From: Gymnothorax reevesii
Lineage: Eukaryota; Chordata; Actinopteri; Anguilliformes; Muraenidae
NCBI GenBank assembly: GCA_029721435.1
Contig: CM056577.1
Location: forward strand, 29,604,719 to 29,668,718
Length of the DNA stretch: 64,000 nucleotides
Reading direction: 5' to 3'
Below the pieces are notes generated by a model that had not been told where the DNA came from, did not search any database, and was given only the letters and a program-made list of their open reading frames with translations. Positions 1 through 64,000 of the stretch are shown one piece after another. The first letter of the stretch is position 1, and each line of letters starts with the position of its first letter. The position numbers were made by a program, and so were the translations under genes.

Positions 1-2324
1 AGGCGGTTACTTCTTTATCTTAACAGCTACTTCACAAGGACCCAGTGAAGGTCCCTTTTGTTTTGTAGGCCAAGACTTACATTTTACATTACTTTATACT
101 TAAAAATATATATTTTTTATGAATATCACAAACCACAGGAGCAGCCCATTCGGACAAGGCATGGTATTGAAGGAAGTATTTTGGTAAGACAGCATTCAAA
201 CACATCACAGTGAGTCCAGACTTATTAGCTCCTCCCTCTGTGGTCCACCAAGTAAGATGTAACAGCGTTAAATTCCAGAGGTCACAGTGACAGCGGGATC
301 GTCCTCGCCCAGCGTTCTCTGTATGCCTCCCTCTAGTGGCCAGGAGTGGTGGTAACAGACACAGAAATGCCAAGTTCGAGATTCAAGTACCTACTAAGAC
401 CAGCCGTCCTCTCTACGCTTAAAATCTGAAATGTTGAATTTACTTTAAAAATGTCAAATGGTTTTATGCAACAGTGTAGACTACCGCCTAAGAGTGGAAA
501 CCAATATTCATCAATCAAGCCACGAGGTAAAAAAACTTAAGTCTGGTGGGAACAATTAAAAAGGTATCTCAAAGTGAAAGTAACATCTCTGTTTTTTGCG
601 GGTGTACGCAACAAGCAGGGAGCAGAATTGCAGATTCGTGCCACTACCCAAGAACTTTCCTGTATGTGCCAAGGCTTTTTAAGCATTTCAGAGGCATATT
701 CTTTCTAAAATACGACACTACGCCCCTCCGACACATCCCACTAACCTGTTAACACATTTACAATGTCCTGTTTGAGCCCCTTTGGTACAGTATGTTTCAG
801 GCACAAGCAAAGCTTGAAAAGTGCGCACAGTCCAGCAATCAAAGCTTTATCACAACCCTTAAACGTAGCACTGAGAGAGCAATAACGCTTGTTGAAATAT
901 TGACACACGGTTCTGTCGCTCCTGCACATTGAATGTGAGTTGACACAGTGAGTTTTCTCTGATGTAAATGCGAAGGCACTGACACATTTGGTGTGTGCAT
1001 GAATCACAGGAGTTGACAGAACACAGCATTTCTCCTGTGGTCTGTTTGGTTTCATATGCCATCTACACTGCAGAAATCAGTAAGTATCAAAGTCCCACAA
1101 ATAAGTGTTTTCGCTTCACATTCAGACTTAATTTTTTCAGTCAATTTGACTGAGAGACAATTGCCACTGATGCGAGCTCATTCCACGCATGTCAAGTTTC
1201 AGTCTGTAGTTTCAGTCTGTTCTCTATGCTGTAAAATATCTAACCCAAACCAACCGTAATCAAAACAAACTAAAACTACCCACTTGAAAGAGAAACAATA
1301 TTTCATTCAAGTCCTGTTGCAAAGCTAAAACACTTGTTTTTGCAGTGTACCGCATACACTGCTGCAGAGATCACCAAATCCAAATCCAGCCCTGGTTTTC
1401 TTTTCAACCACAAAACTGACTGATCAATTACAGCTTCTGATTGGCTGGACTGCCAGTACACCTGACTCCCAGGTAAAGGGAGGGTGAAAAACCAGTAGTT
1501 TTGGCCCTCGATTTAGTGATCCCTGCTCCACTGGGACCAACAAATGAGCAGAGCACTGCAGTGTTATTTCATGAGAAATGAGTAGGATTCAGTGGTTTGG
1601 CCAGTTTACAGGGAATCCTGTGACTCCAGCCAGTCTTCTTTCCATCACTGCTAACTGTAGTGCTGAGGCTACTCATGTACACGATTTGATTAGAAAAGTC
1701 ATTTGCAACTCCATGACTGGCGCGAGATCAGGACACCAGTAGAGGGGGAAACAGATGCAAGAGGAGGCTTCAGCAGCAGAGGTGGGGCTGTGTGGCTTTG
1801 TCTGCTGCCCCCTGGTGGGGGTTCGTAAGCATAGCAGGGGAGGATGATGTTCGCGAACGCGGTGTGGCGCGGCAGTCCGTCCCATGGGTCAGCTCTGCTC
1901 CGTTTGGTTTGTGCGGCTGTGTGAGGAGCTGGCCTTGGGCTGAATGACCTGGGGGCGGGGTTTATGGTGCCACATGACCCGCTTGCAGCTCCGCCCCTGA
2001 CCCCTCATGCACCTATCCTCTGGCCCCGCCCCTTTAGTTCCCTTCGCTACCTCTCTACATTTACCCTTGAACCCCCCCCCCCCCGATATATTATATCTTC
2101 CCGAAATCTACAGCTAAAGAAATCAACTGGGAAGACCGATTATATCATTGATTGCACTGGTAATGCAGTTACGAATATAAAATAAAAAGGGCGTAAGGAA
2201 AGGCAGTTATGGTTATACACTGAGGGGGTGGGGCCTTCACTTAGAGGGCGGAGCCTGTTGGCTGAGTGACTGGCAGGTCAGTGCAGCCATTCAGAGAGGG
2301 TTTCAGGAGGAGAGGGGGCTGGTC
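1..2324 (-). other. 3'UTR and 3' flank of slc4a2, no other gene recognised
   Basis: Directly downstream of the slc4a2 stop codon. I see only short spurious ORFs and no clear AATAAA signal in minus orientation close to the stop, so the UTR end is not fixed. A C14-type homopolymer lies at about 2073-2086. About 1300-1600 contains fragments of fish dispersed repeats (phrases about 'ccactgggaccaac', 'ccagtttacag'). Confidence 0.5.
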
Positions 2325-2405
2325 TCAAACCGGCATGTGCATCTCAGAGTACTCGTCCTGACCCTCCTTCTCATCGAATGTGGGTTCCGCATCGTTGGCA
2401 TCCAG
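2325..2405 (-). CDS. slc4a2: slc4a2 coding exon 21 (C-terminal tail and stop)
   Basis: Encodes [15 protein letters not shown] and [11 protein letters not shown], then TGA at 2325-2327. AE2 ends LDANEAEPVFDEREG...[13 protein letters not shown] corresponds to the LDADD motif in AE1 reported to bind carbonic anhydrase II. Acceptor TTCCAG. Confidence 0.96.
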   Translation of the reverse strand: MDANDAEPTFDEKEGQDEYSEMHMPV

Positions 2406-5400
2406 CTGGAATACACAAACAGGGAGAAAAAAAGAGGCATAGATGAATATAAAAAATACCGCATTATTGTACAAGCAGTTCTAAAACGGATCGGCACATA
2501 GTAACTGAGTTGCCTGCTATTGTCAATTCTGTGGCAGCATGGTAAGCAGGGCTTTCTAGCCAAGGTTTTTATTTTTTAAATGACAGTTATGCAGTCGATT
2601 ACCCTGCAGACCAATATGGGTCTAAAGGCCTTTCTCAAGGGCCCAACTACACTATTCTATTCTAGCACTATTCTTCTGAAGGATACACCGATGTAAACCA
2701 CCAAGCCACAGGGTACAGATATGACAACCACCAGGCCATACACCACCCTACTCGAGGTGGAGTCCTAGCTCTGTTTGAATAGAATATTAACTTGTAACTG
2801 ACAGTTACGTCACAGTAGGAAGTAAAATTTTCTTATCCCATTAGCAAATCTCAAAATAAGCCAAACTGCCGCACATGACTAGAAGAGTTCTTTCAGTGTA
2901 ATTTACCAATTAAGTAATTGATAATTCAAAGTCTAACATGCAACTAAAATTAGATTTTTCGTGTATGCAGTGAGGTTTATTGGCTGATCTCAGATCAGAT
3001 CGCAGTGCCATGTATTTTCTGAACTGAAATCAGAGCACAGTGACAGGAAAATGCAAAACAACCAGTACCTCACCTCATTTTTAGCTTTCGGGCAATTTAA
3101 ATATTTAACTTTATCTTACTTCACTTCCAGCTGTTCTTATTTTAGCTGACTCATTTGTTTTTATCTTAACTACCCTTTTGGGTTCATTACCAGGCCCCTC
3201 CCCTAGGGGCCCAGGTTAAGCAATGATCGTGTGTGTGTGTGTGTGTGTGTTTCTGTCAGTCTGTCTGTCAGCCCGTGGCTGGGGCCAGGTCTGCTATCTC
3301 TGATTGCCTTGTTACTGGAATATTTTCACTTTTTATTATTTTTACTTTCCATATACACTGCCCAATCTAATGTTTCTAATTATACATGTGGTGTCTAGGA
3401 TCTTGTTTATTGTTTAATCGGCTATACTGCAAATGAGACATCTACCTCAATGCATTTCCGAGTTAAAATAAAGGTTGAATTAATGTTTGCTGCTCTCAGA
3501 TCGGGAAGTGCAGGGTAGGGCAAACGGCTCCCTCTGTTGGTGGACTCACGCATTGCATCTCGCGGCTGGTGAAGATGCGCGGCAGCAGGAGCATCTTGAG
3601 AGGGACTGTGAGGATGAGGACGAAGGGGAAGGCGAGGGAGGCGGCGGTCGACATGACGGCCCACAGCACAGCCAGGCACACCATCTGAATCGCGGTGAAC
3701 AGGTGCATGCGCAGGGTGCGAACCTGTGTGCACAGAGGAATATGGTCTGTCACCTCTGCCCCAGAGCACCATGCTTTCACAACAAACACACACACACACA
3801 CCTTGCGTACATAGATGTGGTCAGGGTAAGTACTGACCTTGCGTGCGTAGATGTGGTCGGGGCAAGTACTGACCTTGTGTACGTAGATGGGGTCGGGGTA
3901 AGTACTGACCATGCGTACGTAGATGTGGTTGGGGTAAGTACTGACCTTGCGTACGTAGATGTGGTCGGGGTAAGTACTGACCTTGCGCACGTAGATGTGG
4001 TCAGGGTAAGTACTGACCTTGCGTACGTAGATGTGGTCAGGGCAAGTACTGACCTTGCGTACGTAGGTATGGTCGGGGTAAGTACTGACCATGCGTACGT
4101 AGATGTGGTCGGGGTAAGTACTGACCTTGCGTACGTAGATGTGGTCAGGGTAAGTACTGACCTTGCGCACGTAGATGTGGTCAGGGTAAGTACTGACCTT
4201 GCGTACGTAGGTATGGTCGGGGTAAGTACTGACCATGCGTACGTAGATGTGGTCAGGGCAAGTACTGACCTTGCGTACGTAGGTATGGTCGGGGTAAGTA
4301 CTGACCTTGCGTACGTAGGTATGGTCGGGGTAAGTACTGACCATGCGTACGTAGATGTGGTCGGGGTAAGTACTGACCTTGCGTACGTAGATGTGGTCGG
4401 GGTAAGTACTGACCTTGCGCACGTAGATGTGGTCAGGGTAAGTACTGACCTTGCGTACGTAGATGTGGTCAGGGCAAGTACTGACCTTGCGTACGTAGGT
4501 ATGGTCGGGGTAAGTACTGACCATGCGTACGTAGATGTGGTCGGGGTAAGTACTGACCTTGCGTACGTAGATGTGGTCAGGGTAAGTACTGACCTTGCGC
4601 ACGTAGATGTGGTCAGGGTAAGTACTGACCTTGCGTACGTAGGTATGGTCGGGGTAAGTACTGACCATGCGTACGTAGATGTGGTCGGGGTAAGTACTGA
4701 CCTTGCGTACGTAGGTATGGTCGGGGTAAGTACTGACCATGCGTACGTAGGTATGGTCGGGGTAAGTACTGACCATGTGTACGTAGGTATGGTCGGGGTA
4801 AGTACTGACCTTGCGTACGTAGATGTGGTCGGGGTAAGTACTGACCTTGCGTACGTAGGTATGGTCGGGGTAAGTACTGACCTTGCGTACGTAGATGTGG
4901 TCGGGGTAAGTACTGACCATGCGTACGTAGATGTGGTCGGGGTAAGTACTGACCTTGCGTACGTAGGTATGGTCGGGGTAAGTACTGACCATGCGTACGT
5001 AGGTATGGTCGGGGTAAGTACTGACCTTGCGTACGTAGATGTGGTCGGGGTAAGTACTGACCTTGCGTACGTAGATGTGGTCGGGGTAAGTACTGACCTT
5101 GGGTACGTAGATGTGGTCGGGGTAAGTACTGACCTTGCGTACGTAGGTATGGTCGGGGTAAGTACTGACCATGCGTACGTAGATGTGGTCAAGGTAAGTA
5201 CTGACCTTGCGTACGTAGGTATGGTCGGGGTAAGTACTGACCTTGCGCACGTAGATGTGGTCAGGGTAAGCACTGACCTTGCGTACGTAGATGTGGTCGG
5301 GGTAAGTACTGACCATGCGTACGTAGATGTGGTCGGGGTAAGTACTGACCTTGCGTACGTAGATGTGGTCGGGGTGGTATTTGGGTGGCATAAGCAGAAG

Positions 5401-8400
5401 TAATATGCGCTCGGTGAGCTGAATTCCATTCAGTGACATCACACCCATGTAGAGGAAGATCCCGAACAACACCGCGAGGGGGATCTGCCGCAAGAGGTCT
5501 CCGATTACGATAGACAAACCTGGGGATGGAGGAGGCAGTGATGGAAGGATGAGAGGAGAACAGAAAGATGGAGACATGAGAAGAGTTGTGAGTTAATGCA
5601 CTGGCTCTTCATGTGAGCAATTCTCTCTATCCTCTTGAGTTTGACCCAAGCTCAGCCCTCTAATTTCTCTTTCACTATTCTTAAATTCCATATCTGACAT
5701 TTCAACTTGATTTTCTACTGTCTTGTAAGGTAACTTTTGAAGAGATTTCAATGCCAATGGAGTATTGTTGGTTAAACATAAAGTTAAATAATCATTGGAT
5801 AAGTTGACTGTGCACATTGCATGAATTACATTGGACTCTTACCCACTAAAATGGCGACCAACAGCGCAGTCACCCGCTGCTCCTTGACCTCCTGAATGCG
5901 GGGCTTGTCTCCAGGGGCGACGGCCTTGCTCATGACTGTGAGCGCGTTGACGTGGGTGACCGAGCGCACGGTGGCGGCAGCCAACCAGGGCAGGCCGAAC
6001 ATGGAGGTGATCCCGCCCACCGTGACAATGATCATCAGGTCCATGTGGAAGCCTGTGCCCTTAACGAGCATCCGCTCCTTCTTACTGAGGATCAGCCTGG
6101 GAGCCGAAACAGCAGGAGGGAGGGACAGGGAGGAGAGGAGAGAGGGAGAGGGGAGGAATGAGGAAAGGAGAGGGTGATGAGTTGTCAGAGTTGGCAACTA
6201 AATGTAGATGGGGATTGAGAACATATGGTCCCATCCCACTGAAGAGTATAACTGCAGTTCCTAAACAGAAGGCCTGTTTCCAGCGAAGAAGTTCCTGGTA
6301 GTGTTTGGGGGGGCAGGAACTACTACAGGAATGTCCTCTCACTCGGCCCTCTCAACTGCCGTGTCTCCACTGAGAGGGCGAAGCAGGAGAACTCCTTTTA
6401 ACAACGCGACCCCTCGTCGTCTGCTGAGTTTTAAAAATGGTGACTATTTTGACGCTTTCTGTAGACGTTACATCCCGCCCTGAGTAAATCCAATCAGCGC
6501 CAAGTAAACCCCAAGCCCCACCCAGAAGTTTTTCAGGGCCGTTCAGAGTACCTGCTCCAATGCAGGGACTTTTTTAGCCCCTGTAAAAGTTCCGGAACTC
6601 TGTCCAGCGGTGGAGGCACGCAACAACGGGCCCGGCCCAGTAAAATTACCCCGAAGTTCCTGCGGTGGAAACAGGTCTAAAGAGAGCTGCAACATGAGGG
6701 TTCCAGAGAATTAGGACACGAGGCCATTTTATTTCCATTACATTATCGGGCACTGTCTGCAAGTTCATTTGTTTTTTTTTTTGTTTTCTCTTTTCTCAAG
6801 TCTAAGAATTTCCTCCCTGATGCTTGTCGAAACTATTGCTGGCTAGAATATCATATATCCACACAAATTAATACATTTCCCTGCCAAGAAAAGAACAAAA
6901 AAAATTCTACAATTTCCATTGTGCCCAACGCCTCAGTTTTGCGTGATGGAAACAAAATGGCTCCAGTTGTTGCAACTCTCTTTATGTAGGGACTCTAAAC
7001 ACGACACAGAGGGTTTAAAGTGCTTGAAAGTCCGAAAAAAAGACACTGAAACAAGACCTGTGTCATTCTGTAGGTCTTAGTGAGCAGATAAAGAAAATGC
7101 AAAAATAAAAAAAATCTCAGACTTTCAAGCACTTTAAACCCACTGTGATGATCTTTGAAATGTCAGGATTTCGGAATTCAACTGATGTCACAGCATAGTG
7201 GTTAGGTGACCAGAAATGATTGTGGCATATTCAGATTGAACAGTAAAATCGCGCATTTGTGATCTCACATGCTAACGAGTTGGCAGAAGAAGGGAATTCT
7301 ATGCATTACAGGCAAACACTATGCAAGGAAATTTAATGAGGAGCCACAGAGAAGACTGCTTTTGGCCCATATGTAATCCACTGGGCAATTTTCCGAGCAG
7401 TTTCCTCATTACAATTAATCAAAGAGCAGATTTAGATTCAAAAGACTACTGTGCCTGCAGCATTGTAATGTTCAGAGCACGCAACTCCATGCCTTAAAAT
7501 GCCGGACACTCACGAGGTGATCTGCGTCTCCATGAAGATGAGAATGAAGACCAGCAGGGCGGGGAGGATGCTGGCGGCCATCATCCAGATGGGGAACTGT
7601 CCGTTCGACCCCAGCGGGTTAATGATCCAGCCCCGCTTCCCCGGGCTGGTTACGGAGAAGCCACTTGGCACACTCAGTTTCTACAGACGGAGAGGGCAAA
7701 CGGTAAAATCGAAACATGATCAGGGTCACACATGACCAGGAGGCCAACATGAATGGCAACTGTAGTTGCCCAATGGTGTAAGATATCAAAAACAGATGCT
7801 GCTGAAAACCTATCATGCAGCAACTTGTTTAAAAGAGCTCGCGCGGGGGGGGAGGGTTAGGGGAGCCGCTCCCGCAGGGGAGCTCTTTTAAACAAGTTGC
7901 CACATGATAGGTTTTCAACCGCTCAGGATAATTAAATTAATTAAATAATAAAATTTTTTATTCCTTGAAAATTTATTCAGCGCTCAAAGGGTTAATGTTC
8001 AAATGTTCAAAGTTGGCCAAGGGGAAATTTAGCACAAATATTTGGTAGAACAATACTGTGCAAAAATTTTAGGCACCCCACACTTTTAAAGATTTACATC
8101 TGCCCTTAGATGTTTATTTCTTGTTTTCCTCATTAGTGTTGCTGTAGATTGAAAGTATATTTGAATTCTAAATCTTTATTTAAAAAATTGTTTAATAAAT
8201 TTATGATGGTATTTCATTAAAAACAGTCGACACAGATAGCAACATCATCATGGCTGTCCGCAGTTGCTTGGAGGGACAGACATAAGTGGGACAGTCAGTC
8301 TGTAGAAGAACAGTGGCAAGTTTGAAACTCTGCTTGGAACAACCAAAGAGCCAATCATTAAATAGAACTTGCACAACAGGACATTGTCCCAAATTTTTAG

Positions 8401-11400
8401 GTAAAGCAGAGTCACACCTAATGTTGGTTTTATTTAATTTCTAACAGTTTACAATTCTGTATAGCACACCTCTCAGTTATTGGAAATTTTTAATTTAATT
8501 ATTTTTGCAAGCATATTTGCCTTATGAAATTACTTGAAATGTGCCAAAGACTTTTGCACTGTACTGTATACCTTCATGCTGTGACCAGAGTGGAATAGCT
8601 TGACATGTCACCAAGTAGAGGCAGAGATGAAATTTTAAAGGCAAGGCTTTACACAGTGCCAGATACTACTCCTAAATAACAAGACCTAGGTACGCTTTTG
8701 TTGTTGGTACGTGCTAAGCCTGGCAGGACTGAATAGCTGATTCTCAGGACTTGTCAATGTACTGTTCTAGAACTCCAAGGCTTTTAATCATGAGTGGGGA
8801 TTTAGACATCACTGCTAGAATGTTCAGTTAAGAATGCTCAAATCACTTGCTGGTGACCTAACAGCCTGAAGGGTCCGACAAGTTTGCCCAACTGTGGAGG
8901 GCAGGTTATGACATCACTCACCTGGGTGTAGATGTCCCGTATGCTGTAGTCCACCAGGACCATGATCAGGATAGCGATGGGGACCCCAAAATCTCCAATG
9001 ATCCTGCGGAGCTGAGGGGACAGAGCATGGTTAGTGTGCAGATTGAAACTACACTTGTTATTATTACACAAGCTTCATATTGTCCGCAAATATCGTTCCA
9101 TTGATGATTCTCTTCAACAGGTCAGTCTGTCAGGCCCAAGCACATTCTTTGTGGTCACTTCTGGCACGTGGAATTTCACCTCTCGAAACGGCATGGTTGT
9201 ACTAGCAAAAGCACTCTGTGTTGTATGGTGTTCTGAATAAACTTGCCTGCTAAAAGCCTGCAATCTAATGCAATCTGATGGGATTTGCTTAACCTCAATA
9301 TATTTATTTGAGCAAACAGATCTATAGAGCTGTCAGCTACTAAGAGAACAAAATGGAACTTGTTATTTCAGTCATGGGTGGAAAAATCCATGGTCACAAA
9401 GAATCACAATTGGCTGCTTAATTTAAAAGGCAAGGTAAGAAAAAAGAATTTGATGCAGGAGCAGGAATACTGAGGATCAGAATGTGGACATTATCTTCAG
9501 TAATTTTGTTCCTATTTTATAGCTTGGAAGTTGAAACTGACAACTGAAATCAGCTGAGATCAGCGAGGTGGAAGAAGCAATAATGAACTTCAAATTTTTG
9601 ACCCTGGGATGGTTCACGATCTGTGACTTTCATTTTGTAAGAATACAGATGTAGGTCAGAGGGCTCTTCATCTAGAGGTGAGTAGCCATTATCTATAAAT
9701 GAGAGGGACTGTAAAATGATGAACAAAGACCAAAACAACTGCTGTTCCAGAATTAATTCAACCCATAATTTTGTCTGAAATGTGCCATGAATCTTACTTT
9801 TGAGGTTCTTGGACCTGAGTTCAGGAACACTAGCAAGACAGCCCATACGTTTAGACACCCACAGCCCTGAGGGGGCCCAGACACATTACGGAAAAAGGGT
9901 GTGTGGGTGGGGTCTAAAGCAATCCTTTCAGGAAGGCCAGAATTATAATTCAGCTCTGCCTTAGTAGGTACTATTGGTCAGCCGTGTTATCGGTCAGTGG
10001 AACTATCGCTTACCGGCGCTACTGGTTAGCGGCGCTATCGGTTAGCAGTGCCATCGACTTGTGGTGCCATTGGTTAGCAGTGCCATTAGAGCACTATCAG
10101 CCCTGCAGACTCACCCTGCCAGGGAAAAAGGCGCTGTTCTTGAACTTGCGCAAATAAAAGGCAATGAAGAACGTTCCAGACATCAGGACCAGAGACAGGA
10201 GGGCGGTGTTGGGCTCCCCCAGAACCTTCGTAGGGCCCGGGACTGTGCCGTTGCCCAGCAACGGAGTTCCTGTGTCGTTCTCGGCTGTGCTGTTGTCCAG
10301 CGAACAGCGCTGGAGTGGGTGTTCCTGGAAGATCTGCAGAAAAAGAAAGTGTGGGTGAGATTCAAGACTCAGGTAATAATCTGATTCCAATCAACGTACT
10401 GTTTTATAGTTTTAAATTTAGCCTTGCACTCCTATTTTCCCCCTTCTGAGTGAAAAATATTGGCCTGTTTTAGGTCCTGGTATGCTTGTCTAGTGAAATT
10501 TTCTTACCATAGCCAAATTTTGTCATAATTATAATATCTCACCCCATTGCCAGTATTCTTTCCAATTTAGCAAAAAATAATTTATAGAAAAATGAAGCCT
10601 GAAATAGTTCTTGAGAATAATTTATTTGTTGGTTTGTGCAGTTCAAAAATCTGTACTTAGATTATTTGCATTGATTGACTCATTTTAGTCATCAGGTGCT
10701 GTCCAGCATCATAGTCGTGATTGTGGTCGTGATCGTCATCCGATGGCAAAATCTTTAAAAATCTTCTTCAAAACTAATGGCCCGATTGACTTCAAATTCA
10801 TTATGGACTCTCTTTGGGACAATGCCGTCCAAGTTAGCTCACAGTTTTGTGAAACCCCGCCCCCCTCATTTTTTATTAATTTTTAGACTTTTTTTTTTTA
10901 CCTCGGCCAAACAAAGCTCTTCTTGCCTCTGGTTGGTTACTTCCCCATGTGATGTCAAGAGGGGAAAGATTTTGAAATGGCTTGTAATAACTAATTGGTT
11001 GTTCACCAGGTGACATAACACGGGACCTTTTATGATCTGCTAATAAATTGAATCGTTTGCGCTTAATTAGGGCTAAAGAAAGAACCAACAGGATGGCAGC
11101 CCTCCAGGAACAGGGCAGGAGACCATTAGCTTACGCTATTCTTCTGACTTACAATACCTCTCAGGTCTGAGAATCTATTGGCCAGCGACATCGTCCTCAC
11201 CTTGCCCAGCTTGGAGAAGGTCTCATAGATGAAGATGAGGGAGATGAGGAAAGCAAAGATTTCCTGGGTGAATCGAGACACAAAGCAGACGAGGAAGCTG
11301 CCCTCGAAGGCTACCATGGTGACCACGATGATGATGAGCCAGAACCCGATCCACATCCGGCCCGTCAGGTACTCCATCCCGTTATCCCTGCAGAACTGCA

Positions 11401-14400
11401 GGTGGAGACCCGGTTAACCCCGTAAAACCCAGTTTGCAGCAGATGCATTAAAACCTGTGGAACTGTAGACCCATTTCAAATTCTAGTGGAGATCCCAAGG
11501 TTTCCAAAGATCCAAAGTCTGTGTCCTACTGAATTAGAGGGATATGTGCAAAAAATCGAATACAAGATCACAATTTGTTTTCCCATTTGATGACGTGATG
11601 CAGCCATAAAAAAAAGTGAAATGTGGAATAATTTTGAAAGTAAATACATTTTTGTAAGAGCTGGGCATAGGAGAGCGCAAATAGAATTTTGGCAGAGAGA
11701 AGGCGACGTTTGAGAACACGAGTACAGTGCTGTGCAAAAGCAGGGAGAACTTGAGGGCCCCCCATATTTTTGGAAGGGTTGAAAGGAGTACCTGCATGAT
11801 AGCCTAAGGAATCGGCCTCTTGCACTGAAATACTCTGGACATTTGGTGGCAAATAACACCACACTCAAAAGGATGCCAGAGCTCCTTCAGGGACACAAGT
11901 ACACCGTTATGTCTTAAACATTATCAAGTCATTACTCTGCTGCCGCGGGAAGCAAACCGAATAAGCGGCCAGTTTTACTTGTGTTAGTGGGTCACCTTGA
12001 CTAGTTGCAACAGAACAGAAACTCACGGAAAAAAAGGCCTCCTCGAACACCAGCACTGGCCCGGAGAAACCCACAATCAGTACAGGGTTCGCCCCAATAA
12101 TGCTGAAGATGATACCCTGTATGGAAGTGGCTATGATCATTTCCGACACACCAATCAGGCCGTCCGTCTTCTCACCTGAGGAATCGAGAGAGAGAGAGAG
12201 GCAGAAAAAATGAGAGAAAAAGACAATGAGAGAGAAAGAGAGAGAGAAGGAGAAGGGAGAGAGAGAGTCTAATTATTATCTTAGTGATTTCATGAAGAAC
12301 CTGATTTATGAAGACCTTCATCAGGAGTGAAGACTTAAATGTACATGCAAGACTGGAAACATCACCAGCGATTTGATATGATATTTATTTTGCGTCAATT
12401 GTAGCATTATTAGTTTTGTGTGATCAGAAAGATTTTGCTTGAGCTAAAAATCTCTGGCCGTGGCACACTGAGGTTTGAGGGCTCTTACATCCAAAATCAA
12501 AAGAGCAGCTGTCTGGTCAAGACCATTAACGCGGTTTATTAAATATCCTTGATTTGCTCTTTGGAGCATCAGACAAGTTTGCAAATCTTAGTTTTTTTCT
12601 CCATTCTTTATCTTCAATCCCTTAATGCCCCTCCACCCCAGACTCACTCAGCAGCCCCCCAAAGGTGATGGCGGGAGAGAGGGCAGCGAAATAGATGAAG
12701 ATGATGGCGGCCATGCACTGTGGATTCATGGCGTCCTTGAAGTCGCTGATGTACTTGGGGTAGCGCCGGCGGGCGTCGCGGATGACCCCTCCGAAAAGAC
12801 GCCCGGTTCGCTTCAGGGGATCGTCGTCGGGCTTGAAGGGCACGAGGAGAGCTTCAGAAGCACATCGAGGGAGATAAAAGGAAGAAAAAATTGACACTAT
12901 GGAGTTAACTAAACGCAGGTTAGTGAACCAGACCACATCTAAAATGCCGCTGCAATCATCCACGTCTGAACCAACCAGCCTATTTATACCGCCTTCATTC
13001 TACAATCCTCATCTGTCTTGTTCAACGTCCTTCCCTCCCATTCTCTTCATTTCTCACCCTGTGACTCTATAGGAACACCCGGGGACTCTAAAGAGCCCAC
13101 ATGACTCCAAGAAGAGACGTGACTCCCACCCTGAGTCTCGTCGCCCGGGGGTTCATGTTATCCTGCTCCAGTCTCCATCAACTCTACTGCATGCCGTCCT
13201 TCATCAGTACAAATTCCCATGCCTATCCAATTCAATAAATAAATATCTACTACTGTTTTACTACTAAAATCACCTACTATTTTAGGTGTGGCCCAGAATT
13301 CATTAGGTTTACAATAATCGTACTGAGCTGAAGTTTGAAGCAAAAATAACAAGTCGACATGGTCTACAACATCCCCCGCCAATCGTGCGCTTCTCATTTT
13401 CGAACTCAATCAAGGCCTTTATGGTCTGAAGCTACACACCAAATTCGGTTACTGTATCTGTAGTAGTTTCTGAGTAAAGCTGTCCCCTTTATCTCGGACG
13501 GACGGACGGACGCACACACGGACGGACGGACGCACGGACGGACGGACGGACGGAGGTCAAACCTATATCCCCCTCCCACTTCGTGTTGGCGGGGGATAAT
13601 AATATGATACCAGAGAGTCTGGTTTCAAACCTCTAGTGCACTTACATCTCAACTCGCTATAGAAATGTAGCTGGTCTTTAGGGACAAGCAGTGCTAAACA
13701 AATAGGTTTGATACGGTGAAATCCATAAGTATTAGGAGACAATATGTAAAAATGGCAAATATTCCACTGGACTTCACCAGATATTGATGCAAATATGCTC
13801 AAATTTTGCTGGCAGCTTGTACTAATCTCATATTCCTTTTGTCAATTACATTTGCCAGAGCATGGAGTGAAAATAAAATGAAAGCATGTTGCAGTATAAA
13901 TACAAATGGACTGCACTGAAGGTCCACTTGCTGAGTATCCAGAATTTTGCGCTGCGGTTAGCAGTCAGATGGCTGCTACAGAATACGGAAGCCATTGAAC
14001 CTAAAAGGACAGAGCCCGTGACTGACACATCATTAGCATTAGCATACCTTTGTCCTCCGCGCTCTTCGGCTCCTTGGCCAACAGTTTCACCTCCTGCTCC
14101 TCCCGCTTGCGGAGCATCTCCCGCTGGAATCTCGCCACCGATCTCAGGAGTTCCTCCCCGCCCACCTCTGAGGGCGGAAGAACTATACTGCAGTCCAGGA
14201 AGCTGTTGATGGCGTTCAGCAGGTCCTGACGGTCATCGGCCAAGTAGGCCGCCTCGTGGAAGTGCTGTGGAGAGCAAACAGGCGACAGTGAAGAGCTGAA
14301 CTGGACTTCAGAGTCCCTTGAGCCATAATGAAACTTATACGGCAAAATGCAAGTCCTTCATCTTTCCTGACTATTGTAACCTTTCGACATACAAAGCATA

Positions 14401-17400
14401 GCACAATATGTTAGACAGGTATTACTCCTGACAACATAATGCAGGCAGGACTTCCATAACTCAATCTAGTTTACAGTTGTTGGCGATGTAATGTGGAAAG
14501 AAGCCACTAGATGGCAGTATTTACTTTTTTTTGTTAAGCCCAGTCTGGAGCTAGGTTTGGGCATGTCCTGGGTATGTCTGAGAGAGGAAAGTCCAAGAGA
14601 GAAAAAAAAAGTCTAAATGAGGGGGGGAGCTGCAAATGAGTATATAAGGAGAGAAACTGAGAGAGTAAAGTAGTAGGAGAAATTGCAAGGAGAAGGATAC
14701 ATTTGACCAGACCTGTCACTCTTTTCAAGACCTGTGAAGCTTTTTGTGAATTTTTGCCTGTGTTGGAGCATTTTCCTCACCCCAAACATCACCAAGCAAC
14801 CCCATCTCAAGGGACTGTAAATATTTTTTTTTCTTGGTCAGTAGTATAAATTGTAGGTTAGTGTTGGTCTTTGTTTAATAAAACCTGTTTTAGTTTTAAA
14901 ATTTTGTCTGTCATCCCTTGCTGTCGTAAATGTCATGACAAATTGGGGCCATAACAGTGAAATACACAGATATTTGTCTGGGAGATCTCCGTTAAAAGCA
15001 TTTTGCCCAAATTCTCTGTGAAAAACCCTTGAGCAGAACTATCCAACCTTGTTCCTGGAGACCTGCAATCCAGTAGGTTGTCATTTCAACTCTAACCAGG
15101 CATTTCAGATTCTGCTAATTAGCAGCTCATCCAGGCGCTAGCTGTTGAATGACATTGCTCTTTGTTAGGGTGGTGAGTGAAAACCAATAGGATGACAGAT
15201 CTTCACAAATAGCACTGGGTAGCCCAACTCTCAGGTTTCCTTTCATTACGGTCCCCCCCATCGTAACCCCTCTCACCTTGTCGGACATCAGGGTGGAGAT
15301 GGAGCGGCCGATCTGGTGGTAGTCCATGTTGGTGCTGGGCGGGCCAAGCAGGACGAAGAGGAAGCGGACCGGGACTGGAACCTCCAGGACCGAGTCCAGC
15401 AGTACGGCCTCCTGTAACCTCACAAAGGCCATGGTGGGCTGCTCCAGGAAGTCCACACTGCCTGCAAGAGCGAGTTCATCCGTGTGTGTTCCACGTATAA
15501 TCATACACAAATTTACTAAACTACAAACGCACACACAAACTTGCTCATTAACTCACCCAAAAGCTCACCAATTCATTGAATCACTAACTCTTCACACACA
15601 ACTCACTACACTCACTAAATCACCTTTTAATTCTCCCTCACAGGCTAGGTCTGAATCCGTGCACATGCATATTATTGAGTATACAAGTAGAGTACTCAGG
15701 GGTAGGCGAATGAGTTTATATTGACAAGACTGCTCACTCATTGACTTTCAGCACACTAATTCAAGAATACCGAATCATATCAATGACACTGAGAGTGACT
15801 TTCTTCCTATAGTGACCTTGGCTGTAAGACTCACCAACGAGGACAACCGTGGCCTCTGCATTTTCTGGGATCTTCTCCAGAAGCTTCAGTTCGTGTTTAG
15901 ACTTGGAGCGATGCATGCCTAACACGGGAGGCATCTCCTTCTGTGGGAAAGGATACCCAAACACAGAGCTTCAGCCACGGCTAATGCCAATACTGCCCTC
16001 TATTCTGCCACCTTTGGCCTCTGAACAGACACGACGAGAGAATGAACCTTGCAGGTTACCCAACCCCCCAACCAAACTAATGCACGAGTTAATGAAATCG
16101 TAAGGCCGCTGTATTACTATACTGCTGTCAAGAGGTTAACCAGGACACATGCTGGCTTCCACCGTAACATTCCAACACTCAAATTCTGAAGCACGATGCA
16201 CACACAAACCCATGAAAGGTTCTCTTCCAAAGAATCAAGGTTTCCTCAAAGTGCCCTGGATCACTTTTATTTGCTCCTCGATGTACCCAGTTCTGCCTTA
16301 GTCTTTATTACGGGGCATTTTACTGGCTCACAGTGGTTGAAGAGGGTACCTATGGCCCCCTGGTTATTTTTGTACTGTCACCACCTTTGGGCCGCTAATC
16401 AACTGGTACTGAATGGAACACTGAGGACTCATCCATGTTTGTTACAGTAAGAAGCATAGTGGTCAAAGTGGCTTAAAGTTGAAGGAACAAGGCAGGGGTC
16501 AATGTGCCCAAGAGCAATGAGGGGATAAGGGCCTTGCTCAAGGGCCCAACAGCTGCTCTGATCTTTTTGTGGCTACACTGGGGTTTAAACCAACACCTGT
16601 CCCGGTCCAAGTCACACTCCTTAGCCATTTGGCTACGGGGCCGTAATCTGGTTTTGCACCCATGACAGCCGTTAACTGATTTTACCAATTAGCTGGACCT
16701 TCTGGCTGATAAGTTGCTCTAATTTGCAAACCCTGTTGGTCGGAACAAGACATATTCGGGGAAATGTTTATGGCCTTAAGCTGGGTTTTTACACCTCTAC
16801 GGTCCCCGTTCCCTGAGCCGCACCTCGTTCTTCTCCATGTCAATGCGGGTGTCGTTCTCGGACCCGGGGCCGCCGCCGCCCATGAGCGGGTCGGTGACGG
16901 ACGGCTCGGTCTGAGCGATGTGATTGGTGCTGTGGTGGTGCACCATGAGGGAGCCCAGACTGGCAGCCGAGATGTTCCGCGGGAACGAGCTGTGGTCCTT
17001 CTCGTCGCTCGGGTGACTGCGAGTGGGAGGAGGAGGAAATGAGAAGGAAGACCAGTGAGAAACATAATTCATTGGACAGCAACAGATTCTTTGTTGTTTT
17101 GGTTCTATTAAGTGAGTCAAATCACCAGATCTGAATCCAGATGAACATGCATTTTACATACTAAAGAGGCAACTGAAAGCTAAAAGTCCCTGAAACGAGC
17201 AGGAACTGAAGATGCTGCAGTACAGGCCCGACAGAGCATCAGCAGGGAAGATACCCAGCGTCTGGTGATGTTCTTGAGCCACAGACTTCAAGACCAACTA
17301 TTAACAATTACAAAACCCAAAACCAGTGAAGTTGGCACGTTATGTAAATCGTAGATAAAAACAGAATACAATGATTTGCAAATCCTTTTCAACTTATATT

Positions 17401-20400
17401 CAATTGAATACACTGCAAAGACAAGATGTTTAATGTTCAAACAGAGAAACTTTATTTTTTTTTGTAAATAATCATTAACTTAATGAATTTAAAGGCGGCA
17501 ACACATTGCAAAAAAGTTGGCACAGGGGTCTTTTTACCACTGTATTACATCGCCTTTCCTTTTAACGACACTCAGTAAACGTTTGGGAACTGAGGAGACC
17601 AATTTTTGAAGCTTTTCAGGTGGAACTCTTTCCCATTCTTGCTCGATGTACAGCTTAAGTTATTCAACAGTCCGGGGTCTCCGTTGTCATATTTTACACT
17701 TCATAATGCGCCACACATTTTCAATGGGAGACAGGTCTGGACTACAGGCAGGCCAATCTAGTACCCGCACTCTTTTACTATGGAGCCATAGTAAAAATAG
17801 CCATGGTGCTGTTGTAACACGTGCAGAATGTGGCTTGGCATTGTCTTGCTGAAATAAGCAGGGGTGTCCATGAAAAAGACGTTGCTTGGATGGCAACATA
17901 TGCTGCTCCAAAACCTGTATGTACCTTTCAGCATTAATGGTGCCTTCACATATGTATAAGTTGCCCATGCCTTGGGCACTAATACACCCCCATACCATCA
18001 CAGATGCTGGCTTTTGAACTTTGCGCCTATAACAGTCCAGATGGTTCTTTTCCTCTTTGGTCCGGAGGACACAACGTCCACAGTTTCCAAAAACAATTTG
18101 AAATGTGGACTCGTCAGACCACAGAACACTTTTCCACTTTGCGTCAGTCCATCTTAGATGAGCTTGGGCCCAGCAAAGCCGGCGGCGTTTCTGGGTGCTG
18201 TTGATAAATGGCTTTCGCTTTGCATTGTAGAGTTTTAACTTGCACTTGCAGATGTATCGACGAACTGTAGTTACTGACAGTGGTTTTCTGCAGTGTTCCT
18301 GAGCCCATGTGGTGATGTCCTTTACACACTGATGTCGGTTTTTGATGCAGTACTGCCTGAGGGATCGAAGGTCACGGGCATTCAATGTTGGTTTTCGGCC
18401 TTGTCGCTTACGTGCAGTGATTTCTCCAGATTCTCTGAACCTTTTGACGACATTACGGACCGTAGATGATGAAATCCCTAAATTTCTTGCAATAGCTTGT
18501 TGAGGAATGTTGTTTTTAAACTGTTCGACAATCAGCTCACGCATTTGTTCACTAAGTGGTGACCCTCGCCCCATCCTTGTTTGTGAATGACTGAGCATTT
18601 CAGGGAAGCTGCTTTTATACCCAATCATGTGCACCCACCTGTTCCCAATTAGCCCGTTCACCTGTGGGATGTTCCAAATAAGTTTTGATGAGCATTCTTG
18701 AACTCCCTCCGTCTTTTTTGCCACTTGAGCCAGCTTTTTTGAAACATGTTGCAGGCATCAAATTCCAAATGAGCTAATATTTGCAAAAAATTACAAAGTT
18801 TACCTGTTCGAACATTAAGTAACTTGTCTTTGCAGTGTTTTCATTTGAATATAGGTTGAAAAGGATTTGCAAATCATTGTATTCTGTTTTTATTTACGAT
18901 TTACACAACGTGCCAACTTCACTGGTTTTGGGTTTTGTATATACTACTCAGAATTTGATAGGGATCATAGGAATTTTTATGTGAAATGACATGCAAATTT
19001 GGTAACTGCCACTGATTAGCAATATATTGGATAAATGACATGCAGTCAGACACAAAACACATTTGCACGTGCATTTCATGAATTTAAATGAGCGTGCAGC
19101 CTCCCATTTTGGCAACACTTCACCATTTCAACTCAGACGTGTGTGTTGCTGGTTTGTGGAAATTTGGAAGTTCCCAAATTATTACATTTAGCAATAACAA
19201 TGTCTCCTCAACGTCTTAGACATCAACTGACTTCATAGCAATTGGGAAGATGCATCGGAATGCTTGACTCTGGCTCCTCACAACGTCACGTTGCTAATGC
19301 ACTTAACGTCAGCCAAAGCGTTGTGAACAGAGCGTGGAACGGGCATCAAACGTTTGGTACAGCAGCACACCGTCATGGGGGTGGTCGTCAGAGATCGACT
19401 ACACAACGACAAGACCACTTTCTCACACTTCAGGCACGACGTCATGCTTTCTGGACAGCCACCACCCTACGAAATGACCTTCATAACGCCTCGGGGGTCA
19501 GGGTATCCACTCAGACGATATGGAATAGTCTTCAAACTGCCAGCCTCAACTCAAGAAGGCCATGTGTTCGAAGGCCATGACCCACAGACCGTGCGTCATA
19601 GACGTGACCGTTTGGATTGGGCTCACGATCATGTCACATGGACACACAACGATTGGGCTCCAGTTCTCTTTACTGATGAGTCCCAATATTGCTTGGACTT
19701 TACTGACAGGAGGCAACGGGTGTGGCGAAGACAACGTGAGCGATTTAATGATGCCTACATCAACGAACACGACCGTGATGGTGGCGGATCAATTATGGTC
19801 TGGGGAGGAATAAGCAGGAATGGCAGAACGGACATGCATGTCATGGGGAGAGGGACGATGTCAGGGGTATGGTACAGGGAAGATATCCTCAATGTGTACG
19901 TAAGACCATACGCTGGTGCTGTTGGCCCTGATTTCATCTTGATGGATGATAACGCCCGTCCCCATCGTGCTAGGGTGGTTAATCAATTCCTAGAGCAGGA
20001 GACAATTGTCAGCATGGACTGGCCCACGCGTTTGCCAGACCTAAATCCTATCGAGCATGTGTGGAACATGCTGCAGGTCGCCATTTCCGGTTGTAGGGCA
20101 CAACTCACAACTCTAGAAGAGCTTGGAAATGCCCTTGTTGAAGAATGGAATAACAGTATGACCCGACATTGTCAAGCCGTCATTCAAGCTAGGGGCGGCC
20201 ATACCCGTTATTGACATTAACTGTGGTAATGAAACATCAAATGAACACTGTCTGTTTTCACTTTACATGTCAGAGGTGAAACCATGAAGTGTTCGTGAAA
20301 GCCAAAGGTGTGAGGCTGCACGCTCATTTAATGTCATTAAATGCACTTGCAAATGTGTTTTGTGTCTGACTGCAAGTCATTTATCCAATATATTGTTCAT

Positions 20401-23400
20401 CAGTGGCAGTTTCCAAATTTGCATGTCATTTCACAAAAAAATTCCTATGATCCCTATCAAATTTTGAGTAGTATATTTCTTCATTCTGAATTATTTTGAA
20501 GCCCGGTATCAGGGGACGGCATTTGAAAGGTGCCGTCAATTCCAAACCGTTCATTCAATATGGATGAAAACACCCTGTAATTAAAACTGACAGTCTGCAC
20601 TTCAACCTCATTGACATTTTATCCCTTCAAACTGAAATAAAAAACGACGTCTCTCATTCAGGTAAAGAGGTGATTCCTGGACATGTTTCAGAAGATCTAC
20701 AGCCAAGCAGGTTCCCACCTATTGATCCCACCCATTGCTTAGTCAGGGTGGCATACGGGCTGGAGCCAAACCTACACCCCAGAGGGCAAGACGGTCGAAT
20801 CTACTCTTGAAACTTTGCCAGCCCCTTGCAGGGATCACAAACCATCCACTCACCAACACACTCATTCCTGTTTAGAGTCTCCAATCAGCCTAGCCTGCAT
20901 GTCTTTGGACAGCTGAGCTACAGCCTCCGCGACGCATGCAAACATCACCGAGCGCAGTGACTCCTGCAGAGATGGGACTTTATCTCGGAGGAGAGGAATG
21001 ATGGCTGTCGTGCACACCTGTGTTTGAGCAGCAGGGCCCGCAGGACGTTGGCTCGATCCTCTGCCTTGATCTGGTCTGAGATGATCATCTGTTCCACAAC
21101 CTGGTGAGAGATCCCGGGCAGGGACTTCTGGTCGAGGTCCAGCAACACCGCCCCTGGGAACAGAAAACACCCAACAACAGGCTCAGAACCAGACTGCGTC
21201 CATCGCCTGGGTGTCCACTGCACAAGCACCCTGCAACAGCTCAGTCTGCACCAGGGCCTTTCAACTGTTTCCAGAAAGAGCTGGTGTGGGTGCAGACTTT
21301 CATTCCAACCAAGCACTTACACACCTGATACTCCTAATCAACCCCAAGAGTCTTGGCTCATGAGTTTGATTAGTAGAGTGAGGTGCGTAGCTGCTTGGTT
21401 GGAACGAAAGCCTGTACCCACTCCGGCCCTTTCTGGATAAGGCTGAATATCCCTGGTCTACGCAATCAGGCCGGTATCTGCCTGACTCAATGAAGACTTG
21501 CACCCCTTCCAGTCCATTCTGGATAAGGTCAAGAACCCCTGATCCCAGGCATCAACAACACCCCCCCCCATAACCCCCTAACTAATGAGATCAACTCTCC
21601 TCGTCTGCCCTACAGGATCTTCCCTTCATTCTTTCTGTCTCTCTAACCCTTTTCTTCCACCTGTCCTCTCTACACCAGGTTTGTAAACTGAAGTCTAACT
21701 CTTGGCCCTTTGATCAAAGTTGAACAAAAAAAAACTGCAATTCATTTGCACAATGCTAGCATACCACCCACCAGTGACAGAACTTAGAATTACAGCAGCT
21801 GTGAATATGTTATAAATCAAATTTGTTGGCATTTATGTTCAGAACATTCTAATAATTTTCATGTTATGAATGGTAGGAATAGAGTGGAAAAAGTCTAAAT
21901 CAAATGGACAGTTATCAGATATAATCTGCTCCAGATTCCCTCTCTAAACTCAACCTCCTGCGCATCTCTCCACAGGGCAACAGTTTCCCAAAGCAGGACT
22001 AATGAGTTTGGTTATAATGCTGAATAACCAAACCGATTAAAACCAAGAAGACCACATTTACTTCAGTCAGTGTTCCAAATTTAGGAAGCTTTCCAGTTCC
22101 AGTTTTAATCAGGGCAGTTATCCAGCCAACTCAGTTAACCTGCTTTGTGAAACGGGGCTCAGGATTACAGAGTTAGCTGGATGACTGCACTGAGTAAAAC
22201 CTGGAAACGCAATTTTCAACTGTTTGTTCCAGTCCTTCCCTCCATCTGTTGACCTCTCTTTTCCTCTCTCTCTCCTACAGCCTCCCTCTCTCTGTTCACT
22301 CCCCTCTTCCTCCCCTTGCCCTCTTCATCTCTCCTTCTTTCTTTCCTCTCCCTGTCCTCCCATCTCCTTCACTTCCTCCAGTCTCCCTCCCTCCCTCTCT
22401 CCACCTCGCCTTTCACTCTTTCTCTCTCTCCCCCTTCTCCTTTTTCCCTCCAATAACAATCTCTCCTCCTCCCTCTCCCTCCTCTGTCCCTCACTCCATC
22501 TTTCCTCCCTCCCTTGCCTCCCTTCCTCTCTCTCTGTCTCTCCCCATCTCTCCGCCTCTCTCCTTCCCTCTGTCCTCTCCCTCCTCCCTCTATCTCCCCC
22601 TCTCCCTCCCTTTCTACCCTTCTCTCCCTCCATCCCAACCTCCCCCTCTCTCTCCATTGCAAAAAATGAAAAATAAGTCTACAATACCTAGTACACTAAT
22701 CTTGCATTAAGACTTAAAACACAAATTTCTGATACCATTTTTTCAGTAAGACAAAAATTTGCCAATCGGCTGAGATAGTTTTGACTTATTTCAAGAGTTT
22801 CCAATGGGATAAGAAAATTTCACTTGGTTTACTTAAACCACATGGTTAAGCATAAGCACATGGTTACTTAAAATAAGCAAATATTTTCTATTTCAGAGCG
22901 AAAAACTAGGAAGTTGAGTCTCAATATTAAATGACTTGTTAAGACTGACACTTTTTGAAGTGACCCTCCTCCTCTCTCACCGTGGGAGATGGTCTTGCGG
23001 AGCTCCAGTAAGCTACGGAAGCTGAGAGAGGCCACATGAGGTTTGCCCCAGCGGTCCGTCTCCTCCTCCACGTCCTCCTCAAACTTGATCCAGCGAGCCG
23101 TCTCGCGCCACTGCATCTCCTGATTCTTATCCATGATCAGCTCGTTCAGCTCCACGAACACCTGGGGATGTGTGTGTGAGTGTGTGTGTGTGTGTGTAAG
23201 ATAGTAAACAGTCAAAGAGGCAGAGGAGGAAAATGGAAGGAATTGAGGGAGAGATAGATATGTTGGTCAAGGCACTGAAGAGGTAGAGTGTGATTTGGTC
23301 CATTTCTTTATGTCTAGGGGTGTCCAGTCTTATCTGAAAGGTCTTGAATAAGCAATCAATAATAAGCGAAAACTAATAATACTCAGGTGAGTCAGGTGTT

Positions 23401-26400
23401 CTGGCGTGGAGCTAACTCTAAACCCAGCATCTGGACCATAAATCTCATCACCCCTGCAGAAGTCAAGCATGAAACTAAGCCCTGCAGAATCGCTAAGACT
23501 CAACTCTACACTGAGTACAATCATTGTCGGCAAGAGAACGGTGAAGGGTCGGCATACTTTGCAGACATATATGAAAGTTAGGTGCTACCGTGTCAACAAC
23601 AGTGCAGGGTTACAGACACATGCCTACACACGAAAGTGGTGGTCACCAGCCGTGTTCCAGGAGATCTACCATCCTGCCGGTTTTCACTGCAACATTAAAA
23701 TCTAGCAAACCTGACTCTTCTAATCAGCAGCTAAACGGGAGGTGTACTTTGCCAAGGCTGGAGTTAAAACCAACTGGACGACAAATTCCAGGAACACTGC
23801 GGGCAACCACTGGGCTAAAGAACATCACTGACAAGTTAAATCCACAAATACTCCGCTCGACAGCGGTAGCATCCTTAATGTAATTTTCAGAAAAAAATTC
23901 AGTTTGGAGTTGAGTGTCGCAATGATACACCTGAGAAAACTCCAATCACAGCTCTCTCACCCATTGCAAAGGCCAGGCCTGGAATTTCTCCAATAAGGCA
24001 AAGAAGACACACCCAACACCATAACACTGGACACCAATTAGATTCCTCAATTCCTTCCAGATCACTGGCTCCCTAGCCCAAGTCTTTCTTTTGGTTATCT
24101 TATATCTTGCATCCTGCATTATAAACTCCCTGGCAAGAAATGTACCATTTGGGTAACCACACTGCTTCTTGCTCTGAGGTTTTCTGCTAGTTTGCAGTTC
24201 AGTTGCAGTTTGAGGTAATCTTCTTTTTCGTAATTATGAGGTATCAAATATGACAAAAATGTCCCAGTGTGTTTGCATGCTTGCGGACAGTACACACACC
24301 AAGAAGTTCATTTACTTGCATACTCATTACATACACTCACTGTAACCCCGCACTGACTAGGAACAAAATACCACAATCCCCAGGCTTGTTTTTACGTTTC
24401 TTTTTTTCAACATCAACATCACTCTCAAGAGTAGAAATTTCTCAGGTGCAGCAGCGAAAACCACACACACAACAACTAGAACAGCGAGAAAATCCCAAAA
24501 CTGGCATGTACCAACCTGTGGACAGGTTCTCTGTCCCCATCTTCATATGCCCACATGAACAAACTGAAGCCCTCTTTTATAATGAGAGGTGATCATTCAC
24601 CTTACATACACATTACACATTCAAGCACACGCACAAGCCTCAATCTCACACTCTCACACACACACACACACACATACATACAGGTCTCTCACAAGCACAT
24701 TCAGTGGTCACACACCCCCTACTACAAATGCACACACACAAACGCAAACACACAAAGGTCTTACACACTTCCACACACGTGCATACAAAGGTTTCTCTCT
24801 CTCCAGCGCACACACACACACACACACAAACACAACTGAGGAGTCAGAACCAGCGCTTGGGGCATGCTAAAACTGGTCAATCGCCCATTGCACACGCAGT
24901 CAATCGCTCCATGATGGGCACTGTAACATACACAGTGGCTAAAGCACACAGGTCTGTGAACACTCACCTTCTGACGCCGAGCCAAGCGGCCGGTAAAATC
25001 CAGCAGGACCATGCTGTCTGAAACAGAGACCCTGACTACGGGGACGAGAAATGGAGGCACAGGGCAAGACGTCAGGAGCTACCGACCGCGGTCCTGCGCG
25101 GGGCTCAATTGCACACGCCCACTCCCGCACACGCCCACAGTAAGCTCCGCCCCCCTGACCCCAACAGAAACCTTTCCCTCGTTAATAAAACAGGGCTCAC
25201 CGTCCGCGGCCCGACCGCTGGAGTACATCTTCCCTTTCTTATCGTGCTGAAATGTGAGACCTCATTCATTCATTTTTAACTACCCTACATCACTTCCCCC
25301 CTCCATAGGTTCAGATAGAACACTGGTGGAGTAACAGAACACGTCGTTTTCACTCCTTAATCACAGGGAAATTCTGATAAATCAGCAGTAAACAGGCAAC
25401 AAACAATTGGAGATGAGCAAGGAAACTTCAGTTTCACAGACCTTTGAGCCGACACCTTGACACATTGATCTATCAAGAGAACCACTGATGACTCATATGC
25501 ATTGAAACTCATCGGACCAGTTTCGCCCGGGGAAATCAAGCTTTAAACCTGGATATAATTGAGTCTAGCATTCAAAATTGAATTTGCTCAAGAGCTAAGC
25601 TTAATCGGTGAACTGGCCCACGATGTTCATTGTGAGATAACAATGAATTTGCCGAAGTTACAGACTCGATTTTCTTCAGCTGGCAGTACACTTCATACGA
25701 AGTAGACCTTTTAAGGAAAAAGATGTCTTGCATGACAAAAGTCGCTGTGTTTCCTGTTCTTTCAGTGTTTTTTGTGCACAATACAACAGCCAGACTTGTA
25801 TCTTGTGTCTTTTCAACTTCTGGTACCTCCTCCTGTCTGAGATTGGTTCTGACGTCACATGGCTTGTTGCTGCTGAGAATGCATGGAGCCAGTTTTGAGT
25901 GAAAATGCATCAATAACAACATTTCTCGTTTTCAATAGCTATATAATTCTGTCAGTGCTTTTCTTTTGTGTGTTTTGCTTAGAGTTGTGGATTAATATGG
26001 GATGAATTTAAATGGATTACTGGGATTCAGGTCAAAAGCTGGCTCTCAACCATAGATTGTATAAAAAGATGGATGCAGCATCCGGGTCTGAAAAGTGAAG
26101 CCCATGCGGAAATCTCAAAAATTAGCATTATATTTAATGGCCAGCAGATGGCGATGTCGGAGGTTGCAAAAAGAATTTCAATGCTATTGAGAAAATGACC
26201 CTACTTTGCCACCTGATTTATTATTTCATTAATGATTTTCCATATCATTTTATGGTATTTATCGCAAATTTCAAGTCTCCTTTGACTTATCGTGATGTTT
26301 ATTTTTGTAAATTATGGTCCCATATGGCCTAGAATAAAGGATAAAGCCAAAATATGCTTTAGGGGCGTGGCTATCCTTTGGTCCTCGTCCGATACGGTCA

Positions 26401-29400
26401 GATCCAGAACCACGGTCCTCCCCGGATCTTCAATTCACGCTCTCCTCAATAGGAATCACATCTGGTTTCAAAATGATAAAATGGAGCAATTCAAATTGCC
26501 AAAATCGAGGTTTCCTAAATTGTATGCTGAATCCAAAAGGTGACGTCACCGTTGCTTCGTCCATCTTTTTATACAGTCTATACTCTCAACAGGGGACTTG
26601 TATTCAGTCATCGCCCTCTACTGGCATGCAGTGGCATAAAAAAAAACTGCAGTTCTTGTGGTGTAACGAGGTGACTATGACACGCTGGCATCCGAAGTTA
26701 AATTGCCAAAAACTTCATCCATAAACTGTTTTAAAAATTCTCACTTAGTTAAGGTGCTGCATCTGCGGAGCAGTAGTGACTACCACAGCACGGGTTCGAT
26801 CCCCAGTCGCACCAACCGGCTGTTGTCGGCAGCTTTTTCGGAGCTGGCTACGCGCACGATTGGCTACGCGCTGCAGATTGGGAATGGGTCTGCCGGGAAG
26901 GGATACGAAAAAATGGTTGCTTTGTTCGTAGTTCAAGTGCCTCCTGTTGGCCAGCCTGTTGCTCATCAGTAAAACTCTAGGCTTGCTCATGTTCGGGTAT
27001 CCTCCGCCCTCGTTCTGAACTTGCTAAGTTTTTCGACCTTTGAGTGCAAAGAAGCAGGGGCTGATAGGCCCGTGCTTCAGAGGAGAGCTGCGAACGGTCT
27101 CTCTCTCCTGTGCTGGCAACATGGGGTCGCATACAAGCAAGCTTTGCACAAAGTTCTTGAATTGGGCATTCCAGATTGAGGTGGGTTTGGAGATGCTGAA
27201 GTTAAAAAAAAATTCACTTTAGAAGTACTTCGCATTATTTTTAAGCATTCATCGATTTCAACCCCATGGAATTTGTAACTACAAAGTAGCTACAAATGCT
27301 ATTTCTCAAGACCTTTGTGAATTATAATTTATACTGTTCAATTTTTAGCTGACAAACTAAACCCATTGTTTGTCAAAAAACTGTATGTCCCATCAAGTTG
27401 TTCCCAAAGCAAAAAAGGAATTTGCATCAGAAAGCTGCAACCTCTTGGCCATCTTTTATAGCTGATAGCTATCCAGACTGAAAAACAAGACAGCCTGGTG
27501 ATGTAGCTAGCCAATTTGAGTGATTGCCAATACAAAAAAAAAAACCCTGATGTGGCTTTTTCACCCAAATTTCTTATACACTGGGAACTGCCACACTTCC
27601 CGTGCACAGCTTACGTAGCGGCATGACAACAACAATTAAGCTATACTTGAGGAACAGCAAACAATATAAACGCTAAAATCAAGCCAAGAAAAAGTACTGG
27701 ATGCATGAAGAATTAATACAGCTTCTACACTCGGTATCATACGCAAAGTATCCATAACCATACACGCTAACACAACTTTTCCTCTGCAGCTGCACGAGAC
27801 CAGAAGCGACTTGGCCACCAAACTATCCCATAAAGCATTGGAAATGGGGCTTGATTGCAACGTCTGGGTATTTTTTTGTATTGCCAATCGCTCTAATTAG
27901 CTACCTGCTCTATGTTCTGCTTTGTTAGCCTAACCTAGGTAGTCATCAAATTATGTAGCTTGCTAATACCAATTTATGCATTTGGTCAACATCAGGTTGC
28001 AATAAAACCTATTAGCCAACGTACTACCTAACCAGTAAAGATATCTGTTCCTCCACTAAAAAGCTTGCAACCGAGCTATAGCATATCTGCCAACATGCCC
28101 CTAGTAGAATCGCGAATTAATTGCTTTTCACTGTTGTAAACCGATTCCTATGTACTAAATGTAGGAAGTTATTAGCTGTCTTCAGAGCAAACTAGCGGGG
28201 CAGTTAATCAACCTCACCAACACTCTGCTAAAGCTAGCCAGCTAAATCATCACAAGTTGCCATCTCACTGTTCTCTATTGATTCTTATGCACCACATGTT
28301 TGCTTGCTAATAGCAGCCTACTATGAAATAAGTTCACTCGGTCAAAGGTTTGACTGGTTTCCGAAGATAGCCAAGGGCTAGCAAACAAAGAATCGACTTT
28401 GTTTTCGCCACTTTATGCCTCTGATCAGCCTCTGCTGTGTGACAGCCGTAAACTTTTGCTGAAACTGAGGTAACTGATTGGCCGGGCTCGAATCACTGGC
28501 CATTCGCACTTTTGTTTATTGGATGTGCTGTTTCCAAAAATGGATGACAAACTGGACAAGTCTAAAAGTACAAGTTCAACAATAAACTGCAAATTTAATG
28601 TGCTCACTTGCATCTGTATACCCCACAGGTCAATCTCGGAGCGCGCTGGCTCATAAAGTTAATTCAATTTCAATTAATGCCAGAAAGTATCCAAACCCCA
28701 TTATTAATTTCTATAGGGACTTTACCTCTGACACCAGAATATGCCAACAGCAATGTTGTCACCTCAGGACTCTATACTGCACTTCCAGGTTTCAAAAATC
28801 TTTCGTAGCGGGGCTAGCTTGGATAGTCTGCCAGCAAAGCGTGGAGCAATGTAGGACAATAGATCTCACGGCAGCTAATAATGATAACACAACATTATAT
28901 TGTGATATATAATGCGAAAAGAAAAAAGAATGTTGCAACAACTTGTTGCCACTCTTTAGCTGACAGGTGAAAAGTGTTCAGAGTCTCTCGATTAATGCAG
29001 AGGCCAGGGTTTGTATCCCACCGAGAGGAGACCATCGTCTGGAGGCCAGGTCTGGAGCCCCAGCCTTGTGTGAGGTATAGCTCTGTAGCCCTTACCTAAT
29101 GCAGAGCATAGTGCTGAAACCCTTATCATATGCAAGTTGCAGCTCAAAGCCCTTATTTGATCCAGTGTACAGCTCTGGAGCTCATACCACGCGTGTGGCA
29201 CAGCTCTGGAGCCCTAACCTCGTGTGTGGCACAGCTCTGGAGCCCTACCTCGTGAGTGGTACAGCACTGGAGCCCTTACCACGCGTGTAGCACAGCTCTG
29301 GAGCCCTCACCTGTCACGGTGTTTGCCTGCAGGCCCTTCCCCCTGCTGCATTCTTTGCCTCCACCTTAACGAGCCACACCTATTGCTCCTTAAGGTGGAG

Positions 29401-32400
29401 CTGAAGCTTTTGTATTTAAGAGTGGGCTGCACCTGCGTTTGTGCGGCAGTATTTTGTTGGTCTCCTGAGCCCTGCCATGGTATTTCTTGCTGCTGCTGCT
29501 GCTGCTTCACTCTGGGACAATTTGAATCTTTATATTTCTAAATTAAAGAATTATTGTGTTTTTACTCAGCCTGTGCGTTTGGGTCCCTCTAACTTCTTTG
29601 GGAACATGGTCCCAGCGCCCGCCGGCTTTGTTTCTTGCCGGCTGGCCGAAATCCATGACATAACCTCGTGTGTGGCACAGCTCTGGAGCCCTAACTTATG
29701 AATAGTACAGCTCAGGAGCCCATTCCTTGTGCGTGGCACAGCACTGGAGCCCTACCTCGCATGTGGTACAGCTGTGGAGCCCTTAACTTATGCAGGGTAC
29801 AGCTCTGGAGCACTTACCTCGCGTGTGGCACAGCTCTGGAGCCATACCTCGCATGTGGTACAGCTCTGGAGCCCTTAACTTATGCAGGGTACAGCTCTGG
29901 AGCCCTTAACTTATGCAGGGTACAGCTCTGGAGCACTTACCTCATGTGTGGCACAGCCCTGGAGCCATACCTCGCGTGTGGTACAGCTCTGGAGCCCTTA
30001 ACTTATGCAGGGTACAGCTGTGGAGCACTTACCTCGTGCGGGGTGCGGTCCAGTTTCCGGATGCGGGTGCATGGCTCCTTGTGTTCCTTACTGACGTGCA
30101 CCTGCCCCTTAGTGCTCTTCCTGACCAGGTGACGCCGCACGCCGGGGACATCCTCAAACCTGTGACCTGGGAGGGAGCAAGGGATAGAGGGAGGAGAGAG
30201 AGACGAGGGATGGAGGAGGCAGAGATAGAGGTGGAGGAAGGGAGAGCGAAAGAGGTGGGAGGGAGGGCGGGAGAGGGAGAGAGAGGGAGGTAATAGGCGA
30301 GAGAGGGAGAGAAAGATGTAGGCATGGATGAGAGAGCGGAAAGGAGGGAAGAGAGGGATAGAGAAAGGTAAGTAGAGAGAGAGAAACAGGGAGAGAGGGA
30401 AAGACAGGGAGGATGAGGAGAGACAAAAAGGGAGGAAGTAAAGAGCTGTTTTTACTAACTGCTTGTTTTCAGAAAGCTGCATCAACTACAGAAACGGGGT
30501 GATGGGTTTTGCACCAAAAAGGAAAAATCCAACTGATGAATCACTTTCACCTAAGAGTTGGCTTCATAGATGGATGAAAACACATGAAAACTCCTCTACC
30601 TATCCTGCTTTAGCCATGACCTCATCACACAACCTCCCTCTCAGCCAATTAGAGCAAAGCAGTCACTTTTCCTTAACTGATTTCAAACTGGCCGTGGACA
30701 AACAAGACAAGCAGTGCAAAAATAAAAAACAATGAACAATACTTGTTGGGATTGACCTTTTTTTTTTTGTCTGCCCAGTGCAGGCCAGGCTTGCGGTTCC
30801 TAACACAAACCTATTCAAATGGGTTTGAGTCTTTTCTGTTTGTGAGAAGAAAAAGAAAGGTGATGACAAATCTAATAATTCCCCTCACGGACCGACTGCC
30901 AACCTTACTGCCATTTTCCCAGGCTGCCTAAGATTGCGAATGGAATCTTGGGTTCCACCTTGGATGGAACAAACAATAAATATAATTTAAGACGTCCCTG
31001 ACACCATGAACCCACAGGGAAGTCCTCCCCTCATTGCAGTGATGGAGCCATGATCACAGCCCCCTTTTTTTCTAATTTCTACCAGCCAATAATCAATAAC
31101 CTTCCCAGGCAACTTGCTTTTAAGCCACTTGAGGTAGATGATCACACATATAATTAGAATGCTCTATTCAAGCTGCTCAACAATCTTCATACTGAACAAT
31201 CTCAATGCATCATAGCTGGGCTGGCAATCAAAAGTATCAAAGTTCTTCGACAAATTCTTTCTTAAAATATATTTCTAGAGACTGCATCCTCTACATCGCC
31301 CCCTGCTCATGCAAAAATTAAACGTTTCGGGCTCTTTCGGACCGCATTTCCGCCCGTCACACCATGTACTGATATCAACACATTGCAGGAAACAGCTTGT
31401 CAGAACAAAGCTTCAATTCTGGATAAAATGGAAAGTATGCCTTTGGCTGACGGGCATGGATCAGATCATCCCTGGAAATACGTAATGGAATTACCCTAGC
31501 GGCATCTTACTCCGCGATGATTAAAAAGTTTTCGGGTGTGATGACCGGCTCCCTTTACGTAACAAAAGAGCGCGGCCAAAACCCCCCGCGGTTTCGGAGG
31601 TGTGTCACTGACGTCAGCGAGCAGGGGTATCCAGCCACTCGTGAAATACGGACCGGTGAGCGAGATAGCATCTTCAAAGCATTCTCGCCCGCACTCCTAT
31701 TAAAACCATGGGCGCGCCTCAGTTACCTAATGGCTCTGCACGGTTGGGCTGTAAACGAATACAATGGATGCGCTTGATTAATTGCTCGGCTTTGGAGTAG
31801 GCGCCCAAGGGTGGGACGTCAAGGCCGGTGGAAGTTAATTAAAATCACAACGTCAAAGGTGCAATAGACCAAGTTATAGCCCCAGCTCGCGAACCCCTCC
31901 AAGTTCCGCACGTTATCTGTGCTACGGATGCGCGCGCTCGCACGCGCATCATGTATTCAGTTCATTACATTCAACTGCAACCATAACCGAGAAGCGCTCG
32001 CGCGTCAGCGTATTGAACAGTACTCACTCTACGGTTCGAGTCTGTCAAATCAACTGTCGAAGAATTATTTCGAAATTACGTCTTTTTTCCTCCGTGGATC
32101 GCAGTAAAGTTCCCTTTCAGTCAAAGCAGTCTTTTGTTCAGCTCACGTCTCTCAAGAGGCGCACAAACAGGAGCACGAGGGAAAACAAAAGAGAAGCAAA
32201 GAAAGTTCAGACGTGGTGGGCAGCGCCGACCCTCTGACGAAAGACTGACATTCCGACACAATTGATTGCGTGGATAAAAAAAAACAAATGAAAAATTGAA
32301 TGTCATGCAGAAGCTCTTAACAGCTTATGATCAGTTTTTGACAGACACAGCAGATTTTAAAAGTTAATTAATTAAAAAGTAGTTATTTCGGTGCAATGAT

Positions 32401-35400
32401 TCGCAGAACAAAAAATTAAACCTTGGATGAATATGGACGCAGTTTGCCCTTTATTAAAATAAGGTTGTCACGTTTCTGGAATCTAGAGATCTAAGACTAG
32501 AGTAATAACACTGAAGCCACAGCATAAATTGAAAAAAAAAAAAATTTTGATCGCAGAAAACACCACAAAGCAAGCTAGCTTGACGATAACATAATTTTTA
32601 ATCTTCATACGCTTTATTTTCATTCTGCTCCAAACTGCATTTCACAGAAGACTATATTGCTCATTCCATGGGTCAAATTTTGATTAGTTTCAATATGATT
32701 CCTGACAGAATCATACAGAAGTCTCAGCCCCGCTCCTGGAGATATAACATCCAATTTATTTTCATTTCAATCATACAAAAGTGAATTCAAAAGCTGCAGG
32801 TTTTGTTGAACAGCTAATTAGTACAATTACTAGTTCAGTGAATTACAGTGAAAATAAAAAACTAACAGGATGACAGAACTCCAGGAGCAGGGTGGGGACC
32901 TAAGACAGGGATACATCCTCATCCCCACGTTTTCACACAAAGCCCAAATTTCAGAAAATTATGGCTACAGTGGTCCCAAGTATGCAACGGGCTCAGGGCA
33001 TATTATGGGCTGCATTGTCCTTTCCGCAGGGCGATATGGAAGATGGTGATGCAACAGCGGGCCCGCCCCCACCACACCCAGCATCGCCAAGCTCCACCAA
33101 CTTCAGCACTTCTCCCTTATGACACTTTTGCTCAGTCACCTCAAACCCACCAATCACCATACCGCCGCTAACCCCTCCTCCACCCTGCCTCTCCCCTGGC
33201 TCCTCCCACTTCAGCCCACCCCCACTGAACTCCTACATCAGTGGTTCTCAATCTTAGCTAGAAAGGGTCAGTGTAAAGGCAGGCTTTCCTTCCAACTGGG
33301 AATTTACGTGCCTGACTCTGCTAATCAATTCCCACAGCAGAGACAATCAACTCACCATATCCACCCTCTCTTTACCTGGGAGGACAGTGTAAGAACCAGC
33401 TAATCAGAAGCTCTAATTGGTCAAATAATTTGTTTATTACCTTTGAGAAAATAAAACCAGGGCTGGTTTTGAATTTGAGGGCTGGATTTGGAGGATCCCT
33501 GCCCTAGTCTTAGTGGGGAAAAAAACGTATTCAGGAGTATCAGGTGTGCACTTGTTTAGTTGTAATGAAAACCTGCGCCCATACCAGCCATTTCTGGGTA
33601 AGGTTCATAATGTTCTACTTGCACTCCAAGAAGCCCCAGAACCTCTTTAACAGCTCAAAAACGAATATAGTTATCATTGTTTTTTTCAGCTTGTAATTTG
33701 ACATGAGGACTGAAAATGAGGGTAAAACCGGTCCCTGTTAACCCTTTCCTCGCCACACCCACTCACTCTTGATGCCGTCCAAGTCGGCGGAGGCCAGCGT
33801 CTCCGCCTCCGTCTCGTCAGTGGGGATGCGCTGGTACCGGGCCTGTTCTGTGCCCGTCATGTTCCCCGTCCGACGGCGCTCCTGCAGGTCGTAGCTCCGC
33901 CCCGCCATCCCGAGTTTGGTCACGGAGGAGGCGGAACCACGGGTGGGGGGGCTGGCAGAGGCAAGGGAGCGTGGGGATGAGGGGGGTGGGGCTGGGGCTG
34001 GGCCAGAGAGCCCGTTACTCCCCTTGTGCAGGGAGGGGGGCGTGCTCGCCGGGTCCGGCTCGCTGTAAGTAGAGAAAAACACCAGCAGTTATGTTACTGT
34101 TATTTAATTAGTTCTTTTTTATTTAAAGCTACCTACAATTGACCGGACAACTACTAACCAACCAAGAATCACACTGCAGTGATTTATTTATTTGTTTGTT
34201 TATTTCACACTGGCCCTTATTAATTCAAAACAACTTACAGTCAATAAGACCAAGCAGGCGCCAAGAACCCAACAATCACACTACTGTTATTTAGCAGATG
34301 TGTTTTAATCCAAATTGGCTGACGTACAATGAGAGTAAGCAGACATAAACAAACCAACAATTAAACTACCATTATCTAGCAGATGAATTATTCTATCAAA
34401 AAGGACTTATAGTTCATTGGACTCAGGAGATGCCACCAAAACAACAGTCACATTCCTGTTATTAAACAGATGCTTGTTAATTCAAAACAACTTACAGTTG
34501 ATAAGACCAAGTGGGCGCCAAGCAACCAACAATTACATTACCTTCATTAGCTGATGCCATCCTATCAAAAACTACTTGCATTAGATTAGACTACTCAGAC
34601 ACCAACAAACTAATAATTACTGCACCATTATTGAGCAGATGCTTTTTTTAACTGGAAGAGTCATTTAGAAAAAGCAGAGAATTTTCAGCAACTCAACACG
34701 TTCTTTAAACATGAGGCTGAAGTATTGCACTCATACTCATCAGTAATTGTTACTGTCATGTATTAGCCAACACACCATCGGATACAAACCATCATTCATA
34801 TAAAACACAGAATTCGGTAGCACTTCATGTGCACCATGTGGCAGGAGGCAGAAATATTGCCAACTTGCATTTTTCAGTAATGGTTACCATTATGAATTTA
34901 CCAAATGAATGCAATGATAGTTTGACGATGTCTTGCATAAAGGGACTTTCTCGGTTATGCAATCTTCTGACGGCTATCATATCATACAAATGACTTCTCT
35001 CAGCCTTATGACCACAGGTTCAAATGTTGAAAAGAAGTCCCCTTCCAGAGAGCATTTCGGTCGACACACACACAAAAAAACAAATCATAAATAGCCTCAA
35101 AAGATAATTCAATCTTGCATGACAATTCATTTCTATTACTTCTCAGTGAATATCAAGAAAGCAGAAAATAGTGCAAAAGAGGCGATATGGCCCGAAATTT
35201 GTAGCAAACGGTACTTTAAAACAAGCCAGAATGTTCAGAGAAAGAAAAGACTCAGTCTCATTGGAAGGCTAAAATGTCAGTTCAGACAGACTTTTTCAAA
35301 GCTTTAAAAGTCTCCCTCCAGGAAGTGCACAGGTCATGATCACCCAGTGATAATAAAACAAAACCACAATGTTGCTAAAACGCAATAGAAACTGACAAAA

Positions 35401-38400
35401 CTCTCACGAAACACTGAGAGAACGTTCTTCGTTCGCTGGGCAGGGATGCTCCCCCACATGTCCCACTCATTGTGACAGCCTTTAAACAAATTCACCCTCG
35501 CTCACACGCCAAACGCAGCTGTCCCTTGAGGACCGGGTCCCTGGCGTCACCCGCGACGCTCCTTACCGAGCTGGAAGGGAGCCGCAGAGCTATGCCGTTG
35601 CCCAGAGACTCCCCCGCCTGGTTACAGCGCACCGGAACGCGTGCCTAGTTACGAAACTCCTGGGTGAATAAGGTGTCAACTGTTACCAGACTAGACTGTA
35701 TCCCAAGGCTGGTAGCTATGACTTAGATAACGTTTGTCACTGAATGGGGTTCCATACGATCCAATGAGAGTAAGGAGACAGGATGCTGGAGAGAGTGGTA
35801 ATTCCACAATGAGAGGGAGACTGAGAGATGAGGATAGAAGAAGGAAGATAACTAAGGGAGGTTTATATACACGAAGACTGGGCAGAGGAGAATTATTTTG
35901 TGAGAGAGAGAGAGAGAGAGAAATATGGCCCTTGGGAGGAGGTCTCCAGCTGACTCTCTGGATACCTGCTTCATGGCAACGTACCCTGGGCTGATCCAGG
36001 GGCCCTAGCTATGGGCACGATTGTGACATTTAATCTTTTGATGTTGTCAGAACTGCACTGCAACATCGCACCAGTGAGGGAATGTTACAAAGCGAGCAAG
36101 ACCAGTGAAGGGTGAGGACATTAGGGGAACGAGGGGAACGTGTGTGTGTGTGTGTGTGTATGTGGCGTGTAAGAGTGTGTCTGTGTGTAATGTGTAAGAG
36201 TGTGTGCGTACACAGGGGGCAGACGCTCACTCTGTCGTAGAGGCATCTTCAGGCCCACTCTCCTGGCTCTGACCCGAATCGGGTACGATGTCCACTCGGC
36301 GAGGGGGGGTGTGTGTTCCTGACTTGCTCGCTGAGGAGGACGAGTGGTCTTCTTCTGAAACAAAGAACTGCATGGGGGGAGGGGGAGGGGGTCAGGAAGA
36401 GTGACACAAGACATCAAATACAAGGTCGGACCTCCCAAATTACTGTTATACAGTGAACACAATAATTCATTAGATAGTCACACATTTTTGTTACTTTCTT
36501 ATTTCATTTATCTTATTTTGATTATGGCTGAGTCAAACACCTGATCTGCATCAAAACTGGACATGCATGTTACAAGCTGAAAAGGAGAAAGAAGGCAATG
36601 AAGTCTTCGTAACAAGCAGGAACTGAAAAATGGCTGCAGTACAGGCCTGGCAGAGCATCACCAGGGAAGATACCCGGAGTCTGGTGATGTCTATACGTCA
36701 CAGACTTCAAGCAGACATCATATGATAGGATATGCAACCAAATGTTTAAAATGATAACTATGTCCAACATAATGTTAATCTATCCGGTTCCTTCTATGTC
36801 CCAGAATATAAGGGATACTAAGTACAAAAGGTTCTTCCGATATGGATGAAAACACCCTCAAATTAAAACTGACAGTTAGCACTTCAACCTACACAGCAAT
36901 GGAACTTTTTATACACTAAGTGCTAGCAGAGAACCAAAAATTTTTGAATAAGTCACTGGGGCTTTTTTCTGACCTTTTGTTCATTAAGGTTCAGAGCCAT
37001 ATGAAGTTAAGTCAAAAAAGTATTTTTTAATCTATGGCAGATTTTAAAAAATATAGATGGACAACAGCACAGGGCACAATTAATGTGACGTGATTTATTA
37101 TTTTTCAGATGTTATGATCATTTAAAAAAAAATCAGAGGATTCCAGTGACCACAGCAGACAGGACCCAGGTCATAATCTCCACGGAGACAGGTTGCCATA
37201 GACACTGGATTAAACACCTGCTCTCTGCATGTGTGTCAGAATGTGTTAAAGGTGTTATTTGGTCGAGATAATAAATTTTCCTGGCACCCGGCCCTCTAAT
37301 GAACTCCCAACACTCAAATGGGGTCGGTTCAATCTCAGCTCCACAGAACTGTAATAAATCTCGACAATCTCACACAGTTACCTAATACCTGTATTTCATG
37401 CAGTCTATGTTAGCCTAAGGGCAGTATTTTAAAAGTCTCCGTCCAGGGTAAAATACGAGGGGGGCACGTAATCTGACTCATTTTGCTAGTTTCTCTATAG
37501 TTAGCTCAAGTGCCAAGTTAGCCATGAGGTTCAGTGTTGGACAAAGTGTTGGACAAAACGGTACATGCTCGTTTGTCGTAACCAGCATTAAAAGAGAATG
37601 CCGACTCTAATCTCCCTTAAAATACCAGAATTTACCTTTTAACAGGTTACTAATATAACTTGTGGATTTAGCAAGACTCTGCAAAGACCTTTGGTTTATC
37701 ATCAGGGATAAAGTGCACTGCTAAATGAGTGAATTATGTAATGAGAGGCAAATGTGTTTTATTGATTTTTTTTAAATGTTTGTTTTTGTTCCAGTTTGGA
37801 TTTAGTTCTGTTAAGACCTAGTTCGCTCAGTAATGTGCTAATGTGTTCACTTAATGCTTATTCGTTAACACACTGACTGTGACTGCGGCTTCATTTTTTG
37901 CACACTGACAAAGACATAGGGCCTGATTTACTAAGACCTTTAGCACATGTAAAATCGTTTGGCCCGTGCAAAACCAGAAACCTTGCCACTGATTGGTACA
38001 AGGCCAGTACCCTGGCCAATCATGGGAAATGTTATTGGTTTTGCACAGGCAAAAAGATTTTACATGTGCTAAAGGTCTTAGAAAATCAGGCCCTTAGTAC
38101 TTATTTGTCAACTCACTCACTCACTGACCTGGGGCCTGTACCATAAAGCTGGTTTTGGGCTTATCGCGCTAACTTCAGGTTTAACCCTGGGTTTTCTGGC
38201 TCACTTCTTACTGAGTTATATCACCGCGGCAACATAAGCTGAACGGCTAACATGTTCCGAAGCAGGTGTAGCTCTAGATTCAGATCACAGCGTGCAAAAG
38301 CACCTTCTACTGACCAATCAGTTCTCTGAGAAAATGGCATCACCGTCCATTTTCAGCGGAGAGGTTCCAGCGGAGTTCGGTGTGCGGATGAATACCGATA

Positions 38401-41400
38401 TGTACGATACAGGTGATCATCTTAGGGTTTATCATGTGGCGACCGCAGTAGAGTCTAGCGCATTAAGTTTCACATCTTGAGTGCATCACAATGCTATATT
38501 TTTCCACGGGCAAAAGCACTAAAGCCTTGTACAACCCCAATTCCGAAATAGTTGGGACAAAGTGTAAATTGTGAATAAAATCAAAAGGCAATGACTTTCA
38601 AATCACACCAGCTAGTATTTTATTCACAAGAGAACAGAGATATTATAGCAAATGTTGAAACTGAGCAATTTTACAATTTTATCCACCAAATTAGCTCATT
38701 TCAAATTTGATGGCTGCTACAGGTCTCTAAAAAGCTGGGACAGGGGCCTGTTTACCATGGTGTAGCATCCCCTCTTCTTTTTAACACAGAGTGAAGGAGT
38801 CTGGGCATTGAAGATACAAGTTTCTTGACTTAAGCCATTGGAATTTGATCCAACTCTTGTTTAATACAGGCTTCCAGGTGCTGGAGAATTTTGGGTCTCC
38901 TTTGACGGACTTTTTATTTAATTATGCGCCAAATGTTTTCAATCGGTGAAAGATCAGTACTGCAGACAGGCCAGTTCAGCACATGGACTCTTCTACTATG
39001 AAGCCATGCTGTTGTAATAGCTGTAGTATGTGGTTTTGCATTGTCCTGCTGAAATACACAAGACCTTACCTGGAATGCTCATCTGGAGGGGAGCATATGT
39101 TGCTCTAAAGCCTTTATATACCTTTCAGAATTCATGGTGCTTTTTAAAACATGCAAGTGTCCCACACCAAATGCACTAATGCATCCCCATACCATCAGAG
39201 ATGCTGGCTTTTGAACTGAACGGTAATAACAGTAGGGGTGTTCTTTCTCTTCTTTAGCCCAGAGGACACAACGTCCACTTCAAACAAGAATGTCAAATTC
39301 GGACTCGTCTGACCACAGGACACTTTGCCACTTTGCTACAGTGCATTTTAAATGAGCCTTGGCCCACAGAACATGGCGGCGCTTCTGGATCATGCTCAAC
39401 AATGGCTTCCTTTTTGCATGATAGAGTTTTAGGTGGCATCTGTGGATGGCACGGCAGACTTTGTTTACAGACAGTGGTTTCTTCAAGTATTCCTGGGCCC
39501 AATTAGTGATGTCAATGACAGAATAATGCCGGTGAGTGATGCAGTGGCGTCTGAGGGCCCGAAGATCACAGGCATCCAGTAAAGGTCGTTGGCTTTGTCC
39601 CTAACACAGAGATTTATCCAGTTTCTCTGAATCTTTTGATGTTATGCACTGTCGATGAGCCCTTTCAATTTACATTGAGGAACATTGTTTTTAAAGTATT
39701 CCACAATTTTTTTATGCAAGCCTTCACAGGTTGGAGGGCCTTTGGCCATCTTTACTTCTGAGAGACTAAGCCTCTCTAAGGCATCCCTTTTATAGCCAAT
39801 CATGTTACATACCTGATGTCAGTTAACTTAATTACTTGCTAAATGTTCTTTCAGCTGATTCTCCTATATATTAATAGCCTTTTCAGCCCTTTTTTGCCTG
39901 TGTCCCAACTTTTTGAGACCTGTTGCAGCCAGAAAATTTGAAATAAGAGCATTTTGTGGATAAAAATGTAAAATGTTTCAGTTTCAGCATTTGAAATGTT
40001 ATCCATGTTCTATTGTTCATAACCTATTGGCTCGTGATCTGAAAGTCATTGAATTTTGATTTTATTCACAATTTACACTTCGTCCCAACTGTTTCGGAAT
40101 TGTGATAGTACTTGCTGCACTGATGAAAGTAAGCCTACTGCCCACTTTGAATTATGTTTTTGTAGTGATTCATTATTTGTTCTCCGGCTCCTCTGACACC
40201 GCCGGGGTTGCAGCTGGAAAAAAAAAAATCCATTTACGCCATAAGAATACATCCTCGCATCACGTCAATTTAATGAAATACGCAACTGTAATTTTACTGA
40301 TGGGGCAGTGACATTATAAACGATTGGATACGCACATCCCTATACCCAATAGGCTTCGTGCTGGATCATATCCTGTAAAGCAGAAAAGGAGAGAGCTGCG
40401 CTCACTAGCCCACATAGCGCCTGTTGTCATGATTTACTGCAGCAGAAGTAAAACTAAATTATCACTATTGCTGCAATAGCCCACATGCAATCATGATTAC
40501 AGGAGTTATGTGCAGTGATATTATCATTATAATTAACTTACGCATTTACACAGTCAGTGATTTTTTTGCCAACTGTCCTTTCTGTATTTGGCAGCTGCAG
40601 CAGTGTTGATTTTTGCCAGGATGATATGTTTATTCTCTTCATGTTTTTATTAAGAGCACTTGCTCCGCATTTGAAAAGTGTGCAGCTTTATTTCCAGTTG
40701 GTTTGTCCACGTTTGCAACTGGTCATTTGTTTCAAACCCCGACCCTTTTATGTGAGCGCACACGTACCTAGATTGGATGATTGGAAAACCTTGGGTTCAG
40801 CTATCGAGTTGAAAACTGGATTCGTGGTGCAGCTGATCAGGACTGCAGAAGTCTGGTTCTGAGCAGCCAGAGAACTCAGAGAAACCCGGGTGTGTTACTC
40901 CAGCTCTATGGTACAGGCCCCAGGTGTCTTAGATGTTCACACACTGAGTGTAATTCTGGGCCTGTATGTTGGTGCAATGACTTATGAGTTAGTGCTTGCA
41001 TGGACACACTGGCTGGGACTTGTGCATGTGTGTGCATATTGACCAGAACTGTGCATATGCACGGACACACTGAGAAGAACTTTTGTGCATTGGCGTGAAC
41101 ACACTGAACGGGACTTTATGCATGTGTGGACATAATAAACCTGATTTATCAGTCCTGTGTGGGCACATGCACGGTGCCCTTCAGCTGATGTCGCAGAAAG
41201 AGGAGACCGTCGTGTTCTCTTAGGCAGATGGACTGACTAAAGAATGAACATGCTGACTGCGACCTTACGCTGAAGTGTGTACATGTTGACTGTGACTTAC
41301 CGCTGAAGAGTGAACAGACTGACTGCGAATCTATGCAGAAGTGTGAAAACACTGACTGTGAGGGTTACACCGAAACATGATCGTGTTGATTGTGACTGTG

Positions 41401-44400
41401 TCACACTGACTACACCTGCACACCCTAGTCTGAGTCTCAGTGTCGGTATCAGGAGGGGGCGTGGCCTGTGACTGTGTCACACTAACTATACCTGTATGCC
41501 CTAGTCTGAGTCTCAGTGTCGGTATCAGGAGGGGGCGTGGCCTGTGACTGTGTCACACTGACAATACCTGCACGCCCTAGTCTGCATCTCAGCGTCGGTA
41601 TCAGGAGGGGGCGTGGCCTGTGACTGTGTCACACTGACTATACCTGCACACCCCAGTCTGAGTCTCAGTGTCGGTATCAGGAGGGGGCGTGGCCTGTGAC
41701 TGTGTCACACTGACTATACCTGCACGCCCTAGTCTGAGTCTCAGTGTCGGTATCAGGAGGGGGCGTGGCCTGTGAATGTGTCACACAGACTATACCTGCA
41801 CGTCTGCAGTCTGAGTCTCAGTGTCGGTATCAGGAGGGGGCGTGGCCTGGGACTGTGTCACACTGACTATACCTGCACGTCTGCAGTCTGAGTCTCAGTA
41901 TCGGTATCAGGAGGGGGCGTGGTCGGATGCCCCTCCCCTTCATGCTGGCTGTGCGATTCTTCCTCGGCCTCGTCCTCCTCCTCGTCCTCCTCGATGGTGG
42001 CGGTGCTGCCGCCGCTCGCTGACCCTCTCCTCCGCCCCGATCCTTTCTTCTTCTTGCTGCCTTTCTTCTTGCGTCCGTCCGGGGAGACGTGCTTGGAGAG
42101 GGGGTGGTGGATGTGATGGGAGGAGTGACGGTGGTCTGAACAGAGAGGTAAAAAAAAAAAAGAATTTCAGCAGCTGCATTTAGCTCAGGAAACCACTAAC
42201 AGTGGAGGAATCAGATGTGTAAATGGAAAATAGATCCAAAAATTAGAACAAACTCATATTTTCTTCTGGACAAAAAGTAAAAAAAAAACTTAAAGCAAAA
42301 AAACTAAGAAAAGACAAACTTTGAGGATCTACATTAAAGCTCTCTTACAAAGCCAAAAATCCGGAAAATATGTACAAGTAGTTCTAGATTTATATTTCAG
42401 CTTAAAAAGTAATATTACATTTATTTTTTCACTCAAAAAGCCCAAAATTCCACCATTGCAGTGAGGCATTTTGACTTGTGACAAGATTTACCCATACGGA
42501 GAGAAAATTTCACAAGTCAAGCATACAGCAACTCAAAGGAAGCTAGTTTCCACTTGAGCGAGAAATAATAAGATTGAAGTCTCATAATGAGATTAAAACT
42601 TATTAAGACAGACTTTCCACACAAGCTTATTTCTGTCTCCAGAGGCCTTCTGCCTTGTTTGTTTTTTAGCTTATTCTGTATCAAAAGCCCTCCCCCCTTC
42701 CACTCATAAAGCAAACAGTAAGCTTGAACAAGCTAATGTTTTGAGCCTCATTACAAGATTAAAACAGCCAAGTTTTGCAGTACATAACAGTTAATTAGTC
42801 CACTCAGACATATACCACCTTGTATTGGCTAATTTTGTACTGAGGGGCCAACTCGATGTGTTTGCAGAGGTCAGCGCTCCAGTCTGCGACCAAGATTTAC
42901 GTTTTGCGACTTACATTCTCACATCGGTCGCGACCAACATTTCACGCACTGTGTGCCTATTCCGCGCAGCGATTCTTATCAGCCACCGGCCGCAAATTTT
43001 TTTCTGCAGGTCGGTTGGTACCACTACGTACGTCAGCCAATCACAGATCGGCTGGTGTCATCAGCCAATCACAGCTCGACTGTGTTCATGCATCGACGAG
43101 AACGGCAAAGCATTCGACCTTGTCACTGTCAGCTGGGTTGGGCGCGCGGCAAATGTGTAAAACCTTATCTGACAATAACGACGCAAATGCTCCACAAGAC
43201 GCAAAACTACAAGTACACTAACTGGTGTGCAACAGAAGTCCAATAGTCTACGAACTAGGCCTTGGCTTCGGCGACTAATAGTGCAGATTGGAGAGCAAAT
43301 TTCATGATGTCAGAAAGTGTTTTCATTGCCGGTTTTTTATTTCGCCACTTAATTTTTGCGCATTTCTGAGGGTAATGGAAACGTAGGCTACCTAGAGAGT
43401 GAGAACGATGTCCGACGTTATTAGCCTAAAAACACAGTGTGCTTAGTGACCATAGACTGTTCGTGACAGGTTTGAGTCTTGTTGATACCAGCTATGGGTG
43501 CTTGCGTCCAGTAGCGAATGGTTTTATTTTGCGTTTCATATCAATCGCTCACCTTCTATCCTGATGGATTAGGTTGGATGCGCACTTCCACTCTGATCTG
43601 AAGTTCTGCATGTACATGATTATTCATTTCATGCAGTATGTATGAAATCGATGGTCCGAGTGCAAGATTATTTATTTTCAATGGAGTACGATAAAGATGA
43701 GAAAAGCTGCGGTTCTTATAGTTTTATAGTCCGTTTTCTTTGGGGTTCCGATAATTGGCCAGCTCTCTGGGGAATAGTGTTTTGTCTATTGCAGCAAATG
43801 TTAAAAACTGATTCAAAAACTAACTGTAGACGCCTGCCCAATGTAGGCTACTCCAGCAACGACCATAGGCTTATCAGCGCAATGCCTCAAATATACTGAG
43901 TACAAATGAAAATGCACCACTTGAAAAAAAGTCAATATTTAAGTTCAAATGAACTTCAATATCATTTTTATACAACAACAACAACACTACAGTGACGTCA
44001 CCCGACATGCCAGGAGCAAGAAATGCGAGAATTTCAAGTTAACTGTAACGCTAGGCAATTTTTTGCAAAACGCAACATCTTGCACGCACACCACGGGAAA
44101 AGTGAATTTTATTCTGAATTTGTGCACACATTGCCTTTAAAAGCATGTTAATCCGAATAATATTTCACTTCTTCACTGACACTTGTGAATCGTCGACACT
44201 ATGCCGCGACTTACAGCCCCTGAACGGGAACGTGTCATAGGCATGCTTCAAATTGGCGCCAGCACCAGGGAAATTGCCAGACGACAACACTGCGCACACA
44301 CAACGATCGCAAGACTCCAGCAAAGGTTTATACAAACGGGGAGCACTCGGGACCGTCCTCGACCGGGTCAACAACGTGTGACAACGGCACGTCAGGACCG

Positions 44401-46414
44401 TCAGAAGATCGTACGGGATCATGTCCGAGACCGAACACTACCAGCGACAAGAACGGCTGCTCAAGTCCAAGGACGACGTGGATTCATTCACCCCAACACC
44501 GTACGGAACCGTCTGCAAGTTGCAGGCTTGCGTGCACGACGTCCTTATATCGGCCCCATATTGACGGATCGTCACCGAAACCAGTGTCTACAGTGGGCAA
44601 ACAGGCACCAGAATTGGCGACTACGACAATGGCACGGTGTCACCTTTTCTGACGAGTCACGATTTCACATAAGGAACGCAGATGGCCGTATACGTCATTC
44701 ACGTCGACTCCAGATGGACAACATCCGAGAACTTGAGGTTGCCCTTGTTCAGAAGTGGAATGCTATCCCTCAGAACACTATCCAGACACTGATCAAATCC
44801 ATGCAATGACGATGAACCGCATGTGTCAACGCAAATGACGGTCACACCCGTTATTGATATTCCTGTTTAACCACTACGCCACTTAAACCTCTTTCGTTCA
44901 TTAACATTATCGTGAATGAAGTTGAATGATGTTTCCATGTCTTCTTACATCATTAATTATCTCAAATGCATCATATACTTCACATATCAATTCGTGGAGC
45001 TATTCCAGATTTCGTGAGTGGTGCGTTTTCATATGGACTGAGTATATGAGTCTGTGTAACGAACAGTGTACAGTCACGAAGCAGACTGTTTTTTGGGGGG
45101 CTAATAACGTCGGCCTTCGTCCTCACTCTCTGTGTGCGTTTCCGTTACCCTTCGAAATGTGCAGAATCTAAATAGCGAAATAATAAAAACTGGTAAATAA
45201 TAATTATTATTCTTATAATAAGCCGTCCGACTACTTTGTTTCCGTGAAAGAATTTCTTGACACTTTGTGCAAACGAACTTGGCATACTGCACCTACTTTT
45301 AACAAAATATTTAGGGTGGATCACTTTTGGAACTATATTAATTTTAATGTTAAACTTTCAATTTGTGATGAAAAAATGTAGCCAAATTATGCTTTTTACT
45401 GCTTCAATTCCTTCTTGGTCTCATATTTTCAAAGCAATTAAGCCAAGTTTGGTGTCAAATTGTTACTTCGGGTGGCAGCACCAATAACCATAATACATTT
45501 TAGCACTAGCACTGTGATAATTGGGAGTTGTTCATTGATTTATCCCCATATGTTGGTTTTAGGGGGGTGCTCATCTAAGGTTTAGTACAGTTTAAGTACA
45601 GGGGAGGGTTAGTTGAAAAGTTGTCCCTTGGGGAAATGGAGACTTTTACATTTAGACTTGTATGATAACTCTCCAAAATGATAACTGCATTTATACATTT
45701 TTCAAACATTCTTGTAAACATCAATATCTATTTTTTGAGTTCACAAAGTGCTTTCTTATAATTTTTCTGAAATAAATACAGCAATAACTGATTGTCTGTT
45801 CAGACACCTTTATTTGGGCTAGTAAATATTCAGAAAAGTGTCATGGTACTTTGCGTGACCACAGTTTTGGCCTGCGCACCCAACTTTTTGCATGCGCTCC
45901 TGGGTCCAAAAGTTAGTCTTGAGGGTTGGAGGTAACTCCAGAGTTGCTTTAAAAGAGGAGTTTCTGAAGTGTCTGTGAGTTAATCTCTCTATCCTGGGAC
46001 AAAGAATCAATCTCAAAACTTTCTTCTTTAAGATGGCGTTTATTCTCAAGCTTGAGGGAGGGTCATGCACTCAGAAATAATACGGTACATGACTGTAAAT
46101 ACAATTATATCAAATCATCTCCCACCCAAGCAGAGCCACCACTAGTGCCCTGGCATTTTCAATCCAGCTGCACAACACACACTTGACATGATTATTCTGG
46201 TAATTCTTGCCCCCAGAAATTCCCCAGATCCCCAAGCTGACTCACATTCAAAGTCCTCCTCGTTGTAGGTGCGGTGCTGCTCGCTCGGCCCCCTAGGGGC
46301 GGGGTGGAGAATCTGCTGGAATCGCTCCACCCCCAGAGCCTTGTTCAAGTCCCGCTCCTCTTCCTCGTCCCGCTGCCTCGCGCTGGGCCGCGGGGACGAC
46401 GATGCTGGATCCGG
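2325..46414 (-). CDS. slc4a2: slc4a2 (AE2 anion exchanger), 21 coding exons visible, start exon missing
   Basis: Electroneutral Cl-/HCO3- exchanger of the plasma membrane, used in pH and volume control. Joining 21 exons on the minus strand gives 3720 nt, 1239 codons plus stop, with every junction in phase. Human AE2 is about 1240 residues, so only a short N-terminal piece should be missing. Order of regions: acidic and His-rich N-terminus; cytoplasmic band-3 domain starting near VFVELNEL; membrane domain from DDPLKRTGR onward; C-terminal tail with the [12 protein letters not shown] motif, equivalent to the LDADD carbonic-anhydrase-binding site proposed in AE1. The segments [17 protein letters not shown] and [20 protein letters not shown] favour AE2 over AE1 and AE3. 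Whether it is the a or b teleost paralogue cannot be decided here. The family assignment rests on remembered family sequence; exon boundaries rest on GT-AG sites and phase. Confidence 0.95.
2406..3549 (-). other. slc4a2 intron 20
   Basis: Non-coding between the last two exons. Contains a (GT)n tract at 3229-3250 and dispersed-repeat-like sequence around 2800-2870. No further gene or conserved element recognised. Confidence 0.7.
3550..3723 (-). CDS. slc4a2: slc4a2 coding exon 20 (last TM segments)
   Basis: Encodes [57 protein letters not shown] and [13 protein letters not shown] and [10 protein letters not shown] are near-invariant in AE2. Acceptor TGCACACAG; donor TGC|gtgagt. The reading frame is open without interruption from exon 19 through the whole intervening intron into this exon. 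Confidence 0.95.
3786..3801. repeat. (CA)n microsatellite abutting the minisatellite
   Basis: Eight or so CA units directly left of the 36-bp array. In gene orientation it reads AAG|gtgtgtgtg, replacing the gtcagt donor in the leftmost unit. Confidence 0.9.
3802..5382 (-). repeat. 36-bp minisatellite, 44 copies, built on the exon 19 splice donor
   Basis: In the gene's orientation each unit is 21 nt identical or nearly so to the end of exon 19 (GAC CAC ATC TAC GTA CGC AAG) plus 15 nt of intron (gtcagtacttacccc). The exon-end position 5350 and its leftmost copy 3802 are 1548 bp apart, exactly 43 x 36, so no indel has broken the register. Unit variants swap I/T, K/M and Y/C in the translation. 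About 3901-4240 and 4333-4672 are nearly identical at an offset of 432 bp (12 units), pointing to recent block duplication. The unit has no stop in several frames, so long spurious ORFs run on both strands. Confidence 0.95.
5350..5519 (-). CDS. slc4a2: slc4a2 coding exon 19, 3' end is the first unit of a splice-donor minisatellite
   Basis: Encodes [35 protein letters not shown] and [20 protein letters not shown]2 has LLLMPPKHHPDVTYVKK at the end, then VRTLRMHLF, so the proximal donor AAG|gtcagt at 5349 gives the canonical protein. The last 21 nt of the exon and 15 nt of intron repeat every 36 bp down to 3802. Donors further down would lengthen the exon by multiples of 12 codons without breaking the frame. 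Acceptor CCCCAG. Confidence 0.92.
5843..6096 (-). CDS. slc4a2: slc4a2 coding exon 18
   Basis: Encodes [76 protein letters not shown] and ALLVAILVG. The [15 protein letters not shown] and [16 protein letters not shown] motifs are diagnostic of AE1-3. The acceptor lies beside a GA-rich tract (GCTCCCAG); donor G|gtaagag. Confidence 0.95.
6097..7513 (-). other. slc4a2 intron 17 with a small inverted-repeat element
   Basis: GA-rich stretch beside the acceptor at 6110-6180. An inverted repeat pairs 7012-7034 (gtttaaagtgcttgaaagtc) with 7119-7141, a small MITE-like hairpin. About 6270-6680 resembles a dispersed repeat with partly inverted ends ('cctgtttccagc' against 'tggaaacaggt'). No gene seen. 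Confidence 0.55.
7514..7680 (-). CDS. slc4a2: slc4a2 coding exon 17 (TM with conserved transport glutamate)
   Basis: Encodes [56 protein letters not shown]. The E in [11 protein letters not shown] is equivalent to E681 of AE1, which is needed for sulfate/proton coupling and lies in the ion path. Acceptor TCTGTAG; donor TC|gtgagtg. Confidence 0.94.
7801..7918. repeat. Near-perfect long inverted repeat (hairpin)
   Basis: The left arm at 7801-7838 (ending aacttgtttaaaagagct) is matched by the right arm at about 7881-7918 (agctcttttaaacaagttgc, then atgataggttttcaa). The loop is a GC-rich 40-base stretch. Arms are about 38 bp with one or two mismatches. It lies in the intron between exons 17 and 16; likely a young MITE or a foldback. 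Confidence 0.85.
8054..8563. mobile_element. Non-autonomous Tc1-like element (MITE)
   Basis: Terminal inverted repeats: left tactgtgcaaaaattttagg, right ends ccaaagacttttgcactgta. These resemble the ends of a common fish Tc1-like family. The interior (about 460 bp) has no recognisable transposase. Confidence 0.65.
8922..9011 (-). CDS. slc4a2: slc4a2 coding exon 16 (TM segment, 30 codons)
   Basis: Encodes [19 protein letters not shown] and [11 protein letters not shown], matching the AE2 block [23 protein letters not shown]. Exactly 90 bp. Acceptor CCCTCAG; donor CAG|gtgagtg. Confidence 0.95.
9965..10095. repeat. Degenerate 16-bp tandem repeat beside the exon 15 donor
   Basis: Seven or so copies of ggttagcagtgccatt-like units. 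The array ends about 20 bp from the exon 15 splice donor at 10114. Unlike the 36-bp array, the unit does not include the donor itself. Confidence 0.75.
10115..10333 (-). CDS. slc4a2: slc4a2 coding exon 15 (glycosylated extracellular loop and following TM)
   Basis: Encodes [34 protein letters not shown], then [19 protein letters not shown] and [14 protein letters not shown]. Three N-glycosylation sequons (NST, NDT, NGT) fall in the loop known to be extracellular in AE2. Acceptor TTCTGCAG; donor AGG|gtgagt. A degenerate 16-bp tandem repeat starts about 20 bp into the next intron. Confidence 0.94.
10334..11200 (-). other. slc4a2 intron 14
   Basis: AT-rich non-coding sequence with a dispersed-repeat piece at 10690-10860 (phrases 'actaatggcccgattgacttcaaa'). 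No gene or element with clear ends. Confidence 0.5.
11201..11395 (-). CDS. slc4a2: slc4a2 coding exon 14 (TM4-TM5)
   Basis: Encodes [19 protein letters not shown], a hydrophobic segment, [19 protein letters not shown] and [16 protein letters not shown]. The KLGK motif corresponds to the stilbene (DIDS)-reactive lysine region of AE proteins. Acceptor CTGCAG; donor AAG|gtgagg. Confidence 0.94.
11440..11880 (+). repeat. Dispersed repeat, copy 1 of 3 in window
   Basis: The order acccattctagtg.gatccc, then tactgaattag.ggg, then gtgcaaaa..cgaatacaagat and gcagccataaaaa is shared with 59370-59560 in the same orientation and with 46780-46990 in reverse. Class unknown. Confidence 0.5.
12027..12175 (-). 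CDS. slc4a2: slc4a2 coding exon 13 (TM2-TM3 region)
   Basis: Encodes [38 protein letters not shown] and [12 protein letters not shown]. The QPLL/NPVL-x-VGFSGP motif is conserved across SLC4 proteins. A GA-rich tract lies just upstream of the acceptor (12186-12270). Acceptor CCTCAG; donor TCC|gtgagt. Confidence 0.94.
12648..12851 (-). CDS. slc4a2: slc4a2 coding exon 12 (start of membrane domain, TM1)
   Basis: Reads [55 protein letters not shown] and [13 protein letters not shown]. The hydrophobic stretch after NPQCMA is TM1 of the HCO3-transporter domain. The acceptor is CTGAAG rather than CAG; it is supported by phase and by DK-ALL matching AE2. Donor A|gtgagt. Confidence 0.92.
13494..13554. 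repeat. (CGGA)n microsatellite
   Basis: Tandem cgga units with a few interruptions, in intron sequence between exons 12 and 11. Confidence 0.9.
14048..14264 (-). CDS. slc4a2: slc4a2 coding exon 11
   Basis: Encodes [57 protein letters not shown] and [10 protein letters not shown]2 has [28 protein letters not shown] and EPKSAQDK, so this exon too separates AE2 from AE1. Acceptor CTCCACAG; donor AAAG|gtatgc. Confidence 0.94.
14532..14940 (+). mobile_element. LTR-like segment (candidate solo LTR)
   Basis: Begins tgttaagcc and ends atgtcatgaca (TG..CA ends), with a TATA-like tatataagg at about 14641 and AATAAA at 14877 in the spacing seen in LTRs. No clear target duplication and no coding interior nearby, so this is tentative. 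Confidence 0.4.
15277..15461 (-). CDS. slc4a2: slc4a2 coding exon 10
   Basis: Encodes [56 protein letters not shown] and LMSDK. The [12 protein letters not shown] and [11 protein letters not shown] motifs are hallmarks of the SLC4A1-3 cytoplasmic domain. Acceptor CTTGCAG; donor AAG|gtgagag. Confidence 0.94.
15835..15940 (-). CDS. slc4a2: slc4a2 coding exon 9
   Basis: Encodes [56 protein letters not shown] is essentially the AE2 sequence. Acceptor CCCACAG; donor G|gtgagt. Inserted N-terminal side residues (KEMPPVLGM) fall in a variable linker. Confidence 0.93.
16480..16640. repeat. Teleost dispersed repeat fragment
   Basis: Contains ggccttgctcaagggcccaa and a downstream 'ccttagccatttggctac' phrase, a pattern I recognise from a very common fish interspersed repeat (SINE/LINE tail). 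A related degraded copy lies at about 56570-56760. Confidence 0.5.
16824..17016 (-). CDS. slc4a2: slc4a2 coding exon 8
   Basis: Reads [51 protein letters not shown] and ends [10 protein letters not shown]2 has [21 protein letters not shown] and the DPHVTEPLMGG motif. Acceptor CTCGCAG; donor GAG|gtgcgg, the least typical donor in the gene, chosen because it ends on the right codon phase and reading on meets a stop at CCG TAG. Confidence 0.88.
17110..17310 (+). mobile_element. Old Tc1-like element, left fragment (interrupted by nested insertions)
   Basis: Degraded 3' transposase sequence: the phrase gatctgaatccagatgaaca corresponds to the DLNPDEH end of a DDE domain, followed by the helix with LKRQLKAK. 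The same sequence, less damaged, is found at 36530-36900. The element resumes after 20475 with gatgaaaacaccctg.aatt and aaaactgacagt. Two younger elements sit between the halves. Confidence 0.65.
17311..18937 (-). mobile_element. Tc1/mariner element A (1627 bp, TIRs, TA target duplication)
   Basis: Outer inverted repeats caaaacccaaaaccagtgaa / ttcactggttttgggttttg are perfect over about 30 bp and extend, with changes, over more than 100 bp. TA flanks both ends (17309-17310 and 18938-18939). Encodes a transposase on the minus strand. It is inserted in the older Tc1 copy and touches element B on its right. Confidence 0.93.
17687..18724 (-). pseudogene. Tc1-like transposase of element A (two terminal stop mutations)
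   Basis: Cut-and-paste DNA transposase. The 345-codon ORF holds a helix-turn-helix region ([20 protein letters not shown], then [14 protein letters not shown]), WSDEST (first catalytic D), FQQDNAKPH (second D) and [11 protein letters not shown] (catalytic E). The spacing between the second D and E is 40 residues rather than the 34 usual for Tc1, because of a six-residue insertion around [13 protein letters not shown] that looks like a short local duplication. The ORF stops after WRIMKCKI, but the C-terminal homology continues past it in the same frame beyond a TGA and then a TAA, giving up about 55 residues. Likely inactive. Confidence 0.88.
18942..20473 (+). mobile_element. Tc1/mariner element B (1532 bp, TIRs, TA target duplication)
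   Basis: Inverted ends tactactcagaatttgatag / ctatcaaattttgagtagta, with similarity extending about 170 bp inward to the matching 'gcgtgcagcctc' / 'gaggctgcacgc' blocks. TA flanks at 18940-18941 and 20474-20475. It adjoins element A with only TATA between, consistent with two insertions at neighbouring TA sites in one TATA. Confidence 0.92.
19200..20214 (+). pseudogene. Tc1-like transposase of element B (early stop and one frameshift)
   Basis: The likely original start at 19200 ([11 protein letters not shown]) is followed by TAG at 19236. The HTH part ([20 protein letters not shown]) runs in one frame to 19580, and homology then continues in another frame from about 19560 ([11 protein letters not shown]). 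The catalytic part is complete: [16 protein letters not shown] and LNPIEHVW with exactly 34 residues between the second D and E (DD34E), ending ARGGHTRY. One frameshift near 19560-19580 and one stop inactivate it; the downstream ORF is 286 codons. Confidence 0.9.
20474..20640 (+). mobile_element. Old Tc1-like element, right fragment
   Basis: Continues the element broken at 17310: shares atatggatgaaaacaccct and aaaactgacagt..gcacttcaacct with the copy at 36840-36890. This shows that elements A and B inserted into an existing copy. Confidence 0.6.
21018..21153 (-). CDS. slc4a2: slc4a2 coding exon 7 (cytoplasmic domain)
   Basis: Encodes [34 protein letters not shown] and [11 protein letters not shown], matching the AE2 band-3 cytoplasmic core almost residue for residue. 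Acceptor TTCCCAG; donor CACAG|gtgtgc, which is weaker than the other donors. Confidence 0.93.
21270..21437. repeat. Palindromic MITE-like repeat
   Basis: The left arm (ttccagaaagagctggtgtg...attccaaccaagca) and right arm (tgcttggttggaacgaaag...ggccctttctgga) are inverted copies around a 'ctgatactcctaatcaa / ttgattagtagag' centre. Relatives at 33240-33330, 33540-33610 and 55830-55880 share the phrase family. Confidence 0.65.
22010..22236. repeat. Dispersed repeat fragment in intron 6
   Basis: Sequence such as gtgaaacggggctcagg with partly inverted 'aaccgattaaaacc' blocks resembles a common teleost repeat; no clear ends. Confidence 0.35.
22236..22660. repeat. Long polypyrimidine tract
   Basis: About 425 bases almost wholly C and T on the plus strand (G and A on the other). 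Produces spurious Ser/Pro/Leu-rich and Arg/Glu-rich ORFs on the two strands. Intronic, between exons 7 and 6. Confidence 0.9.
22981..23161 (-). CDS. slc4a2: slc4a2 coding exon 6 (pH-sensor block of the cytoplasmic domain)
   Basis: Starts [17 protein letters not shown], then [38 protein letters not shown] and TISHG. The [12 protein letters not shown] segment is nearly invariant in AE1-AE3 and has been implicated in pH regulation of AE2. The acceptor follows a TG microsatellite and ends CCCCAG; the donor is G|gtgagag. Confidence 0.95.
23162..26042 (-). other. slc4a2 intron 5, right-hand part before the first MITE
   Basis: Non-coding. (TG)n at 23169-23195 is next to the exon 6 acceptor. CA-rich stretches at 24655-24675 and 24810-24830. 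Dispersed-repeat phrases (ccaggagatctaccatcctg) at 23655. A short GC-rich part with plausible donor/acceptor-like sites lies at 24950-25250, but no frame there matches AE2. Confidence 0.5.
26051..26582. mobile_element. hAT-like MITE with perfect 8-bp target duplication
   Basis: Ends catagattgtataaaaagat and atctttttatacagtctata are inverted copies. The 8-bp ctctcaac is present on both sides (26043-26050 and 26583-26590). An 8-bp duplication and short TIRs point to the hAT superfamily; there is no transposase inside. Confidence 0.85.
26744..27025 (+). mobile_element. tRNA-derived SINE, copy 1
   Basis: tRNA-like head with a pol III B box (gggttcgatcccc near 26791-26804), then a body with accggctgttgtcggcagct, cctcctgttggcca and the tail cctccgccctcgttctgaac. 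The same parts in the same order occur in reverse at 63262-63560, which establishes it as a repeat family. Confidence 0.85.
27040..29030 (-). other. slc4a2 intron 5, middle part
   Basis: About 2 kb of unique-looking AT-rich intron. No exon fitting the AE2 frame, no complete element, no RNA gene seen. Confidence 0.5.
29040..30050 (-). repeat. 31-bp minisatellite built on the exon 5 splice donor
   Basis: Units on the plus strand read acagctctggagccctaacc plus tcgtgtgtggc (31 bp), alternating with a version containing ttaacttatgcagggt. In gene orientation many units read CACGAG|gtaagtgctcc, copying the end of exon 5 (GCACGAG|gtaagtg). Degenerate at the far end (29040-29160), cleaner near the exon, and interrupted at 29312-29660 by an inserted LTR-like element. 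Retention of the array in frame meets TAA within a dozen codons. Confidence 0.9.
29312..29660 (+). mobile_element. Solo-LTR-like insertion inside the 31-bp array
   Basis: 349 bp starting tgtcacggtg and ending ccatgaca, with TG..CA ends and a flanking 5-bp near-duplication (tcacc / taacc). A TATA-like tgtatttaag lies near 29414 and an aattaaa polyadenylation-like signal near 29541. No coding region. The array unit resumes on either side, so this inserted after the array had formed. Confidence 0.7.
30033..30166 (-). CDS. slc4a2: slc4a2 coding exon 5
   Basis: Reads [20 protein letters not shown] and ends [10 protein letters not shown]2 has [16 protein letters not shown] followed by a variable linker and HKPHE. 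The acceptor is CCCAG and the donor GAG|gtaagtg, a strong site. The CACGAG|gtaagtg motif is copied many times in the 31-bp array that fills the start of the next intron (29040-30050). Confidence 0.92.
30170..30440. repeat. Polypurine (GA-rich) tract
   Basis: About 270 bases of mainly G and A on the plus strand, directly beyond the exon 5 acceptor. In gene orientation it is a very long pyrimidine tract leading up to that acceptor. Confidence 0.9.
31480..32250. promoter_or_regulatory. CpG-rich intronic segment with a consensus CRE, candidate internal promoter
   Basis: CpG dinucleotides are far denser here than in the flanking introns (for example gcgcggccaaa, ccccccgcggtttcgg, gcgcgcctcag, gcgcgctcgcacgcgc). 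A perfect palindromic CRE (tgacgtca) lies at 31609-31616. The segment is between exons 5 and 4. Mammalian AE2 uses internal promoters in early introns for shorter isoforms (family knowledge), so an internal promoter is plausible. No exon was proved. Confidence 0.4.
33767..34062 (-). CDS. slc4a2: slc4a2 coding exon 4 (AE2-specific DLQERRR block)
   Basis: Encodes [15 protein letters not shown], a Pro/Ser-rich spacer, then [32 protein letters not shown] and [13 protein letters not shown]. This is the best AE2 signature in the N-terminal half. Acceptor ttacag|CGAGCC; donor A|gtgagt. Met codons in MAGRSYDL and MTGTEQ are in frame and could start shorter proteins, as short AE2 isoforms do in mammals (family knowledge). 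A candidate upstream alternative exon lies near 35567. Confidence 0.92.
34130..34660. repeat. Degenerate tandem repeat of about 95-bp units
   Basis: About five diverged copies containing attta.cagatgcttttaat, then aaaacaacttacagt and caacaattacatt. The 'agcagatgcttt...acttacagt' core is common in teleost dispersed repeats; here it is in tandem. Confidence 0.6.
35567..35645 (-). promoter_or_regulatory. slc4a2: Candidate alternative first exon / promoter upstream of exon 4
   Basis: On the minus strand a GC-rich segment ends AGCTCG|gtaaggag, a strong donor at 35562-35566, with dense CpGs on both sides and a gttgcc/ggcaac RFX half-site. Spliced to exon 4 it would give a transcript whose first AE2 codon in frame is the Met of MAGRSYDL or MTGTEQ. 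The exon's left-hand extent and any transcription start are guesses. Confidence 0.3.
36139..36200. repeat. (GT)n-rich microsatellite near exon 3 donor
   Basis: A (GT)9-10 run followed by gtgtaagagtgtgtctgtgt units, about 30-90 bp into the intron after exon 3. Confidence 0.85.
36231..36367 (-). CDS. slc4a2: slc4a2 coding exon 3
   Basis: Begins [17 protein letters not shown], continues [15 protein letters not shown] and ends DASTT plus two bases. AE2 has FFLQEDDS at the corresponding place. The acceptor is CATGCAG and the donor GA|gtgagc. A GT/CA-rich microsatellite lies about 70 bp into the following intron. This low-complexity part of the cytoplasmic tail is poorly conserved, so support comes mainly from the phase fit and the FFxxEED motif. 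Confidence 0.85.
36520..36900 (+). mobile_element. Tc1-like element remnant (transposase 3' end), second copy of the old family
   Basis: Shares caagcaggaactgaa, ggctgcagtacaggcctggc, agagcatcaccagggaagat and atatggatgaaaacaccct with 17150-17290 and 20560-20600. Encodes the broken C-terminal end of a DDE transposase. Confidence 0.6.
37918..38094. mobile_element. Palindromic MITE (177 bp)
   Basis: Arms agggcctgatttactaagac...catgtaaaatc and gattttacatg...gtcttagaaaatcaggccct are inverted copies about 38 bp long. A weaker relative, with 'atgtgctaaacctttaaagc', lies at 49970-50100. Confidence 0.8.
38130..38480. repeat. Teleost dispersed repeat fragment
   Basis: Starts ggggcctgtaccataaagct and continues with 'gcgctaacttcaggttta', a phrase recognisable from a very common fish repeat. 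Ends are not clear. Confidence 0.4.
38532..40108 (-). mobile_element. Tc1/mariner element C (1577 bp), degraded
   Basis: Inverted ends around aattccgaaatagttgggac / gtcccaactgtttcggaatt extend about 70 bp; TA flanks at 38530-38531 and 40109-40110. Same broad family as element A but clearly older. The transposase is split by stops and frameshifts on the minus strand. Confidence 0.9.
38900..39760 (-). pseudogene. Transposase pseudogene of element C
   Basis: Only pieces stay open. One fragment (39280-39486) reads [36 protein letters not shown] and [11 protein letters not shown], covering the part before the first catalytic D. Other homologous pieces lie in other frames on either side (for example the 'ggccagttcagcacatggac' stretch for the C-terminal end). 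Not functional. Confidence 0.8.
41390..41925 (-). repeat. 76/77-bp minisatellite, 7 units, built on the exon 2 splice donor
   Basis: Each unit contains a copy of the last part of exon 2 (ending GACGTGCAG or similar) followed by gtatagtcagtgtgacacag. Donor-like positions fall at 41873, 41796, 41720, 41644, 41568, 41492 and 41416, i.e. 77, 76, 76, 76, 76, 76 bp apart. Several copies carry a changed donor (gtattg at 41568, gtgtag at 41416). The unit is not a multiple of three, and reading through meets TAG immediately. Confidence 0.92.
41873..42135 (-). CDS. slc4a2: slc4a2 coding exon 2 (His-rich, Lys-rich and acidic N-terminal tail)
   Basis: Translation starts [16 protein letters not shown] (the Y codon is split over the junction), then a Lys/Arg-rich run, then [16 protein letters not shown], ending [18 protein letters not shown]2 has the same order: HHIHHPL, basic stretch, acidic stretch. 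The acceptor is TTCAG; the donor is CAG|gtatag at 41867-41872. The last 48 or so bases and the donor form one unit of a 76/77-bp tandem array extending into the intron. Reading past this donor hits TAG at once (GTA TAG), so only the proximal donor gives a normal protein. Confidence 0.88.
42240..42830. repeat. AT-rich dispersed repeat in intron 1, related to 22680-22880
   Basis: Blocks about 'aagcccaaaattccaccattgc', 'gacaagattta', 'gaaaatttcac' and partly inverted 'gagcctcattacaagattaaa' / 'aatgagattaaaact' resemble the repeat at 22680-22880 ('gataagaaaatttcacttgg'). Ends not resolved. Confidence 0.35.
42840..43880. other. CpG-containing intronic stretch with paired CCAAT motifs
   Basis: Two copies of cagccaatcacag.tcg lie at about 43033 and 43061 in a local duplication (gtcagccaatcacagatcgg / atcagccaatcacagctcga). 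Could be part of a repeat or a regulatory element; no exon found. Confidence 0.3.
43894..45044 (+). mobile_element. Tc1/mariner element D (1151 bp, internally deleted)
   Basis: Ends tactgagtacaaatgaaaat and the inverted copy of tactcagtccatatgaaaac, with TA on each side (43892-43893, 45045-45046). Encodes a transposase missing its central catalytic part. Confidence 0.85.
44201..44809 (+). pseudogene. Tc1-like transposase of element D, catalytic core deleted
   Basis: A 202-codon intact [22 protein letters not shown], the HTH region [20 protein letters not shown], then [18 protein letters not shown] with the first catalytic D. It then jumps straight to [19 protein letters not shown], which belongs near the C-terminus. 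The second D, the GGI/DNAxPH block and the E are absent, so it cannot catalyse transposition. It could still bind TIRs through its N-terminal half (inference). A degenerate C-terminal 'cggtcacacccgttattga' (GHTRY-like) follows the stop. Confidence 0.88.
46246..46414 (-). CDS. slc4a2: slc4a2 coding exon 1 of 21 visible (N-terminal cytoplasmic)
   Basis: Translates from [10 protein letters not shown] through [11 protein letters not shown] to TYNEEDFE. The family counterpart in AE2 has LGVERFEEIL and GEEDFEYHR. The acceptor is a long pyrimidine tract ending in CAG at 46415-46417; the donor is T|gtgagt at 46240-46245. It begins at a complete codon, so the preceding exon, not found, must end on a codon boundary. 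No methionine lies in frame here, so translation of the long form must start upstream. Confidence 0.9.
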
Positions 46415-47400
46415 CTGGAGGGGGGGAGGGGGAGGTTAACAAATGTATAGGCAAGGGTATGGATGGCAACTTAAAACTCACTGGAGCTCTATTAAATGGA
46501 TTTAATCCTTACTTTCTAGAGGTAGGATATGAATGATCTCACTTTTAATAAGCAAGGTACTCCTGAGGCTGGACAGACAGTGTTCTTGATTATGTGGCGT
46601 AAACACATGTAAAGGCATGTTATGGCGACTCAACCCATTAAACTCTATCTTCTCACTTATGTCTTCCCCTTAGAAGGCTCTAAGTAAGAATAAGCATATT
46701 TTTTCATACTGTAGGACAATGTAGCATGCATATTTTGTATCTCTGTAGTGCTTCACTGAAGCTACATCACACATCACATCACATCACACATCACATATCG
46801 AGTGAAATATTCCAAGCTGGACTGCCAGGTTTTTATGGCCACAGCATTACATCAAATGGAAAATATCCAGATCTTGTCCATCACTTTTAGACACATTTCT
46901 GTGTAATTCAGCAGGACATATTTGGGCAGGTTCGAATAACGAAGCCACATTTGACAAACCCTAATGACTCCATAAAATGTTCTAAGGGGTTAATGTTTCA
47001 CGCAGTTTAAAGACTCAGTGTTCGAGATGCAGAGGGCATATGGTGCAGCCCAAATTTTTGAAAAATCATGTGCGTAAAATCAGAAGTGATTCTTAAAGGA
47101 TCGGCCGCAGTTATAACTGGCTGATTTATGCATATTTGACTAAAGATTCAGAATACAATGTTACAAAATGAGTAACAACGGCCATAGAGGCCATTCTCTT
47201 TGATGTAAAAAGGTGCAGAAATTAGTTTTAGCAGGATACACAAGCTCAGATACCTTGTTTAGAAAACATTTATTGTTTGACAGCAGATGAAAAAAGAGAA
47301 AATATTCGCACCAGTCAATTTATCGCTAATTTTGGGTGCTTTATCTTATTTAGTGCTGTGGAAAGACCAAGCCCTGTCACCGCTTTCAACGAGGAATTTC
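46415..47400 (-). other. 5' intron of slc4a2, before element E
   Basis: Non-coding. A (CACAT)n-like repeat lies at 46764-46797. About 46780-46990 is a reverse copy of the dispersed repeat at 59370-59560 ('tgaaatattccaagctgg', 'ttcagcaggacatatttggg'). Confidence 0.5.
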
Positions 47401-47403
47401 CTT

Positions 47404-49008
47404 CAGTGCCCTCCATAATAATTGGCACCCCTGGTTAAGATGTGTTAAAAGCCTTATAATAAATTCAATTTTTATTGCAGAAGCATACTCTCACACTGAA
47501 AATGTTGAAAAATGTAACCTTCAACTCAAGTGAATTTTGAGGGAAAAAAATCCCTGACTAAGAAATAATAATTTTTCATAAAATCACCTGTTCCACAATT
47601 ATTGGCACCCCGAACAAAATTGAAAAATTTTGGAAATTAATGTAATTGAAGTATTTCTGTCATTTCTACAGTAGTTAACAAAGTTGATCAGAGTATCTAG
47701 GAACATTTAATTAGTAATATATCACTTCCTGTTTCCCTGGGGTATAAATATGACATGACACAGAGGCCATTTCTCTTATCCACTCTTCAACATGGGAAAG
47801 ACAAAGGAACACACCATTCAAGTAAGGCAGATGTGTGTCGACCTTCACAAGTCAGGCAATGGCTACAAGAAAATAGCCACTTGCCTGCACCTGCCCATAT
47901 CCACTGTCAGAGGAATCATTAAGAAGTTTAAAAGAACCGGAACAGTGGTAACCAAACCTGGATGAGGACGCAAGGTTATTTTGCCACCACGCACAGTGAG
48001 GAGGATGGTAAGAGAAATAAAAAGCTCTCCAAAGCTCACTGTTAAAGAATTGCAACAAATGGTAGCATCTTGGGGTCACAAAGTCTCCAAAACAACCAGG
48101 CGTCAACAAGCTGTTTGGGAGGCATGCACGGAAAAAACCTTTTCTCACTCACAATCATAAACTCCAACGTCTGGAGTTCACTAAGCAGTACTGGCACTTC
48201 AACTGGGACCATGTGCTTTGGTCAGATGAGACCCAGATAGAGCTTTTTGGCAGCAAACACTCTAAGTCGGTCTGGCGGAACAAAAAAGATGAGTATGCAG
48301 AAAAGCACCTCATGCCCACTGTGAAGTATGCGGGAGGATCGGTGATGCTGTGGGCCTGTTTCACTTCCAGAGGCCCTGGGAACCTTGTTAGGGTGCATGG
48401 CATCATGAACGCTTTGAAATACCAGATCATTTTAAATCAAAACTGGTGGCCTCTGCCCGAAAGCTGAAGATGGGTCGTCACTGGGTCTTTCAGCAAGATA
48501 ATGATTCAAAACATGTGGCCAGATCTACACAGAAATGGTTCACCAGACACAGAATCAAGTTCCTCCCATGGTCATCTCAGTCCCCAGACCTCAGCCCCTT
48601 TGAAAACCTGTGGAGTGAGCTGAAGAGGAGAGTGCAGAGGAGAGGACCCAGGTCGCTGGATGATTTAGAGAGATTGTGCAAAGAGGAATGGTCGAAGATC
48701 CCTCTTTCTGTATTCTTCCATCTTGTGAAACGTTATAGGAGAAGATTGGGTCTGTTTTGTTGGCAAAAGGGGGTTGTACAAAGTATTGACAACAGGGGTG
48801 CCAAAAATTGTGACACACATGATTTGATGTAAAATAATTATTTCTTTATGTGGGATTCTTTTTCCCACTGAGTAAATGCACTTGAATTAAAGGTTGGATT
48901 TTCCTCTTTTTTTCATTGTGGTCCTATATTATTCAGAAAAAAACTGAATTTATTAGAAGCTAAAGAACACATCTTAAAGAGGGGTGCCAATAATTATGGA
49001 GGGCAGTG
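47404..49008 (+). mobile_element. Tc1/mariner element E (1605 bp), degraded
   Basis: Ends cagtgccctccataataatt and aattatggagggcagtg are inverted copies, with 'ttggcacccct' / 'aggggtgccaa' inside. TA at 49009-49010 on the right; the left copy reads TT and has probably mutated. The interior encodes a Tc1-like transposase in broken frames. Confidence 0.9.
47792..48832 (+). pseudogene. Transposase pseudogene of element E
   Basis: Starts MGKTKEHTIQVRQMCVDLHK, with HTH (STVRGIIKKFKRTGTV), then a stop and frameshifts. The catalytic part is in two pieces: 48213-48467 (MLWSDETQIELFG, with the first D) and 48446-48832 (FQQDNDSKHVARS and SPDLSPFENLW, with 34 residues between the second D and E). IEN has become FEN. 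Inactive. Confidence 0.88.
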
Positions 49009-49009
49009 T

Positions 49010-52000
49010 AAATGAAATATCATGCATATTACCATCAGCCAGACTGAGACAGCGTAAATGCCCTGAAAAATGCAGTCACTGTAAAAGAACACTAGAGGAC
49101 CCCAAAGTCCATGTGAAGCACTCCTGAAGCTCCTGTCCTGTAGTCTTCTAAGAAATGATCTAAATCAGGATCCAGAGTGTTTATGACCAAATAACTGAGA
49201 AAAGAATGCTGACCCTCTGAATTGAACATCACTAGGAAAGCCATCTTAAACCAGCCAGTCAGTTATGGCAGCAAACTAAAAAGTAAGAATCCAGAGAAAA
49301 AAAGTCTTAATAATTATTTTTTTTGCAAAACCTTACTCACCTATTAATTTTTAGTTCATAAGAAACAAATCCAATGAGAATTCATTCAACTCATTTCATG
49401 ATTTTGCCAGTTGGTTAAGAAAACTTGTGTGGTTTCAAACAAAACGCAATGAAAACAAGCCAACAGCTCTCTTGCACTGACCTCTCACTGACATTCATGG
49501 TGATGGGAGGAAATGAAGTCTGTGGTCTGTTTGCTTTTGGAACAAGCCATTCCCTTGATCTTTCACGTACAGATGACGCCACAGAAACCACCGTTTGGCA
49601 CGCTATGCCGGAGAAAGCTGGGCTTCCTCCGGCTATGCTACGTGCCGTTTTACAAACCTTCAGCGAGCAGTCGAGGGGACCACATGCTGGTTTGAGCTCT
49701 CAGTAACAGCTGGGTAACACTAAGGCCTGGGAAAAACGGTGACCTTTCCTTCTGACCTTTGCAGTGACATCACAGAGCCTGTGCCAATCATAACTGCATT
49801 ACCGGTCTGCCAAGGAGAAGTGAGTGTAGTGTGCTGTGATGTTTAGAAAACCAAAGTTCTGTCAATAAACTATGTCTCAGTTTTACAAAACCACACAGTA
49901 GGTTCTCTCCCTCGTAGTCAGCTCCATGGGGCTTATTTTGAAAATCCGTCTTGAAACTATGAGACAGCCTTACCACTAAAGACCCATCAGCATGTGCTAA
50001 ACCTTTAAAGCACAAGCAAAACAAATATTTGTTTTCCATATTAATTTTCACCACTCATAGGTTGACTTTACTTGTGCTATAGGTTTTAGTAAATCAGTAA
50101 ATGAGTCTACACAGGGCAGAAAAGGGCCAAAATACAGACAGATGGAAGCAAAAGGCCCAATGACAGACGGACAACCCCATTTGAGGGATAACTAGAGGAA
50201 AAAGCCTGCCTGAGCCGATGCAATTATATAAGACAGTACTGGCCAATGACAAAAATCAGCATAATGCAGTTGCAAGAATATACCCGGAATCAGCATATTA
50301 TATACCCTGCGAGCATGAACCTGGAGCTGCACTTCGGCTATTTTTCTGCATGACGCTACACCTATACTGCTGCACAGGGCAATGCCATTGGCCACGTCCA
50401 AAATCATCCTTTCTCAGCTCAAAATTCTGGCTAAAGCCAGCTTAAACTGGTTTAAGCTGTGTTCCTAACACTTAAAGCTGGTCAACCAGATGGCAGGTCT
50501 GCATAGAAAGTCGAAGTGCCAGCTTAATCATCCGCTTACTGTACCAGCTAAACCTGCTTCACCATCTTTGCCCACCAACAGTACAGCAAATGACCAAACT
50601 CAAGTGCTGATGATGCGAATTGAACCATCAAATCAGCTAGGTAAGCAAATTGGGGTTTTCAACGGTGCTCGCTGTTCTTAAAACACTGTTTATACAAAAC
50701 TCACCAGCAGGGGTCTCCCTTCACCCCCTGAAGAGCAGCCACTTTAGTCCCAGCGTGTGCCGCTGGGTCTTCCAATCACCCTTCCTTCTGCGCTAATGGA
50801 ATTAAAATAGCTGAGCCTCGCCGACAAACCGTCTGTAATGTTTGCGCGCACAGGCTTCAGCTGAACTGACTGATCTCACCAACTTTAACCGTTTAGCATT
50901 TCCGCATGTAAATACTGACGGCGTCGGTAGCGCTCTCTCGCTAACAGTGGTCGTCCAGACATACCAAGCACCGACAACACACAGCTCTTCCTGTTCGTCA
51001 GACGCACCCCAACACCACCGCCACCCACCCCCGGCTGAGACGCCTCTTTCCCTATTTCTGTTTCTATGGTTGCAGACATTAGAGGCAGTCTTGCACTCTG
51101 AAACATCATGAAAATTCATCACTGCAATTAAGTGCCAATGCAAAGGTCAATTAAAAAACTATAAATAATGCAGCAACAAGTACGTTTGTGCACATGTTGC
51201 AAAAAAAATGATATTAATTCAGATATTCAAATATCACAGAAAAAAATATCAATGCTCAGCTTCATTACTTGACAGTCCAAAGATAATGCCACAGGATTCA
51301 GGCAATTATGACCCTATATTTTGGTAAGTAACAGCTAAAAGCCTCCAGCATTGCACCAGGCATGTCTTGCGCATGTCCAGTACCCCCCAAAAAAACCTCA
51401 AGGTTACTCATTAAACAGCCCTTCAATAGCAATTTTCTGTTTGAACATGTGGTTGGAAAAACAAATATCTACCCTCAGAAAATAATGATTGCATGTTTGA
51501 ATCTATATAAGCTTAATGGTGTATCTTGCCAAATTATGCCTTTAATTCAGTTCTTCCATGACTGTGAGTCATTCCTTTTCAAGGGACTGTTCACTTTCTT
51601 CAGATTCACAGCATACAATTTTAGGATTTGGGTGTTTTTGTGACGTGAGTTTTTGTGTGTAATGAAGCATGAGAGAGCCTTAAATGTGTTTCATATAAAC
51701 GGTTAGCTTTACAATGGCAGGTTACAGTACAGGTGCACTGAATATATTGTGGTTTAAAGGAAGAGAATATGGCCTAGATTACCTCAAGGCAGTTTGTAAA
51801 GCAATGTCAAGGAACAAAGTAAATGTTTTAGAATTGTAAATATACCCAATAGAAATAATCAGAAAATGTACATCCGCTGGACATAAAGTAGGATGTAAAG
51901 TCAAGTTTTAACTGAAATTGAGCATTAAGATCTGCTACACAACACAATCTGGTTGACATTCTGATGCACTGTAAAAAATGATAGCCCCAGTAAGTTATGG

Positions 52001-52590
52001 AAACATACTTCCTATCTTTAGCTCCATTTGTCATGGCTACTTTTAAATATCTAACTCAACAAGTTCATATGGTTTCAAAAGTCAATATTAAAGTTTTCCT
52101 TTGTCTTGACAAATTATGAGTTGAAACAAAGCATCAAGGTGAGTTACCTCACATTTAGTTGAACTTTTATTTCAAAGTTTAACCATCGTTAAATGTTTGA
52201 CGGTGTACCAGCCATGATAAAGACAACAGGTGCAGACAACAACCATCGCACAGAAACATCTCGGCTAGAGAGAAAACAAACACCGGGTCTCCAGAAAGCA
52301 AACCGCCCTTTCAAGAGCTTTCAGAGAATGAGTGATCGGGTAACGCTGACCCGACTATTATGGAGCCCCAGGCGTGGCTAAAGTTCCAAGGTTTTGCAAC
52401 CGGCTCAAATAAAACACACACATACACCCCTGCGTCCCACTCCCCTTTCTCACTTGCTTTCAGCAAATCTGGTCATTGTGTCGAAAAAGGACAACACAAA
52501 CACGCTCACTGTTTGACTCCGGTTTCTTTACGGCATTCCTGTTGTTTTTTTTCTTTTTTTACTTTCTCACAGTCCATCCTTTGACGTGCC
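49010..52590 (-). other. 5' intron/flank without recognised gene
   Basis: A plausible GC-rich segment lies at 50740-51060, with two minus-strand donor-like sites (ctgctg|gtgagt at about 50703; aagttg|gtgaga at about 50877). None of the frames leading into them reads as the expected AE2 N-terminus. A hairpin-like MITE relic is at 49970-50100. Otherwise AT-rich. Confidence 0.4.
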
Positions 52591-52870
52591 CCTTTGTATA
52601 GGACCGAACGCAATACTCCTCCCCCACGCCCTCCGTCCTCCGTTCCCATCCGTCCTCACGGAACGTGGGCGTATCGAGTTACCCGTCCCACACAAATCTG
52701 CACTTGTTTTAGGCGGCTGCAGATACAGCTGAGAGGGGCGAGTACAGTTCTCACTACTGCGGTGGTGATCTGACTCCGTGGAGAGGCCGTGTCGCTCAGC
52801 GGTGTCACGTTATAGGAAAGGAAACAGCCCAAAGGGCGACTGTTGCTCCAGTTTCACGGTCTCTGATGCT
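52590..52870. promoter_or_regulatory. CpG/GC-rich segment, possible promoter or 5'UTR exon
   Basis: Local rise in CpG (gtcctcacggaacgtgggcg, gtcgctcagcggtgtcacg) within AT-rich flank, upstream of the first exon seen. It could be the slc4a2 promoter or a 5' non-coding exon; no direct evidence of transcription. Confidence 0.25.
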
Positions 52871-53799
52871 TCCTTCTTCATTTAGATACATCTCTCTTTT
52901 TCTCTTCTTTATTTTGAACAGATTGTTTAACCTTTCATTGATGAAGGCCAGTTCCTTCTCCTCTTAAGCAATTCTCTTGCTTCCTTGAATTCTGTCTCTC
53001 CCTGAGCACATTACAATCCCTTATTTTTCACTAGATTATTTCCTTCCTTGCGCCTAACCAGGAAATTGATGGTGGTCCACCATCTTTTGCAGAAGTGTCC
53101 TTGGAATATGCCACAAATAAGTGATGGAGCAGTGGGCCTCCAAGTGACTCATGGCTAAGACATTTGTCTGGGAGCCCTGCGGTCGTGGTCGAGTGCTTGA
53201 ATTCCAGCCGCACCATTACTGGCTACGGCTGGAGGTCTGCATGGGAGATGCAACAATCGGCGCAGCTTTGCCTGGTATGATAGGGGGCTACGCCAGTCCC
53301 GTCACTCTCTGGTGACCTCTCCTGGGCGGACAGGTGCATGTAGCTGTATGAGCAGATTATGAGCCAACTGCTTTATCCTCCGATGGCACAGGCAGTGTGT
53401 GACTGGCAGTGCAACTGAACAGTGTAAAAGTCGCTAAGGCTGAGGGTTGCGTCAGAGGATGGGTGTCCAAAGAGAAACCCCGAGTCACATACCGCAGTAT
53501 TTTCCCCCTGAGGTGATGGGAGCAAGCAGCCATGAAGGATGGCAGTTGAGCTGTGATAAGGGTGGTGAAACCTTAAAAAAAAAATTTCAAACAGATTGAG
53601 CTGTGAATTCTTCTGGAAATAATTTTCTCATTCACGTTTTTCAACCTTCGCTCTCTTTTTTTCTCCTTTTCCAAGTTTCTTGCCTCAGTCTCTCTCCAAA
53701 AGAGAGGAGCCAAGATCAAATGAAGGTGGGAAGAGAAGTTTGAAAGATAAGCCCCTCGACTGAATAAAAGAATAAAGGCACAAAGCTGGAACAGACCAA

Positions 53800-54010
53800 A
53801 GAACCACAGGGTCCATCCATCCATTATCTCACTCGCCTCCTGAACAGGATTGTGGGGGTTGGAGTCCATCCCAGCCCTCCAGTGGGCAGAGCCAGAATCA
53901 CACTACGGACAGTCTGTGAATCCACCATAGGACACGCACACCACCCACGAGGAGAGCAGGGTTTTCAAAGGAATCGTAAAACCTCAGTCCCTGTACAGAC
54001 GGCTGGCTCT
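53800..54010. repeat. Teleost dispersed repeat fragment (minus orientation relative to 62640)
   Basis: Contains ccatccattatctcactcgc and 'ggattgtgggggttggagtccatcccagc', the reverse-complement end of the family seen at 62640-62930. Confidence 0.5.
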
Positions 54011-54059
54011 TTGTCCACTCCGAGTATCCTTAACTAGCACACAAAATCTGCAAAGACCA

Positions 54060-57000
54060 ATCTTTACCTGCACATAACATTACTTAATGGCACAGAACAA
54101 CCTTTTCTTAATTACAGCTGCCTTTACCTGCACAAAGTGATCTTCACAATATCAAAAGAATATTTAATCCTGTTATCTGTACACAGCGCTCAGGATAGGG
54201 AACTCTGCTGAGTGTGTAAACACTGGTACATAAATAGATGTCACTAAATTTGGCTCCAGCATCACCCAAACATGCAGTCCTCAGTTCGAGGACATGACAG
54301 AGCACAATGACATTCATATCTTCAGATAGCAGGCCAGCTCTATAAACACCGTAAGCTCTATAAGCTCTATAAACATCAGAACAGATGAGATGAGCGCAGA
54401 GCTCAGGCTGTTGTGTTCCGGGGTTCTGGCCTTTGGCCAGAACAGTATTGTTTATGGTTTTAACAGTTTCATGTTCCATAGTTTCATAGTTCATGTTCAT
54501 AGTCATAGTTTTAACAGTTTCTTGTATCAGGTTTTGCATTTCATGGTTTTCATTCCATGTCCATGTTTTTACTTTTTCATGTTTTTGTTTTTGCCAGGTC
54601 TGCCATGCCACTCCACCGCTTGTCTGCGTTCCGCCCTGTGCCTTCGTTGCTGCACATTTCTGAGCTCTGGTTGGCTTTGTGGTTTCTCCCTTCCTTCTGT
54701 GCTGTGCTGATTCGGGGCTCTCTAAGCTTAATTGGCAATTAACTGTTTTTAAGTTACTAACATTTACTAACACTCACTGGGTGGTGTAATTCTTAGATAG
54801 GCACATTACTAATATTACTAATTTAGACAGGGAGTTTATTGTCATGATTCCTGCTTTGCTATTTCAAGATCTTGCTGTGGTTTTCTGTTCTTAACATTCA
54901 TGCTTGCTTCCAAGCTGCATACTTAATTGGTACTTAAGCTGAGCACGCTCATTCTCTTAACGAGCAAGTCTTGTCAACCAATCTTGTCCATGTCTTGATC
55001 TTGCCATGCCTCTTGTTTCTCTCTCTCTCCAGGTGTTACCCCTCATGTCATGATTTCCAAGCCTTTATCTGGATGCGGTGGAAGTTGGCTGGCAGACAGT
55101 GTCTCAAGTTTGTTTCTAGTCGCGTCTCGTTTAGCCAAGTTCTTGTCAAGTTCCCTAGTATTTGTCCTAGCCTCTCGTCTTGTGTGTATATATATATATA
55201 TATTTAGTATTGTTATTTATTTTTCTTGAGTATCTTGCCTGGAGTTTCCAGTGCCTTTTTGTTTTTTGCCTTTTTGCATTTATTGTTTATAGCTCTGTGT
55301 AGCGTACTTTAGTTTGTCCTTTTGCAACCCTTTGGGCCAAGTTTTTCGTTGGCCCTCGTGCCTGTTTTGTTTTGTTTTTCAATAAATCCTCATTCCCCTT
55401 CACCTCGCTTCTGGTGTCTACCTGATCCCATATCATCAGGCCACATACTACTGCCTGGTCCAGCTCAGACACAAACTGTACTGAGTGCATAATTCCCCAC
55501 ACACCGCTCCCAACTATTTGATCGGGTTGGTAGGCCACGAGTCTGTTCTTCATTTTTGTTTTTTTTTTCAGGGTCGCGATTGTCCTGCACATGCACGCGG
55601 TTTCGGGATTGGCCCAGGCCTAGACCCGGCCTGAGTACAGGCTCTGAGGAGCCTTTCGTTTAAAGTCTAAATTGGGGCCTATTTTAGCAGCAAGGCTGCC
55701 ACAGAGGGAGCGACAGGCTCGTTTTAACTGACTTGGCCAAGGCCCAATAATCCTGAATTATGTCACAGACTCATGTAGGCCTTTGACCAAAGATCAGCAG
55801 GGAACTCCTGATACCGCACTGGATCCTGAGCTTGTTTGAGAAGACCTTCCATCCTGCTGGTTTTCTTTGCAACCCCAATAAAGAGCCCCCTATTGGACGG
55901 CTAGTGGATGAGTGAGTTGAGCTGGTAATTAGAGGCGACAAATCCAGGGGTCGGGAATGAATGAGAGCTGCCAAGTGTTTCTTCCACCAAAAAAAAGAAA
56001 AATCACTCAGTTGACTTCTGTGATTAATTTACCTCACTGCCGAAGATTTAAACTAATTAGGCAAATGTGATAAAAGACCAGGGAAGAGTAAAACTGAACA
56101 AACGGGGGTTTACTTCGCAAGGCCAGAGTTTCCACCTCTGTAAGTGGAATTAGAACAGCGTCGAGTCGGGAACCACTGCGATAAAAAAGAAAAATTGTTT
56201 TACTTGCTGACCGCTGCAAATGGCAAAGCAGGGACGGAAAAGTTCAGAGGTCTCAGCCCTTCTGCTAAGCAAGCGCAGCACATGAGCATGTGCCACACAC
56301 ACACACACACACACGTGCGCGCACACACACGCTATAACAACAACAAGCACACGTGCACACAAAAACACACACAGCTGCTGAGGTCAGCTTCCATACAGAA
56401 CATTGCTGAACTCAGCAGAAGAATTTCTCAACAAGCCAGGCAGAGATGTAAGTCTTTTCTAACCCCAGAAGCTAATCAGGCCAGTTCTTAACCCTAGTTT
56501 CTGTTGCATTTAGCGACTAGGAGTACTGCTGTTCCCCCGGATGGGAGGCTAGTCCATTGCAGGTTACCCCCAGCTCTTAGTCAGGTTTCCCCGACAATTT
56601 TCAGGAACCGAATTACACACCTTGGTGGGGTGAGGTAGTGGGAGTGAAGTGTTTTGCCGTAGAGCACACTGCGAAAGCCGTAGCAAGCATTCAAACTCAG
56701 GACCTTTCAGTACCAAGTCAAGCACACTTAACCAGTGCTGTGCTGCATCCCCAGGCAAAGACCTCACCCCAAAATGCACAAATAGGCTGGTGGGATCGTA
56801 TCCAAAGTGTCCGACAAAGATCCAACTTTCATTATACCAGCGCCCAGGCCAGTGCTCTGTTTTTGCAGCTAATTTCTGGATCTTGCTGATGTTGCTCACT
56901 TGTGCTGCAGTGGTTGGTACCAATACAGGTCACTCTCGCACTTATTTCCTTTCCGACTCAACGGTAACTTTAGCATAAAAATACAAAGTCAATAATATTC

Positions 57001-59360
57001 TCACACAAAAAAATCTGCACTCAGTATATGTTTTTCCCTTAATGCTTCCTGGTAAGACGACTCATTAAGTAACTGCACCATTTGGGAAGGACAGAAACAT
57101 TTTGTGAACGAGTCAGGCGCAGGTTACAGCTCCACGTCTCACACGTGCACTGGACAACTTGCCAGGTGCATTGAGCAGACCCCGGCTCCGACTCTGACTC
57201 CAAATTTTACAGAATGACGGGACCCAAAAACCAGTTCTGTGCACCGAAATGCCTTCATTAAACTCAAGGAAAGTAAAGGAATGTTCCCAGAGTAACTTCC
57301 TGCATATTTCTCCACAGTCCATGGATTAAACCCAGCACACGGACCAGCACTGAAACTCAGCGCAGGTACTGAACAGCTGTCACACTTCACAGTGATCATC
57401 ATTGACAGGATCCCACTCAACAGCGCCATCTATAGGCACAACTACAAACATTATATCGATATATACCCAGCCTGTCTCAAGGCTTTGCCGCAGGGCGTCC
57501 CAAGGCCGGCGTGGATCGATAAGACAGATTTATTTTTGGACGCTCCTTGGAGGAGCAACTGGAGGTCAAATACAAATGCAGTCCCATTTGAGGAGATCCT
57601 CCCAACCCTTTCCTTATGGGTACACTTTATGATGAGATAATAATCCCACAGCTGCTGATTAATAGCATTTTCATGAGCTTTATAAGATGAGCTTCATAAA
57701 GTGGAGCCAAAAGAATGTACAACTGCGGTACCTGAATTCACAAAGAACTGGACAGACCAGAAAATGGGAAACTTCAGAATCCATGACTAGGATCCCCTCC
57801 CCTGTGCCTGATGATCAAACATTCAGGAGGTTTTTACTTCCTTCCTGATTTGGAATTACTGACCCTGTTAATTAGTTACTTAACAGGTTCTCTAGCAGCT
57901 GAATGAGAAGTGCTTTAGGGCCAGAATGAAAATCCACATGATGGTAGATCTTTGAGAACAGGGTTGGTAACCAGTGATCACCAGCTTCTCCTGGAAGTCC
58001 TCAGTATTAGCCCTCTCGTTACCCCTCTGACAGCTGTAACACAAATCCCAGCTTCAACAGGCCACACAAACAGGAAATGAAAGTCTAAGGTCTTCACTCC
58101 CCAGGAAACTAAGTCAGCAAATATCAGTCAGGAAGATAAGAGCCCCACTCAATATCCCAGCCAAAGGAAATTAACAGAAACTAGTCCCCACCCGGGGGGG
58201 ATGCACGCTGCAGAACAATGCGCACGCTTCCAAGCATGCGTGCGCCATAACTCCGCACTGACTTGCCAAAAACGCTCATAAACACCTTAAATTTACTCAT
58301 AAACAGCTAAAATTTCCTAGTCAACAGTTTAAGTCTGAGAAAAAAAATCAGTGTTGCAGGTCCCTGCCCATGTCAGTGCTCAATGCACATGAGCAGGTTC
58401 AGATTGAGAGGCCAACAGACAGAGGACAAGATTGGATTCAGACAGGCTTTTCCTCATTTTATAGTAGGGTATATAAAGACGACATATATAACTACATATA
58501 TATATTATAGAGACTACAGGATACAGAAAAAAACTCAAGACTCTGATGTTGAATGAGAGTAAACTGTGAAGAGTTTGCTCAAAAATAAGAGAATCAGTGA
58601 CTGAATCGGTCAGTGAATCAATCAACTAACCAATGAATCAGCCTGACACACAAAAATTTGTGTGGATTTCATTCTTAAATAAAAAACAAGAAGAGTGTAT
58701 CGCATAAAATGTCCTAATCATGGACTTAACTGCTTACAGTTTTTACTTATTTAATCAGGATCAACGTCATATTTTGAATATGTCCATAATCTTATTTGTT
58801 TTGCATGTATTTAAATGCCATGTTTGTTTTTTGTAAATACAAAATCTGAGAAGATGGAGGTGTGCATATCTTTTCTGTGCCTACATACAGAGTGTACATG
58901 ACACCAATGTCTTTTGCCCATGCTGGCCTGAAGATTCAAAGGACCATTCAGTAATACATGTGCTTACATGTTTGGGTTACTTTGAATGTACTTAAGATGT
59001 CAGTCAGGGAAATCCTATCACCAGCCCTTCCTGTTAATTGGCCCTGATCAGCAGGTGTTTGGCAGCATCAGGATGTAGTGAATAATGCATTACTCTCAAA
59101 TCTGAACTAACCTGAGTTCATTGAGGCTTTTCAATGTGCCATCAATCACACTGCACTGCAGCCCAACAAAAGACATGTGTCTGCAGGCTATAGCAAACAA
59201 GAGAAGAAGAAAGAGGAGCGTTGAACAACTGCGGCGACATACTAAGACAAAGAGGAATGCAAGAAAGAGCCCAACATGGTCAGATTTATAGCTGAGTTGT
59301 AGCTGGAGCAGTACTGAAACCAGAGGGCAGAATACGAGCGAGTTCTTACAGTCAAACTTT
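54060..59360. other. Repeat-rich flank with no recognised gene
   Basis: (TA)n at 55185-55203; (CA)n at 56285-56313; AATAAA at 55381 in an LTR-like stretch from about 54840 whose right end is not clear; degraded SINE/LINE-like phrase at 56570-56760. No ORF resembles a known protein. Confidence 0.45.
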
Positions 59361-59369
59361 AACCCCATA

Positions 59370-59560
59370 AAACCTCTGGACCCATTCTAGTGACGATCCC
59401 AGCGTGTCCAACTATCCCAAATATATCCTGCTGAATTAATGGGGACATGAGCATAAAATTATGTGCAAGATCTAGATATTTTCCATGAGAAGTAATGCAG
59501 TGGCCATAAAAACATGGCGTCCAGGGTTTGAATATTTCACTCAGTGTAAATTAAATGCAG
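59370..59560 (+). repeat. Dispersed repeat, copy 2 of 3 in window
   Basis: Same order of blocks as at 11440 (acccattctagtgacgatcc, tgctgaattaatggggac, tgcaagatctagatattttc). A reverse copy lies at 46780-46990. Confidence 0.5.
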
Positions 59561-60156
59561 CTTCAGTTAGGCGCTGCAGCCAGCAGATTCAGAATATGTA
59601 TGTGAGATTGTCCTATAATATGAAAAAACACTTCTTCTGACTTAAGGAAAAACTTAAGAGAAAAGTTCCGGTTTAAGGCTTCAATCCATTCAGAGGCAAG
59701 AGACGTCCACCTCAGACTTGCCTTGAGAGCTAAATCTGAGCTCAGTTCAACACAATCCAATTGACATTTGTGCAGCGCCTCTAGTAAAAGGACTGTCACA
59801 GAGAGGCCTTAAAGAAACAAAGGGTCAGAAGCCGGCCCCAGTCCCACGAGGGGCAGAAAAAGCAAACTCCACCTTTTCACCAAATCAGACCACTTGGGGA
59901 ATCTTTGCGATCCTCAGCTTAGCCACTAAACCCCTGTTCCCCCAAATAGGCTCCTCTGGGCGGAGAGCTGCTGGTGGGAGACAGGAGTGATAACAGTCTG
60001 GCCAATGAGCAGCACTAATTGTTCGCTTAATCGCGTGGATGGAAAGAAAAGCAGGGCTGGACCTAGATTTGAAGGGCAGCTTTAGATATCCCTGCTCTAA
60101 ACTGAGGCCCAGTTTTAACACAGAATATACAGAGCTGTGGTAATGGCCCTCAGAGC

Positions 60157-60164
<8 letters not shown>

Positions 60165-60202
<38 letters not shown>
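60165..60202. repeat. (GA)n microsatellite
   Basis: About 19 uninterrupted AG units. Confidence 0.95.
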
Positions 60203-60203
<1 letters not shown>

Positions 60204-60610
60204 AATCGCTCGGTTTCAAATGAAATTTCCAGGTATCTATCTTAAAATAAATACCTCTTGTTCGAAAAAAAAAAAACAGTTGGTTTATCTCCTAATTAGA
60301 CTGCAGGTTCAGCTGGTGCCACACACAACACCATCTACAGGATGCTCTGAGTTTGGTCTTCACAATGACTAAACAGGATAGCAAATTTATATGCTGCACA
60401 GGTTAATGGTGTCCTTCCAGACATAACACATGAAAATAGTCGTTCAACAGCGCTAATTCAAATTCCCAAAACTAAATAGCAGTTTTCAGATGGTGATGCA
60501 ATCTCCTTGTGCTCAGGTTGCTTGTGCCAAAGGAAACTGCTCCTAAAATAATAGAGAATGCTCTCTCTTTGAAGGATAATCAGGAAATATACGGGGCTGT
60601 GAGAAAGTAT

Positions 60611-60900
60611 TAATAATAATAATAATAATAATGCATCAATTTTATATAGCACTTTTCTGCTTTCTGGGCACTCAGACACTTCACAAGGATACATTATTCA
60701 TTCACTCACACATTCACGCTCTGATGGTGGTAAACTACGTTTTTGTAGCCACAGCTGGGGCCCTGGGGCAGACTGACGGAAGCGTGGCTGCCAGTATTCG
60801 CCTACGGCCCCTCCGACCACCACCAAACATTCACACACAGCCACACAGTGTTCCTATATTAAATGTTTTGTGGTATTAAGGGCAGTGTTTGGTGGCAGTT
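60611..60900. repeat. (AAT)n followed by a teleost dispersed repeat
   Basis: AAT run at 60611-60632, then tttatatagcacttttctgc and 'cactcagacacttcacaagg' phrases known from a common fish repeat, continuing to about 60850. Confidence 0.5.
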
Positions 60901-61170
60901 ACTGCCGCTAAAGGTAGTGCAACCAGTTATTCATTTTCAATGGGAATGACTTTTTCTAGAAGGTAGTGGATAACACTATTGCATCACAGCAAGCAGGCCG
61001 TGCTTTCGAATCTGGCCAAGGTCCATTCTGAGTGAAGTTAGCATGTTCTCCCCGTATTACCACGGATTTCCTCTGAGAGTCCAAAGACATGCATGTAAGA
61101 CTACTTAAAGATTCCAAATTGGCCATAGGTACAAATGAGTACCACCACAACACAACTAATATTGCAAGTG

Positions 61171-62600
61171 GTTTCTCCAAATTTAACTCAAAATGCCACT
61201 TCTAATGACTATTGCAGTCTCAAAATTATTCAACCCCCGAATAAAACCATCATAAGAGCATATTTGCAAGTCCGGTATTGCCTCGAGCACATCTAATGCA
61301 GCTAATCAAGTGCTTAATTAGTTGCATCAGGTTTGCTTGAGAGAACACATCAAATTCTTGCACTCGCTAGAGGTTTGTTGAAGTGACATTTGATTGCATA
61401 TTAGAAATATGGCTGTCTAAAGAATTGTCCAAAAAGCTAATCGAGGAGATCATTGACTAGCACAAACAAGGAAAAGGATACAAAAAGATAGCACAGGCAC
61501 TGAATTTTCGTAGAGATACAGTTGGAAGCGTAGTCTGCCAGCTCAGAGTGGCTACAGCATCAGGATGTGGCAGAAAGAGGATGCTATCAATGGCTGCCAC
61601 CAGATTCCTGAGGGGACAGGTGGTCAAAAATCCTTGAGAGACTGCAGGACAGCCACAGCAAGACTTGGAGGCAAGAGGCACTGTGGTTTCAGTTTGCACA
61701 GTAGGGCGCTTACTAAACGTTGAAGGTCTCCAAGACACACACCACAGCTGATCCAAAAGCACAAGCTCTAATATGCTCAAAACCATATAAATAAGCCACA
61801 GAAATTTGGGGATATTGTTCTGAGGAGTGATGAAACAAAACTGGAATATTCCGGGCTTATGAATCATTGGTATGTCTGCAGGAAGAATAAAGATGCATAT
61901 GATGAAAACCCTGCCTACAGTGAAGAATTGTGGGGGCTTTTTGATGCTCTGTGGCTGCCTTGCTTCCTCTGGCACAGGAAACCTGCAAAGTGTGGAGGGC
62001 GAGATGGATCCAGTCAAATACCAGGATATCCAGGAGAAAATCTCATACTGTCTGTAGGGAAGCTGACGCTTGGGCTTCACTGGACCTTCCTAAAGAACAA
62101 TGATCCTAAGCATACCATCCACCAAGGCTTGGTTTCAGAAGATGTCTGGGAAGATATTAGAGTGCCCATCACAGTCGCCTCACTTGAACCCCATAAAAAA
62201 GCCTCCGGTAGGATTTGAAGAAGACAGTTGCAGCGAGCAAACCCAAGAATATTACTGAACCGGAGGCCATTGTCCATGAGGACTGGGCTAAGATTCCTTG
62301 GGAATGCTGCCAAAAGCTGTTGTCAGCCTATGTATCACATTTCCAGCAGGTCATAGAGGCAAAAGGGTGCTCTATTAAGTATTAAAGATGCTTGTCATGA
62401 AGGGGTTGAATAATTTTGAGCCTGCAGTAGTCATTAAAAGTGGCATTTTGTGTTGAATTTGGAGAAGCCGCCCGTAATATTTGATGTGTTGAGCCAATTA
62501 AATTGTTCTTGTTTGATTTGTTTATTGCAAACAGCTGAAATTTTGTTGGTAAAGCTAATTTGCAACAGGGGTTGAATAATTTTGATTGCAACTGTGTACA
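61171..62600 (+). mobile_element. Tc1-like element F, degraded, long inverted ends
   Basis: Left 'ttctccaaatttaactcaaaatgcc ... actattgcagtctc', then aaaattattcaacccc, is matched inverted at 62400-62475 (ggggttgaataattttgag, then gtcattaaaagtggcatttt). A second copy of ggggttgaataattttgatt at 62570 may be the true right end, so the limits are uncertain. Confidence 0.7.
61409..62384 (+). pseudogene. Transposase pseudogene of element F
   Basis: Starts at an ATGGCTGTC near 61409, broken by stops at once. A later piece reads FLKNNDPKHTIHQGLV, the position of the second catalytic D (here N), followed by a decayed 'DLNPIE' region. The stretch ggaatgctgccaaaagctgt near 62300 matches the usual C-terminal helix. 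Not functional. Confidence 0.7.
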
Positions 62601-62639
62601 TGTATATATATATGTTAACTGTTCTCTTTCTGTAGGGGC

Positions 62640-62930
62640 CTTTCTGTGTGGAGTTTGCATGTTCTCCCCGTCTTCGCGTGGGTTTCCTCCAGGTACTCCG
62701 GTTTCCTCCCACAGTCCAAAGATATGCTTATCAAGTTAATTGGAGACACTAAATTGCCCAAAGGAGAGAGTGAGAGTGAATGGTCTGTGAATGGTGTGTG
62801 CGCCCTGCGATGGATTGGCAAGCTGTCCAGGGTGGGTCCCTGCCTTCGCTGGGATAGGCTCTAGCTCGCCCCGCGACCCTAGTGAGGAATAAGCGGGTAT
62901 AGAAAATGAATGAATGAATGTTTACTGTTC
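62640..62930 (+). repeat. Teleost dispersed repeat (complete-looking copy)
   Basis: Carries ggagtttgcatgttctcccc, ggtttcctcccacagtccaa, 'gcgatggattggcaagctgtccagg' and ends gaaaatgaatgaatgaatg. A partial copy of the same family is at 61030-61130 and a reversed end at 53800. Confidence 0.7.
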
Positions 62931-63261
62931 TCTTTCTGTTTACTGTTATAAGGTATCTTAGCCGATGATCTGAAACCATTCAGTGTGAGAACTATAATAA
63001 TAATAATAATAAGCAATGAGGAAAAGAAGATACGCACTTTCTCACAGCACTGTAACTTTCTACAGCACAATTTAAAAAAAATAAATTTGGCATCTCCAAT
63101 CCCTCCTGAATCTGGAATGCCCAACAGGTGAACTATGTACATGCCTTGCTCATTTGCGACCCCCTGCTGCCAATTCAGGAGAATGAAGACAGTTCACGAC
63201 TCTCTTCCGAAGCTTGCGCCTGTCAGCCACTGATTCTTATACACTCATTGGTTGTATCTTC

Positions 63262-63560
63262 GCAAGTTCAGAACGAGGGCGGAGGATACCCGGACATGAA
63301 CAGACTTACAATCTTCCTGACGAGTGCCAGTCTGGCCAACAGGAGGCGCTTGTGCAACGAACAAAACTATTTATTTACCTCCCTTTCCCGGCAGTCCCTT
63401 CTCAATTTGAAGCCCTGTAGCGCAATGGCCAATTGTGCGCTACTCTGAAAAAGCTGCCGACCACTGCCGGTTGGTCCGACCGGGGCTCGAACCCGCGTCA
63501 TGATAGTCACTTCTGCCCTGCACGCAGTGCCTGAACCGAGTGAGCTATCCGGCAGCTCAC
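63262..63560 (-). mobile_element. tRNA-derived SINE, copy 2 (reverse)
   Basis: Reverse of copy 1: tail gttcagaacgagggcggagg, body aacaggaggcgc, and tRNA-like head with a B box (gggttcgagcc on the minus strand, 63483-63493) and an A-box-like tagctcactcggttcagg. The head is better preserved than in copy 1. Confidence 0.85.
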
Positions 63561-64000
63561 TACAGCACTTTTTCACGGGACAGCGTGACCCTTCCTGACA
63601 TCACAGGACCGGCGCCTTTGAAGTTAATTAAGTGTATTCATGGTAACCAATGTAAAGCAAGGCCAGCAAGTCTTCAGCCACGTCTGTAAACATCAGATAT
63701 CATTCATCCCATGAAAGGCACAAGAGCACAAACATTTGATTAAAAGGTGCTTAACAATGCCGCTGCTAATTGGAGATAATGGACTTGAGCACAAGAGCAC
63801 TGACTAAGGGTTTAAAAAAAATAATGAAAAACATTCTCAAAGGGTACAGTGCACAAAACAGACCTTCATGGACCTATTCAAACTATTCACACGATCCAAA
63901 ATAATTGAAAGAAATGTTACAAGTTCTTCGAAGCAGAGATGTAACTTGTCATGGTTTGTGAGGTGTGCGTGGGCTTTGGACTTTTCTTTGTGGCTCTCGT

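Follow-up and report, generated by a model that had tools for sequence, protein, structure and literature searches.

In this paper we describe a 36-bp minisatellite in the AE2a (SLC4A2a) gene of the moray Gymnothorax reevesii, in which the last part of a coding exon is copied along with its 5' splice site, so that 44 splice donors stand in tandem. Our analysis covers a window of 64,000 nucleotides (C5:29604719-29668718 of a 2,173,976,663-base assembly) and shows the position, register, donors and reading frame of the array, the neutral variation among its units and two sister arrays in the same gene. We think it likely that the array is a neutral minisatellite seeded at an AE2a 5' splice site, with the first donor used in most transcripts and a small in-frame leak.

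The gene lies on the minus strand, and the best protein match to the joined query of 738 amino acids is the AE2 of Gymnothorax javanicus (P0001), with 96% identity. Using tblastn of P0001 and junction mapping we placed 21 minus-strand exons of AE2a between about 46.4 kb and 2.3 kb; the same approach did not find an exon for P0001 residues 1-20 in the window. Three transposase-like open frames with DDE_3 and/or HTH_Tnp_Tc3_2 matches, presumably Tc1-like, lie between the mapped exons (17690-18757 on the minus strand, 19327-20211 and 44189-44806 on the plus strand), and TRF detects an array of 15 CGGA tetranucleotides at 13495-13554, also between AE2a exons. At about residues 560-590 of P0001, close to where another exon starts, there are two copies of VDFLEQPT separated by a VFVSAC-like stretch. 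This doubling is found in one of 240 proteins, P0001 itself, and looks as if a duplication had crossed the acceptor of the exon in question; a second copy of this type is absent at the same exon of the window.

The exon at which the array begins starts with LSIVIGDLL and occupies 5350..5519 on the minus strand (170 nt, with a phase-0 3' end), and its own donor starts at 5349. TRF describes the minisatellite (3800..5375) with a period of 36, 43.8 copies, 92% matches and 0% indels. Read on the minus strand, the array comprises 43 complete units in a single register and a final copy of the exon end, giving 44 donors that step from 5349 and 5313 down to 3801. Donor 44 is followed by an intron tail of 78 nt (3724..3801, minus strand), which goes from a GT run to the acceptor, and then by the next coding exon (3550..3723, minus strand, mapped in the same way), which starts VRTLRMH at 3723 and ends REMQC. 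In gene sense the unit reads GACCACATCTACGTACGCAAG|GTCAGTACTTACCCC, that is 21 nt of exon end and 15 nt of intron start. The first-pass annotation had proposed that an AE2 exon end is copied in tandem with its 5' splice site, and this is borne out by the presence of the exon end and GT in all 44 copies (32 AAG|GT and 12 ATG|GT). It was also right about the recurrence every 36 bp without a register break and about the 12-residue peptide of the unit. Its figure of 21 exon nucleotides per unit stands in the register that it chose, but the identity with the exon reaches 26 nt, as ACCCC occurs on both the exon and the intron side of the unit. The donor 9-mers are AAGGTCAGT in 31 copies, ATGGTCAGT in 12 and AAGGTGTGT in one, corresponding to AAG|GTCAGT, ATG|GTCAGT and AAG|GTGTGT. 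The 44 donors are thus not identical, since 12 of them lack the A at -2 and the most 3' donor runs into the GT run. With head-to-tail units within about 10-100 bp the array is a minisatellite, and as it adjoins an exon and has a donor in every unit (44/44) it can also be classed as a donor-including VNTR.

The intron itself appears to be old. In AE2b, the paralogue in this genome, the corresponding exon end reads CGCAAG|gtcagg, and therefore a donor with C at +3 (GTCAG) is probably ancestral. Many open frames of other vertebrate AE genes also run past this exon end into intron-like sequence, losing the coding frame at this very residue. The array may have been seeded when a tandem duplication spanned the 5' splice site of this intron, and a first duplication between the two ACCCC matches would yield exactly 36 bp. 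Slippage or unequal exchange could then have expanded it in a selectively neutral way. CATACC (His-Thr) is carried by 14 of the 43 units, Thr is common at the corresponding place in other eels (P0002-P0004) and AE2b of this genome codes it as ACC. From these residues the array may be older than the Thr to Ile replacement shared with G. javanicus, in which case it would be expected in that species too. There are 17 unit types, and their order shows shared sub-blocks without a strict period. This variety, and the single match of the array in the 2.17-Gb assembly, speak against the idea that the real array is far shorter and its length an artefact. Tandem arrays can be mis-sized and we rely on one assembly, but the anatomy described here would hold even for a short array, and we regard such an error as very improbable.

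All 44 donors give an open frame without a stop when joined to the next exon. The unit had been described from the start as a multiple of three and stop-free in the AE2 frame, which is correct for every donor and also for the 78-nt tail. One open reading frame (3496-5592, minus strand, 698 codons) spans the exon, the array, the intron tail and the next exon, and retention of the whole intron would likewise keep the frame. That every donor is in frame is what a protein-lengthening device would need, and this counts against our preferred reading. The array is open in three of the six frames, which makes openness cheap, and a unit length divisible by three is expected one time in three by chance. 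The 43 full units differ by 13 distinct changes, of which 10 are nonsynonymous and 3 synonymous, where chance would give 70-74% nonsynonymous, 21-27% synonymous and 2-5% stop changes. This is a neutral pattern. Less than one stop is expected among 13 changes, so that the absence of stops says little. K to M is carried by 12 units and R to P or H to P by single units, as expected without constraint. A single one of the 13 lies within the donor 9-mer (P=0.13), a weak hint of donors being kept.

The open frame also raises the question whether the last donor at 3801 alone is used, with the array constitutively coding and an intron of 78 nt. Such a length is workable for a small intron, and by a matrix for donor strength donor 44 scores slightly higher than donor 1 (9.4 versus 8.4), which counts against dominance of donor 1. 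However, the exon would be 1718 nt long and would place 516 residues, whose units vary at the neutral ratio and carry the unconstrained K to M, R to P and H to P changes, at a site that has no insert in nearly all listed homologues. We see hardly any chance that this is how the gene is spliced.

Of 7474 matches to AE proteins, 120 homologues were listed, and 119 of these have no insert at the site (118 by a contiguous pattern and P0076 by eye); the remaining one, P0008, is aberrant there. The closest homologue among the matches listed, P0001, is without insert, and this protein of another species agrees with a canonical first donor. A protein search for array-bearing proteins found more than one array unit in none of the 120 matches listed, beyond which there were 101 further matches, and none of 3643 candidates of about 695-2210 amino acids scored at E<=0.001. 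Aligning the same exon in related species had been suggested as a check of the protein-lengthening idea, and the alignment revealed no repeat of the unit in any listed homologue. For a reading of the array as a coding-exon VNTR, all 44 donors are open, but no listed homologue has a repeat and the ratio of nonsynonymous to synonymous changes is neutral. In open-licence PubMed Central papers we found no report of the AE2a array. The site corresponds to residues 1157/1158 of human AE2, ten residues after K1147. In the available part of a structural report, K1147 and H1148 of the PIP2 site belong to a lipid-binding helix between TM12 and TM13 (PMC10810954). Extra units would therefore lengthen the stretch between that helix and TM13. 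The predicted 12-residue steps before TM13 stand, but donor k would add 12(k-1) residues and not 12k as first written.

Two further minisatellites in AE2a copy donors. One AE2a exon (41873..42135, minus strand, donor at 41872) is followed by an array of seven units of 76 bp at 41391..41922 on the minus strand, the first two units being 77 bp long. Its unit holds 47-48 nt like the exon end and a CAG|GT donor. The other array, with 12.3 units of 31 bp at 29663..30038 on the minus strand, stands at the end of the exon ending RKLDRTPHE (30033..30166, minus strand, donor at 30032). A detached part with 4.6 units lies at 29169..29311 on the same strand, with other sequence between. Some of the 31-bp units carry CACGAG|GTAAGT-like donors, and in these donor-bearing units about 6-7 nt resemble the exon end. 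The arrays were identified by TRF and from their sequence, and in both the first unit consists of an exon end and its donor. Joining to the next exon gives a stop for all six extra donors of the 76-bp array and for all eight extra sites tested in the 31-bp array (six in the main and two in the detached part), the test there covering those possible donors that read AG|GT[AT]. In these two arrays the exon-proximal donor is thus the one able to make protein, and P0001 is continuous at both junctions.

For the 36-bp array, we suggest that most transcripts would use the exon-proximal donor at 5349, as no other donor lies nearer to the upstream acceptor across the 170-nt exon, and that the other 43 copies would be spliced out within the 1626-nt intron. 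A small share of transcripts probably takes a nearby later donor, adding 12 residues per unit before TM13. The upstream intron has 323 nt. The choice of donor changes the exon from 170 nt with donor 1 to 1718 nt with donor 44, and the intron from 1626 nt to 78 nt. In the available sections of Carranza et al. (PMC9225289), the upstream one of two equal strong donors was used exclusively in minigenes with 365-nt flanking introns. The border of exon definition is given there as about 250 nt, with shorter introns favouring the downstream donor even at matched strength, and before donors are matched for strength the downstream one is preferred in about 60% of human events overall. The same sections describe that with very weak equal donors the exon was mostly skipped in two larger-exon minigenes. 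In human ABCA7 the accessible text puts retention of one repeat unit at about 2±1%, if the second of two 'respectively' values is assigned by text order (PMC5954066). From these minigene and ABCA7 results, as far as the two sources were available, donor 1 can be expected to dominate, with a leak that would be in frame, unlike that of ABCA7. Some points count against this dominance. Donors 40-44 leave introns below 250 nt (78-222 nt), where the downstream donor may be favoured, and would be the likeliest other competitors. The C at +3 of the moray donors is rare, and weak equal donors led to skipping in the minigenes, which might apply here too. In ABCA7, moreover, exon 19 was skipped at 12-45% by tissue, and the canonical form does not always make up the majority.

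If the 44 donors competed more evenly, AE2a proteins would carry between 0 and 516 extra residues before TM13, with a size set by copy number. The stop-free frame of all 44 donors, the identity of 31 of the 44 donor 9-mers and the position of donors 40-44 within the short-intron range that favours downstream donors would fit such a ladder of isoforms. The neutral ratio of 10 to 3 and the lack of multi-unit proteins among the 120 matches listed and the 3643 candidates argue against it, as does the low retention of one unit, about 2%, in the accessible text on ABCA7 (PMC5954066). The 76-bp and 31-bp arrays, moreover, cannot act in this way. We consider the ladder unlikely, and the protein-lengthening idea of the first-pass annotation is unsupported, with three of six frames open, neutral unit changes, stops in both sister arrays and 119 of 120 listed homologues without an insert. 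A bolder version holds that moray AE2a is length-tunable, with co-transcriptional donor choice adding net basic 12-residue blocks, allele copy number and splicing together setting the ladder and the two other arrays only throttling output; to this we attach even less probability.

Another possibility is that the decoy donors titrate U1 and so lower or vary AE2a output, or cause a neighbouring exon to be skipped, as might be the case in ABCA7. In the available text on ABCA7, longer arrays go with more exon 19 skipping, which ranges from 12 to 45% by tissue, and with lower expression (PMC5954066), although the cause is not proven there. The presence of three donor-copying arrays in AE2a alone would suit this idea, which we judge doubtful but worth keeping in mind. 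It is compatible with, and not opposed to, a neutral minisatellite. We also considered whether RNA structure hides donors, as 324 nt of exon end and array fold more stably than 100 shuffles (z=-5.1). This was rejected, since tiled shuffled units fold nearly as stably (z=-0.96, 35 of 200 at least as stable) and the structure is mostly a property of tiling.

Three donor arrays in one gene and an acceptor array in another led us to expect an enrichment of arrays at splice junctions, but it is absent. A strict AE2a scan, requiring at least 2 further copies within 3 kb and leaving out one acceptor, scores at 3 of the 20 donors and at none of 20 acceptors. It also scores at 96 of 2000 random positions, 90 of which are within kilobase bins of the same three arrays. 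The scan applied across genes required at least 3 copies within 1 kb. In AE2a it scores at the same 3 donors out of 20 and at none of 21 acceptors (3/41 junctions), as well as at 13 of 115 intron positions, of which 11 lie within or next to the three arrays. For 62 other SLC4 exon matches (55 in L032-L051 and 7 single loci) one donor and one acceptor edge score, against 10 of 348 intron positions 250-750 bp away. By this one criterion AE2a and the other SLC4 genes give 5/165 junctions versus 23/463 intron positions (Fisher P=0.38), where edges outside AE2a are those of HMM matches and not proven junctions, and control positions are not independent. With a threshold of at least 2 copies instead of three, 0 of 40 Ion_trans edges (20 exons) are crossed by a minisatellite, compared with 2 of 40 controls. 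Arrays are about as frequent at splice junctions as at intron positions, and a hotspot is not shown. The clustering of arrays within AE2a is weak once the 36-bp array, our starting observation, is left out. With it, 3/41 junctions compare with 1/164 edges elsewhere (124 SLC4 and 40 Ion_trans; P=0.026), a count that leaves out a (GT)n microsatellite at an SLC4 donor (L045, C15:12291041) and the Ion_trans donor edges L065 (a TGAT microsatellite) and L058; without it the AE2a figure is 2/40 (P=0.099). Keeping the (GT)n case and omitting Ion_trans gives 3/41 versus 2/124 (P=0.099), or P=0.25 without the 36-bp array.

The other SLC4 donor case is thus the GT microsatellite of L045. In two SLC4 genes a GT run starts directly at a 5' splice site or a few bases from it, there and at 3801 of the window. 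The acceptor case, L039:58-522 (C9:39587058-39587522), consists of 17.1 units of 27 bp with 60% matches, in which a pyrimidine tract and CAG|GCTTTT are repeated upstream of the true acceptor at 518. Out of 12 upstream AG|G[CT] sites listed, four are in frame and open and eight are not. This array of tandem 3' splice sites is a mirror image of the donor arrays. At L058 (C7:49421208-49422216) an array of 5.9 units of 31 bp, with CTCTCTCCAG in the unit, lies in an intron of an Ion_trans gene and starts about 100 bp into it. Tandem AGGTAAGT triplets have 576 matches across the genome, compared with 435 for the pattern read backwards, and the matches cluster, the first 100 rows representing 4 arrays. 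These four were inspected: L052 and L053 are without a recognised exon and L054 is mostly N. In L055 (C1:129485200-129486200) the minisatellite ends about 25-50 bp from the donor of an exon on the opposite strand, which we take to be PHACTR-like.

The AE2a array offers a natural experiment on how one 5' splice site is selected when the spliceosome meets dozens that are nearly the same, with AAG and ATG donors as built-in graded variants. The intron would measure 78 to 1626 nt according to the donor used, and the gene also contains two sister arrays with extra donors that give stops. Dominance of donor 1 would support an extreme case of a proximity rule acting across the exon; otherwise a vertebrate transporter would have an isoform ladder. 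RNA-seq data for G. reevesii (SRP430070) come from one cDNA library that combined RNA of muscle, gonad, brain and liver (PMC10387071). The last 21 nt before each donor are common to all, and junction reads therefore need at least 30 nt upstream to tell donors apart. A donor-1 junction has CCACCCAAATACCACCCC upstream of GACCAC...AAG joined to GTTCGC, and a later donor has ACTTACCC-type sequence there.

Our results suggest that donor VNTRs of the ABCA7 type, which in humans are linked to Alzheimer risk, also arise in vertebrates other than man. According to the available text, the VNTR in intron 18 of ABCA7 has a 25-bp unit in about 12 to 427 copies, and the first two bases of the unit are the canonical exon 18 donor (PMC5954066). 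As in AE2a, a minisatellite adjoins an exon, the donor is in the unit, GT is present in tens of tandem copies and the intron grows with copy number. The ABCA7 unit is not a multiple of three and starts at the donor GT, whereas the 36-bp unit of AE2a is in frame and includes 21-26 nt of exon. AE2a has two further donor arrays, unlike ABCA7 as described there; length variation and splicing effects are known for ABCA7, while AE2a is read from one assembly. The competing equal 5' splice sites of the minigenes (PMC9225289, available sections) are likewise near-identical donors with one acceptor, but two in number there and 44 in AE2a. Tandem copies with splice signals are also known from intron gain by tandem duplication, for instance the 24-nt repeats around gained introns in fission yeast, in the parts of these papers available (PMC4974935, PMC3629103). 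In AE2a the intron is old, AE2b sharing the exon end and the GTCAG donor, and only donor copies were added. Among fish, the intron repeats of Sparus aurata MSTN-2 and GH (PMC3045353, in the part available) come close in position, as the block is also at the 5' end of the intron and is length-polymorphic in MSTN-2; there the MSTN-2 block is about 150 bp in 1-2 copies, compared with 43.8 copies of 36 bp in AE2a.
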